Source of the DNA: Escallonia rubra | Lineage: Eukaryota; Streptophyta; Magnoliopsida; Escalloniales; Escalloniaceae | Assembly (NCBI GenBank): GCA_033065855.1 | Contig: JAVXUO010002823.1 | Span: 1 to 64,000, forward strand | Length of the DNA stretch: 64,000 nt | Direction of reading: 5' to 3' | Part shown: positions 1-64,000 of the stretch, one piece after another | How positions within the stretch are numbered: position 1 is the first letter of the stretch | Layout of the letters: every line of letters begins with the position of its first letter | The notes under the pieces: model-generated | Told to the model about the DNA's origin: nothing | Databases searched by the model: none | Seen by the model: the letters and a program-made list of their open reading frames with translations, nothing else | Translations under genes and position numbers: made by a program

Positions 1-1310
1 TCCAAGAGTGCTCTTCCTAGAGTCCTTTAAAGGCTGTTTTGTTGTGCTTATAGGACAATCCAAAATATTGTATGTAAAGTGTTATATACCTTGAGATATA
101 TTCATATTTATAAAAGTATTAAAGTTGTAAAATACCCATTAGGTACTTTAACCTTCCAATTTAAGGGCAATAAAGTCATTTTCTTTAATTCATTAGATAT
201 TATAAAATTCGTTTACTTAAAAGAAATCTTTGTTATTTATTCAACTAATGAACACGCGTATAATTTTTTCCTCGTCCAAAAGGCATGAGTGTAATTAAAA
301 CAAATAAATACATATACGGAGCGAGAGTATCAAGTTGTACCATTCACCAGTGCCTAGCTTTCGTTGAATTTGTCATAATCAAATATTTGGCTGAATATAA
401 TACACAATAAGTCGCATAACAGTTTTAGTAGAGAGCACGTTGACTTAAAGAGTACCATAACAGTTTTAAGAGTTCTCAACCTGCCTACCCATGTCACAGA
501 AAATGTAGAATAAGTTGAACATGCTACTATAAGACTTGATATATAAACTATTAGAAAATAACGAATTTCGAAGTATTCAAAACAAACATAGATGTTGCAA
601 TCATAAGCCATAGTCTTGTGGTAAATGAATTGATACGCTCAATCGTAAGCGCTTAATTACTAAATCCTACATTTTTTAACATCTATTTCTGGAACATTTC
701 AAAACTCAACCTGAACAATATGCAATGTAAGGATATAACATGAAAACAAGAACCGATATATCTCAAGAAAAGAAATTTATGTGTGAGATTTTGAAAAATA
801 CGGACTGGATATTGGAATTAATTTAAATACCAAGTAGAATCAAAACCTTATAATATTCGAAAACTTATCTAGGTAAACCTTATTATAACACCCTATATGT
901 CCCTAAAAAGTAGACCTTAGACAGCGTACTTATCGTTTATTGGGGAATAAGGTTTCGACGAGCAGACCTTATTGTTATGATTAAAAAAAGAAAGAAAAAT
1001 TGCTGGAATCCTAACATCCAAATAACTGACAGTTATATAATCTGAAATTTAATTAAGAAAGCAAGAGTTGCACAAGCCAAGTAGAACCGTCCACACTCCA
1101 GCGGATCAATTTTGTAACCATGACACGCAAGGCCCTATATAAACTGCCTAGCAGAAAAGGATCAAGGGCATACACTTTTCCCAGAAGTTAAGGCAATGGC
1201 TAAATTTAGATACTCTTTAGTCAAGGACATGCTAGACACACAAAAAATGTGACTAAATAACCAAATCCATAAAAAGGCAGATAACTCATGGATGGCAGGC
1301 TGAACTGAGG
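1..1310. other. AT-rich DNA without a recognisable gene
   Basis: This stretch is AT-rich with only short, unconvincing open frames on either strand. I see no protein motif, RNA gene or clear repeat. The last three bases (AGG, 1308-1310) are the left copy of the target duplication of the CACTA transposon that follows. Confidence 0.6.
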
Positions 1311-1530
1311 CACTACAAGAAAAGAGGGAATTAGCGACGGACTTTTAGCGACGGACTAAATTCCGTCGCTAAAAGTCATTTCAGAGACGGAAATAACCGT
1401 CGGTAAAAGTCCGTCGGTAAAACTATTTAACGACGGAATAATTCCGTCGGTAAAAACACCCGTCGGTGAAAGTAGGGTTTTCCCGACGGACTTTAACCGA
1501 CGGGTGTGTTCCGTCGGTAAAGGACTTAAA
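1311..1530. repeat. Left terminal and subterminal repeats of the CACTA element
   Basis: After the terminal CACTACAAGAAAA, the motif GCGACGGA and its complement TCCGTCGCTAAA recur about ten times in both orientations (for example near 1335, 1363, 1388, 1430, 1445, 1487 and 1510). Some copies are variants ending in CGGTAAA. In this superfamily the TNP1/TnpA-type protein binds subterminal repeats of this kind to bring the ends together. The motif matches that at the right end. Confidence 0.9.
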
Positions 1531-1539
1531 AATATTAGA

Positions 1540-1790
1540 TCCCCCTTTCTTTTCTTTCTCCCGTTGCTCTCTCTCTCTCTTTCTTTCTCCCGTTGCTCTC
1601 TCTCTCTTTCTCTCTCTCCCTCTCTCTCTCACCGGCGATAGAGCCTGCCACCGCCACTGCCGCCCATCTTCAAAACCGAAGGACCGCCGCCACCACTGCC
1701 GCGCTGCCACCACTGCCGCGCTGCCACCACTGTCGCGCCGCCACCACTGCCGATCTGCCACCACTGCCGGTGAAGGTCTTCTGGTTTGCT
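1540..1790. repeat. CT-rich microsatellite and a GCCACCACTGCC-type short tandem repeat
   Basis: At 1545-1632 the plus strand is nearly all C and T, with runs of CTCTCTCT and CTTTCTCC. From about 1690 to 1770 a 12 to 15-base unit resembling GCCACCACTGCCGCGCT is repeated about five times. Open frames occur on both strands, as expected of low-complexity DNA. I do not call a gene. Confidence 0.7.
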
Positions 1791-1859
1791 TCCCGTGTCC
1801 TGTCATTAATTTCTCTTTGGTTTTTATTAACATGTAAGTGGCTTTCGAGGAGTTAAGTG

Positions 1860-2750
1860 CGTGTTTTGTAGGTGTAGTGTGTGTTCGTGACTCTGTGTGT
1901 GTGTGTGTTCTTGATGGTGTGTGTATTATAGGTGTGTAAATGTGTTAAATTGAGTGTTTAAGTGTATGTTATAGTGAGTTATAATGGTGTAATGAGGTTT
2001 CTATGATTTAAAGTGGGTTGGAAGTGAGGTAATGTGTGGTTGTGAAGTGGGTGTGGGATGAACATCTCGGCTGAAGGTAGAAGGAGATGTGTGTGCATTT
2101 AGGTGAAATACTAGGTGTGCTTAATCTGAATAGTAAAGGTAATGGTCACTAAAGGTTAAAATTAAATTAGGCAGTTTTCAATGATTTTTTATAAATATCT
2201 AGGATCAGAATTGGACAAAGTGCAAAACTATAACCCCCAATAGTTTTACGAGATGTAGGCTCCGGAATGTTTTGAGAATTTTCGGTGTCCGTAAGGGGTG
2301 CTAAATTATGGCATCGATTAATCAAAGTTAACAAATTATTTAACCTAGTAAACTAAGTTATTTTAATCTGAAAATCTTATTTTACTGATATGATTCATAT
2401 TCTAAAATTTCGTGCCATTCTGAGGCCAATAGGTAGTTTTTTCGAAACTGACCTTTTAGCGCTCGGTCTGGACACTAGTTCGAGATTTACGGGCAATTTT
2501 TTTTTAAAATACTTTTTAGCCCAAAAATGACTTCAGGATACTTAAAATAGTATTTTCAGATATTTTGGGATTTTTCTGGTGCCGAAAACCCCAAGGACAA
2601 TTTGATAATTTTACGCATCTAGTGAAGGGTCGTTCTGGGACTGTGCGTGAGTTAATAGTGAGTTATAATACAATATTGTACGCTACATTCTAATCTTTGA
2701 ACTATTCCATTTAGGTTAAAACAAGGATTGTTTCGGGTAGGTTATCATAG
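1860..2750. other. CACTA internal non-coding DNA
   Basis: A GT-rich stretch (1870-2050) is followed by AT-rich DNA without a convincing open frame or motif. This may be leader or subterminal DNA of the transposon. Nothing more can be supported. Confidence 0.5.
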
Positions 2751-2755
2751 ATGCG

Positions 2756-3360
2756 AACCCTAAACCCTAAACCCTAAACCCTAAACCCCAATCCAACCGA
2801 ACCCTAATTGAACCCCAAATTGAATGCCCTAATCCAACCGAACCCTAAATCGAACTAATTGAACCCTAAATTGAATGCCTCAAATCAACCGAACCCTAAA
2901 TTGAATCAATAGAACCCCCTAATTGAACCCTAAATTGAAGTAATTGAACCCTAAATTGAATGCCCTAATTGAATCGAATCCTAAATTAAACTAATTGAAC
3001 CCCTAATTAAACCCTAAATTGATTGCCCCAATCTAACCGAACCCTAATTGAACCCCAAATTGAATGCCCTAATCCAACCGAACCCTAAATTGAACTAATT
3101 GAACCCTAAATTTAATGCCTCAAATCACCTGAACCTTAAATTGAATCAATAGAACCCCTTAATTGAACCGAACCCTAAATTGAACTAATTGAATCCTAAA
3201 TTTAATGCCTCAAAATGAACTGAAATTAAATTGAATTAATAGAACCCCCTAATTGAACCCTAAATTGAATGCCCTAATCGAACCGAACCCTAAATGAAAC
3301 TAATTGAACCCTAAATTGAATGCCCTAATACAATCGAACCCTAAATTGAAATAATTCAAG
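2756..3360. repeat. Telomere-like CCCTAAA tract decaying into a CCCTAAATTGAA array
   Basis: Four perfect plant telomere units (CCCTAAA) lie at about 2758-2787. They are followed by about 570 bases of related but longer units such as AACCCTAAATTGAATGCC and AACCGAACCCTAAT. The array is wholly inside the CACTA element, so it is an interstitial, transposon-borne tract and not a chromosome end. Confidence 0.85.
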
Positions 3361-3804
3361 CGCATCGGATATGTGAATTTTGAACATTTTTTTCCCATTT
3401 GAACATTGATCATTTGTTTGATAATTTTAGGTTGTTAATTGTGCGTTTTAGAATTGTGATTATTGATCGATGATTTTAGGTTATTAGCTGTGCATTTGAA
3501 GTAATTGCGATTATGAATTGATGATTTTAGGTTGTTAATTGATGATTTTAGATTGTTAATTGTGCATTGAGCATTTGAGATATTGAGATTATTGACGGAG
3601 GATGGGACCCAATTGGATTGAATGTGTGATTTTTGTTAATTTTTATTGCATTGAGCATTTGAGAATTGAGAATTGAGATTGTTGACGGAGGATGGGACCC
3701 AATTGGATTGAGATACCTGTTAGTTAGCGCAGACACGGACACCACGTCTGATCGACGGTGTCCGACATTTAGAAAACAAATTAACGTATGCCGATGTGTC
3801 TGGA

Positions 3805-3940
3805 GGTGCGTGTCGGTGGGCGTCGGACACGTGTCCGGAGGCGTCGGACACGTGTCCAAAGGCGTCGGACACGTGTCGGTATGTGTCGGACACGTGTCGG
3901 TATGTGTCGGACACGTGTCCGGAGGTGTCAGACACGTATC
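3805..3940. repeat. 21-bp tandem array of palindromic G-box sites
   Basis: The palindrome GACACGTGTC, which contains the plant G-box core CACGTG, starts at 3826, 3847, 3868, 3889 and 3910. A degenerate copy is at 3931 and a poorer one at 3805. The spacing is exactly 21 bases each time, about two helical turns. The array is 2 kb ahead of the TNP2 start codon. G-boxes are bound by plant bZIP and bHLH factors; binding here is inference. Confidence 0.85.
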
Positions 3941-4199
3941 GGACACCATATCGACACCCTATATGAGGTGTCGGAATTGAGGTTGTTGAATGTGCATTAA
4001 ATTTAGGTTAGTTAGGTTAATGCGACATTTTTAGCATGCACCCCCTGGAATCTAATCGTGGCTCCAGCGCTGGCTATAATTAGCCCTAATTAGTCCTGAT
4101 TAACAATATTTTAGTAAATCAATTAACCCTAATTAGCTCTAACGAGCCTAATTAGTTTTAATTAACCCTAAGAACCTGATGAAATTCAAATTAGCTGTA

Positions 4200-5135
4200 A
4201 TTACCTCAAATTAGCCCAAATGAACCCAATTATGCGCATATTGATTGTAGTTAGCCTAATTAGTCATAATTTGCACTAACATAACCCAATTACGCCTAAT
4301 TAGCGCTAGTTAGGACTAATCAACACTACTCGGCACCATCAAAACCCTAATTAGGACTAAATAACCCTAATAATCAACCCTAATTAGCTATAATTATTCG
4401 AAACTAGCCCTCATTAACATTAATTAGCTCTAACATAACCCAATTAAGCCTAATTAGCCCTAATTAGGACTAATCATCACTACTCGGCACAATTAGGACT
4501 AATTAGTCCTAATCAACCCTAATTAGCTATAATTATCCGAAACTAGCCCTCATTAACATTAATTAGCTCTAACATAACCCAATTAAGCCTAATTAGCCCT
4601 AATTAGGACTAATCATCACTACTCGGCACAATTAAACCCTAATTAGTCATAATCAACCCTAATTAGCTATAATTATCCGAAACTAGCCCTCATTAACATT
4701 AATTAGCCCTAACATAACCCAATTAAGCCTAATTAGCCCTAATTAGGACTAATCATCACTACTCGGCACAATTAAACCCTAATTAGTCATAATCAACCCT
4801 AATTAGCTATAATTATCCGAAACTAGCCCTCATTAACATTAATTAGCCCTAACATAACCCAATTAAGCCTAATTAGCCCTAATTAGGACTAATCATCACT
4901 ACTCGGCACAATTAAACCCTAATTAGGACTACATAACTCTAATTAGTCCTAATCAACCCTAGTCAGCTATAATCATCCGAAACTATCCCTCATTAACATT
5001 AATTAGCCCTAACATAACCCAATTAAGCCCAATTAGCCCTAATTAGGACTAATCATCACTACTCGGCACAATTAAACCCTAATTAGGACTAAATAACCCT
5101 AATTAGTCCTAATCAACTCTAATCAGCTATAATTA
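4200..5135. repeat. Tandem array of about 140 to 160-bp units rich in AATTAGCCCTAATTAG
   Basis: The marker CTACTCGGCAC recurs near 4326, 4480, 4620, 4760, 4900 and 5060, giving units of about 140 bases with longer first and last units. Each unit contains AATTAGCCCTAATTAGGA and GAAACTAGCCCTCATTAAC. The 4600-4900 copies are nearly identical, which suggests recent amplification or conversion. Confidence 0.85.
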
Positions 5136-5284
5136 ATAATCGTGTCTTGTTCCCTAATAACCCAGTTAGCCCTAATTAGCCCTTGTACATCCCATAATTA
5201 CTCCATGTTGCCCAGAGATGGTTCAATTACTCGTTGTTTACAAACCCTGCCTTCTTTATATTAATTGTTGTTTTGAGAAGTCCA

Positions 5285-5315
5285 TTGGCAACGAGATGGT
5301 TCAACTCGTTGCCAA
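5285..5315. repeat. Perfect 11-bp inverted repeat (hairpin)
   Basis: TTGGCAACGAG and its exact complement CTCGTTGCCAA are separated by nine bases. It lies between the tandem arrays and the larger foldback ahead of the TNP2 gene. Its function is unknown. Confidence 0.7.
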
Positions 5316-5520
5316 CGAGTTCTATTTAATGTGGAATTGATAACATATGCAACGATCATTCTGCAGTTTTGATATTTCGGAAAGATTCTTGCATATCTTA
5401 TCAATTTCTGAACACATGCATGCATAAAAACCCTTAGTTCCCGTTCAAAGGTACTCATTACAAAGTAATGCCTTGTAATGAGCCTTTGGATGTCCAGTTT
5501 GGACAGTTTGGAAAAGCTAA

Positions 5521-5770
5521 TTGTTTATAAAACAGTATTTTGACTCATGCTTTATGTTCTATGTCGTGGATATTTGGTACACGTTCTCGTGTGTTTCTCC
5601 GGGTGCATACAGATCTGGTGTTCTAACATCCGTCAAACCTTCCTGAGCAAGGTTAGATGAATGTTAGAACACCTAATCGATGTGGTGTACTTGGAGAAAT
5701 GCGGGGAGGTGCTGCCGAATTTTCCACAGACATCGGACTAAGCATGAGTTATTCACTGTTTTATAAACAT
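5521..5770. other. Long imperfect foldback upstream of TNP2 (precursor-miRNA-like)
   Basis: The outer arms pair GTTTATAAAACAGT (5524 onward) with ACTGTTTTATAAAC (ending near 5768), followed inward by ACTCATGCTT with AAGCATGAGT. The innermost stem pairs GGTGTTCTAACAT (about 5617) with ATGTTAGAACACC (about 5660), continuing to AACCTT/AAGGTT around a short loop centred near 5647. Pairing runs through most of the 250 bases with scattered mismatches. It ends about 155 bases before the TNP2 ATG. It could be a 5' leader structure, a nested hairpin element, or a small-RNA precursor. The structure is seen directly; an RNA product is inference. Confidence 0.65.
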
Positions 5771-5924
5771 GTGCTTTTCTGAATGGGATAGGACCACTAC
5801 CTGTTCAAGAGTGGAGGGGAAATATGTAGACATGTTGTAACATTCATGCATTGATATTTACATCGGCAATGCCTAATCACTGGTCATTATTGAAGGTGGT
5901 ATACAGTACGATAATTCAGTCGTC

Positions 5925-8900
5925 ATGTCAGTCGATCGAAGTTGGATGAAAAGGAAGAATGCTGAAGATTTTGAGTGTCGCGTTGACGAATTTCTCGACT
6001 TCGCTTATGCGCATCCTGCACATGTTGACCTTGATAAGATAAGGTGCCCGTGCGGTAGATGTGAGTTGTTGCACTGGAGAAAAAGAATTGAAGTAAAATG
6101 GCATCTTCGTCGGTACGGTTTTATGGGTGGATACACAAGGTGGACGCAGCACGGGGAAACGATAGTATTGTCGTCCAACCTGGCTAGTCAAACTGAAGTT
6201 AGGGAGGAGGCACGATATGATTTCCGAGATATGATTATGGATGCTGGGCATGCTAATGTTGACTGGGGTAACGACAGGCCACAACCGCCGAACGAGGGGG
6301 CTCATCAGTTTTATGAGTTGTTGAGAGCTGCGGAAGAGCCGCTGTGGGATGGAGCTCCGAAACACACACGGCTGTCTGCGGTTAGTAGGTTATTACAGTT
6401 GAAATCAGACCACGGGCTGAGTGAGAAAGGTTTTAACGAGTTTGTTACCTTCATCAAAGAAATACTGCCCGAAAGTGAAAAGCTACCGCCGTCGTACTAT
6501 GACGCGAAGAAGATGATGAGGAAACTTGGGTTGAGCTACGACCGGATAGATGCGTGCAATAACGATTGTGTATTATTCTGGAAAGAGAATAAGGATTTGT
6601 CATTATGTCCAGTGTGTGATCATTCGAGGTACAAACCGGACAAAGGGAAGAAGAAAAACATTGCATGGAAGATATTGCGATATTTCCCGGTCACACCACG
6701 GCTTCAGAGAATGTACTACTCCTCCAGTACGGCTGAACATATGAGGGCTCACCGTGAGACTCGCAGCAACGATGCCGATGTGCTGACACACCCAGCTGAT
6801 GGAGAGGCGTGGAAGGAGTTTGACCGCAGGCATCCAGTTTTTGCTCAGGAAGTTCGGAATGTTAGACTTGGTCTGGCAACCGATGGGTTCAACCCTTTCG
6901 GTCAGTCTACCACGCCTTACTCCTGTTGGCCTGTTATTATTGTCCCTTACAACCTTCCACCAGGCATGTGCATGAAGAAGCCGTATATGTTCTTGTCGTT
7001 GCTTATTCCGGGGCCGAAGAGTCCCGGTAAGGACATAGATGTGTATTTAAGGCCGTTGATTGATGAGTTAAAACAATTATGGAATCATGGAGTCGAAACA
7101 TATGATGCATCCCTTAAACAAAATTTTCAGATGAGGGCTGCTTTGATGTGGACTATACATGATTTCCCCGCATTGGGAATGACGTGTGGCTGGAGCACAC
7201 ATGGGAAGCTAGCATGCCCTGCTTGTATGGGCGTGAACCCCGGTCATACGTTAAAGCACGGCGGAAAGGCCTCGTGGTTCGGATGTCACCGTAAGCTTTT
7301 GCCACCGGGCCATCAGTTTCGTAGGCAGAAGGATAAATTTGACGGGACAATCGAGCGTGAGGTTGTCACGCTGGACTACCCATCTGGTGAAGAAGTACTC
7401 TCACACCTGGAGGCACTTGATACTGACATACCACACGGTAAGGGTGTGCCGGATCAGAAGATTGCAGGGTTCGGGAAAGAGCACAACTGGAGAAAATTTT
7501 GTATCTTCTGGGAGTTAGCCTACTGGAGGACGCTCGTTATCCGAAACAACATGGATGTGATGCATATTGAGAAGAACGTTTTTGATAATGTGTTCAACAC
7601 AGTGATGAATTTCAAGGGCAAATCGAAAGATCACCTTAAAGCGAGAAGGGATCTACAACAGTTGGGTGTACGCCGTGAATTGCATCCTCGGACAGTCAGT
7701 GGGAGGACCATACTTCCGAAAGCACCTTACTGTCTAGACAAGAAACAAGTGGAGAAGGTCTGTCAGTGGGTTAAGAATTTGAAGCTTCCGGATGGGTTTG
7801 CGTCCAACATATCTCGTTGTTGCAATGTATCGGAATGCAAGTTCCAAGGGATGAAGAGTCACGACTGCCACGTATTCATGGAGAGATTCATTCCTATTGC
7901 CTTCCGGGGACTGTTGCCACGGGTTGTTTGCGAGACTTTGACTGAATTATCTCATTTCTTTCGAGATATATGCTCTTCTACGATCCGGGTGAGTAACATG
8001 GAAGTGCTTGAGAAGAACATTGTGGTGACGATTTGCAAGCTGGAGAAAATCTTCCCACCTTCGTTCTTTGATTCAATGGAGCATCTGCCTGTTCACTTGG
8101 CATATGAAGCTAAGATGGGTGGACCCGTGCAATATCGGTGGATGTATCCCTTCGAGAGGTAATCCTTAAATTGTTACAGTTGTTCGTTTACACTTAATGC
8201 GACATCTGTTATCATTGATATTCCACCTAACTCGATTCCCTAAACTTCTAGGTTCATGTTCCATTTAAAGAAAAAAGTCCGTAATAAGGCTCGGGTTGAG
8301 GGCTCAATTGCGGAGGCTTACGTAATGGAAGAACTTGTAAACTTTTGTAGTCAATATTTCGGTTCGGATGTTGGTACAAGGTTAAATCAACTAGGCCGAA
8401 ATGATCCCGGAGCAAGCACAAATTTGGAAGGGCAATTGTCAATATTCAAGCAGTCAGGTAGTCCGTTCGGCCGAACGTATACTCGATGGCTAACAGATGA
8501 AGAGTACAGTGCTGCAACAATATATGCCCTTCTAAATTGCGATGAAGTTTCGGCATTCGTTGAGTAAGTTAAAGTCTTAATTCACTTACATTGCTGTACA
8601 TAATTGAAAGTGTGTGTTAAGCGAGTTAGATGCATATTGGTTTGCAGTGAGTTCGATGCGGAATCTTTAATCACTGATCCCGCTGGACTTGAATCTCATC
8701 GGAAATCACAATTTGTACAGTGGTTCAAAATCCGTGTAAGATTATTTAACGAAATTATATTATGTGTTATATACAGTTCTGTGGCCAATTAGTATACTGA
8801 TTTATCCTTAATTTTTACCGTCATCTACAATAGGTTCAGTCAATGGATAGACCAGTGGCCTCCTGCTTGAAATTACTAGCCGAAGGCCCTAACAAACAAA

Positions 8901-9583
8901 CATCCTGTTACGGAGGCTATATCATCAACGGGTTTAGGTTTAACGTAAAAGATGATGACCGAACAAAACAAACCCAAAACAGTGGAGTCTTGGTCAACGG
9001 CGACTGTTATGCCGAGAATTGCATGGATTTTTACGGAGAGCTAGATGAGATTGTTGAGCTAACATATCTGGGTTCCCAAAACCGCCTGGTAATGTTCAAG
9101 TGTACGTGGTTCGATGTCACATGCAGCAGAGGAATCCGTGTTAGCTCTCAAGGGATTGTAGATGTCAATGTCAAGTCAAGACTTGCATCAGACGAGCCCT
9201 TTGTGTTTGCTAGTCAAGCTGTACAAGTCTTTTACGCGGAGGACGTCGCCAATCCCAAATCTCATTGGTATACAACTATCAAGTCCAAGAAATTGCCCGT
9301 GACATATGACAGTGAGCTAGACTCCTTTCAAGCCGACCAACCACGTGTCTTGTTCCCTGTTGAGGTCAACAACGAGGAGGACGATCTTCCTCTTCCAACA
9401 ACACTTCTTGTGGGAGAAGAAGTCGTAGATGATGACGCGGAAGATGTTGAAAGTGTTGGAGATGATGTGACCGAGTCTACTGATGAAGAGGATGAATTAG
9501 AAGATGAAGAGGACGACGAGTCCCACGAAGAAGAGGGCGACGAGGATAGTGATGAAGATGATTCGCAAACTGAAAATGATTGA
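5925..9583 (+). CDS. CACTA transposase, TNP2 type (four exons, 1127 residues)
   Basis: Exons at 5925-8158, 8252-8563, 8648-8735 and 8834-9583 join in frame through GT-AG introns to 1127 residues. The ATG at 5925 opens the N-terminal transposase-associated domain (residues about 5-80, with the CPCGRC motif). The tnp2 transposase domain follows, with typical blocks such as CNNDCVLFWKE, LTWTIHDFPA-like MWTIHDFPALG and NNMDVMHIEKNVFDNV. The DUF4218 domain spans the end of exon 1 and exon 2 (from about PKAPYCLDKKQ), and the DUF4216 domain lies in exon 4 (about NSGVLVNGDCYAE). A long acidic Asp/Glu tail ends the protein. It should catalyse excision and insertion of the element in the nucleus, together with the TNP1-type product encoded downstream. 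No stop or frameshift was found inside the exons. The small third exon is the least certain. Confidence 0.93.
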
Positions 9584-9730
9584 CTTGTAATGTTGTAACA
9601 TCACGGGAAAAATGTAGTAACATTTTAGAACTTGGTGTTTATTGATGTGTTTTTGCACATCCGTTCATATATATATATATATATAGTGCCGATGATGATT
9701 TATGCCTAAATTATTGTTTTTCACGTGTTA
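9584..9730. other. Spacer between TNP2 and TNP1 genes with an AT microsatellite
   Basis: The spacer holds the 3' flank of TNP2 and an (AT)n run at 9669-9685. No separate promoter can be recognised. Confidence 0.5.
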
Positions 9731-11356
9731 ATGTCTTTGTATATAATCTATATGAAGTCAGATATGGATAGGATACGGGCTATTCGTGGCCGGGCTGGAC
9801 GCCGAGCTGCTTCCTCCCCGGTTAGTCCCACCTCGTCATTGCCTACTGATGACGAGGCACAGAGTGATCGCGGACAGCCATCGGGGGCCCAGCCCCAGCT
9901 GTCGCCGTCACCGTCGCCCCAGCCATCGCCGTCGCCCCAGCCGTCTCCATCTTCCGTGGGTTCTACCTCAGGTATAGTTGATAACGGTGTTTCCTACATT
10001 TTCGCTAGCCTTATATTTGAACTGTATTAATGTCTGTGTTTTGTAGGATCTCGACGAGGCCGTGGTCCGACACGCGGGGTACGCATCGACCCCCAGCGTA
10101 AACAGAGAGTTACGCTCACGCAGGAGGGCCTGTAAGTACTAAAAATATCACCTCATGCCTTATGTTTAAAAATTTTGGGTGTTAATTTATATTTGAACTG
10201 TATTAATTAATTTAATTACTTCTTTGGCAGGATCCTGGAGAATATGGCGAGGACGAAGATCGGCGTTCTTGTGAAGGGCCGATTCTTCGAGCCACGCCTG
10301 TACTGGAAGGACTGGGATGCCGCTGCGAGGGAGGCCCTATGGGAGGAGTGGCTGGTACGGTGAAGTATTTTTTTCAGCGTTAGTAAATGTTAAATTACAG
10401 TTTGTTTTATGTTGTTAATTTGTGTTATTGAATGCATTACAGGAGGGGTTCACGTTTGATACGCCTGAGCAGCAGGGACTGGGGCAGCAGGCTTTCTTTG
10501 CCTACATCGGCAAGAATTACCGCCGATGGCTCCACGATGCACGGGACCGGGCGAAGAAGGCGCTGCCCGCGGGTGCCCCGATGACGGACATGACGAAATA
10601 TCCCCCACATTGGATATCTCACCGTGTATGGGGGGAGATGATAGATCGGTGGGCTGCGGATCCAGGTTGGGACGCCAAGAGTAAGAGCGGGGCTGAGAAC
10701 AGACAGAACAGAGATCCGACGCACACGGGGGGGTCGGTGCCACACGACATCGTCCGACACATGAACGCGGTCGAGCACCCGGATCTAGAGGAGGATGAGG
10801 TCATAGCTCTGACCTATACTCAGACGCACGTGCGGAAGAAGGACAAGGACGAGACGCACCAGGCGGGCGACTATATTTCAGATATTGCCCGGCGGATCGA
10901 TGTGAGTCAATTTATTTAAGTTAATCTTTTTCTTTCTATCCTCAATGTCTGTTTCGTTAATTAATGCCCTAACATATCGTTAAACCACTATTTTTGCAGG
11001 CCTCGTATGAACAGCTAAGGGGGTCCGAGCAGCAGTCCGGACAGCCATCAGCGTCCACTAGTACGGCTGCGAGTACTGGGGGGTTGAAGCGATGGCTGGA
11101 TACGCCGGAGGTCGTGAATCGGCCGAAAGGCCGCATACGCGGCCTGCCTAGCACGACTCCTCGTGCCGTGATAGGAGCGTCCTCACCCCCTGCTGCCCCT
11201 CCACAGACACCGGCTCCTCGGCCTCAGTTGCACGAGGAGGATATCCAGCGCATTGCTACAGTGGTGTGCCGGATGATCCGGGCGCAAAGCACTGATGAAC
11301 CAGCCGCCCCGGCCCCGGATCAGCAGGATCCAGATCCGGGACTCGGGAACCCCTGA
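9731..11356 (+). CDS. CACTA TNP1-like protein (plant Transposase_24 family, five exons)
   Basis: Exons at 9731-9971, 10047-10131, 10231-10354, 10443-10901 and 11000-11356 join in frame. I used the first ATG of the open frame (9731). In-frame ATGs at 9752 and 9764 are alternatives, and the latter gives the plausible basic start MDRIRAIRGRAG. The N terminus is basic and then Ser/Pro-rich. Exons 3 and 4 carry the conserved core of the plant En/Spm Transposase_24 family, with FEPRLYWKDW, YIGKNYRRWLHDARDRAKK, PPHWISHRVWGEMIDRW and a Ser/Gly-poor SENRQNR-like block (SGAENRQNRDP). The C terminus is a proline-rich region and a short predicted helix. Proteins of this class act as DNA-binding partners for the subterminal repeats. 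It ends 230 bases before the right subterminal array. No lesion was found. Confidence 0.88.
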
Positions 11357-11589
11357 TGAGCCCCTTCCCGTGCCCGTTCCTAGCTTCCCCCCCCCCCCCG
11401 CGCCCGGGTTGTACTCTTCTCCCCTCTCCTAACCGGCTATCTCCGGTTCCCGGCTTGTACATGTATTAGTTTCTTTTATAATAAATATTTTTTATAATTG
11501 ATTATATATTTTTTTTCTGTATTTCGCTTATTGCGCGTTGTTGTTGAGAATTGTATTTCTGTACAGGTTTAGGTAATTGAAAAATAAAA

Positions 11590-12002
11590 AAAAATTAAAA
11601 AAAAAATTGACTTTTGGCGACGGATTTATTCCGTCGCTAAAATATTCCTTTCAATTAAATATTTAGCGACGGAATATTTCGTCGCTAAATAAGCTATTTA
11701 GCGACGGAATATTCCGTCGCTAAATATTTAATCCGTCGCTAATTGGACAAAAAAGAAAATAAATTAAAATTCTAAAAATATAATTAGCGACGGATATTCC
11801 GTCGCTAATGAAAAATAAATCCGTCGGTAAAAATCACATATTTAGCGACGGATTTAAAAATTCCGTCGCTAAACTATTAGTGACGGGCTTTTATACGAGG
11901 GATTTTTAGCGACGGTGAATCCGTCGCTAATTCCTTTAGCGACGGATTTTGGGCTTTTAGCGACGGATTTCCCCGTCGCTAAAAGTCTGTTTTCTTGTAG
12001 TG
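11590..12002. repeat. Right terminal and subterminal repeats of the CACTA element
   Basis: About fifteen copies of TTTAGCGACGGA or its complement lie between 11610 and 11990, many as head-to-head pairs. The element ends with TTTTCTTGTAGTG at 12002 and the AGG duplication follows. The density is greater than at the left end. Confidence 0.9.
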
Positions 12003-12766
12003 AGGGTAGTCTAGTATCTGGACCCCTAGATCGATTGAACACATTAGAGTTTTTAGAAGGGACAAATGAAGACTCAAGAGATATGTCAAGAGGATTGTGC
12101 GAGGATAAAGAATTAGCATGTGCGTCAATCGACAATAGTCCAGTCAAAACGCATATGTCATAACTTGTAGAAACCCATCATTTTGGCCTTAAACATGAAG
12201 GCATTGATAGTGATCGACCAAAAGCAAAAAGATGAGCCCAAAAGCCATTTGTCTAACTTTGGACTTGACATATGGAGGAGCTTGTAAATCCCTTGGTCTC
12301 TCCAATGATCCATGTAGAGAGTAGACCAATGATCTACCCATGCACTCTAGTTACAGTTTAGCATGGTTGGCTAAGATCGCATTGCCCCTAAATTAAATGA
12401 TTTAACGGACTTAAGCTTAACATAACCTAACGGAATGACTTAATTGAACAAATTAAAGAGTCTAATGGTCACTTTGACACAAATCAAAGTTCAGTGACCA
12501 AAGTGGAATTTGTGTTATAGTACAGTGATCAACCACGTAGTTAACTCTAATTAAATAGATTAGGCTCATTACATTACTAGACTTAAACCCATAAGTAATA
12601 ATAAACTTAATTATCAATGATGAACAATAAATCAAATAAGAAAGATGAAAATAAAACTATAAAAATAGGTGTCTACGCTGCTGGTATTTGACCGAAAATC
12701 GCAACGACGAAGCATTTTTTGCCTAGTTATGGATGTGCTTGATGCCTGTGAAGATGTGATTGGTGG
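12003..12766. other. DNA between the CACTA and hAT elements, no clear gene
   Basis: Starts with the right AGG duplication. A short open frame at about 11915-12163 runs across the transposon border and so is not a native gene. The rest is AT-rich. The last eight bases (ATTGGTGG, 12759-12766) are the left target duplication of the next hAT element. Confidence 0.55.
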
Positions 12767-13227
12767 TAGAGTTGTCAAACGGGCCGGGCGGCCCGCGGGC
12801 TGGCCCGACCCGGCCCGGTTCTGGCCCGGGCTGACCCGGCCCCGTCAATGAACAGTAGTGGCCCAGCACAAGCGGGCTTGGGGTCTGGACCTGGACCAGG
12901 CTTTCAGATTCTGCAAAAAAGCCCGGCCCGGCCCGAATCCGGCCCCATTCTGGCCCGGTTTGGCCCGTGCTTGGCCCGGTTCTGCGGCCCGGGTCTGGCC
13001 CGATTTTGGCCCCACCACTTGTTTGAATTTTTTTGCTTTTCCCCCCCTTTCTTCCACCCCTTTTCCAAAATTCCACTTTTACCCCCCCAACAGCAATATA
13101 ACGGCTAGTTTGGGGGTATTTTAGTCTAACCTATATTTTTCAACTCCTTTACACTCTTACCCTCCCCAACAACTATAAACGGATAGTTTGTAGGGGTATT
13201 TTGGTCTTTTGTGAAGTTTCTAAAATC

Positions 13228-13235
13228 TATAAATT
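13228..13235 (+). promoter_or_regulatory. Putative TATA box of the hAT transposase gene
   Basis: TATAAATT sits 290 bases ahead of the likely start codon. The surrounding TATAAATTCACACC is conserved at the matching place in the other hAT copy near 58730. That supports a promoter role, but no start site can be shown. Confidence 0.45.
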
Positions 13236-13524
13236 CACACCATTTCTCTCTAATTTTTCACACCAATCTTCTTACTCTCTCTTACCTAAACATTCTATAT
13301 TTCTACAAGCTTTGCTACTATTTTCCTCTCCAATTACTACTCTTGCTAATTACTACTAGTATTTACTAATTAGTACTCTTGTTTATTAATTACTAGTCTT
13401 GCTAAATTCTTTTTAATTACTAACTCTCTAATATTTGTTACTCGTTCATTCTTTTAATTGTTATTTCTTATTACTACTCTTATACTTGTGTATTTAGTTA
13501 CTCTTACAAAGTTTAGCGTGAAAT

Positions 13525-15801
13525 ATGACTGGATTATTGAAGAAACTGAAGCGTGGATCGTCATCGTGAAAAACATCATCATCATCGCAAGCACCACCAC
13601 CAGCACAAGCGCCAGCGCCACGGCCATCACAAACACCAATCCAAGCACCAACACAACCATTCGTTCCTGGACGAATGAGTACAGGCTGTATGATAGATAC
13701 CCAAGCCAATTGGGAGTTCAATCAAAACATTCCAGATTTTGAATACACGCCTGATGAAGACCCCCCGCATTATAGTCAAGGACGCAGCTCGGTTGGCGAA
13801 GCTACTACTCCGTGGCATAATCTCAACCCTATGCCTGGTCATGATGAAGAAGGGCCGAGCAATGCCTCCGGTAACGTGCCAGAAGTCCAAAAGGGAAAAA
13901 AAAAGAAAGCCGAGTGTTGGAATCATTTCGACGTAGTTACGGTGGACGGCATCCGAAAAGCTCGATGTAAGTACTGTCTTAAATTATTTTCGTCTGGTAG
14001 TGGTAATGGACATCTTAACAGGCATTACCCTCAGTGTGCACCTTGACAAGGCCACGTCGAACCTACCCAAACGCAGTTATCTTTTGACGGTAAGTTATTT
14101 GTTTATAATCAGCGAGAGCAAAGAGACGGTCTCGCTGAATTTGTTATTCATGATGAACAAGCCTTTTCTTTTGCCGATAATCCTAAGCACTCTAGATATA
14201 TGAACACATACGTTCAACCTTTGTACAAAAAGGTTCATAGAAACACAACTAGATCCAATGCACTCCGACATTACAATGCTGCCAAAGCACGCCTTATCGA
14301 TTATTTCGATAAATTTGACGGTAAAGTTAGTCTTACTTCTGATATTTGGCAATCTCCTTATACTTTTGTTAGTTATTCTTGTGTGACCGCTCATTGGATT
14401 GATGCAGATTGGGTTATGCACAAGAGAATCATCGCTTTCGAGCACTTCCCTTATCCGCACGATGGAATGAACATTGCTATTCTTATATTAAAAGCATGCA
14501 CCACATTTAAAATAAAGGATAAGATTATGAGTGTTAGTTTTGATAATGCTTCTAATAATAAAGTTGCTGTTGCAGCTTTAAAGGAGACGCTTCAACCTGT
14601 ACTTAATGGTGAATTATTTCATGTTCGCTGTGTTTGTCACATTATTAATTTAATTGTTCAAGATGGTTTAGCTGCTGCAGGAGATATTCTTCTCAAAATG
14701 AGGGGTATGACAGCGTATGTTAATAGCTCGAGTTCGAGAACACAACAATTTAAAACGTTGTGTGTTCAATATAATATGCCTCGCAGGAGAGCAGTTACAG
14801 ATGTGGTCCACAGGTGGAACTCTACATACCACATGCTTTTACACATTCTGGCATACCGAGAAGTCTATACGCATTTTCTACTAACCCATTTCCCAGCCGG
14901 CTTGCCAACTCAAGAGGAATGGCAGATGGCCACATACCTAGCTGAATTTTTGGAGGTATTCTACACGTCTACCAATTTATTGTCTGGTACGTACTATCCC
15001 ACCTCTCCTCTCGCTGTAATAGAAATTCTGAAGATGGCTACAATGTTAACAAAATGGAGATATATAGGACCCTTTAGGGAAATAGTAAAAGTGATGGATG
15101 AAAAGTTTAATAAATATTGGAGTAAACTGCCTGCTATTTTTACTGTGGCTACTTGTTTAGATCCTAGGTTAAAGTTGCATGGCGTGAATGCCTCGATACA
15201 AGAGATATCGAAATTAATGTGCTACATAGCAGAGGAGACAACCTTGCTCACAGCAAAAGTGAGCAAGAGGTTTGAGGACTTGTTCAACCTCTATCGTAAT
15301 TCTGCTGACATGCGCGGGCGAGCTACATCATCATCCACTGTTGAGAGGTATTATGCGCCATACCTTCAGGGCTTTGAACATCTAGTAGCGAGACAACTAC
15401 CAGGTGAAGGTATTTCTAATTTGGGAGGTTCGTATACTTTTTCCTCTTTTAATGAGATTGGTGTATATGCAAATACTGATCATTATTCTGATTTATCAAG
15501 GCAAGAACAGGTTAATTTTAATTTGTTAAATTTTTGGAAACAAAATCAAAACATGTATAAAACTTTATCCCAAATTGCACGGGATGTACTGCCAGTGCAA
15601 GCCTCCACGGTTGCTTCAGAGTCGGCATTTTCAGCCAGCGGGAGGGTTTTGGATGACAGGAGGAGTCGTCTTAACCCCGAGTCGCTCGAGCTATGTGTAT
15701 GTTGGAAGGATTATCTTGATGCGAAATACCGCGAGCAAGATAAACCGATTGATGATAGGAAGAGCAGTGACTCGGATATTGAAGTACTTCCGGATGATTA
15801 G
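13525..15801 (+). pseudogene. hAT transposase (BED zinc finger), two in-frame TGA codons
   Basis: One frame runs from ATG 13525 to TAG 15801 (about 758 codons) and is broken only by TGA at 13567-13569 and TGA at 14044-14046. The N-terminal part is Gln/Pro-rich. A BED zinc finger follows (WNHF...ARCKYC...HLNRHYPQC, about 13918-14040). The catalytic hAT region includes LTSDIWQS, SFDNASNN and HIINLIVQDGL. The C-terminal dimerisation block reads STVASESAFSASGRVLDDRRS. The second hAT copy has CGG and CAA where this copy has TGA, so both stops are mutations. A shorter start at 13675 would avoid only the first stop. As written, no full transposase can be made without readthrough. Confidence 0.9.
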
Positions 15802-16528
15802 GTAATTTGTTTTTATTTTCCTCTTTTGATCCTTTTGGTTGACGTTGCAGATTTCTTGATCTTTGATTGCTGATATTTTGGATAGACATGCATTCTTATT
15901 TTGATTGTTAGAGTTTTAAGAATAAATTTTTTCACAAAATATACTTTTTTTCCATATATATAAAATAAATTTTTACAAGCAAAATATATATATATATATT
16001 CGTATATATAAAAAAATAGGTAACTTCGCCTGTTTGTTTACAAGCAGCCGGTCCCAAGCCCGGATAAAAGGAGGAGGGCCTATGAACACATTTATTATTT
16101 TTCTATATAAATTGTTATGTGTTAAGATTTTATTAATAAAGCTCACCAAGAAGAGTATGAAAATGTTTAACATATAATAAAAAATATAACGGCTAACAAA
16201 TAAATATGTATATACATACATACATATATATGTATATTACTTATAATGAAATAAAAGGATAAAGATTAGGTTCGTTAAATTGTGAATATTGGACATGCCT
16301 AGAGATGAAATTTAAAATTGAATAACAAGAAGAAGAAAAAAAGGGCCCAGGCCCGGCCCAAGCCCGGCCCTAGATATTGGGCCTAGGGCCAGGGCCTGGA
16401 CTGGGCCTAGGTTTGCCTTCGGCAGGCCCGGCCCGGATTGCAGCCCCACCGGCCCGGCCCCACAGTAGGCCCGATGGGCTTGGGCTGGGCCGGCCCAAGC
16501 CCGGCCCTTTGACAACTCTAATTGGTGG

Positions 16529-17551
16529 TGCCGTGGTGGGGTCTAAGATGATGGTGTAGCAAGTATCGGCTGGTTGGTGAAAGATAATAAGGACTCTAGT
16601 CTTTAATTAGAGGTATTAGACTACTATTGATGGTTGAGTGGTGGTACATGTAATGAGAGAGAGAGAGTTAGGAAAGAAGAAAAACGGGTTGACAGAGAGG
16701 TAGATGAGGAGAGAGAAAGAGACAAAAGAATTGAAAAAGGGCAAAAATAGAAAAACCTCTGCAAATCTTTTCTAAAACAGAAGGTGAGCAATACTTTCAG
16801 AATATCCAAAAAAGGAAAGGTGTGTGAAAAAGGATGTGTAACCCCACCATTCTTCAAAGGGGACCGATAACTATACACTACTTTTGAATAGTTTTACTCC
16901 ACTTAAATCACTAAAGACTACAAAAGTGTCACTGAAGGATACTAAAAAAGTGTCACCTAAATACGTTAGAAGGCAAGAAAGTGGAGAGTAAGCAGTGAAA
17001 AGTGGAGCACAGTAATCAATTCTATTTTTCAAAACCATCTTACGATGAATATTGCCCTGGAACAAATTGTGTGTACGTCAATATAAGGAAAATACTCTTA
17101 CTATGAAGCCATTTTTGAACTCTCCAACTATATCCCTTCATAATATACTAAATTCAAAATGAATAAACATTAATCTAGGTCATAATTGAAAAATCTCAAC
17201 ATTTTATAAACAACTGCTTTACCCAATGCATTACACATCTTCTTTACTGCTTTACTGCTTTACACATCTTCTTTACTGCATTACCCAATGCTTTACTGCT
17301 TTTTAACCTCATCATTCCAACCACTCTACGCTCAAATATCCAACCGTCCGTGTTTTTACTCCACTCTTTACTGCTTCTTCTCTCGCGGTCTGCATTTTAA
17401 GGGTAAACTCATTTTCTTGTTCACGTGCTTTTTATATCTTTAGTATAATAATTCCGCATATTTGTTTTTTAATTGCACACTCATCTCGACGACCGGTGTT
17501 ATGAATTCTTATTGTCTATCATTAGCTTCAGTCCTGTTCCCTTTCCATTTT
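16529..17551. other. Non-coding DNA between the hAT and Copia elements
   Basis: AT-rich DNA without a credible gene. A short repeat of CTTTACTGCATTACCCAATG-like units lies at 17215-17305. The last five bases (CTCCG) may be the target duplication of the Copia element. Confidence 0.5.
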
Positions 17552-17556
17552 CTCCG

Positions 17557-18047
17557 TGTTAATAAATTGGGTCTGTGGACCCATTATCCGCCCACTAACA
17601 GATAATGTGTATTTGTTAGTCTGGATTATTACAGTTGATTAGATGATATTTATCTCCTAAGTGTTTGACATAAATACAATATTTATCTCCTAGGTATTTG
17701 AGATAAATATATCTTTATCTCCTAATTGTTTGAGATAAAGTCATTCTCTAATACTATCTCTATATAAAGGCTAGAGATATCCCAAGAAAAAAAGAAGTGA
17801 CAGACAATTAGTCACAAGACAATCTCTCTCTCTGTTGCACTCTCTCTAGAGCATCACCGAGCTCTAGGATTTGGTTCGTGGACGAAGAACTCGACTCTAG
17901 TCGCCGTTTTCGTACAAGCGATAAAGATTAAGCGTGTTGGAGGCTCGTAAGAATAAGGATACTTCGTCGGAATTTTCGGTTACTTTATACGGTAAGTTTC
18001 CGAACCCACTACGTGTTACGTGACAGGCGCATTTAATTGTTTTATCA
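17557..18047 (+). repeat. 5' LTR of Copia A
   Basis: It is the same length as the 3' LTR, and both end in CA. A TATA-like box (CTATATAAAGG, about 17759-17769) lies in its middle, and repeats of TATCTCCTAAGTGTTTGAGA precede it. Confidence 0.92.
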
Positions 18048-18048
18048 T

Positions 18049-18060
18049 TGGTATCAGAGC
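18049..18060 (+). other. Primer-binding site, initiator-methionine tRNA type
   Basis: TGGTATCAGAGC begins one base after the LTR. This is the standard plant Copia site complementary to the 3' end of the initiator methionine tRNA. Confidence 0.9.
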
Positions 18061-19604
18061 CAGGTTACTTGTTGATTCACCTTAAACATGCTAGTATAAT
18101 TTATATGCATGTTGTGATTAATTTTTTTTCGCATACATATATGAGACCCATCAAGAAAAATTCGAAATTTTTTAGCATGTTATTCAGAAAAATATTTATT
18201 TGGTTTTGTTCCCCTATGCTTGAGGATGAACTCCATAAAATTTTAGTGATTATTGGATGCATGGTTTGTGAGAAATCACGATTTTATTTTTTATGAAAAT
18301 TGTATTTTTTTCGAATTTGAGGGTCCAATTCGGAGCATAATATTTAGTTTTTATCATGATCGGTTAGAGCAGAGTTAATCTATGTCGCATAAGCTTTCCA
18401 ACGATATAGTTGGCCTCGCGGCATGACGGCCGTTGAAAAATTAGGGTTTTTAAAGGAAGAAGATTAACATTGTTATACACGCGCCACGCACTGAATAAGC
18501 CACGAACGCGCGCCACGCACGAAGCTGGATGCCCACGCGCCACATGCGTGCGAAGTCGCGCTGCCACATGCGCTCACGCTCCTAGACACGCGCGTGCCAC
18601 ACGCCGCACGCCAGGCTTCTTCCACGAGCCTGCCAGAGACCCCAGACGCTGCCCCACGCGCAGCGCGTGGAGGTGCATGAAGGCTGTTCCGATTCTGACC
18701 CCACCACCGGCACGTGTAGCCTTGTCTTGGCTTCTGAATTTTTTCTGTGGTGTTAAAATTACTTTTATACCCTCTGTGTGTGTTTAGTTTAATTTTTAAA
18801 CGACTTTTTCTATAAAATTAGCTTTAAAATTTTGTTTTATACACACATAATTTTTTCTTTAATTTCAGAGGGTATATTAGGGTTAAATTTATTGTTTGTC
18901 ATCTTTTAAGAATTTATCTCTTGTTTTAGGGCTATTTGTGAGTATGGTACTTTTGTGGTCCCAAAAAATAATGTGCAAATATTAATTTTTACATTTCGTG
19001 GGCAAAAATAAATATTTTGGAGAGTCATATGACATAAATAATTTTGTCTTATTTGTTACATGCTTGCCTTGATTTGTGTTATAGTTTAAATATGGTTTTG
19101 TTGAGGTATATTTGTTGTGCTTTGCTAAGCCCACACTTTTTAAACCCAATTTCAAGGCTTTCGCGCCTGTTTTCCTTGGTAGGAGGATTTGGCCTATTCA
19201 TCCATTTAATTTCCCTTTAACTTGTTGTCTGAGCATGCTAGTTTTAGGTTAAATGTATGGATATTAGATTGGCATTCTAAATAAACTTATGTGTTTACTT
19301 TTGTTTTAAGTTATTAGAATGTCAATAGGGCTCAATGGAGTCCTTGCACAATTTGTTGTATGGTGCAACTTTTATATTGTTCTAAATTATCATGTGGATG
19401 ATTTATTACATTGAGGGTTATATGATTGCGAAAAAAAATTACTTGGAAAATATTTTTCCAACATGAGAGATGATTACGAGCTTAGCAAATTTTCGATTTC
19501 ATGATGTGAGGAAAGATAATGTTTTTCATTTGAATTTTTTTAAATAAATAAAAGGATGTATAATTAATGTCTTTTTCTTTGCGCAAACTAATGTAGTGAA
19601 TAGA
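18061..19604. other. Long untranslated leader of Copia A
   Basis: About 1.5 kb separates the primer site from gag. It is AT-rich except for a GC-rich island at 18470-18720 with repeated CACGCGCCACGCAC-type words. No open frame there resembles a known protein. Confidence 0.6.
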
Positions 19605-20440
19605 ATGGCTTCCAAGAATGTCATAGCTGATCTCGTTAAGGGGGAGAAACTTAACGGAGATAATTATGACGTTTGGCACAAAAAGATAAAATTCATGCTG
19701 AACGAACAAGAGCTCGAGGAGCACTTGACTAAAGAGATGGTCGTGCCCAGTGAGGGGCAACCCTTAAGAGACCACGCTCCCTACTAGAAATGGAATGAGA
19801 AAGACCGTAGTGCGCGCTACACCTTGTTGAGCAGCTTGCAAAATGATCTAATTGGGCAGTTTGATGAACTTCCAACTTGCAACGCTTTATGGGATCAGCT
19901 CAAGTTCTCTTTTGGTGGAACCTCAACTCGCGGCTTCGTAGCCTTGTGATCAAGTTTGAGGAGTACACAAAAGACCCTAAGCATACCATGAGTGAATATC
20001 TAAGGGTGATGTCTAATATGATTGGTAAGCTAAGGGATGCTGGCCATGCGCTCACATATGAGCAGGAAGTCAGAGCTGTCATAAGGTCCCTTCTTGCCTT
20101 ATGGGCCACTATGAAACATATATTGACCCATAATGAAAACATCAAGAACTTTTATGATGTTTTACAGCATGTCACCCTTGATGCTGAGACTCGGGACGCT
20201 GACAAGACCCTCACTTATGTCGCCCAAGAGGGATCAGGCAATGCAAATGGCAAGCGCAGAAGACAAAGTAAGAAAGGCGAGGCTAGTACTCCTGCGCCAA
20301 AGGAAGGAAAAATAAAGAAACACAAGAGAGGAAAACGTGGTGGGAAAAAAGGATTTGTCTAAAGTCAGATTCTTTAACTGTCAACAGAAATGACACTTCG
20401 CTCGTGATTGCACTGAGCCGAAGAAGGTACCTTTTGAATC
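19605..20440 (+). pseudogene. Copia A gag, broken
   Basis: The start ATG at 19605 opens MASKNVIADLVKGEKLNGDNYDVWHKKI, a typical Copia gag N terminus. A TAG at 19785-19787 interrupts it and a frame change follows before 19877. The middle part includes FEEYTKDPKHTMSEYLRVMSNMIGKLRDAGH. A Lys/Arg-rich linker leads to a zinc knuckle at about 20371-20415 whose glycine codon is TGA (20391-20393), so CxxC...HxxxxC is split by a stop. This is nucleocapsid protein in origin and cannot be made intact. Confidence 0.85.
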
Positions 20441-20468
20441 TCTCTCTCAGTTATATGTTTCCTTACAT

Positions 20469-21770
20469 GTGATGGTTGCTCATTCCCAACCTGTGTGGTT
20501 TGTGGATACAGGTGCAACAAAACATGTAGCACGTGATCGAGAGGGGTTCATAGATTACCACCGGATTCCAGTGGGTGGCAAACATATCTTCATGGGAATC
20601 AATAGCTCTGAAGAGGTGCTAGAGGTTGGTTCTTACCAGCTCAAGTTGTGCACTGGGCGCACGTTGCTTCTTGAGGATATGTGATATGCACCCACTGTTC
20701 GGCTTAATCTACTTTCAGTTACTGCTTTATTAGACAGTGATTTTTCCTTTATTTTAGGGGTAATAAGTTGGACATCTTTTTGGATGATGTTTTGTTCGGA
20801 CATGGTTTTCGCATGGATAGTCTTTTTTAATTGAATTTAATTGATTCTTAGTCATCTTCTTCTTATGTGGTGAATGATAATATTGTGAATGATTCTGCCA
20901 CCTGTCATGCGAGACTGGGTCACATAAGCCAAGATAGAATGACTCGTTTGGCTAGAGAAGACCTTTTGGGCTCACTTGCAAAAGTCAATCTACAAACTTG
21001 TGAGGCTTGTTTGGCCGGTAAAACATGTAGGAAGCCTTTTGGAAAGGCAGTTAGAGCAACTCAGCCACTTGAGCTAGTTCATTCTGACATATGTGGACCT
21101 ATGAGTGTAAAGGCACGGGATGTCGCCTCTTATTTCCTTACACTGATAAACAATTATATGCGATATGGTTATGTGTATCTAATATCTCACCGTTATAAAG
21201 ATTTGGACTATTTCAAACGCTTTGTAGCAGAGATTGAGAATCAGAAAGATAAGAGTTTAAAAACTCTTCGCACTGACCGGGGACGCGAATATTTGTCAGA
21301 TCACTTCAAGAAATGTTGTGAGGAAAAAGGGATACACATGCAACTTACTATTTCTAATACTCCACAACAAAATGGTGTTGCGAAAAGAAGGAATAGAACA
21401 TTGTTAGACATGGTTAGGTCTATGATGGCGCAAGCAAACCTTCCAATATCTTTTTGGGGGATGCTCTTTTGACTGCAGCCTATATACTTAATCGTGTGCC
21501 TTCACAATCAGTCAAATCCACCCTATATGAGCTTTGGAATGGCCAAAAGATAAATTTGGATAACTTGCGCCCATGGGGCTTAGCAGGTTATGCTCACAGT
21601 ACTTCTCTAGAGCTAAAAAAATGTATCTTCTTAAGGTATTCTAAAAACTCTAAAGGCTATGTGACGTATGGTGAACATCCAAATGGTGGAAGGACTAAAA
21701 TAGAGTCTCGTGATGTCGATTTTATAGAGAGTGATTTTCCTAGCATTGGAGACGCAAGTAAACCTTGACC
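20469..21770 (+). pseudogene. Copia A protease and integrase, broken
   Basis: The protease motif VWFVDTGATKHV is at about 20496-20530. The frame stops at 20682. The integrase zinc-binding part (CHARLGH...CEACLAGK) and catalytic core, with HSDICGPM, TDRGREY and QQNGVAKRRNRT, lie at 20867-21470. Another frame change follows at about 21460, after which LTAAYILNRVPSQSV continues the C-terminal part to about 21768. The D-D-E positions are recognisable. Confidence 0.85.
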
Positions 21771-23254
21771 TCTATGAGTTAGAGGAGGTTGAAGCCACTT
21801 TACCATCTCCAAGCGAAGGTAGGGAATTAGTTCCTCATCCGGTTGTCGCTAAAGATAGTATAAGTGACCCTCAACCTAGTGGGAGCATCCCAGACAGTGG
21901 GAGCACACCACCACGACCATCAGGTCAACAAAATTCTCAACTGCGTAAAGGTTCACAGGAAAGAGTTCCACGTCGTCGTTTTGAGATTGACGGAGAGATT
22001 CTTATGTGCACTCTAACTGATGAAAATGAGCCCACTTCTGTGGAAGAAGCCTTATTCATTTGCTGGTAATGAGTGGATGGCTGCAATGAAGGATGAGTTG
22101 AGCTCAATGGATAAGAATCAGGTCTGGGAGTTGGTTGACCTTCCGCCAGGGCCCAAGACTGTTAGAAACAAGTGGGTTTTAAAAGTTAAGCGCAAGGCAT
22201 ATGAGTCAATTGAAAAGTATAAGGCACGTCTTGTGGCGAAAGCCTATACCCAACAGTGCGGTGTGGACTATGAAGACACATTCTCCTCGGTGGTGAAACT
22301 TGCTTCAATTTTCCTGATCCTAGCTATTGTCGCCCAGCATGATTTAAAACTTTTTCATATGAATGTTAAGACTACGTTTCTCAATAAAGAATTAGACGAA
22401 GAGATTTATATGGCTCCACTTGAGAGTTTTGAAGTCAAGGGACATGAGCACAAAGTTTGTCGGCTCAAACGTTCTATATATAGTCTCAAACAATCGTCTA
22501 GGCAGTGGTACTTTAGCTTTCATCATGCCATTACCTCTATAGGTTTTGAAATGATTGAACAAGACCATTGCATTTACGTAAAACGATCCAAGAAAAATAT
22601 TATGATCATTTTTTTATATGTGCATGACATTCTTTTAGCTGGGAATGACATGAGTTCCATTGTCGCCACTAAGCAGTGGCTGTCCTCAACTTTTAAGATA
22701 AAGGACATGGGATAAGCTAATTATGTGCTTGGGGTTAAAATCATACGTGATCGTCCAAAGAGACTTCTCGGTCTGTCTCAAGAGACTTACATCAAGAAAG
22801 TCATTGAACTATTTCGTATGCATAACTCAAAACCCATAGACACTCCAATGTATAAGGCGTGTACTTTAAGCACAGACCAATGCCCAAAGAATGATGAGAA
22901 AAAGAATTGGATGTCCAAAGTGCCTTACGCGGCTGTAGTAGGGAGTTTGATGTACGCTATGTTGTGTACGCGTCCAGACATCTGCTATGTCGTTGGAATG
23001 GTGAGTCGTTATAAGAGTAATCCTGGATCCGCTCATTGGAATGCGGTGAAGAGGATTCTTCGATACCTACATGGAACCACTGATCTCATCATGTGCTATC
23101 ATGGTGGAGACTTGAGATTGAGAGGATACAGTGATGTTAATTGGGGCAGTGATAGAGATGAGCGTAGATCCACTTCAAGTTATGCATTCATACTAGGAGG
23201 TGGAGCTATCTCTTGGTGCAGTAAGAAATAGATTTGCATCGCCCTATCCACGAT

Positions 23255-24504
23255 TAGGGGTGTATACGAACTGAGTTCGAGCCGAACATGGGTGTGTTCG
23301 AACTCGGTTCGTTTAAATTTTGGCATGTTTGAGCTCAGCTCGAGTTCGTCAAGAGCCAAACCATCCATGTTCGAACTCGGCTCGAGTTCGTGAAGGTGAA
23401 ACTCGGGCTTGGCTCGTTCAGCTCGTTTAACTATACGAGCTGAACTCGAGTTCAAAAACTCGGCTCGAGTTCGTGTTCAACCTCAATCAAATCCCTAATT
23501 TACTCAAAATCTCAAATTGTTCAAGCAATAAAAAACAAGAATCTGTTACAAAAGAGAAATTAAGAAAAATCAAGTACACATATAGGAGATACAAATGACA
23601 GATGCGAAATAAAAACACTATAAAAATAGATCTCGATCGATCGGTGAGGAAGACATATACAACGGGTTGATGCTCTTCAGGACCCTGGCTTTGCAGATTT
23701 GCAGCTCGGAACATGGCGATGTGGCTGTGCAGATTTGCAGCTCGGAACACATGGCGACGCAAGTTGAATCTGGCACCGTAGGCTGAATCCGGGGACAGGG
23801 AGATGGCGACGGTAAAGACAGATAGCGACGGGGAGATGGCGACGGTGAAGACAGGTAGCGACGGGGAGATGGCGACAGTAAAGACAGGTAGCGACGGGGA
23901 GATGACGACGGTGAAGACAGGTAACGCTATCTGTGAGTGAGAGTGAGAGAGGGGAGGGGCAGATGGTGTTTGGCTGTTCGATTATCTGAGAGAAGGAGGC
24001 GGTGTGGGCGGTGGTCTGGCATCGGCGTTGGCTGTGATCTGGCCGGCGGTGTGGGCGGTGGTCTGGCCGGCGGTGTGGGGTGTGGGCTGGTCGGCGGTGT
24101 GACTGTGATGACCGACGTGATGAGTGATGAGAGAGGGGGCACGGGTGTGAAATGTCTGATGAAATGAAACCCACGTCTGGTGATAGAGAGGGGAATGGAC
24201 CACAGGCTTCCACGTCCCAAACACACTACCCAATGCATAGATATTTTTGTGTAATATATACTGTAAATAGTAAATGAACAGATAAAAGAACTCGGCTCGT
24301 GTTCGGCTCGTTAAATAAACGAGCCCTCTTGTTCACGAACATAAATAAACAAACATCATTATGTTCAAACTCGGCTCGTTTAATAAACGAGCCCTAAAAT
24401 TGTGTTCGTGTTCGGTTCACTTATTACATGAACGAACATGAACGAGTTTTTGAGGGAACGAACAGCGAGCTGTTCGTGAACAACTCTGTTCATTTACAGC
24501 CCTA
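23255..24504. mobile_element. Non-autonomous hAT element nested in Copia A, 1250 bp
   Basis: Its ends TAGGGGTGTATACGAAC and the inverse of TAGGGCTGTAAATGAAC form imperfect terminal repeats. The 8-bp duplication TCCACGAT is exact on both sides (23247-23254 and 24505-24512). Both subterminal zones are packed with GAGCTCGAGTTCG and GGCTCGTTTAATAAACGAGCC-like words. There is no transposase. Open frames over the internal repeat are not convincing. Removing the element restores the RNase H reading across the site, which proves it inserted after the Copia. Confidence 0.95.
23801..23928. repeat. 33-bp minisatellite inside the nested hAT
   Basis: About four copies of a 33-base unit containing TAGCGACGGGGAGATGGCGA and a variable GTGAAGACAG/GTAAAGACAG end. 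Polymorphism between units is low. No coding role is apparent. Confidence 0.8.
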
Positions 24505-24849
24505 TCCACGATGGAGTCGGAGTATGTTGCTTGTTCAATAGCAGTCCATGAAGTTGTTTGGTTGAGTTCTTTCATACAGGCTCTAGGGGTTACAACTCAT
24601 GCAGACAAGGCTGTCACTGTTCATTGTGACAATACAACTGCCCTAGATTTTGTAAAGGACCCCAAATATCATGGGAAGGCCAAACACATAGGATTTCGTT
24701 ATCACTTCATTAGAACTTTAGTTGCACAAGGAAAGGTGACCATGAAACATATACCTACTGGCAGAATGGTGGTTGATCCTTTAACCAAGTCTATTGCTAG
24801 AGATGTTTTCCATTCTCACATTAGAAGTACAGGAATATGTAGGGTTTGA

Positions 24850-25906
24850 TATGTTTCTTATGGCATCTCATGTGCCTGACATTATTTGTTATATTTTCCA
24901 TTCCTTGATTTGAGTTTATTTTAGAATGAATGGCTTATTGAGGGTGTCACCAGGCTTGAATTGACCCACTCACATGGGTAATTCACATTGGCGCTAAGAT
25001 AACGAGCAAGATGAGACATAATTGTCTTAGGTGCTAAGAGGGTGAATAAGATGATACAACTTGTAATGCAAATATGTCGCCTTAGTTGGAGCTAAGATGA
25101 GAACTAAAAAGATAGTACAATCATAGAGTATCTCCACAAATCTATGTAGCATGTTTACAGCCGAATATGTGTTTTCAGGCAGGCACTATGAGAGTGACTG
25201 GGCTAGAAAACTCAGGTTAGGCGCTCGTACAGCGACTAGACACAGATTCATATTTTATTATACATTTATGTGACACACCCTTGTGGGTTATGCCATAGCA
25301 TGCAAATCATACTGCATGTGCTAAATGCAGACCGACAGTGGGAGTGATGAATGAATCCCTGCTTCGTAACTGTGTGAACCACATAGATCAAAATATTTCT
25401 TGATCATATATAGTACCCTTTTTACCTTAGACCGTGTCGTGAAGAGGATACTCAATGTCGCTACTTTAGTATGTACCCTTGGATCATGGATGATGCGGTC
25501 TCGCGGGACATGTCTAGGAAAGCGGTTGGGTCTAATTGGAATGACATGAAGGCTTTGGGAAGAAAGTTCAATATTACACCATGTTGTGTGATTCATAGCC
25601 CGGGAGACTATTATCGATTTTTGTTTTGATGTGATTCATGAATACATAACATATGAGAGTTTTAACACTGCTCACTATGAGGGATTTGAGAGTGTTTAAT
25701 CTGATGTAGTTGAACTATCTGGGGTACATACGAGATTTTTTAGAGTGATGTATTGTGTTAGTTTGGTGATAACTTAATACAATACTCCTTAACTGGATAT
25801 CCTTTTTTGTAGGTTGCACGTTCCATTTCATGTATGAAGAGATAAGTGAACAAGAGATAGGAGGGACTGCAGGATTTATTTGCCTTGTGTGTGGGCATGT
25901 AGGAGC
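24850..25906. other. 3' untranslated region of Copia A
   Basis: About 1 kb lies between the RNase H stop and the 3' LTR. It contains several related words of the form GCTAAGATGA, GCTAAGAGGGTGAATAAGATGA at 24990-25110. A clear polypurine tract is not seen directly before the LTR. Confidence 0.55.
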
Positions 25907-26397
25907 TGTTAATAAATTAGGTCAGTGGACCCATTATCCGCCCACTAACAGATAATGTGTATTTGTTAGTCTAGATTATTACAGTTAATTAGATGATATT
26001 TATCTCCTAAGTGTTTGAGATAAATACCATAATTATCTCCTAGGTGTTTGAGATAAATACATCTTTATATCCTAAGTGTTTGATGTAAAATCATTCTCTA
26101 ATACTATTTCTATATAAATGCTAGAGATATCCCAAGAAAAAAAGAAGTGACAGACAATAAGTCACAAGACAATCCCTCTCTCTGTTGCACTCTCTCTAGA
26201 GCATCACCAAGCTCTAGGATTTGGTTCGTGGACGAAGAACTCGACTCTAGTAGCCGTTTTCGTACCTGCGATAAAAATCAAGCGTGTTGGAGGCTCGTAA
26301 TAACAAGGATCCTTTGTTGGAATTTTCGGTTACATCGTACGATATGTTTTTGAACCCACTACGTGTTACGTGGTAGGCGCATTTAATTGTTTGAACA
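25907..26397 (+). repeat. 3' LTR of Copia A
   Basis: It aligns without length change to the 5' LTR, with about 40 substitutions, many of them C/T or G/A. It starts TGTTAATAAATT and ends in CA. Confidence 0.92.
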
Positions 26398-26589
26398 CTC
26401 GGTTTTCTCATTGTTGTGTGTAACCATCGTGAAGCTTACAACGAATATTTCACCTCTAAGAACTCCAGCTCATGCGTGGACATATCTAGTGGCCTCTTCT
26501 GCTCTACATGCATGTCTAGTGGCCTTCATTTCCTAATGAATGATTGTGATATTGGTAAAATCCAAATGCATAGAGTTTGATCAGAGGAA

Positions 26590-28165
26590 TAGAATCCCGG
26601 AAAAAGGGAGATTCCGTATTCGGATACGAAGTGGCAAAGTTCTCTCGGGTAGGTGGCTATGCCATAAGATGATTAAGACAAAAATCTTGCCAGTGGTTTT
26701 TTTTTATATTTTGTCTTTTTCATCGAATATTAAGTTGATGCTAATGAACAACCCAGATAAGAACTTGAAGAGATGTTTTTTTTAGTGGTTTTTTACTTGA
26801 ACACCATTAACTCCTAGTGAACGTTGATTAACGAGCAAAATTTAGTGTGGAAATACTTGGTTAAGAGTAAGTTTTGTCGTTTGGGAATCAAATTTAGCCT
26901 AATCTAATAGATATATAGTAAATTCGAAACTGAGATAATGTTATCCAGTTATTGCTTACTTGGACACTCTCTTTACTCGTCATGTGAACTTTGTAATTTT
27001 GACTTCTTAAAACCCTTTTGAATTTACTTATCAATTGAATTGTAATTTTGATTCCTTTCTTTTTACGATTTGGGTTTGTGAATTTTTTTTTTTGGTAAAT
27101 CAATCACTAAATTAACTCTGAATTGTTTGCAATTTTATTCTTAAATTTGGATAATCAAATTAGTAATCCTCTTTTTTTTCCTTCCCTTATCTTGCACATG
27201 TGTCCTCCCTCTCAACACCTTTTTATTTTCTTATTTGTAGTACAGGAATCTTACCCGACAACTTAGATACGTCACATGTTTATCCAACTTCGGTGCATGT
27301 TATTTTACTTATACTTATCCGATATTAAATTACACAACACATCAAACAAGACATATACATGACTAGAGCTTAGACATAGATCTACAAGTAATTCATCGAA
27401 TTGGTTAAATCTAAAATAAGAACATAACCCTCGTATGATCCCACTATGAGTTCGATGTTTGTGTCAGAATAACATAACATTTTAAAAAAAAGGGAGATTC
27501 CGAATGAGACATTCCAAACTTCTCTTAGGTTATCCTCATCTTTATCAATATCAAAAAAACTTCTCTTTGGTTAGTGGCTATGCCATCAGATGATTAAGAC
27601 AAAAATCTTGCAAGTGGTTCTTTTGTTTTTTTCTCCCTCGTATATTCCAATGATGCTAATGACCTGTCCAGTTAAGAACTTGAAAAAGTATTTTTATTTG
27701 TGGTTTTTATTTGAACTTAATTAACTCCCAGTAAATGCTGATTTGCGAGCTAATTTTAGTATGAAAGTACTTGGTGCGAGAGTAAGTTTCATCGTTTGAG
27801 AGTCAAATCTAATCTAATTAAATATGTTCAATAGATACATTTAAGTCAAATCTGAGAATAATATGACACTCTCTCTTAACTCACCACGTGAACTTTTTAA
27901 TTTTGACAAAATCAATCCCTTATCATCTTCAACATTTTTGTATTTTTGTTTCTATTTGAAACTTATGATATCTCTATTTCTTTTTACGACTGTATTTACA
28001 GTTTGTTTTGTAAACCAATTACTGAATTAACTCTAAATTGTTTGCAAAGTTATTCTTGAATTTGACAATCAAATTGGTGATTATTTGTTTCTCCTTCCCT
28101 TATTTTGCACGTTTGTTCTCACTCTCAACGCATTTCTCTTTTCTAATCGGTGGTACGGGAATATA
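26590..28165. repeat. Diverged direct duplication, two units about 0.9 kb apart
   Basis: Matching blocks at about 26600-27240 and 27490-28165 keep the same order. They include GTGGCTATGCCAT plus AGATGATTAAGACAAAAATC, then ACTTGG...GAGTAAGTTT, then CTTCCCTTAT with TTGCAC. I see no gene in either unit. It is probably an old non-coding duplication or two relics of one repeat. Confidence 0.6.
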
Positions 28166-28639
28166 CCCGTTTAAAACGTTAGATTATCACTTAAATTTTG
28201 AAAAGGAAATGGATCATATTTCCTTAACGGGTTAACATTTAGTGGTGCTTCTTAGTACATTGGTTTCAAATCAGTATTATAATACTCTTATCAAGTAGTT
28301 TAGAAATATTATTTACACCCTTGCATGTACTCTTTTTTTTTTTATCTTTTTGTAGTTAAAGACGTGCTTTGAAGATATAATTATTAACTTTTTAGCCATG
28401 AGCATGACGTGGAAAGAGATTCTTCATACATGTTAGTATTTTAAATAAGTATTATACAGTGATCGGTCCCCTGTATGTAATGCACTGGGTTAAAACTATT
28501 ATAGATGAAAGAAATGACATCAAGAACGAGTAAAAATGTGAAAGCTGAGATCAAAAAAAAAATTGTGAAAGCTGATTTAGCCAAACAAAAGGTGTCCCAT
28601 ACTATTAATTAAAGCTTGCGCCGTACGTGTTAGGATTAG

Positions 28640-28647
28640 TATAAATA
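28640..28647 (+). promoter_or_regulatory. TATA box of the carotenoid cleavage dioxygenase gene
   Basis: TATAAATA lies 117-124 bases before the ATG. A (GA)n tract fills 28736-28762 just before the start codon, and an RY-like CATGCAT lies at about 28686. Spacing fits a plant core promoter. Confidence 0.6.
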
Positions 28648-28735
28648 CCTCGGCAGTCGTTCTTGAATCAGAAACTTGATATATTGCATGCATAAATATC
28701 AAGCTATTGTTATCTGGTGGTGCACACAAAGTTGT

Positions 28736-28763
<28 letters not shown>

Positions 28764-28766
<3 letters not shown>

Positions 28767-31700
28767 GCAACATTTTGTTTAGCTTCTCAAGTAAAAGCTT
28801 CTGTTCATAAGCAACCCAGCACGCATGGAGTTGGAAAGCTCGCAACATCCCTTGCTTCTTCTATCAAGGTATTTACCATTTCAGTTTTGTTATTGCTGCA
28901 CTCACATGAAGAGCTACTAGAAGAGATGCATGTACGTTTTATGGTATCTTATGGAGTTTTACGTGAATAAAACTATAGAAGAAGAAGAAGGGTTACACAT
29001 GCTTACACATTTAGGTATTCACAGTTCATCTACATATTGCTTAAACTTGGAGGAAATCTTTGGCTTCATTTGTAAAATATTCCATACTGACATGCAAAAG
29101 GGATCTAACGACCGAAGCAACGTTTTTTTGATTAATCTCACGCACAGCCACTATTTCAAGAGCTAGAGAACGCATCGTTGCAGATGAAGGTTTCAGAAAC
29201 AATCAAGAGTGCTTCCTCGAGAATGTTAGATGCATTTGTAGACTCGGTCTTTCAGTTTGTCGACCAGCCATTGCTCCCGTCTGAGGTATACTTCTCCGTT
29301 TATCTTCATTTGTAAAATATTCCATACTGACATGAAAGACCGACCAGCCATTGCTCGGTCTTTCACTTGTGTTTATTTCTCTCCATCTTCCTGCTTTTAA
29401 GACGGGAGGCTTAGTGAAAGAAAAAGAACATCTTCGATCGAAAGTTGCCATCAGGTTCAAATGTAAAAATCCGTTTTCATTCAACTTCGATTAAGATTTT
29501 AGCATTTCTAGAGCAAATGACTGGTTTGGAAAAATATAAGAGCCCTCAATCTAGATGTTTGTGGTCCGTAAAAGAATCAAGTTCCTTATATTTTTATTTC
29601 GCAGAGAAACTTTGCACCAGTTGAAGAAATTGGAAATGCTGTTGAGGTTGGTTGTGTAGAGGGTGAGATTCCAGCAGATTTTCCGGAGGGTGTTTATGTG
29701 AGAAACGGTACGTGAATTGTCTGGGTGATGTAAAGGTTTTTATGCATCTTAATTCGCACAGGATCTTTGTCAAAGCCTTTGTACAAATCTAGTTGTGGAG
29801 TCAGCTGCATGAACTTTTTCTTCTTTCTCTAATTTAAATGTCTTTTCGTAATCTCTCGAGGCCTTCTAGATCTATTTTTCTTTGCCCTATTTTGTAGCCA
29901 ACGATGAAAAGGGCCAAGAATGAAAAATAGACGAAGCACGTAGCAATAAGAAATGTTTCATCCTTTTCTTTGCTAGTTATACAATCTGTTGCAACATTTC
30001 ATCATGTTCTAGTTTATACAGCCTGGAACGATGACTTGCAAGAGTAGAAAAGGAGGTGGGGTTCCCGACATAGAACTCTCCCACGATACAGATTCTGAAA
30101 AAGCATAAAGATGGTGTTTGTGCATATAAGTCTCCCTACGTACCGGGGGAGGCTCCCTTTATATAAGTATAGGCGTGAAACCCTAATAGAACTAGGAGTT
30201 ATGGTTGGTTGTGGGCCCGATCCTTGACAATCGTATAAGAGTCCATCAAGAACCCTATTTTATTCAGTAAACCGTAATGACCCTGTTGATGTGGAATTTC
30301 GGGTCTCCCCAATAAGGAGTTCTATTCAGCTATATCACAATCAATACAAACTCCACCTGAGTCTATTTACCTACAACTATATATGTTCTAAACCTTGACA
30401 TTGATATTCATCTGCCTACACCTTTTCTGATTAATGTCATAAACATTAGCGGGATATTGAACTGCTTTATAAAAGTTTTGTTTTCTACAATTTGCAGGGT
30501 CAAATCCTCTTTATGGAGGTCTAAAATCAACTATTTCAGTTTTCGGAAGATCAAGCCACATATGGGTTGAAGGAGAAGGAATGCTTCATGCCTTGTATTT
30601 CACCAAAACTGCCGACAATAATTGGAAACTCTCCTACAAAAATAAGTTTGTGGAGAGCGAGACATTTAAGCTGGAGACAAAAATGAACAAACCCGGTTTC
30701 CTTCCTGCTACTGAAGGAGATCCTTCAGCAGTTCTCGCTGGTTTTCTTCTAAACACGGTAAACGTCTTCAACTTTCACGGCCTTTCATTTGTTTACAACT
30801 GGGTTCATTATTTAGGGCTCAATTTGGGTGTTAGAGGATGGGGGGTTAGACCTGTTGTTCCATCAATTTAAGGGTTTAGGGAAGTAAACCAATTCTAAAG
30901 CTTTTAGGTGAAGAGTCGCAACAAGCTCGACAGCCTTTACAAGTTTTTTGATCTAACATCAGAGAGCGATACGTACTCGCCGATCCTTTACACAGAGTTC
31001 AACATCCGCTTAGCAGTAATTAAGAACTACAATCTAATAGTAAATCTGAGTCTACTTACTTCTACTTGCGCAGTTGAGATTTGGCATTGTAAATAAAATA
31101 CTCAGCAACACCAGCATATTTGAGCATGCGGGAAAGTTCTACTCAATTGCCGAGAATTACTTGGCTCAAGAAATAAACATTTCAGGCCTTGAGACTTTGG
31201 GTAATTGGGATTTTGGTGGAGCTTGGGGCCGACCTTTCACTGCCCATCCAAAGGTTTGTTACCCACAATACTTCAGAAAATTGAATAGGTTTTTACGAGC
31301 ATCAATTCTTCAAATCCTCGTTCTGAACTATGACATACAGAAAGCTCCGGGAAGTGGGGAACTAGTAATTATAGGGGTGGATGGAGTGAAGCCGTACTAT
31401 GTCGTGGGAGTTGTCTCAGGTATGTACCACAACCTTATCATTTCAATTTTGGACACTGCTTCGTCTTAACTATTAGCTGGTTGCTCATGCTTTATTCTAT
31501 CAGCTGATGGGAAAAGACTTAATCACAAGGTTGATCTTAACATGAGTAGGTCCCGTCTTATCCATGAAGTTGGAGCTACCGAGAAGTAAGTCCTCAGCAT
31601 TTCTACAAACCCGATACGGATCCTATAGAGTTCTTAGGGGACTCGGTCACTAGCTAAAGTTTTATAGCTAAGTATTTGGTTGAGTGACATGTTAGTAGCA

Positions 31701-33428
31701 ACATCTTCAGTGCTAACTATGTAGAGCTTCCCTACGAACTCCAGGTCGATTCCGGTTCAAACTTTAGAGAATATAGCCGTTTCAATTTCCACATTAATTG
31801 TTACGAATTTCCACTGAAAAAAAAGCAAAACCATCCTACTATTGTAATTTCGAATGAATCAAAAGAAACTAAGTTGAAGTTTACTCTTCTGATTTTGGTT
31901 TTCAGGTACAATATAATTTTTGACTATCCACTTACCTTGGATCCATATAGGCTGCTTCAGGGCGGACAGTATGTGTATTCTTTTCACCCAATATGCTAAT
32001 TTTTGGGGGAAACCCAATATAAGCTTATTTTCGTCTAATTTTTTGGTGCTTTGCGTAGACTGATTAAGTTTGAGAGGGAAAAGTATTCGAGGATCGGAGT
32101 GATGCCTCGTTATGGCAATGCGGATTCAGTTAGGTGGTTTGAGGTAGAAGCTAATTGCACTCTTCATATGTTCAATTGCTTTGAGGATGGCAATGAGGTA
32201 CTGAACCCAACCTTCACTAAATCTGCACAGCATGTCGTCTCCCGTTAATTTAGATACAATGTTGACCTCTTTTCCATGAAAGATAAAGTGAAACAGAAGT
32301 AAAGATGGAATATTGACACTCAATTTAATTTACAAAAGAGAAACAGAAGTAAAGATGGTATCCAAATGGTCCCTTAATTTAATATATTGATTGTGACAAC
32401 GCTTTTGGAACAAATTCAGGTTGTAGTTCGAGGATGTAAGGCCAAGACGACCATCATTCCTGGTCCTGACTGGGGTCAAGATAAATTTGAGTGGTTCTCT
32501 AGAGGATTTAAGCCAGTGACTTCTTCACCTAAAGACAATGGACACGATCCGATAGCCGATGGATTGCTATTTAGCCGTGTTTACGAACAAAGATTAAACT
32601 TGTTAACAGGAGCAGCCAAAGAGATAGATCTCACCGGGGATGATTTCTCCATTGATTTCCCTACCATCAATGGCGAATATATTGGTGTTAAACAAAAATA
32701 TGGATATGCACAAGTTATTGACTCTATTGCAAGCTCTAGTTGTGGTAATGGAAATCATAAACTTTAATTTTGGCCTTAGGTCTATCTGCTTGATAACTTA
32801 ACTGCGTATAATTTCCAGGAAAGAGCAAGTATGGTGGCCTGGCAAAACTACACTTTGAAGAACTAGCGGCAGGAGAAGATAAGGTAATGACTCTACATTG
32901 ATACAATCTTATTCTCACGATCATTTATTTGGTCCAATTTGGAGCTATTAGGCTGCCTGTAATAAGACATGTAAAATTGGTCCAAACTTACATTTCTGAT
33001 GGACTTATGGTTAATGTGATATTCAGGAAGGACAATCTCAACCAGCTATAAAAACTGTGTATCATAAGTTTGCAAAGAACAACTTTTGCACTGGATCTGC
33101 TTATGTGTCTAAGCCCGGGGCTGTGGAGGAAGATGATGGTTGGATTGTCGCCTTTGTTCATGACGAAGATACTGATACATCTCATGTAAGTTCACTTTGC
33201 ATTCTTGGTTTTCCGTAATCACACCTTCATTGGATTTGGCTCTCCTTTTAGCAATTGATTTTGTTGGAAAAATATGACTTTCCTAAGCGGCATAAAATAA
33301 CTGCTTTGCAGGTTCTAGTTGTCGATGCCAAAAACTTCGAGGAAGAACCAATAGCCAAAATTGCTCTCCCGCAACGAGTGCCTTATGGTCATCATGGAGC
33401 CTACTTTCAAACACCCACACACCTTTAA
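28764..33428 (+). CDS. Carotenoid cleavage dioxygenase, CCD1-like (13 exons, 604 residues)
   Basis: Exons at 28764-28868, 29148-29285, 29605-29707, 30498-30757, 31074-31253, 31341-31419, 31504-31585, 31906-31968, 32059-32197, 32420-32744, 32819-32883, 33027-33185 and 33312-33428 join in frame through GT-AG introns. The product belongs to the RPE65/carotenoid oxygenase family of non-heme iron beta-propellers that cleave carotenoid double bases to apocarotenoids. The four candidate iron-binding histidines are in AHPK, IHEVGATE, TLHMFNCFEDG and YGHHGAYF. Other conserved blocks are VYVRNGSNPLYGG, VEGEGMLHAL and SIAENYLAQEI. The many introns and sequence resemble CCD1 more than the intron-poor CCD4. 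The Ser/Ala-rich, basic first 35 residues could be a plastid transit peptide, unlike cytosolic CCD1. No lesion was found. The substrate and cleavage site cannot be read from sequence. Confidence 0.93.
29064..29364. repeat. Intron microduplication with a hairpin in the CCD gene
   Basis: A 31-base stretch beginning CTTCATTTGTAAAATATTCC is repeated exactly in intron 1 (29064-29094) and intron 2 (29304-29334). Right after the second copy, GACCAGCCATTGCTC of exon 2 is copied inside a perfect 9-bp stem, GAAAGACCG (29334-29342) with CGGTCTTTC (29356-29364). Confidence 0.8.
29708..30497. other. Large intron 3 of the CCD gene, possible old insertion
   Basis: At 790 bases this is the longest intron. 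Its middle (about 30040-30420) differs in style from the flanks, with a GC-richer stretch and ACCCTAATAGAACTAGGAG. No terminal repeats could be fixed, so I do not call an element. Confidence 0.4.
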
Positions 33429-33689
33429 GTTTCTGATTTTTCTTGACATTTGGTAGTGATTTCAGCGAAATTGCTATCTAGAGGGGAAACCTCGATTATG
33501 GAAGTATGTTGCATGTCTATAATGCTCAAAATGAGCCTAGTGGAAATGCCCAGATTTCGATGCCTTCTGTTGCCATTGCCAAATTTGCGCTCCCGGCCAT
33601 AATTTGTGCATTTGCTCAGCCATGACAATGTCGAATTTATCTATTTTTACTTAATATTTATCATCTTTGTCTTTCTTGTTTTAGAATTT

Positions 33690-34320
33690 TAAGGTAGTAA
33701 TCCTCTGTTCCGCTGAGCAAACAAACCCACAGAATTCAGTTAAGGTTCTTCTTGAAGGTTACAAACAAAATGAATATGCGGGTGTATATTCTTGTTATAG
33801 CGAACAAATATGAATACACAGAGGTGTGAACAAAGATACACATAAACAGGACAATCAAAAACTCTAGATCTCACCGATATTTCTCCTTATAATTACCACT
33901 CAACAAACCTTGTGTATTACCTACGCAAGTGTTTGTGCTCACGGCAAACTCTCAAAATGGACATTCTTTTTACCTCTTGCCTTAGGATATTTGAAAACGA
34001 AACTGCTAAATTTAGAAAGAACTGGTGCCCAAAACTAGGCTAGAAGACTTTGGCTTAAAGATGAGTGTATAACAAATGATAGACTTCCAGATTTGGATTT
34101 GGTCCTAATTTGGATAGCCAAGTCCTTAAAGATCAAAAGGAAAGAAACTTACATTCTGAAGTCAAGTCATAATTTGTCTGGATTGTGATGTGTTTTTCTC
34201 TTGCTGTTATAAAAAATGATCATCAAGCTCACACTTTGTGCACTAATCTGATACACTCATTATATGAGGAAGACATGGTTGATTCTTGGAGAACATACTA
34301 ATACACCTTAATCAATTTGA
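33690..34320. other. DNA between the CCD gene and its partial copy
   Basis: AT-rich, with no open frame or repeat that I can identify. Confidence 0.5.
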
Positions 34321-34321
34321 T

Positions 34322-34766
34322 TCTGGTTTTCAATCACACTTTCATTGGATCTCTCTTACTTTTTAAGGAAAAATAAGAACTCCTAGCATAAAATAACTGT
34401 CCACTAACCCAAAAACTTCGAGGAAGAACCAATAGCCAAAATTGCTCTCCCGCAACGAGTGCCTTATGGTCATCATGGAGCCTACTTTCAAACACCCACA
34501 CACCTTTAAGTTTCTGATTTTTCTTGACATTTGGTAGTGATTTCAGCGAAATTGCTATCTAGAGGGGAAACCTCGATTATGGAAGTATGTTGCATGTCTA
34601 TAATGCTCAAAATGAGCCTAGTGGAAATGCCCAGATTTCGATGCCTTCTGTTGCCATTGCCAAATTTGCGCTCCCGGCCATAATTTGTGCATTTGCTCAG
34701 CCATGACAACGTCAAATTTATCTAATTTTACTTAATATTTATCATCTTTGTCTTTCTTGTTTTAGA
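34322..34766 (+). pseudogene. Partial copy of CCD exon 13 and its 3' flank
   Basis: From about 34410 the sequence repeats exon 13 from the codons for KNFEEEPIAKIALPQRVPYGHHGAYFQTPTHL through the stop and about 250 bases of 3' flank, nearly identically to 33330-33684. Upstream, the last-intron region is recognisable but diverged (ATCACACTTTCATTGGAT). The acceptor AG and the first codons of the exon (VLVVDA) are missing, so this exon cannot be spliced normally. The copy ends abruptly at the Copia B border. It is either a tandem duplicate remnant or a product of repair during retrotransposon insertion. Confidence 0.85.
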
Positions 34767-35212
34767 ATTTGGTTAAGAGTCTTAACCATATTTCGTTACT
34801 GTGAATTGCGCATACTCACCACCCACATAATATCTCTAGTCAGGGTTATTCTTGCGGGTTGACGCTAAATGGCCATGCGTCGTGCCTGGATATTCTTGTG
34901 TGCTCTAGCGACATACCCAAGTCCCATAGAGGCGGCTCAACCTCACACACATATAGGTGGTTTCCATCAGGGAATGTGCTGCAGCTGAACACCCCATCCC
35001 AATAATTAGGGACTATGGAACCATTAAGAGCTATGCTCATCCTCACACACTGCAGTGGTCACTGTCATACACCATAGGGATAGACTCTTCTTTAAGGACC
35101 TCCCGCCTTAAAGGATATACACAAAGCGACAGTGCCCAACAGACTCCATGACTTCGTTATTACCTATTGAACCTCCTTCACGGGATCGCCGATCACAGAG
35201 GTTAGGTATCCG

Positions 35213-38200
35213 TCACTTCATCTCTAAATTTGGGTAAAGTCCCATCCCCCTCGATGCTTCCATCACTAGGCCTCTCCCTAGTGGCTTAGTCAGAGGATCA
35301 GCCAAGTTCCTCTCTGACCTCACAAAATTCATAGATACGGTACCGTTCTCAATTAGCTGCCTCACAGTAGCATGTCGCATCCGGATGTGACGACTCTTCC
35401 CATTATATATTTTGCTTTTAGCTCGAGCAATAGCAGCTTGACAATCACAATGCATCACCACAGGTGGACTAGGTTTACTCCACAAAGGTATATCAATCAA
35501 GAAACTTCTGAGCCACTCTGCTTCAGAACAAGCCTTCTCTAAGGCAATCAACTCTGATTCCATGGTGGATTTAGCAATAACTGTCTGCTTGGACGACTTC
35601 CAAGAGATCGATCCTCCAGCTAGTAGGAACACATATCCACTAGTGGGCTTTAACTCATCTGAATCTGAAATCCAACAATAACCTTCAAGTACAGAAGGAT
35701 GACCACAATATGTTAATCCATAATCAATTGTGCCTCTCAAATATCTCAATAACCTGGATATTGCATTCCAATGTTCCTCACTAGGATTATGAGTATATCT
35801 ACTCAATCTGCCAACTGCATATGCAATATCAGGACGAGTATGATTCATCAAAAACATCAGGCTACCAATTATTTGTGCAAACTTATTTTGTGACACACTG
35901 TCACCATAATTTTTCACAAGGTGCATTTTTGCATCATAAGGTGAAGACAAAGATGTACAATCATAATGCTCATATTTTCTCAGTATGTTCTCAACAAAGT
36001 GTGACTGTGATAATGTGATAGAATCATCATGCCTCAAAATTTTGATTCCCAAAATGACATTAGCTTCACCCATATCTTTCATGTCAAATTTAGATGCTAA
36101 AAATCTCTTAGTAGTATGCACGATATCAATGCTTGTTCCAAATATAAGCAGGTCATCAACGTACAAGCATATAATGATAACACTATCATTAACACACTTA
36201 TAATAAATGCACTTGTCAGCATTGTTAATCAAGAATCCATCAGATATCATCACGCTATCAAATTTTTCATGCCATTGTTTAGGAGCTTGTTTCAATCCGT
36301 ACAAGGATTTAACCAACTTACACACTTTATTTTCTTGTCCGGGGACCACGTATCCCTCGGGCTGCTCCATGTATATTTCTTCTTCTAAATCTCCATTTAG
36401 AAAAGCAGTTTTAACATCCATTTGATGCACAACAAGTTTATGTATGGATGCAATGGCAAATAAAATTCTGATAGATGCAATTCTACTAACAGGAGAGTAT
36501 GTATCAAAATAATCAACATTCTGTTTTTGTTTGTAGCCTTTAGCCACCAGTCGCTCCTTATATTTCTCAATGGAACCATCTGGTTTTAACTTTTTCTTAA
36601 AGACCCATTTACAACCAATAGGTCTATTCTTATAAGGCAAGTCTACAAGTTCCCAAGTATGATTAGACATGATAGAATCTAATTCATTATTAATGGCTTC
36701 TCTCCAAAAAGGTGCATCTATAGAAACTATAGCATCATGATATGACAATGGTTCATCATTAACAAGATACACATAATCATCTCCAAAACTAGTTTCAGTT
36801 CGCATTCTCTTGCTTCTTCTTAACTCTAGAGTTTCACCAATAGGATTATCAGCACTAGCATGCTCATCAATAACTCTAGGCATTTTATTTTTCATAGGAA
36901 AAATATTCTCAAAGAAAGAAGCATTTTTAGATTCAATAATAGTATTGGCTTCCATGACATCACTCTTAATAACAAGAAATTTGTATGCAATACTATTAGA
37001 AGCATAACCAATGAACACGCAATCACAAGTTCGAGAACCCAATTTTCTCTTTTTAGGCTCAGGTAACATAACCTTTGCCAGGCACCCCCACACTTTCAGG
37101 TACTCCAAGTTAGGAGCTCAACCATTCCAAATTTGATAAGGTGTTTTACCGGTCTTTTTATGGGGTACTCTATTTTGTACGTGACAGGCTGAGAGAATGG
37201 CTTCCCCCCACATGTTGGCAGGTAGGCCAGAACTAACAAGCATAGCATTCATCATTTCTTTTAAAGTCCTATTTTTTCTCTCAGCAATTCCATTTGATTC
37301 AGGTGAATAAGGTGGAGTTACTTCGTGAATAATTCCATTTTGCAAACAGAAATCATCAAACGGATTAGAGTCATATTCACCACCTCTATCAGTTCTAAGC
37401 CTTTTAATTTTCTTATCCTTTTAATTTTTAACTTCAGACTTATAATTCATGAACATTTCAAGAGCTTCGCGTTTCATCCTTAACAGATAGAGGTCTAGTG
37501 AATCTAGAACAATCATCAACAAAGATCACATAAAACTTTTTACCACCTCTAGTCATCGTTTGTTTTAAATCACCTAAATCACTGTGAATTAAGTCAAGGG
37601 GTTCACTTTCTCTTGTGACAGGTTTACATGTTTTCTTGGTACTTTGGTTTCAGCACAAATTTCACACTTGTCTATATTGGACTCATTAAAATTAAAGATC
37701 AAACCCATCTCTTTCATTTTCTTAATGTACCCATAATTCACATGTCCAAGTCTATCATGCCACACATCAGCAGAGTCAATCAAGTAAGCAAAAGTAGACG
37801 ATGCATTCTCATTCAACAATTTAACAACATTAAGTACATAAAGGCCTTGGTCAAGATATCCCTTACCGACAAAGACGTCATTTTTTGTTAGAGTCACAAT
37901 ACCTCCGTCGAACATAGTCTTGATGCCAGCTTTACCGAGTAGCTGTACTGACACAAGGTTGTGCTTGATCATCGGCACGTGAAGCACATCGGATAGTGAG
38001 AGGGTTTTACCAGATGTGAGTTTGAGAACTACCCTTCCCTTTCCCATAACTGGTACGGACCTGTTGTCCCCAACGTACACGCATTCTGTACCTTCCCCCA
38101 CATTTAAGTAGGAGGCGAACACATCTCGGTTAGCACATATGTGCCTAGTGGCACCCGAGTCTAAGACCCATCCCTTCACTTCCGTAACCAAGTGCACTTC

Positions 38201-39160
38201 TGACACTACAGCTGCAATGATATCATCATCTGCTTCAACAATGTTTGCTCTCGCCCTTGGTGGAGCCCTTCTATTATTGTTGTTGTGGTGGCGGTGCTGG
38301 TAGTTATTGTGGTTTTGGTCGGCTTTTCGATATCTACAAACATTTGCATAATGCCCTGCTTTTCCACAGAAAAAACATTCACCCTTTTTCTGTTGAATCT
38401 GTGGATTAGACACTTGACCTCTATTGTAGTTATTAGAATGGGGTCTCCCATAAGGCTTATGACCATATCCCCTATTGTGCGATTGTTGGGTCCTAACCGG
38501 TCCACTTTCAACTACATTAGCCTTAGACATCATTTCTTTAGCCCTACCAGTCATTTGCAATTTTCTATTTTGAGCCTCAATTTTAATATAGACTATTGTT
38601 TCCTGTAGAGTCATAGCGTGCCTCTTTTGTCTAAATTTTAATTTAAATTCTTTCCATGAGTCAGGCAATTTTTCTACAAGACATTGAGCCTTAAATCTTT
38701 CAGGTAAAACGTCACCCTCTTTAGCTAATCCATTTATAATATTTTGAAAATCATTAATTTGAGTTTCAATGCTTTTATCATCAGCCATTTGATAGTGCAA
38801 AAAATTAACGGCTAAAAACTTTTTAGTGCCTTTATCCTCAAATTCGTACTTGCTAACTAATTCATCCCATAAACCCTTAGCAAGAGTAAAGTGATTATAA
38901 ACGCCATATAGATCATTAGATAAACTATTACGAATAGTACTAAGACAAAATCTATTAGCGTTATTCCATTTTTCTAAGACTTGAGCATAATTTTCGGTAT
39001 TGTTATCCGGCACAGGCTCAGTCAGAACGAACGAGATTTTAGAAAAATCCAAGACATCCAAAACCATGTCTTTCCATCTTTTAAAATTATTTCCGTCAAA
39101 ACGTTCAATTCGACTTGCGTCCGGAATAACTTTCGTTTGTGCGAGAAGTTGCGATTCCAT
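35213..39160 (-). pseudogene. Copia B gag-pol polyprotein with about three lesions
   Basis: Start ATG is at 39160 (MESQLLAQTKVIPDASRIERFDG). The gag zinc knuckle is CFFCGKAGHYANVC, and the protease motif is WVLDSGATRHICA. GAG-pre-integrase follows (VWHDRLGHVNY...CEICAETK). A one-base loss in a C run near 37598 shifts the frame at NPL. A stop (TAA) lies near 37425 in the integrase core between KSEVKN and KDKKIKRLRTDRGGEYD. A TGA lies near 37111 in [18 protein letters not shown]. Reverse transcriptase keeps YVDD, with [15 protein letters not shown] before it, and RNase H ends [10 protein letters not shown]. The long 35213-37108 frame is intact. These few lesions suggest a younger insertion than Copia A. 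Confidence 0.9.
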
Positions 39161-39355
39161 TTTAATCAACCTTTTAGAATGTTGGATATAAATCCGTTTA
39201 AATCATTTTTGGAGCAGAATCGCACTTTCTTACACAAAATCAAGATACAATATAAATAATATCACGTTACAAAATACATTAAAACAATCTCACCAAACTA
39301 TAAAATCAAGCCGAGGCTTTGTCCTAAAAGGTTGATTCGCGCTCCCCGGAACCAA

Positions 39356-39830
39356 TGGTTCGATGCGATGGGCTTCACAGCACGCAACCCCCAGGATTAG
39401 TCTATAGTACTATCCCCATTTGCACGCATATGCAACGGAGACTCTCGAATAACCCTCTTGACTTTCCTCTTCCACGACGAACCAAAATATCAAATTATAT
39501 GAGTACTAAAATAACAAGGTTTTGTAGTAGAATTTTGGGTTGATACTAAAGAGAAATGTGTGTCTCGGATGTGGGAAGAAAACAAGTGAAGGTGTGTGTT
39601 TTTGTGTTTGGCCGAGACACATATATATAGGGAGAGGAGGACAAGAAGTCTCGGAGCCAAAGGCTCAAGACTTGGAGCCAACGAGTTGGCTTTGTGTGGA
39701 GCCAAAGCAATGGCTTTGTGTGGAGCCAAAGCAAGAGAAGAAGGCATCCGTGGCCTCTCCACATCCCAGCAATGAGAAATGAAATGGAGTGGGGGCAAGG
39801 TGTTTTGAAACAGATAAAATACAACACACT
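39356..39830 (-). repeat. Probable 5' LTR of Copia B
   Basis: The region precedes gag and contains a promoter-like TATA box. A tandem of AATGGCTTTGTGTGGAGCCA-like units at about 39680-39735 lies upstream of it, as in an LTR U3. A candidate primer site, TGGTTCCGGGGAGCG on the minus strand, lies near 39340-39355. Limits are uncertain because no second LTR is available for comparison. Confidence 0.5.
39621..39630 (-). promoter_or_regulatory. TATA box in the Copia B LTR
   Basis: On the minus strand the sequence reads CTCCCTATATATATGTGTC, a strong TATA context about 460 bases before the gag start codon. Confidence 0.55.
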
Positions 39831-40688
39831 TACCATGTTACCCGATCGAGACTTGAAAAGAGGGCTTGTTGCCATGAGAATCTAACTTATCCTAGGTATG
39901 TTGGTCAACAAATGGTATTCCAATGTGATCTTAGCCGACTGTGTTGTCTACACCGATCATTGGAGAGACGAAGAGATTTATGAGTTCCTCCATATGTCAA
40001 AGAATCCTCCAAAGGAACACAAATGGATTTTGGGCTCCTGTTTATTGTTTTTGGTCAATCACTACCAATGCCTTCATGTTTAAGGACTGGTAATGGTTCC
40101 TACAAGTTATGACATATGAGCTTTGACTTGAAAATTGCCAGTTGGTGCACATGCCAATTCTTTGTCCTCGCACAACCCTCTTGGCATACCTCTTGAGTCT
40201 TCATGTCCCTTCTAAGTACTCTGGTTTGTTCAATTGGTGGTTTTGGGGTTTAGATACTAGACAACCATCTGTTCAACCTGTCATCTAAGTTATCTGCCTT
40301 TTTATGGATATGGTTATCTAGTCACATTTTTTGTGTGTCTAGCCTATCCTTGACTAAAGAGTATCTGAATTTAGCCATTGTATTAGCTTCTGGAAAAGTG
40401 TATGCTCTTGCTCTTTTTCTGTTAGGCTGTTTATATAGAGCCATGTGTGATGATCCACTTGAGTGTGGGTGGTCCTTTTGGCCTGTGCAACTCTTGCTAC
40501 AGTCCTATTTCTTAGAGTTTAGTCCTTCAGTTCCAAATGGTATTATGTTTCCTACGTATGGTTATCGACTGTCTTTAGGTGATATACATCATCACGGGTT
40601 TCGTTTTAATTTCTTTTTAAAATTTTCGCAGGTCTTGGGACCACGCCCTTTTCTTAGTCAAAACTTTGGTCCCATCTATTTTAAAGAA

Positions 40689-41855
40689 GGGAAAATTGCG
40701 TAAAATACCCTTGTGGTTTGGGGCAGTTGCAAAAAAACTCCTCTTGTTACAAAAATTGCAAAGGCCTCCCTCTAGCGCTCAATTTGTTGCAACTGTTAGA
40801 AAAGTCATCCAAATTAACGGGGCGTGCTTTTCACGCTCTTGAAAAATGCGTGTAGTAAGAAAACTATATATTAAAAAGACTAAAGTACCCTCCCTCTTCC
40901 CAATTCCACCAAAACCTAAACCTAACCCTAACCCTAGCCACCACCCTCACCACCACTGTCCCAGTCTGCCACCTGCGCCACCCACAATCGGTGCCACCAC
41001 CACCTCGGCCCTGTGCGCCTAGCAGCCGCCAGCCTCGTCACCATGCGCCGCCGATGTAACCCACCACTCTGTCTACCACTTGACCCACCCATTACCGGCG
41101 CCACCCAATTTCTCATCCAACCCTGCCGCCGCCAACTTGTGCACACAATCACATCACCGCCAAACTTAATCACACATGCGAGAACCTTAACCTTTCCGGC
41201 GATAAAGTAAGAACAGCAGGCAGTGAAGGAACACTAATCGCACAAATTCAGATCTAGGGTTTCAAATCGCACATTGCAATTTGAAACCCTAGATCTGATT
41301 TGTGCAATTCGGGTTTCAAATCGCAATTCGGTTTCAATTCGCACAAATTCAGATCTGATTTGTGCAATTCGATCCATGCTTGCGAACCCTAATCGCACAA
41401 ATTCGAACCCTAATCAAACCGATTCGAACCCTAATTGCACAAATTCAGATCTAGGGTTTCAAATCGCAATGTGCGATTTGAAAACCTAGATCTGATTTGT
41501 GCAATTCGGGTTTCAAATCGCAATTCAATTTCAAATCGCACAAATTCATATCTGATTTGTGCAATTGGGTCCATGCTTGCGCCGCCGCAGGCCCACCGTC
41601 GATCCAAGGCAGCTGGCCTTCGTGCATGTCCAGATCTAAGAATCCAGTGGAGGAGAGAATCAAAGGAAGAGAAATGGTAATGGCGTGCCCTTTTCATTTA
41701 TATAGAAGGGCAATTTTGACATTTCTATTATTCTGTTACGAAAATTTTACGGTGCAACACCTTTGCAATTTCATATGTGTTTATGCAATTTTTGTAACAA
41801 GAGAGGTGTTTTTACAACTGCCCCAAACCACAAGGGTATTTTACGCAATTTTCCC
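40689..41855. mobile_element. Non-autonomous Mutator-like element, 1167 bp
   Basis: The ends form inverted repeats of about 50 bases (GGGAAAATTGCGTAAAATAC on the left, its complement on the right, then a shared TTGTGGTTTGGGGCAGTTG block). The 9-bp target duplication TTTAAAGAA is identical on both sides (40680-40688 and 41856-41864), the Mutator hallmark. There is no transposase. The interior has a CCAC-rich GC island (40920-41120) and a tandem foldback. It may carry a captured gene fragment of unknown origin. Confidence 0.92.
41236..41575. repeat. Tandem foldback units inside the 1.17-kb MULE
   Basis: Two units (about 41236-41375 and 41436-41575) each contain CAAATTCAGATCTAGGGTTT followed by its near complement, AAACCCTAGATCTGATTTG. 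Palindromic words such as TTTCAAATCGCA recur in both orientations. Confidence 0.75.
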
Positions 41856-42049
41856 TTTAAAGAATTGTCTTCTCATTGTAATTGCGGATCCATCGAAAAA
41901 AACTTGGGGGTCGGCCTCCCGACTTCAATGCCTTTATTGAAGTGTTTATCTGATAACGTGCCCATAGAGAATCAAGTGTTTATAAAAACTTATGGGCAAA
42001 TTTCCTGTAAGGGAGGTTTCTGCATGTTGGAGCCAAGTTAATGCTGCTC

Positions 42050-42930
42050 CCCATGGACCCTCATAATTTGGTCATCAATTTGGGTTGATCCAAGAAGTTC
42101 TTGCTCCTTTACTTATTTCTAAAGGCTTTTCAAAACCTAATGAAAGACTAAAAATGCTAACAACCAGCCATATCAAGGCTATTTTTAGGCATCCAGATCA
42201 GTGAAAAGAGAGCTTTGTCATCAAAAACTTCAAAAAGAAGATTTTCTAAGGAGTCAGCAATTTCTCAACATGCTATCAGAACAATACTGATTTGCTTTAC
42301 ATCGACAGTACCTTTACCTATTTGTTGATTATCCTAGTTGTGGAAAACTCAAAATCAACAGGTCAAGGTATACCTTTCCTCATGTTCTATTGTAATGCTT
42401 TTGCAGATGATTCTCCAAACTATCTCATTTACAGAAGAATGGACTAGTCCAACTTTAACACCAAAAGGAAAAGGAAAGATGCATCTAGAAGCTCCCCCCC
42501 CCCCACCCACAAATTGGTGTAGGTGAAAAGAGAAAAGATGGTTACTATTGTCATTCTACCAAGGCAAACCAGAAGCCAAACTTCCATGCAGCTCTAGCAA
42601 TAAATGAATCGTCAACAGTGAGAGCATTGAGCACCTTTTCTATGGCTACCGAACTGAACAGAGCAAATCATTTAGAAAGATGCTCAAGGACGCAAGAGCA
42701 AAGGGAAGGAAGAGAAGAAGATGAAAAGGAGAAGGTGCTTCTGCAACATCCCGGAATGTTAACACTCACTCGATCATATACACTAAGGCAATAAAACCAT
42801 CAAACTCAACTAATTTAGTACCACCAGCCGGTCAGAGCAACCAAGCCTTTAAATAGTATAGTACTCTTAGTACACTGTCATAATTAAAACATCAAGTCTA
42901 AGTCAAAAATACTAAATAACAATATTAACA
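42050..42930. other. No clear gene
   Basis: This AT-rich DNA directly follows the PMD relic and may hold its decayed 3' part (for example a basic stretch near 42460-42480). I cannot support a coding call. Confidence 0.45.
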
Positions 42931-44470
42931 CATGCAGGGGTTCTAATGACCGAGACTAAAACTTAAATTCTATTTTCCTCGCTCGGCTCTAATCCATACC
43001 CAATATGATCTATTATTGGTTATTACCTGCGGAAAGGAAGTCAAACAAGAGTGAGTTTTTGAGAGTTTAGTAAGGTCGCTCAAACGAAGGAATTATGAAA
43101 TAACTCACCGATGCAATTCAATGAGGGTTTTTCAAGAGTTTCAAAATGATCATATCAAGTTCGATCAGATATCAATATGACTTTCAAATACAATGCAAAT
43201 AATCACATATACTATTGAACATGAGCAATTGCAAAGTCACACAGACAGTACAGGGTAATCACTTAGCAGAGTCACAAAGGCGATGCTCACTAACATTGGT
43301 AACTACATATGCATATTTACACCAACTAATCCATCAAGGTACTAGCCCATACTAATACACGGGCTAGTCCATCAAGGTACCAGCTCACACTAATACATGG
43401 GCTAGTCCATCAAGGTACCAGCCCACACCAATGCACACCAAGTTCTCTAATACACACCAACTCCCACCAAAATACACCAGTGCATATTCTCATGTCAATA
43501 TATAAAATGCAATAATTGCTAATACAACGAAAAAATCGATGTCCGACGAGTAATAAATATTGTGCATCGATAAAGATTTTCAAATAAACACTTAAGCACA
43601 AAATAGGGTTTTAAAGGCAAAATACATGCTTATCTCAACATGACAGAGTCCAAAGAACAAGATAACAAATCAGAATGAAATACAAAATCAATTATGAGGA
43701 GTTGGTTCGGATAAAATTCCCTTACCTCGGTCCATGCTATAAGTCGCTATTTAGCATTGTTCCAAAATTCTCGAGTTAATCTAAATTGGCAATTTAATTA
43801 TTAGAACAAATTTTAGTCTTATAACACTATAAATCCTTACGCCAATTACTCACTCCGACACTTTCAATATAAACCAAAACCGAAACGGATCCCTCGGACG
43901 ACTAACTTATTAATCGATAACCCGACACTCTCTATAAGGCATAAAGACACCTAAAAATTCATATTAAATCCTTATAAAATACTTTTATAGCTTAAAGCAG
44001 TATAACAAGTTACTATATGATTTTTTTGCATTTTTAAATATTTTTGAATTAGAAATGATTAAGCCCAAAAATAACAACTAATACATCTAGATCAAACGAG
44101 AGTCCCATAATTTCATGATAGCATCATAATATATAGGAAAAATACTAAAACTAAAACTAGGATTTAAGAAGCACCGAAATTATTTTAAAATTATTCGTTT
44201 TGCTAAATCCAATACAATATAGATTTAGTACTAAATCAACTCTAAAAATTATGAAACTGAAACTTCCTTATCTCCTAAAAACATTACAGTAATTTTCTCA
44301 GAATTTATTAAGGATCTTAAAGGCTCCAAGTAAATTTTTAGAAAAGGAAATTGTGAAAATTATTAAAAATACTAAATGATTTCAGAAAAATCTGGAATTC
44401 TAACAATTATCCCAGTATTAGCGTAAGAAACTTTCTGTAAGGTTTCATCAGTTTATGATAATCGCACAAT
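42930..44470 (-). repeat. Old dispersed repeat, inverted copy
   Basis: The reverse complement aligns in order with 62590-63999. Shared blocks include GAGGTAAGG plus AATTT(C/T)ATCCGAACC, TTTTGCTAAATCCAA with its complement, TATGCATATGTA, and GCTCATGTTCAA. A short internal repeat of GGGCTAGTCCATCAAGGTAC lies at 43335-43425. There is no protein. It may be part of a long LTR. Confidence 0.65.
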
Positions 44471-44479
44471 ACCCCACCG

Positions 44480-46540
44480 CCAAGCAGTTCAACTATGCAA
44501 GCACATTGTACAATTTCTTTTTATTGTAAAGCACACGATCAGCACAGCACCTCTTCTTCCTCCTACCACAGCCCAGATCAATCACTCAGCTCACGGTTTT
44601 CCCTCCATTCCTCACACGCCCACACATACATACATTACACTACACTGCACACACACATTACACACACTTGCAAGCATATTCCATACACCCACACAAACAC
44701 ATACACTCCATCTTCTCCCCTTTCCTTCCCATAAACCCAATTCACAAACCTCACCCCTGTACACCTCCATTCTCATTATACACACTCAAACATACACAAC
44801 ACACCCACATTTCAATTACGCGCACGCGCGCACACACACATACACCCAAAACACCCATGTACTTACAACTCACACATGCACAGATTTTCACACCCACACC
44901 CACTGTCTCACGGCAGTGGGTCTCTCTCTCTGTTTTTTTTTTTAACACACTCACACACACCAAATACATAGCCACAGGTTCACACAAACACAACACATTA
45001 TATGTATACACGACACCCATTTCTTTCACTCCATCCACACAGGGGCGGACCACCCCCATGACGGGGGGGGGGGGGGCGGGCATGGCACCCCTCATATTTT
45101 TGGAATTTTTCTTTTAGTTTCTTAGAAAATGGATAAACACGTTTAAAATATTTCAAATGTTTACAAAAAATTATTATATTTTAATATTAATTTATTAGAA
45201 TTTTATTTTGTTGTGTCTTTTATTCTTTGTGAACTATCATACTCTTTATTTTTGTCATTTTCTTGCTCTATGTTCATTCTTTCTAAATCTCCACATTACA
45301 AAAAAACTAGAATAGATTAAGGTTCATTCCTTTTTTTTTTTAGTTTAAATTCTTATAATTGGTTAACTGATACATTATTAATGTACTCATACAGTTAATA
45401 ATCACATTAGTAATATATTTATACAGCAAGAGTTAAGCTTTTTTCATGCAAAATTAAAATTTTATTTTTGACTAACTTTGACAAGTTAAATAAATCACTA
45501 TGCATAGTGAAAATATATTGTTAGTAGTCAAATTGAGTAATCTATTTGTATTTGACGGATTCAATAGTGACGCTAATTATAATGTGTTTTTGATTATTCA
45601 TGTTTTATGTAAATTTGAACCTTCTAAATTCTTTTATATTAGCTATATCAATTTTTTTTAATGATTTTTTGTCACCCCTGATTAGACTTTCTGGATCTGC
45701 CCCTGCATTCAGACACCCACATATAGACTATACGTACATATATTCATATACACACAACCCACTTCACGTCAGCCCCTTCTTCCTCTCTCAAACGCCACAA
45801 CACCCACTTGTTCATCCACATAAATCACCTTTACACAGTCGGTCCCCACTCACATAACATAACAAGGCGGCCACCATGGCTGCCCTTAACATGACCTTTA
45901 CCTTCATTTCTCTCCATTGTCTTCTAACACCCTCACCAGCACATATACTATATAACTATGGCAGCCATGGCCGCCCTTTTAACCATAGCCCTTTTTCTCC
46001 CTCAGACCTACACACATACGCGCACTATGGCAGCCGCCATGACTGCCCTCACTTCACGCACCAGACAATCCACAATCCCAGCTCTTTTATTCCCATATAG
46101 CAATGACGAAATTGGGAGAAAAAAAACTAGAAGACTTACCGGATATTGGATCGACTCGCCGGAAAACTTGTCGGCAGCTCTCTCTCCCTTTCTCTCGTTC
46201 CCTTATCTTTCTCTTTTCTCTTTCTTTCTCTTCCACAAGAGCGCAGACACACAGATCTTCTCTTAAAATTCTCTCTCCCCCCCCCCCCTCTTCCGTAACC
46301 AAAAAATGTATCTCTCTATATGTAACCAAAATCCTACTTAAATCTCTCAATTATTTTTCCTCCTTTTTTTCCCCTAATAGAAGGAGTGGCATATATTTTT
46401 TTTAAGAATAAAATCAGATTTCCTTGAAATCTTTTATTTATCCAACAGTCCCCATTTTAAATTTTATATTTATAACTAGCTCTGCTACACTAATCGTAGC
46501 TAAAAGTTGCTAATAATGCATCTATGCTAAGTAAGTTAAT
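44480..46540. other. CA-rich non-coding DNA with a nested hAT-like element
   Basis: From 44560 to 45035 and again at 45705-45860 the plus strand is rich in CACACA words. A run of 14 G lies at 45063-45076, and CT-rich DNA lies at 46180-46300. Open frames here are low-complexity. It may continue the inverted old repeat, since the other copy is also TG-rich at the equivalent place (62080-62410). Confidence 0.5.
45040..45705. mobile_element. Probable non-autonomous hAT-like element, 666 bp
   Basis: The ends CAGGGGCGGA and TCTGCCCCTG are inverted repeats with one mismatch, of a type common for plant hAT elements. The flanking octamers CATCCACA and CATTCAGA match at six of eight positions, so the target duplication is imperfect. 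The interior is AT-rich without coding potential. Confidence 0.6.
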
Positions 46541-46541
46541 A

Positions 46542-46576
<35 letters not shown>

Positions 46577-46586
46577 GTATATATAT
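46540..46586. repeat. (AT)n microsatellite at the left border of the MULE
   Basis: Alternating AT with two interruptions runs directly into the element. Similar AT runs occur at its right border and beyond the next element. Confidence 0.9.
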
Positions 46587-46826
46587 GGAGCTGATCCCTT
46601 GACAGCGTAGGCAAAATAGGATATCTTGCCAGCGCGATCTGGCCGTCCATCCCTTCGGGATGGACGGTCCAGATCACTTTTTTTTGCGGCGCTGTCAGTC
46701 GTCCGCTACACTGTGTAGCTGACGGATCTTTTTACCATCTTGCCCTCACTCACCCGTCCGCTAGACTGTGTAGCGGACGACATTCTTGGGCCAACAAAAA
46801 GTAGTCCGCTACACTGTCTAGCGGAC
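46587..46826 (+). repeat. Left terminal inverted repeat of the MULE
   Basis: Matches 55190-55439 in inverse with few differences. It includes the self-complementary CCGTCCATCCCTTCGGGATG region and three of the 23-bp palindromes (46701-46723, 46756-46778, 46804-46826). A fourth, slightly further in, is at 46911-46933. Confidence 0.92.
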
Positions 46827-47313
46827 GACTGTTTCCGTCAAACCACCCACTTCCCCCTGACAGTTGTCACATCAGTCGATGCACGACTGTTACTTTGTCG
46901 TTATCCCAGCGTCCGCAACACAGTGTAGCGGACGTTGGCAAGTATTCGAAACCTTCTAAACTTCTATTCATTCCTTCTTCTCACAATCAAACTATTCCTT
47001 CTTCTCACGATCAAACCAGCGGCGTTGGCAAGTAGATCGGCGCAATTTCTTTGCAAGAAATCCTTTAATCGTCTCATCAATCACGTAAGTTCAGAAACTA
47101 ATCCTTTCTTTGTTCATAATCTAGAGTTCATCTTGCAGCGTTGGCAAGTAGATCGGCACTATGCTAGCGTTTGTCAATGTATATACATATATAGTATATA
47201 TGTGTATTGCGTATTATCTGATCACATGCTAGCGCTGAATATGCTAGCGTTGTATGTTTGGGAATGTTTACGCTTCCAACCTTGCCCTCTTTCCATTATT
47301 TCAGTTGCAAAAA

Positions 47314-50300
47314 ATGGATTTCAACCCTGGACCAGAAGATTCGTCCGTATTATACGACCAAGCATCCCATATCAGTACGCTCATATGGGATGGTGGAGTA
47401 AGATACTTATTTTATCGTTTATATCGTTTATTCTGCTTACGTATTTCAGTTGCGAACGTTGTATATCGTTTATTTTGCTTAAATAATATTTATTAATTCG
47501 TAGGAAAGAGCACTTGTCAACACGGTAGAAGTAAGCGATAATTTCAACGCCTGGAAATTGAACAGAACCCAGAAAAGATTACTGCGTGGGATTGGGTTTG
47601 GGATTTTCACGCATGGGCAGATCTTTCAACAACTTGACCGGCACTTAATAGGTGCCCTTGTTGAAAGGTGGAGAAGTGAAACGAATACGTTTCACTTCCC
47701 TCTCGGAGAGATGACAATTACCCTAGAAGATGTAGGGTTCATCTTAGGGTTACCGGTGACGGGGCGGCCGGTAATAGCTCGTCCGTCCGAAGCAACGAAT
47801 AAGAGGACCGCTAGGGACTTCTTTACTTCGATACCCCAGGATGGATTTAGCAGTGGTGGTATCAAGTTGAAGTGGTTGGTAGATACCTACGGGGTTTTAC
47901 CGGAAAACTATACGGGCCATGACCTTGTGATGTACACACAAGCCTTCCTCTGGTGGGTGATGGGGGCAATATTATTCCCAACGACGTCGAAGAACACGGT
48001 CAGCGTCAAATATTTACCGTTTTTGCGTAACCTGGCTGAGGTTGGGGATTATGCCTGGGGTGCAGCAACTCTTGCATACCTGTACCGAGCATTGCACAAG
48101 GCAACGAGGCCCGACTCCAAAGCGATATGTGCATGTCTCTCGCTATTGCAGGTATATCATACAATTCTTCATTACGTGCTCTTTGTTGTTTTTTTTTTTT
48201 TTGAATGGACAATAAATGTTGACGATACTTTTTTTAATGTCTTTGCTCTCAGGTGTGGTCTTATGAACACCTTGCTACCGGCGCACCCAGGCGTAGGGAC
48301 GGAACAGATAATGTGTGGCCTCGGTTGTGCGCCTGGGAGTACAGCCGGAAGGAAACCCACTACGAGAGGAGAGACGATCCCCATCACAACATTTCATACT
48401 ATCGGGGGGAGCTCGACTCGTTATCTCCTGGCCAGATGCGATGGGCACCGTACAAACGTTTGGCGCGACGGGTGGGAGAGTCGTTCATCTTCACGCTCTC
48501 CGGGTTGCAACGCACACCCCTAATCCACTTCGAGGTCGCAGAGTGGCAGCTGCCAAATCGTGCTATGCGCCATTTTGACTGCCGGCGCGCCAGATATGAG
48601 GCTTAACAGGAACCCACCAGGTGTCGGACTGTTTGGCAGGGCAAATGCGCATGAGTTGTGCACGCGTGAAATTGAGGTCTGGAATTCTTGGCAGGACACG
48701 CTGGTGGCCATTGTGTCGGAGCCTGACCCCGTCATCAGCATCGAACAGTACAATGAGTGGTACTACCGCATCACCCGGAGGAAAGTAGCTCCAGTAAGGT
48801 TTGAACGCAGGGAGAAGTACCACCCTAGGGGTCAGATCGATGAGCACATGGCATACAATCTGGTAAGTTGCCCAACCAGTGCTTCTAATTGAACTTGATC
48901 ATTCTAAGTGTGTACGAAGTTACTTATTTATTATCTCTCTGGATGTAGGTTAATGCCTCGTTCGCCTTCTTCCAGAAGTTGAGCGAGCGGAAGGATTTGG
49001 TGGATGCCATGGGCGAGGAGCTTCACCAACAGGCTGAAGCGTTGGCGCTTGGCTGCGGGAATTTTTTGCGGCAAACATCGGGACAGCCAAACCCGGGAAT
49101 GGGTTATCCGGGGTGGCAGCGGCCGTTTGTTCCCGAGGGATGCACCGATCCCTCGGGACAGACTTCGGGAGTGAGCCAGGGATATGGTTTTCCCTCTGTA
49201 CCGGAGATGGGTGGTGATTGGGGACCGCCAAGCACCATGGGCCAGGCTCAAGCGCCGTGGGAAGATTACAGTGCGCCCTCCTTCTCTTTACTATTGGATT
49301 CGAAACCCCAACCCCTCTCTCAGAGTCAAGTCACGCAAGACTGGGGTTGCAGAAACATCAGTCTGCCCATTGTCCCGTGGGCAGGACCATCTATTGCCGA
49401 AGGCGGGCAATACCCCCCTGTTGACCCCCCTGAAGGAGTGCAATATCGACCCCCCCCGAAGGAGTGCAATATCCCTCCGTCGACCCCTTCGAAGGAGTGC
49501 AATACCCCCCGGTCGACCCCCGAGGGCAATATCGCAAAGGGCATCCGTTGAAGCCCCTAAAGCCGCAGAAATGCCAGATAATCAGAGAGCGTTATTTTAG
49601 CGGCGTCCCGCATGACCAAGCGTTGTATAGTGTGGATCATCCGGAGGGCATGGATTACAGTTGCTCGTGGGGAGAACTGGCCTCCCTGGCTCCGGGGAGT
49701 TGGTTAGACAACGGTGTCGTCTCCACCTACGTGGAGATTCTGAAGGAAAGGTGTCGGCAGCAGCCGACCTATCCGGCCGTTTTTTTGTTCGATGCCTTTT
49801 TTCATGGCATCCTAGTGTCTGAATGGCAGGAGTGGGTCGAAAATAAGGGGAAGAAAAAGTTGGCCCAGTGGAGACCGTCCGTTAACCTACGAGCGTATCT
49901 TAATAGGGATAGTCCGGTGAGCGCAAGTGTTGCCGATGTGTTTCTAATCCCATTTCTAGGGCAAAGCCACTGGTACTTGGTTTGCTACTCCCCAACAAGT
50001 AAAGTCGTATCGGTGATCGACAGTCTCCACGACGATACTCATCAGATGCCTGTGCTGCAGATGTACAGAGCCCAGTTGGACTCGTTGGTAATATTACGAT
50101 CGCTGTATAATGCTCTGATTCTATCTTGCCATAAATTTTAACTCGTGTCTTACGCCATATTTTTTGTGCAATGGTCAATCGTGTCCGTGATGTCCCCGTA
50201 CCGGCGCGGCCAAATCTCGATAGGCGATTGAAGAAGAGGAGGCCCAAGCAACGTAACACTTCGGACTGCGGCGTCTTCCTTTGCATGTACATGGATTTCA

Positions 50301-50467
50301 TTTGTCGCTCTGAGAGCCTCAAGGCGGCCGTCTGGAGCCAAGCAGAAGTTGAAGCCTATAGATATAGAATAGCTTGGCAAATTATGAAAGGCCGGCCTAG
50401 AGCGGTTAGGTTTATAGAAAATCCGGCTAATGACGAGAATCCGCCCCAACATGCGGACCCCAGTTGA
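47314..50467 (+). pseudogene. PMD-Ulp1 fusion gene carried by the MULE, apparent frameshifts
   Basis: Exons at 47314-47397, 47504-48151, 48253-48862, 48949-50087 and about 50174-50467 give roughly 925 codons. The N-terminal half is a plant mobile domain (SSVLYDQASHISTLIWDG, FHFPLGEMTITLEDVGFILGLPV, LAYLYRALHKATR). A Gln/Pro-rich linker with short VQYPPVDPPEG repeats leads to a C48 (Ulp1/SUMO protease-like) domain with catalytic HWYLVCY, VIDSL and NTSDCGVFLCMY (His-Asp-Gln/Asn-Cys arrangement). Three problems appear: a one-base shift in the GC-rich run at 48581-48592, a shift at an eight-C run (49450-49457), and no AG acceptor before the last exon (TG instead). Two lie in runs prone to assembly error, so the gene may be intact in reality. 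The protein would act in the nucleus; its role in transposition is unknown. Confidence 0.85.
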
Positions 50468-50665
50468 AATTGTATCATAACAGTATTTTTTACATAAATC
50501 GTACGCCATTGGTGTGATTTGATTTGTGTTGATTTCTGTTGTCGAATACTGATTTTTCTGATGAACGTTGTTGGTTTTTTGGCCTCATTGGGAATGATTG
50601 AAATGTGGAAAACGAAATGGTGCAAAAATTTTCTAAGTAGTGAAGTTTAGTCTTTCTGCTGTGCC

Positions 50666-51022
50666 GTCCGCTATACAATGTAGCGGACAAATGTAGGTAG
50701 AGAATTTTTCTAAGTGTTGATGGGTGGAGGTTCTGCTGCGCCGTCCGCTACATTGTATGGCGGACGTAAAATGAAGACCAAATTTTTCTAAGTGTTGATG
50801 GGTGGAGTTTCTGCTGCGCCGTCCGCTACATTGTATGGCGGACGTAAAATGAAGACCAAATTTTTCTAAGTGTTGATGGGTGGAGTTTCTGCTGCGCCGT
50901 CCGCTACATTGTATGGCGGACGTAAAATGAAGACCAATTTTTTCTAAATGTTGATGGGTGGAGTTTCTATGCGGACGTAAAATCAGTTTCTGCTATGCCG
51001 TCCGCTACATTGTATCGCGGAC
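50666..51022. repeat. Palindrome cluster between the Ulp1 and B3 3' ends
   Basis: Five 23-bp palindromes (starts 50666, 50743, 50821, 50899 and 51000) with arms like GTCCGCTACA and TGTAGCGGAC sit in tandem units of 77-78 bases. The units also share GTTGATGGGTGGAGTTTCTG. A half copy lies at about 50971. The cluster separates two convergent genes. Confidence 0.93.
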
Positions 51023-51173
51023 GTAAAATCAGTTTCTGCAATTAACGTACGATTCACTATCAACAATCTCAATATATCGAGGGAATCTCAAACGACACAA
51101 TTAAGCACAATTAAGCGAGGAAAAATTTCGAAACACAATCAACAAGAACACAAATTATTTTATTAATAATAAA

Positions 51174-51644
51174 TTAGGGTTCACATTGGGGGAAAGAAAT
51201 TTTTTCACAAGTGCTCCGATCAAAGATTACAACTTGAAAATCCCACCACCCAAGGTGTTCAAACACTACAAAGTCCCCGAGTTCGAGGCCATGCTGGCGC
51301 ACGAAGACGTTCCAACCCTCTGCGAATTGCTTTTTTTGGGGTCGGCCGGGCTTCAGCTTGATTTCAACCTGCCATGCCCCCTTGCGGCTATATAATCTTG
51401 CACTGTCATGAATTGTTGTAAATTGATTGGTCAAGGCTTCCGGTATGTCCTAACAAACACAATACACAAAAAATAGGTTAGTTTTTAACCAAAAGATCAA
51501 ACCTTTAACACACGAAAATACAGAGATAGAGGGATGGCATACAAGTTCATTCTCAAACCCCGGCATCATGACTTTGAAAAAGTGTTTGCCTGCCAGGTGC
51601 AAGTTGCCAATAAAATCGTAGGTGGTCTCCGATCCAGAAGCCAT
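51174..51644 (-). CDS. Single-domain B3 DNA-binding protein in the MULE (two exons, 125 residues)
   Basis: On the minus strand, exon 51644-51543 (34 codons, ATG at 51644) joins exon 51449-51174 in frame through a GT-AG intron, giving 125 residues. Nearly the whole protein is one B3 domain: HFFKVMMPGFENEL at residues 21-34, then DIPEALTNQF, the GAWQVEIKL block, FAEGWNVFVRQHGLELGDFVVFEHLG and FQVVIFDRSTCEK. B3 domains are plant-specific DNA-binding folds (as in REM, ARF and VRN1 proteins). Its likely place is the nucleus. It lies between two clusters of palindromes. The upstream cluster (51821-52059) is 177 bases before its ATG, which would suit autoregulation. No lesion was found. Assignment to the B3 family is by motif order, and DNA target is inference. 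Confidence 0.85.
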
Positions 51645-51820
51645 CGAGGTCGGCGTTGAGGGGGGACGGTTTATCGCCGGAGTTGTGGGTCACCGGAGAT
51701 GTGGGTCGCCGGAGATGGAGTAGTGGCCTGGGCTAGATGTTCCAGACAGAGAGAGTGCCCTCCAGATTGGACTGATAACAGCCGATTGCCCGATATGATT
51801 AATATATATCATATAGACTT

Positions 51821-52059
51821 ATCCGCTACATTGTATAGCGGACGTAAAAGAAGACCAAAAGTTTTACTGTGATGACGTCCGCTATATTATATAGCGGACA
51901 TTAAAGAAGACCAAAAGTTTGCCTGCTCTGACGTCCGCTACATTGTATAGCGGACGTAAAAAGACCAAAAGTTTTACTTCGATGCCACCTCTCCGCTATA
52001 CAATATAGCGGACGTAAAAGACCAAAAGTCGATGACGTCCGCTACATTGTATAGCGGAC
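51821..52059. repeat. Palindrome cluster upstream of the B3 gene, downstream of MURA
   Basis: Five 23-bp palindromes start at 51821, 51877, 51933, 51991 and 52037, in units of mostly 56-58 bases that share GACGTAAAAGAAGACCAAAA. The arm and centre are those of the other cluster, but the spacer is different, so the two clusters were amplified separately. Confidence 0.93.
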
Positions 52060-52208
52060 GGGGCTTACAAAAAAAAAAAAACTTGAAATAAAGACTTTAG
52101 ATTTGATTCGATGGCCTCTCATAGGTCCATTTTAAAAAAATTCCAGTACCCGGTCGAAAAATTATCCCTCCGAAAATTATTACAAATGTCATAAAGTTGT
52201 ACAAAAAA

Positions 52209-54506
52209 TTAAAGGTCCACTGCAGCTTGTTCGTCCTCATCTTCGGCGTCACCTTCTTCCCCGTCTTGCAAACCCCCTGAACTTATCCCCAGTGCCTTGT
52301 AATGGTTCCGCTTGTCGTGGTCGGTCATTTTGTTGCACAATGCACACCTTCGCAGCTTTTTAGGTTGAGTTGCCGTTTCAATAGAGCTTTTCATCCGCGT
52401 AGATCTCTTGCGGCCTTTCGTTTGCGATATAATTGGATCCAACAAACGGATATCATTGTCGTCTTCCTCCTCCGGCTCGTCATCTTCTGATACCCCCGTC
52501 GTAGGCTCGGTGTCAATCGCATTGGTGACTGAAGCTGCTTCCAACTGGTCGACGATGGGCTCTTGTTGCTGAGCTACCTCGAGGAGATGTTTATAACCGA
52601 CCATTGTAGCAGCACCCTTTACGGACAAACGGGTGAACATCGTCACCAGATGATTATACCGCAACGTCTCTGATTCTTCAAAGTCAGTATACGGGTGCTC
52701 CGGAAAGGAAATGGTACCGTGCAACCTGTTTGCACCTTTTGTCCACCGTGGCAAGACGTATTTATCGGGGATTGTCCTGATATTCTTCTGGGTGAAAAAC
52801 CGCAGAACGTGTCTACACAGGATGCCATGGAACTCAAACTTCTTGCAAACACATGTCACCGAGTCCGTCAATGTGTCGTGGCTCACCGTATACATTCTGC
52901 GCAGCTTCTCAGGGACGAGGTCATTCACGAGCGAATAAACCTTGTACTCACGCGTAGACATTTCTGCCACCTTGTTTATACTGTATCGTCCGGATTTTCG
53001 CAGCTCTACTTGGTATAGCAAGAAGATCTCCTTCGTATAGACTTTGGCACCGTTCATCTCCAGCGGGGTCTCGAGCAACGTTCTCCTTTGTTTGTACGTT
53101 GTTGCAAAGTCGGCAGCCCTTTCTTTTACGAACAACGAAGCTACCGCTTTTTGTGCGGATGCAACGAAAGTCTTCAAATTGGTAGCTGTACCCACATAAC
53201 TATCGAACGTGGCATTCATGGATTCACTCCTGCCCGTCGTTTTCATGCCCGCTGAAAAATACCTCCTCGTGTAAACGCCAATCCATTGCTCTTTGCGCTC
53301 GTACAAGTGCTGGAGCCACTCGTTGTCTTGCAATGAGTAATCCCGAACAAGCTTTTCCCACCTCTCCTCGAATTCCTCAATCGTTAACGACTTGAGGACG
53401 CACTTGTCAAAATCCTGTTTAAAGTCTGGATACTTTGCGTACACGTGATGCAGCCGTTCCGGGTATTTGTTGCTTATGTGCCAGGTGCACAAGTTGTGCC
53501 GAGTGTCTGGGAAGACGGTCGCAATAGCCTTCTTCATTGCCAAATCTTGATCGGTGATGATCACTTTGGGTGCTTTGAAGTTCATTGCTTCCAGCCACGT
53601 CCTAAACAACCATTCAAAAGAACTCTCGGTCTCGTCCCTTAACAAGGCGAACCCGAACAGGATGGAGTGATAATGATGATTGACCCCCGTGAAAGGGGCG
53701 AACGGCATCGAGTACTTGTTGGTACGGTATGTGGTGTCGAACGTCACGACATCCCCAAAATGCTTATAAGCAAGCCTCGAACGACCGTCGACCCAAAAAA
53801 TTGTGCTAACTCGATGCTCGTCGTCAAGTTTATAATCGAAGGTCAACTGCGGGTCCTCCATCTGCATCCGTTTCAATAGGCTCATTGTGGCTTGAGCATC
53901 ATTGAGGTCATACGCGGCTCGTCTATGGGTTCGGACCGCGTTACGAACGTCTGTCGTGTTAAAGGTCAAATTTTGAATTCCCCCAGCCTGTTCAGCAAGA
54001 ACATTAATCATGTCGGTAGGTCCTAGTCGCGCATTGCTCATTGTCTGAATCAGGCTCCTTGCGACCTTACCCATCTTCTTGTGTTGATGCATCTCACTCA
54101 CCTTAGAAGGGGTTACTAACGGGTGATTGTGTGCCAGTTCCAGGCTGGTAATAAGCCAATGGTCTTGTTTGGGTTTGTAGCTTACGAACATCTTGACCTG
54201 GCAATTTGTGCGCTCAAAGCAGTCCCGTCTTCTACGCGGATATCCTATTTCGTCATCACTGTCATCATTGCCTACGCGTGTCTCATTTTGCACTGGGTTT
54301 CTGCTCCTATGGCACTCGTATAAGCGAGAGCATATCTTTCTCGTTATGGTGCTCGTTCTTGAAGTCTTTATTCTAATGCCAAAACCAACCCTCAATGAAT
54401 ACGCTCGAAAACATTCTTCAGCTTCTTCCAACGTAGCAAATGTTCGTCCTAGATACGGATCACTAGCATCTACGGGGACGTTGGAGCTCGACACGAAATC
54501 AGACAT
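52209..54506 (-). CDS. MURA/FAR1-type MULE transposase (765 residues)
   Basis: One unbroken frame from ATG 54506 to stop at 52209. Residues about 25-130 form a FAR1-type DNA-binding zinc finger (C59, C65, C102 region, ending AHNHPL). The MULE DDE transposase core is at about 245-435, with D257 in VVTFDTTYRTN, D319 and D321 in KVIITDQDLA, the CTWHISNKYP motif, and an acidic residue in GRSESMNATF (E428). A SWIM zinc finger follows (CVCKKFEFHGILCRH, residues about 552-566). Near the C terminus are a small CALCNKMTDHDKRNH zinc-knuckle-like motif and an acidic tail. It would cut and join the element ends in the nucleus. No intron, stop or shift is apparent, so it may be functional. Confidence 0.95.
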   Translation of the reverse strand: MSDFVSSSNVPVDASDPYLGRTFATLEEAEECFRAYSLRVGFGIRIKTSRTSTITRKICSRLYECHRSRNPVQNETRVGNDDSDDEIGYPRRRRDCFERTNCQVKMFVSYKPKQDHWLITSLELAHNHPLVTPSKVSEMHQHKKMGKVARSLIQTMSNARLGPTDMINVLAEQAGGIQNLTFNTTDVRNAVRTHRRAAYDLNDAQATMSLLKRMQMEDPQLTFDYKLDDEHRVSTIFWVDGRSRLAYKHFGDVVTFDTTYRTNKYSMPFAPFTGVNHHYHSILFGFALLRDETESSFEWLFRTWLEAMNFKAPKVIITDQDLAMKKAIATVFPDTRHNLCTWHISNKYPERLHHVYAKYPDFKQDFDKCVLKSLTIEEFEERWEKLVRDYSLQDNEWLQHLYERKEQWIGVYTRRYFSAGMKTTGRSESMNATFDSYVGTATNLKTFVASAQKAVASLFVKERAADFATTYKQRRTLLETPLEMNGAKVYTKEIFLLYQVELRKSGRYSINKVAEMSTREYKVYSLVNDLVPEKLRRMYTVSHDTLTDSVTCVCKKFEFHGILCRHVLRFFTQKNIRTIPDKYVLPRWTKGANRLHGTISFPEHPYTDFEESETLRYNHLVTMFTRLSVKGAATMVGYKHLLEVAQQQEPIVDQLEAASVTNAIDTEPTTGVSEDDEPEEEDDNDIRLLDPIISQTKGRKRSTRMKSSIETATQPKKLRRCALCNKMTDHDKRNHYKALGISSGGLQDGEEGDAEDEDEQAAVDL

Positions 54507-55092
54507 TGTGAAACAAGAGCTGTGTAGAAATAGACTACGCTTAACAATTAAATGGCATTTCTAACTGAAAATATCACCTAAAAATTAGGATGACAAACAT
54601 ACGGTATGCATAATCTCAAAAGTGTCTCCAAATTAACAATTATTAATTTATTGAACATAACAAATTTAAATTAGTAAGATAAATAGACGAATTCATCATG
54701 CCAAAAAATCGAATTAAACTATAATGAATTAAATATAAAGTTAACAAATTATACCTTTTTGATGAACATCATGTCTAGAACATCACAAAAAATCTAGAGT
54801 ATAAAATCACAAATTGATGAATACAGTGACAAATTTCTAGAACATCAAGAAAACTTGAAGCAAACTTACCTTGCTTGAGCGAAGCTTGAAGCAAGTGTTA
54901 CTCGAAGCTTGAAGGCAGCTGAAAATGGAAGCGAGTCCGAAGGAGAAGAAAATTGTGCTCAAAGAAAATTGAGTAGGCTTGAAGGCAGCTGAAAATGGAA
55001 GCGAGTCCGAAGGAGAAGAAAATTGTGCTGAAAGAATTGAGTAGAAGAAAATTGTGCTGAAAGAAAATTAAGTAGTGGGGATGGGCAATACT
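54507..55092. other. Upstream region of the MULE transposase
   Basis: AT-rich with a 53-base exact tandem repeat (GCTTGAAGGCAGCTGAAAAT at 54907 and 54977, period 70). No coding frame. This should hold the MURA promoter, but no convincing TATA box can be singled out. Confidence 0.55.
54907..55029. repeat. 70-bp tandem repeat upstream of MURA
   Basis: The words at 54907-54959 and 54977-55029 are the same over 53 bases. A shorter third copy of GAAGAAAATTGTGCTGAAAG follows. Confidence 0.9.
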
Positions 55093-55189
55093 GTCCGCTA
55101 TACTGTGTAGCGGACAGAATTGCCGACATCAAGTCACACTTGTGTCAGACAAGTCACAATTGTGTCAGAATTACATAGTTGTGACAGTC

Positions 55190-55439
55190 GTCCGCTGGAC
55201 AGTGTAGCGGACTACTTTTTGTCGGAGGATGTGGGCCCAAGAATGTCGTCCGCTACACAGTCTAGCGGACGGGTGAGCGAGGGCAAGATGGTAAAAAGAT
55301 CCGTCCGCTACACAGTGTAGCGGACGACTGACAGCGCCGCAAAAAATAGTGATATGGACCGTCCATCCCGAAGGGATGGACGGCCAGATCGCGCTGGCAA
55401 GATATCTTATTTTGCCTACGCTGTCAAGGGATCAGCTCC
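55190..55439 (-). repeat. Right terminal inverted repeat of the MULE
   Basis: Inverse of the left end. It contains palindromes at 55190-55212, 55248-55270 and 55303-55325, the last being a perfect 11+1+11 palindrome. A fourth lies at 55093-55115 just inside. Confidence 0.92.
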
Positions 55440-55469
55440 CATATATATATATATATATATATATATATG

Positions 55470-56694
55470 GGAGCTGATCCGTTGAGAGCGCGGGCAAAAT
55501 AGGAGATCTTGCAAACGCGATCTGGCCGTCCATCCTGAAAGATTTATGGCCCAGATCGCGCTTTTTTCGAATATTGTCAGTCATCCGCGACACTATGTCG
55601 CGGACGGATTTTTTTACATTTTTGCCCCTCCGCCCGTCCGCTACATTGTATCACGGACTGTCCAAATATTTTTTTTACGTTTTTTTTTAGTTCGTCTGCT
55701 ACATAATGTAGCGGACGATTTTTTGATAAAAATACAGTCTTGTTCCGTCCGCTACATTATGTAGCGGAGGAGTAGGCAGCACTATTTTTTTTTTCTGTTG
55801 CGCATTCTGAACCATCATTATCAGCACCCATCTTTCCATCAATCTGCCGCCACTGTCTTCACACCCACCCACACACACACCCATTAGCACACACATCACG
55901 TTTGCCAGTCGCTCACCCACGACCACACCTCCGTCAATCGCAGACCCACGGCCTACAGCGGCCACCAACAAAGACGGTGGTAGTTCGAGAAGATCACGAT
56001 CACAAAGACGGTGCTACTCCCCTCTCCTTCTTTTTTCACACACAGGCGCACCAATCCCCTCGCCCTCACCTTCTCACGGCAGCCATGGCTGCTTACCCAC
56101 GAACCCATCATTGTATCTCATTAGAGCCAGAAGCGGAGCTGCCTTCCTCGGTCGTCGCCGGAAGCGGAGCTGCCTTCCTCTGTCGTCGCGCGCCAAGAGG
56201 CTTCCTCTTCCCTTCGGTTTCTGGCATGGACGAGAGAGAGAGAGAGTCAGAGAGTTAATTAGAGAAAGAGAAAACGATGATGAGAGAGAGGAGAGAGAAA
56301 GGAAAAATGTCAGAACATTAAATGAGGAAAATGAGAGAGAAAGAGGAAAAAGTCAGAAGATTAGTCCGCTACATAATGTAGCGGACGGAAGCTATAGGGT
56401 ATTTTTGTCAAAAAATTGTCCGCTACATTATGTAGCGGACGTACTTAAAACAAACGTAAAAAAAAATATTTGGACCTCCGCGATACAGTGTAGCGGACTT
56501 GAATGCTGTCCGGGAAACAATGTAGCGGAAGGGGCGGAGGGGCAAAAAGGTAAAAACAGTCCATCCGCGACATAGTGTCGCGGACGACTGACAGTATTCA
56601 AAAAAGGCCCTATCTGGGCCGTCCATCTTTCAGGATGGACGGCCAGATCACGTTTGCAAGATCTCTTATTTTGCTAACGCTCTCAACGGATCAG

Positions 56695-56697
<3 letters not shown>
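55470..56697. mobile_element. Related non-autonomous MULE, 1.23 kb
   Basis: The ends are GGAGCTGATCCGTTGAGAGC and its inverse, related to but diverged from the neighbouring large element. It has nine palindromes (starts 55583, 55636, 55694, 55747, 56364, 56418, 56476, 56508 and 56563) at the equivalent terminal zones. It has no transposase. The interior (55800-56250) contains CCACC-rich sequence, a duplicated GCGGAGCTGCCTTCCTC, and GA repeats that could be a captured gene fragment. It is flanked by (AT)n on both sides and lies 30 bases from the large element. Confidence 0.88.

Positions 56698-56755
<58 letters not shown>
56697..56755. repeat. (AT)n microsatellite, about 58 bases
   Basis: A pure TA run directly abuts the right end of the small MULE. 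Confidence 0.95.
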
Positions 56756-56756
<1 letters not shown>

Positions 56757-56811
56757 TTGCTAAAAATTTTGTATTAACCCGTTAAAATATATCGGTGTAT
56801 TACAGCTTCTC

Positions 56812-57446
56812 TTGTCAGGCAAGGGAAAAAAGAAAATTCGACGGAAGAAAAAGGCTGACAAAACCACAACCAGTGTTTCTCGAAGCTCTAGTATAGATCC
56901 TATGGACCGTAGAGTAGCTAATCTAGTAGAAGGCATTCCCCTCAACATCGTATGCGCTTTATTTGTTTCATTAATAGCCAAGACTGGCAAAGCTGACCCA
57001 CCCAACGGTTGATAAAACTTTTGCTAAGTTGTATTCCACCATACATGGTGATAAAACTCATGTTATGGGGTCAAAAACTGCAGTTAATAATGGCCATGCC
57101 CCTTTTATAGGTTCAAAAGTTGCTACAAGGAAAACAACAAATGCTACTGTTGGCAAACTAAAGGCACCAGCCAAAAAGACTCCATTTGCCACTCTTATAG
57201 AAGCAGAAGAAGAGTTTTGAAGGTATTTCCTTAACCTCCCTGTTGTTTTAATAGATCGCTATTATGGTTACCCTGTCTCTTCTTTTTCAGAACCTGGGAG
57301 ACCTATTTATCGATTTAGAGGAAGAGGAAGAAGGGCAACCCCTTGAAGAACAACCTCTTCCTTCTGCATCAGTAACTACTAATGTTGTCGGAACCAACAT
57401 AGGCCTTCAGTCTCCTCAATCTTCACATCATATAAGTATCTTCTGA
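56812..57446 (+). other. Fragmentary open frames of unknown identity
   Basis: Three short plus-strand frames follow in series: a Lys-rich one beginning GKGKKKIRRKKKADK (56812-57012), one with a basic Ala/Lys-rich end (57029-57220), and an acidic one (57264-57446). They look like decayed or exonic pieces of one charged, low-complexity protein tail. I do not recognise a family. Confidence 0.35.
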
Positions 57447-57686
57447 CAGAATGACCCCCATATTTTTTGATAAATTTATAATGGTCCTCAGACCTTGGTA
57501 TTTACGGATCGTGAAACTTCAGTTAATTCACATGTTATGCCAAGTCCAAGAATCAATGGTCAACTAAATTGAAGATGCCATTGATGCTTCTTTTAGGCCT
57601 TCACCTCAAAATTCAAGTGGTGACTCTTTTGATGGAGCAATATATCTTGCCTTAGCTTCGTTTTGAGGTTTGCGACCTATCTGAAT

Positions 57687-58173
57687 TGTAACACCCCAAC
57701 CTTTATATTACCTGGCCGCTTAATTTTATTTTAAAGTGTGACTTTCATACGCAAGTTTTAGCGTAGATTTTCGTGAGCGAAAATCTTATCGGCAACCTTT
57801 AGAGACAAAATTTCTGAAAAACTATAAGTTATAATCTAACGATGGCCATTATAATTGATATTGATTGAAGTATTTAGTGACAATTAGCATAAATAATATT
57901 TTTTAAAACTTTTAGCGTCGGTATTTTTGTATTTAGCAACTTCTAACGACAATTAGTGTAAGTAGGGTCATGTAGCAACCGTTATATTTTTCCTAGCACA
58001 TTATTCTATCATAAATAGTTATTTTGGGCTATTTCGTAATAATAAAAAAGTTTTGGGTACATTTTTAAACAACTAACGAAACTTTAGGGGGGGTTTTGGT
58101 AACTGTGCTTTTAGGGTAATGTATATATATATATATATATATAACCTACATATTCGTAGGGCAGCCGTCCCAG
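57687..58173 (+). repeat. Possible start of a long LTR or old repeat
   Basis: TGTAACACCCCAACC at 57687 is of the kind that starts many plant Gypsy LTRs. About 480 bases of AT-rich DNA follow before the hAT insertion, and the repeat may continue at 61917. No partner LTR is in the window, so the call is tentative. Confidence 0.35.
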
Positions 58174-61100
58174 TAGAGGTGTCAAAAGGGTCGAGACGTC
58201 CGTGGGCCGGCCCGACACAGCCCTAAATAGGCCCGGGCTGGCCCGGTCCTATAGGTGAATAGTAATGGCCCTAACCCGTAGGGCCTTGGGCCAGGCTACA
58301 ATTTTTCCAGATTTTATCCAGGCCCGGCCCTAAAAAGCCCGGGTCAGGCCCTAAAAAATAGGCTAGCACGAAATCGGCCCGTTTTTAGGGCTTGGCCTGA
58401 TTTTTTAGGGCTGGCCCGACCCAGCCATCTTTTGGCCCGATATGGCCAGATTTTCTAGCCCTTATTCTGACCCACTATTTTTCAAACTTTTGATTCCCCC
58501 CCCCCCCCCAATTTTCCCCCAACGGCCAGATTCATCATTATTTGTCTAAATTCCACTTTTACCCCCCCCCCCCTCCCAAACAGCTATAGAACGGCTAGTT
58601 TGGGGGGGTATTTTCATTCAACTAATTTTTAACAACTATTTTAAAGTTTTTTACACTTTTACCCTCCCCAACAACTATAAACGACTAGTTTTAAGAGGCA
58701 TTTTGATCTTTTGTAGACTTTGAAAATTCTATAAATTCACACCCTTTCTTTCATATTTTTCACACCAATCTTTGTACTCTCTCTTAGCTAAACATTCTAC
58801 ATTTCTACAAGCTTTGCTACTATTTCCCTCTCCAATTTCAATTACAAGTATTACTTGTTTACTAATTACTACTCTTGCTAAATTCTAATTACTAACTACT
58901 TCTCTTATTCATTTGTTACTTCTAATTCTTTTGTTTACTAATTATTTATTAGTAATTAGTGAATTATTATTAATTACTGTTACCAAATTCTTTTTAATTA
59001 CTAACTCTCTCCAATTTTGAATTACAAGTATAGTAGTTAATTGTTATTTCTAATTACTAATTACTGTTCTTATTCCTTTGCATTTAGTTACTCTTACTAG
59101 TTTTATTTTTCAATATAGTAAAAAAGTTTAGCGTCAAATATAGGGATTACTGAATAAACTGAAACGTGGATCATCATCACGGAAAACACCACCACCAACA
59201 CCACAAGCACCACCACCACGGCCATCACAAACACCAATCCAAGCACCACCATAACCATTCATTCATGGATGAATGAGTACATGATGTATGATAGATACCC
59301 AAGCCAATTGGGAGTTCAATCAAAATATTCCAGATCTTGAATACACGCCTTCACAAGATACCCCGAATTATAGTCAAGGACGCAGCTCAGTTGGTGAAGC
59401 CACTACTCTGTGGCGTAATCTTAACCCGATGAGCGGTCATGGTGGAGAAGATTGAGTAATCCTTCCGGTGGTGAGCCAGAAGTCCAAAAGGCAAAAAAAA
59501 GAAAGTCGGGTGTTAGAATCATTTTGATGAAGTTATGGTGGACGGCGTCCGGAAAGCTCGATGTAAGTACTGTGCTAAATTATTGTCATCTGGTAGTGGT
59601 AATGGACATCTTAATAGGCATTACCCTCTGTGTGCACCTCAACAAGGCCACGTCGGACCAAGCCAACGCCTTTATCTTTTGACGGTAAGTTATTTGTTTA
59701 TAATCAGCGAGAGCAAAGAGACAGTCTCGCTGAATTTATTATTCATGATGAACAAGCCTTTAGTTTTTTCGATAATGCTAAGCACTCTATATATATGAAC
59801 ACCTACGTGCAACTAGATCCGATGCACTCCAGCAGTATAATGCTGCTAAAGCACGCTTGATTGATTATTTCGATCATTTTGACGGTAAAGTTAGTCTTAC
59901 TTCTGATATTTGGCAATATTCGTTTACTTTTGTTAGTTATGCTTGTGTGAAGGCCCATTGGTTGATGTTGATTGGACTATGAATAAGAAAATCATTACTT
60001 TCGAACTCTTTCATTTTCCGCATGATGCAATTAACGTTGCTACTATTATAATTAATGCATGTACCACATTTAAATTAAAGAATAAGATTACGAGTATTAG
60101 TTTTGATAATGCTACTAACAATAAAGCTGATGTTGTAGCTTTAAAGGAGAGCCTTCAACATGTACTTGCTGGTGAATTAAATCATGTTCGTTGTGTTTGT
60201 CATATAATTAATTTAATTGTTCAAGATGGTTTAGCTGTTACAGGAGATATTCTTCTCAAAATGAGGGGTATGACAGCGTTTATTAATAGTTCGGGTCCAA
60301 GAACACAACAATTTAAAGTGTTGTGTGTTCAATATAATATGCCTCGCAGGAGACCACTTACAGATGTGGTCCATAGGTGGAACTCTACATATCATATGCT
60401 TTTATATATTCTGGCATACAAGGAAGTCTATACGCATTTCTTATTAACCAAGTTCTCGACGGCTTGCCAACTCCCACGGAATGGCAGATGGCTACACACC
60501 TATCTGAATTTTTGGAGGTATTTTACACGTCTACCAATATATTTTATGGTACGTACTATCCCACCTCTCCTATCGCTATAATAGAAATTATCAAGATGGC
60601 TAAAATGTTAACAAAATGGAGATATCTAGGACCCTTTCAGGAAATAGTAAAAGAAATGGATAAAAAGTTTAATAAATATTGGAAGAAACTGCCTATTATT
60701 TTTGTTGTGGCTACTTATTTAGATCCTAGGTTAAAGTTGCATGGCGTGAACGTTTCAATACAAGATATATCGAGAATAATGACCTACACAGAAGCGGACA
60801 CAACCAAACTCACAGCAAAACTGAGCAAGACATTTGAGGATCTGTTCAACATCTATCATAATTCCGCTGATGTGCGCGGGCGAGCTTCATCATCGACTGG
60901 TGAGATGTATTATGCGCCATACCTTAAGGGCATTGAATATCTAGTAGCAAGATAACTACTAGGTGAATGTTTTTCTAATTTGACAGGTTCGTCTACTTTT
61001 TCCTCTTTTAATGAGATTGGTTTATATGACAATTCTAATCATTATTCTGTTTTATCAATGCAAGAACGTGCTAATTTTAATTTATTAAATTTTTGAAAAC

Positions 61101-61908
61101 AAAATCAAAACATGTATAAAACTTTATCCTAAATTGCACGAGATGTACTGCCGGTGCAAGCCTCTACGGTTGCTTCAGAGTCGGTATTTCAGCGAGCGGG
61201 AGGGTTTTGGATGACAAGAGGAGTCGTCTTAATCCCGAGTCGCTTGAGCTATGTGTATGTTGGAAGGATTATCTTGATGCAAAATACCGCGAGCAAGATA
61301 AACCGATTGATGATAGGAAGAGCAGCAACTCGGAAGTTGAAATACTTCCGGATGATTAGGTAATTTCTATTTATTTTCTTTTTCTCAAGTTTTAAGAATA
61401 AAAATTTTCACAAAATATAGATTTTTTTTTTTTACAAGCAAGATAGATATTTTTTCATATATATAAAAAAAATAAGTAACTTCACATGTTTGTTTACAAG
61501 CAGCCGATCCCAAGCCCGGATAAAAGGAGGAGGGTCTATGAACAAATTTATCTTCAATTTAACTCCATCAATTTGAATGCTAGAAATATTATTGTATACA
61601 CACATATTACTACTGCATGTACAAATCTTATACTCCATTACAGAATCCTAGTCATAGTATTCATTACAATTTGTTTACATAATAACAAAAAATTACCGCA
61701 ATTTAAATTTTTACTTGAAATAACAAGAAATTTTGAAGAAAAAATAGTTGGGCCCGGGCCCGGGCCCAGCCCTAAATATTGGGCCTAGGGCCAGGGCTTG
61801 GACTGGGCCTAGATACCTCTCTTCTCTGGCCCAACTCGATTTCTCTCCCCATTGGCCAGGCCCGGTTCCCCTCCCCATTGGCTTGGCCCCGGCCCGTTGA
61901 CACCTCTA
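58174..61908 (+). mobile_element. hAT transposon copy B, same family as the 12.8-kb element
   Basis: The ends are TAGAGGTGTCAAAAGGG and the inverse, GTTGACACCTCTA. The 8-bp duplication CGTCCCAG is exact on both sides (58166-58173 and 61909-61916). Length (3735 bp), GGCCCG-rich subterminal zones and internal gene all match the copy at 12767-16520. Confidence 0.95.
59150..61363 (+). pseudogene. hAT copy B transposase, heavily broken
   Basis: The gene aligns throughout with the copy A transposase but has lost the start ATG (ATA), gained several stops (for example TAG near 60950), and has frame changes near 59440, 59670, 59950, 60460 and 61180. Recognisable blocks include ARCKYCAKLLSSGSGNGHLNRHYP, SISFDNATNNK, HIINLIVQDGL and the C-terminal PVQASTVASES. 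Confidence 0.9.
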
Positions 61909-61916
61909 CGTCCCAG

Positions 61917-62385
61917 CCTTCTCCATTTTTCTGTATCTCGACTGAGAGAGAAATAAGGCTTGGAAATTCTCTAGCGATCCAATAAATTTTCTGATAAGAG
62001 AGAGGGACCATGGATGCCGTTGTTTACAATGTATGGGGTGCGATTATGTGATGTGTAGGCATGTGTATGCATGGCTGTGAAGGGTCACTTGTGTGTGCGA
62101 CAGTGTGGTGGTGGTGTATGTATGACTGTGTTTGTGTAGGTGTATGGGCGAAAATATGCAGATGTGTGTGTGTGGTTATGGTCTGTGTCTAGTGTGTGTG
62201 TGTGTGGATGTGGATGTAGAAAGTGTTTAAACAATGTGCAAATGGGTGTGTATACGGTGGGTGAGTCTAAACAGTGTGTTATGCATGTAAGGTATGTACA
62301 TATTGTGTGTGTACGATATACGTGAAGGTTGTGACGGCGTGAGTGCTAGAATGGTGGGAGTGCTGTGTGGGTTGTGTGTATATAT

Positions 62386-62417
<32 letters not shown>

Positions 62418-62590
62418 TTTTTTGTGTTAATGTTGGTATGAGTGTGTTAATAAAAAATAAAAAATAAAAAAGGGGGAAATGAAAGGAAGAGGTAGAATTG
62501 AAACTAAAATGAACGGAATGAAGTGGATATTGAAAAATAAAAATGAAAGGGAACAGGAAAATGAAAGGAGTAGTGGGTTAATGGCAAAAA
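61917..62590. repeat. TG-rich low-complexity DNA
   Basis: From 62040 to 62420 TGTG words dominate, with a short (TA)n at 62400-62417. It mirrors the CA-rich zone in the inverted copy near 44.6-45.0 kb. Confidence 0.6.
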
Positions 62591-63999
62591 GGGTTTATGA
62601 ACAGCTATCGTAAAATGTTGAAACTTTACAAGAAGAGTCGTATGGTAATATCATAATTTTTGTAAAATTTTCATATGTTTCGGATATCGAATGTATTTTT
62701 AATATTTTTGGCAAGTTCAGATTTATAATATTCTTTTGAGCCTTTAAACTCATGAAAATGTTTTGGAAAATTTAGAGTAATGTTTTTATAGTATAAAAAA
62801 AACTCAGTATAAATTTGGTGATTTTAGAGTTGGTTTGCTATCATTTCTGTATCGCGTTGGATTTAGCAAAATAAATATTTTAAAAATAGTTTTGATGTCT
62901 TTTAAATAATGATTTCAATTTCTATATTTTTTATACATATTTTAAAGTTATTAACAAAATTATGGGACTTTATTTTCACCTAGAAATAATTAAGGCTATT
63001 TATGGGTTTTATTTCATTTAAAGAAATTATTTTAATTTGAAAATATTCAAAAATTCAGAAAATTCATATTTTGACTTTTATTAATGTCTTAAGCAATAAA
63101 AGTGTTTTATTGTAATTTATTATAAATTTTGGGATATCGTTACGCGTTAAGGAGCGTACAAGATTTTCGGTTAGGTTGGTCGTGTGCGAGGCCATTTCGA
63201 GCTGCGCGATTTCGGAGCTAGAGGTGAGCACGTGGTGGGTAGTCGATATTAGGTTTATAATATTGTAGCATAGATTGTGTTCTAATAAATGGATTACCAA
63301 TCTAAGTTTATTCAGAGAATTTTGATCGAGGTTACGTAGCATTGCTTAACTTGGATCGAGGTAAGGAATTTCATCCGAACCCTATTTCATTATTCTTTTC
63401 AAATGCTTATAACAACAGTTTTACAAACTACATTGAATGTTGACTTTTATGATTGATTTAAAGATGTTTTCAAATTGCCCATGAAACCCTAATTCGAGCC
63501 TTATAGCGATCGTTTGGAATTCATGTTTCATTCTCATATGTTTATTGATTTGACCATCGTAAAACATTTTGAGTTATACTTATCTTTGTTTCATTCTCAT
63601 CTTCGAATTCATTGTTCATTTAATATGTTTATTGATTTCTCATCATAAAGTAATTTCAATTGTATTTACTCCTTGTAAATGTTGATATGAGTTAGTAATT
63701 TGGGAGTTATAAGGATGGTGCGTTTTTTGTGTTATAAGGATGGTTTGTTGGTTGGTTAAACTAGTACCTAAATGGACTAGTCAGTATACATATGCATATG
63801 TAAAACGTATCGAGCACTGCCGGGGTCACTTTGCTATAGCGTACTGCTCATGTTCAACGTTTTTTATTCCTGTTTTAAAATACATAAAGTGTTTTGAATA
63901 ATTGTTAATTAAGTGATCGAGTTGATTCTCGTCCCTATGTTTATATCGAAACAATTGAGATTTCATTTAAAAGTGTTTCGAAAAGATATTGTTTGCCTT
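62590..63999 (+). repeat. Old dispersed repeat, direct copy
   Basis: Aligns in order with the reverse complement of 42930-44470 (see that entry for shared blocks). It runs off the window edge. The only open frame of note (63064-63342, minus) has no recognisable motif. Confidence 0.65.
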
Positions 64000-64000
64000 G

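Follow-up and report, generated by a model that had tools for sequence, protein, structure and literature searches.

Two neighbouring MULEs and their genes

The window, the whole stretch of 64,000 bases of Escallonia rubra DNA that was analysed, contains a large MULE with three genes (E1, 46587..55439), which was delimited by its TIRs, the gene models and the flanks. A MULE-type transposase and long TIRs were both found in E1: the left TIR (46587..46796, + strand) comprises 210 nt and is 97% complementary to the right TIR (55230..55439, - strand). The insertion site is a TA microsatellite, with AT repeats on both sides in which a target-site duplication of about 9 bp is indistinguishable. Beside E1, and likewise in an AT tract, lies a related MULE without recognised genes (E2, 55470..56698). 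The TIRs of E2 are related to those of E1, the ends of the two elements agreeing at about 77-79%, and its longest ORF gave no Pfam match.

The PMD-Ulp1 gene of E1 (47314..50467, + strand) combines a plant mobile domain (PMD) with a C48 protease and was modelled from Pfam domains and ORFs, with some exon limits rough. The PMD was matched at 7.5e-72 on the joined exons 2 and 3, and two ORF pieces matched C48, at 8.3e-5 and 8.6e-7. Either the reading frame shifts near 48,600 and again between 49,434 and 49,551, or introns outside the model are present. The gene may be broken, and this copy of E1 hence no longer active. A single-domain B3 gene for 125 aa (51174..51644, - strand; modelled exons 51644-51543 and 51449-51174) was identified by a Pfam B3 match of 1.9e-9. 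The best PDB match of its protein is VRN1, with a weak E-value of 0.029; VRN1 is not known for strong sequence specificity. The third gene (52209..54506, - strand) encodes a transposase of 765 aa with FAR1, MULE and SWIM domains (PF10551, 3.7e-33; N-terminal FAR1, 3.9e-13; SWIM, 5.3e-5).

Number, position and conservation of the palindromes

Eighteen copies of the palindrome GTCCGCTACA-N3-TGTAGCGGAC were located in 46701-55325 by a pattern search of the 64 kb, grouped 4, 5, 5 and 4; count and coordinates of the first-pass annotation were exact. The left group (46701, 46756, 46804 and 46911; 46701..46933) lies upstream of PMD-Ulp1 and the right group (55093, 55190, 55248 and 55303; 55093..55325) upstream of the transposase gene. 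Two clusters are internal. Cluster B (50666, 50743, 50821, 50899 and 51000; 50666..51022), with steps of 77, 78, 78 and 101 bp, is situated between PMD-Ulp1 and B3, whose 3' ends converge there. Cluster C (51821, 51877, 51933, 51991 and 52037; 51821..52059), with steps of 46-58 bp, precedes the B3 start codon by 177-415 bp, and no cluster is closer to any start codon. A set upstream of all three genes, as previously described, was confirmed; the distance from the start codon to the nearest palindrome is 177 bp for B3, about 380 bp for PMD-Ulp1 and about 590 bp for the transposase gene. The description of the palindrome as confined to the large MULE was too narrow: nine more copies were detected in E2, four in a left group (55583, 55636, 55694 and 55747; 55583..55769) and five in a right group (56364, 56418, 56476, 56508 and 56563; 56364..56585). 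Within the groups of both elements, one site follows the next at 53-58 bp in 12 of 21 steps, a recurrence that shared descent explains in part.

At up to 3 mismatches, the 64,000 bases hold 26 matches to GTCCGCTACANNNTGTAGCGGAC, compared with a mean of 0.00 and a largest value of 0 in 100 shuffles. The 27th copy, at 56508 in E2, carries 4 substitutions and was obtained only with up to 5 substitutions allowed; at this threshold no palindrome was found in the 64 kb outside E1 and E2. A search for the exact pattern, in which 20 bases are fixed, returned no match in viral contigs and none in bacterial and archaeal contigs, each search serving as a specificity control only. By coordinate comparison, none of the 18 palindromes overlaps a coding exon of E1, so that their reported absence from exons holds against the gene models, which are rough and leave out untranslated exons. 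As statistics this absence is weak, because about 38% of E1 is non-coding (5,466 of 8,853 bases are coding, an approximate figure as some exon limits are without a splice signal) and the 18 copies reduce, in our judgement, to about three independent groups, the TIRs being mutual copies and the internal clusters tandem arrays.

The spacers of clusters B and C share the block GTAAAA(T)GAAGACCAAA. Their best local score was 18, whereas 200 single-base shuffles reached at most 15. Hence the spacers are homologous and both clusters share an ancestral unit; independent amplification of two clusters with different spacers, as proposed in the first-pass annotation, was rejected.

The half-site TCCGCNANA is present in 49 of the 54 arms of the 27 copies. 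It occurs 49 times in the 64 kb (24 on the + strand, 25 on the - strand), and all 49 occurrences lie inside palindromes; within the 64 kb it was found neither alone nor with another centre length, the centre having 3 bases throughout. The arm bases kept are TCCGC-n-A-n-A. Positions 2, 3, 5 and 10 vary in 0 of 54 arms, position 9 in 20 and position 11 in 23, and the drift seen at positions 7, 9 and 11 shows no covariation of one arm with the other. Across the 27 copies no arm covariation was detected: 248 of 297 pairs are formed, compared with a shuffle mean of 247.4, and 4,814 of 10,000 shuffles reach the observed count. Position 9 is paired in 11 of 27 copies; all 11 pairs are formed in four of them, within E1 in two of 18 (51877 and 55303). 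Since arm pairing is at shuffle level, the bases are kept and not the pairing. Judged from this sequence pattern, a dimer-binding site would fit better than a hairpin.

In the comparison of the two elements, sites 1, 3 and 5 were identical in 18-20 of 23 positions, which is no proof of positional descent, as the aligner tends to draw palindromes together. Site 2 of E1 agrees with the right group of E2 in 16/22 positions and is missing from the left group, which lacks one site-plus-spacer unit that the right group has. For two inner spacers the alignment of E1 with E2 is lost (6-9 of 37 and 7-9 of 23-24). The first spacer (22/30) and the outer 114 columns (86-88 of 113) are kept about as well as the sites. 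Within E2 the sites (84/92) are only slightly better kept than the spacers (78/95).

Possible roles of the palindromes

Element-encoded anti-silencing proteins are experimentally known from VANDAL elements. We consider it fairly probable that the palindromes are recognition sites of a dimeric protein encoded by the element itself and serve self-activation or anti-silencing in a VANC-like manner. A MULE-encoded DNA-binding protein would recognise the palindrome as a dimer, with one arm as one half-site and the fixed 3-base centre setting the dimer geometry. Through arrays at both ends, upstream of genes and where two 3' ends converge, the protein would load densely on copies of its own element and also on relatives, E2 among them. 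Once loaded, it would keep their DNA accessible to transcription and transposition, as VANC does on VANDAL arrays. We infer all three parts: the protein binding, its encoding by the element and the outcome of activation or anti-silencing. The nine sites of E2, an element without recognised genes, point to a factor acting in trans. If a protein binds, B3 is our first candidate, a tentative choice short of an even chance; the FAR1 transposase would be a doubtful candidate, PMD-Ulp1 a more doubtful one and a host factor the least probable.

The first-pass annotation had proposed a binding site under selection. A binding site is the best-fitting reading with regard to the kept bases, the same centre and the sites in E2; that selection acts on it is inferred from no more than two elements. 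Some observations speak against the VANC-like, element-encoded reading. One would not expect a promoter site where cluster B is situated, between two 3' ends. VANC21 motifs have one orientation, DUF1985 was not detected above the cut-off and the match of B3 to VRN1 is weak. The outer columns and the first spacer, kept about as well as the sites, and the small margin of sites over spacers within E2 also count against it. The palindromic site is long and distinctive enough for direct testing.

It is possible, if rather doubtful, that the palindromes serve the FAR1-domain transposase as binding sites for end assembly, in the way that transposases use subterminal repeats, and that the internal clusters are by-products or are bound by it as well. 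The N-terminal FAR1 domain and the palindromes flanking both ends of E1 and E2 are in accordance with this, and E2 should need just end sequences to move. However, E1 has 10 of its 18 sites in the interior, far from the ends. Furthermore, a second, different palindrome, CCGTCCATCCC-N3-GGGATGGACGG, occurs once per TIR of E1 (left 46643..46667, right 55359..55383), nearer the element end than the GTCCGCTACA-N3-TGTAGCGGAC sites, and would be a better candidate for end recognition. If the transposase also regulates, this explanation overlaps with the proposed self-activation or anti-silencing. Binding by a host transcription factor, with the element exploiting a plant protein for its expression, would account for palindromes upstream of all three E1 genes; it is improbable, and the lack of TCCGCNANA in the 64 kb outside E1 and E2 is weak evidence against it.

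Equally improbable is that the palindromes have no function, that they spread through replication slippage and unequal exchange or because small palindromes of this kind are themselves mobile, and that they are kept because the elements are young. Clusters B and C as tandem arrays with homologous units, the site-plus-spacer unit missing in the left group of E2 and the outer ends kept as well as the sites between E1 and E2 would all be expected from such a spread. On the other hand, the two inner spacers are unalignable while neighbouring sites are still identical in 18-20 of 23 positions, and the site positions vary very unequally, from 0/54 at positions 2, 3, 5 and 10 to 20/54 at position 9 and 23/54 at position 11. 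A role as folded RNA or DNA, a hairpin or cruciform acting for example as small-RNA source or terminator, is very unlikely. The arms are self-complementary and in four of the 27 copies every one of the 11 pairs is formed, but pairing does not exceed that of shuffles, position 9 is paired in fewer than half of the copies (11/27), and no Rfam family reached the gathering threshold in 46500-56800.

Comparison with known systems

Maize Spm/En, a CACTA element, contains many 12 bp subterminal sites bound by TnpA, which also counters methylation. E1 likewise carries one short site repeatedly near its ends; unlike in Spm/En, its sites are also internal.

The MuTAnT MULEs of Medicago truncatula sit in TA microsatellites and consist of an autonomous copy and small relatives; the autonomous AutoMuTAnT has 4,873 bp and one transposase gene (available part of PMC4486113). 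E1 and E2 resemble them by their location in TA microsatellites or AT tracts and as a larger, gene-bearing copy with a small relative. In contrast to the MuTAnT TIR search mask GGGGTTTGCTAGAACA, E1 starts with GGAGCTGATCC in a by-eye comparison, and no motif arrays in MuTAnT are described in the available part of this paper (PMC4486113). The occurrence of the PMD in MULEs is known, and a use in anti-silencing was offered as speculation in the sections available (PMC5418596). The MULE-linked PMD-C described there (PMC5418596) are transposase fusions in grasses and Amborella, whereas in E1 the PMD and Ulp1 together make up a separate gene. Interrupted repeats were reported for mobile elements of Arabidopsis including VANDAL, with no binding protein named in the available part (PMC10342631).

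In our literature search no paper joined the themes MULE, B3 domain, VANC and plant mobile domain. In a wheat transcriptomics study the terms 'B3 domain', 'Mutator-like' and 'MULE' each occur a single time (PMC12111241). When papers were searched for the arm sequences, those among the matches listed all look unrelated by title, and the string 'palindrom' is absent from the text of PMC10398659.

The VANC motifs of Arabidopsis VANDAL elements, YAGTATTAY for VANC21 and AGTTGTCC/AGTTGTAC for VANC6, are short, lie in non-coding MULE parts, often in tandem arrays that expand and contract, and are common to related copies; some VANC genes carry Ulp1 (excerpts of PMC5735166, PMC13317346). In E1 a short motif is also repeated in the non-coding parts, with 18 sites and none in coding exons of the rough models. 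Its site differs as a 23-bp palindrome with two half-sites, while VANC21 motifs share a single orientation within their arrays (excerpt of PMC5735166). VANDAL is termed non-TIR in the part available (PMC13317346), whereas E1 has long TIRs and PMD-Ulp1 plus a separate B3 gene. DUF1985 gave E-values of 0.14 and 0.17 in PMD-Ulp1, the latter with 12.3 bits compared with a cut-off of 35.1, and the PMD was found instead. E1 was therefore rejected as a VANDAL/VANC member on two tested features, the long TIRs and no DUF1985 above the cut-off. Ulp1 belongs to the VANC gene in the KIU subgroup only; in E1, C48 lies in two ORF pieces and is apparently joined to the PMD, not to a VANC protein.

Tentatively, and with less than even confidence, we suggest that a TIR-type MULE lineage apart from VANDAL evolved its own anti-silencing or self-activation, with a single-domain B3 or PMD-Ulp1 protein on palindromic arrays, acting in trans on gene-less relatives. 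If true, this would suggest a function for MULE-carried B3 and PMD-Ulp1 genes; a second lineage with other proteins and a longer, palindromic site would also suggest that plant transposons repeatedly use dense recognition arrays to escape selectively from silencing. Motif-array recognition would then have evolved independently of VANDAL and would rely on a palindromic dimer site and on a protein of a new kind.

Palindromes in two adjoining elements

The large element E1 (46587-55439) is a MULE on the basis of its transposase and its TIRs, which are 210 nt long and 97% alike. Of its three genes, PMD-Ulp1 is encoded on the + strand, whereas B3 and the transposase are on the - strand. The transposase frame is open, as is that of B3 in a two-exon model. 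PMD-Ulp1 shows two frame changes, unless these reflect unmodelled introns: one near 48,600, the other between 49,434 and 49,551; given these frame changes, this copy may be inactive. A CCGAAGGAGTGCAATA tandem repeat (49397-49521, in the region 48590-49551) contains or adjoins the second change. The interval separating the start of the transposase from the right site group holds a 70-bp tandem duplication and shorter AAGAAAATTGTGCTGA repeats (54907-55075).

The palindrome GTCCGCTACA-N3-TGTAGCGGAC was detected 26 times in the 64,000-base window at three or fewer mismatches (expected 0.00, 100 shuffles), and a looser pattern search recovered a 27th copy. The eighteen copies of the first-pass annotation, in groups of 4, 5, 5 and 4, were confirmed. 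Their described confinement to one MULE does not hold, as nine more copies lie just outside the interval, in E2 (55470-56698). This second MULE beside E1 has related TIRs and no recognised genes; a Pfam search with its longest ORF gave no match. A search of the window revealed no source for its interior (about 55800-56340), which may be captured host DNA. Both elements are hosted by AT microsatellites (46539-46586, 55441-55468 between E1 and E2, and 56699-56754), with one 28-bp tract common to both; within the AT repeats flanking E1 a target-site duplication is unreadable. Further transposon genes in the window encode a tnp2 (CACTA-type) transposase, a hAT transposase, and copia gag and reverse transcriptase (5877-8159, 14047-15798, 35216-39202).

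Site groups upstream of all three E1 genes, as proposed before, could be verified: the left group for PMD-Ulp1, the right group for the transposase and cluster C for B3, 177-415 bp upstream of its start. PMD-Ulp1 and B3 converge on cluster B, which lies between their 3' ends and therefore outside any promoter of these two genes. Steps between neighbouring sites (46701-56585) concentrate at 53-58 bp (12 of 21), at the ends of E1 and E2 and in cluster C; this step is common to cluster C and the ends although their spacers are unrelated.

Spacers and conservation within the site

The internal clusters had been attributed to two independent amplifications. Their spacers are homologous, however, with a best local score of 18 (maximum of 200 shuffles, 15) and a common GTAAAA(T)GAAGACCAAA block. 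Thus, clusters B and C descend from one ancestral unit, later amplified at different unit lengths. The E1 left-end spacers matched neither cluster C nor cluster B (observed score reached by 72/200 and 200/200 shuffles), nor did the E2 left spacers (193/200 and 166/200). The left spacers of E1 and E2 are related to each other (1/200).

The half-site TCCGCNANA fits 49 of the 54 arms, the exceptions being one arm each in sites 46701, 55190, 55636, 55694 and 56508, and all 49 occurrences in the window fall within these palindromes. Half-site positions 2, 3, 5 and 10 are invariant; changes were counted once at position 8, twice each at 4 and 6, and 7, 12, 20 and 23 times at 1, 7, 9 and 11, counts that are descriptive only since the copies are not independent. 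Pairing between arms (248/297 cells over 27 sites) was no better than in shuffles (mean 247.4; 4,814 of 10,000 reached the observed value). Hence, the arms are linked by nothing beyond column composition. Alternative symmetric pairs (G-C at position 7 in 2 sites, T-A at position 9 in 2 and at position 11 in 5) were overall no commoner than in shuffles. The 27 25-mers around the sites contain 94 CpG (observed/expected 1.71), compared with ratios of 0.79-0.97 in E1 non-coding DNA outside sites and 0.92 in E2.

Constraint was examined at the ends of E1 and E2, that is, with two elements only and four comparisons. Sites 1, 3 and 5 were identical at 18-20/23 positions, a value to be read with the tendency of the aligner to line palindromes up, and the two inner spacers at 6-9/37 and 7-9/23-24. 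The first spacer (22/30) and the outer 114 alignment columns (86-88/113) showed roughly the same degree of conservation as the sites. For site 2, 16/22 identities with E2 right were counted, and it is missing from E2 left. The second spacer aligned mostly as gaps, and columns 290-312 hold an E2 site without E1 counterpart. Between E2 left and right the difference was small (sites 84/92, spacers 78/95 in total). Constraint is thus argued from two observations: the pattern in the inner parts of the ends, and the unequal variability of positions within the site.

Candidate binding proteins

With its half-sites at a fixed spacing and its conservation at particular bases, the palindrome would suit a DNA-binding protein that acts as a dimer. 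The nine sites in E2, itself without recognised genes, suggest that such a protein would act in trans. The B3 protein is the first candidate, because it consists of a lone DNA-binding domain and the nearest cluster lies in its own upstream region. By sequence, its best solved match is VRN1, with a weak E of 0.029. A connection, so far unexplained, between PMD proteins and the promoter motif DOWN has been described (PMC7156037), and anti-silencing by captured PMD in MULEs was put forward as speculation (PMC5418596).

Binding by the transposase alone is argued against by the ten internal sites of E1 and by a different palindrome, CCGTCCATCCC-N3-GGGATGGACGG, present once per E1 TIR (46643-46667 and 55359-55383). 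Its position is more like that of an end-recognition site than that of GTCCGCTACA-N3-TGTAGCGGAC. In E2 the right copy (56619-56642) is kept as a variant with longer centre and the left one (55526-55549) is decayed. The odds of the two readings, a site for a regulator and a site for the transposase, overlap where the transposase could double as regulator.

Comparison with known systems

Insertion into TA microsatellites is common to E1, E2 and the MuTAnT elements of Medicago truncatula, but the TIR sequence described for MuTAnT differs from that of E1 (PMC4486113). Unlike the VANDAL elements of Arabidopsis, E1 has long TIRs; no DUF1985 match above the cut-off was obtained for E1, and membership in VANDAL/VANC is not supported. 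E1 resembles the VANC system in anatomy only, namely in site arrays upstream of genes, at the ends and in a 3' region. VANC21 and VANC6 were reported to bind motifs in non-coding VANDAL DNA, leading to loss of methylation (PMC5735166; PMC10398659), and according to a review some VANC genes, which act likewise, carry Ulp1 (PMC13317346).
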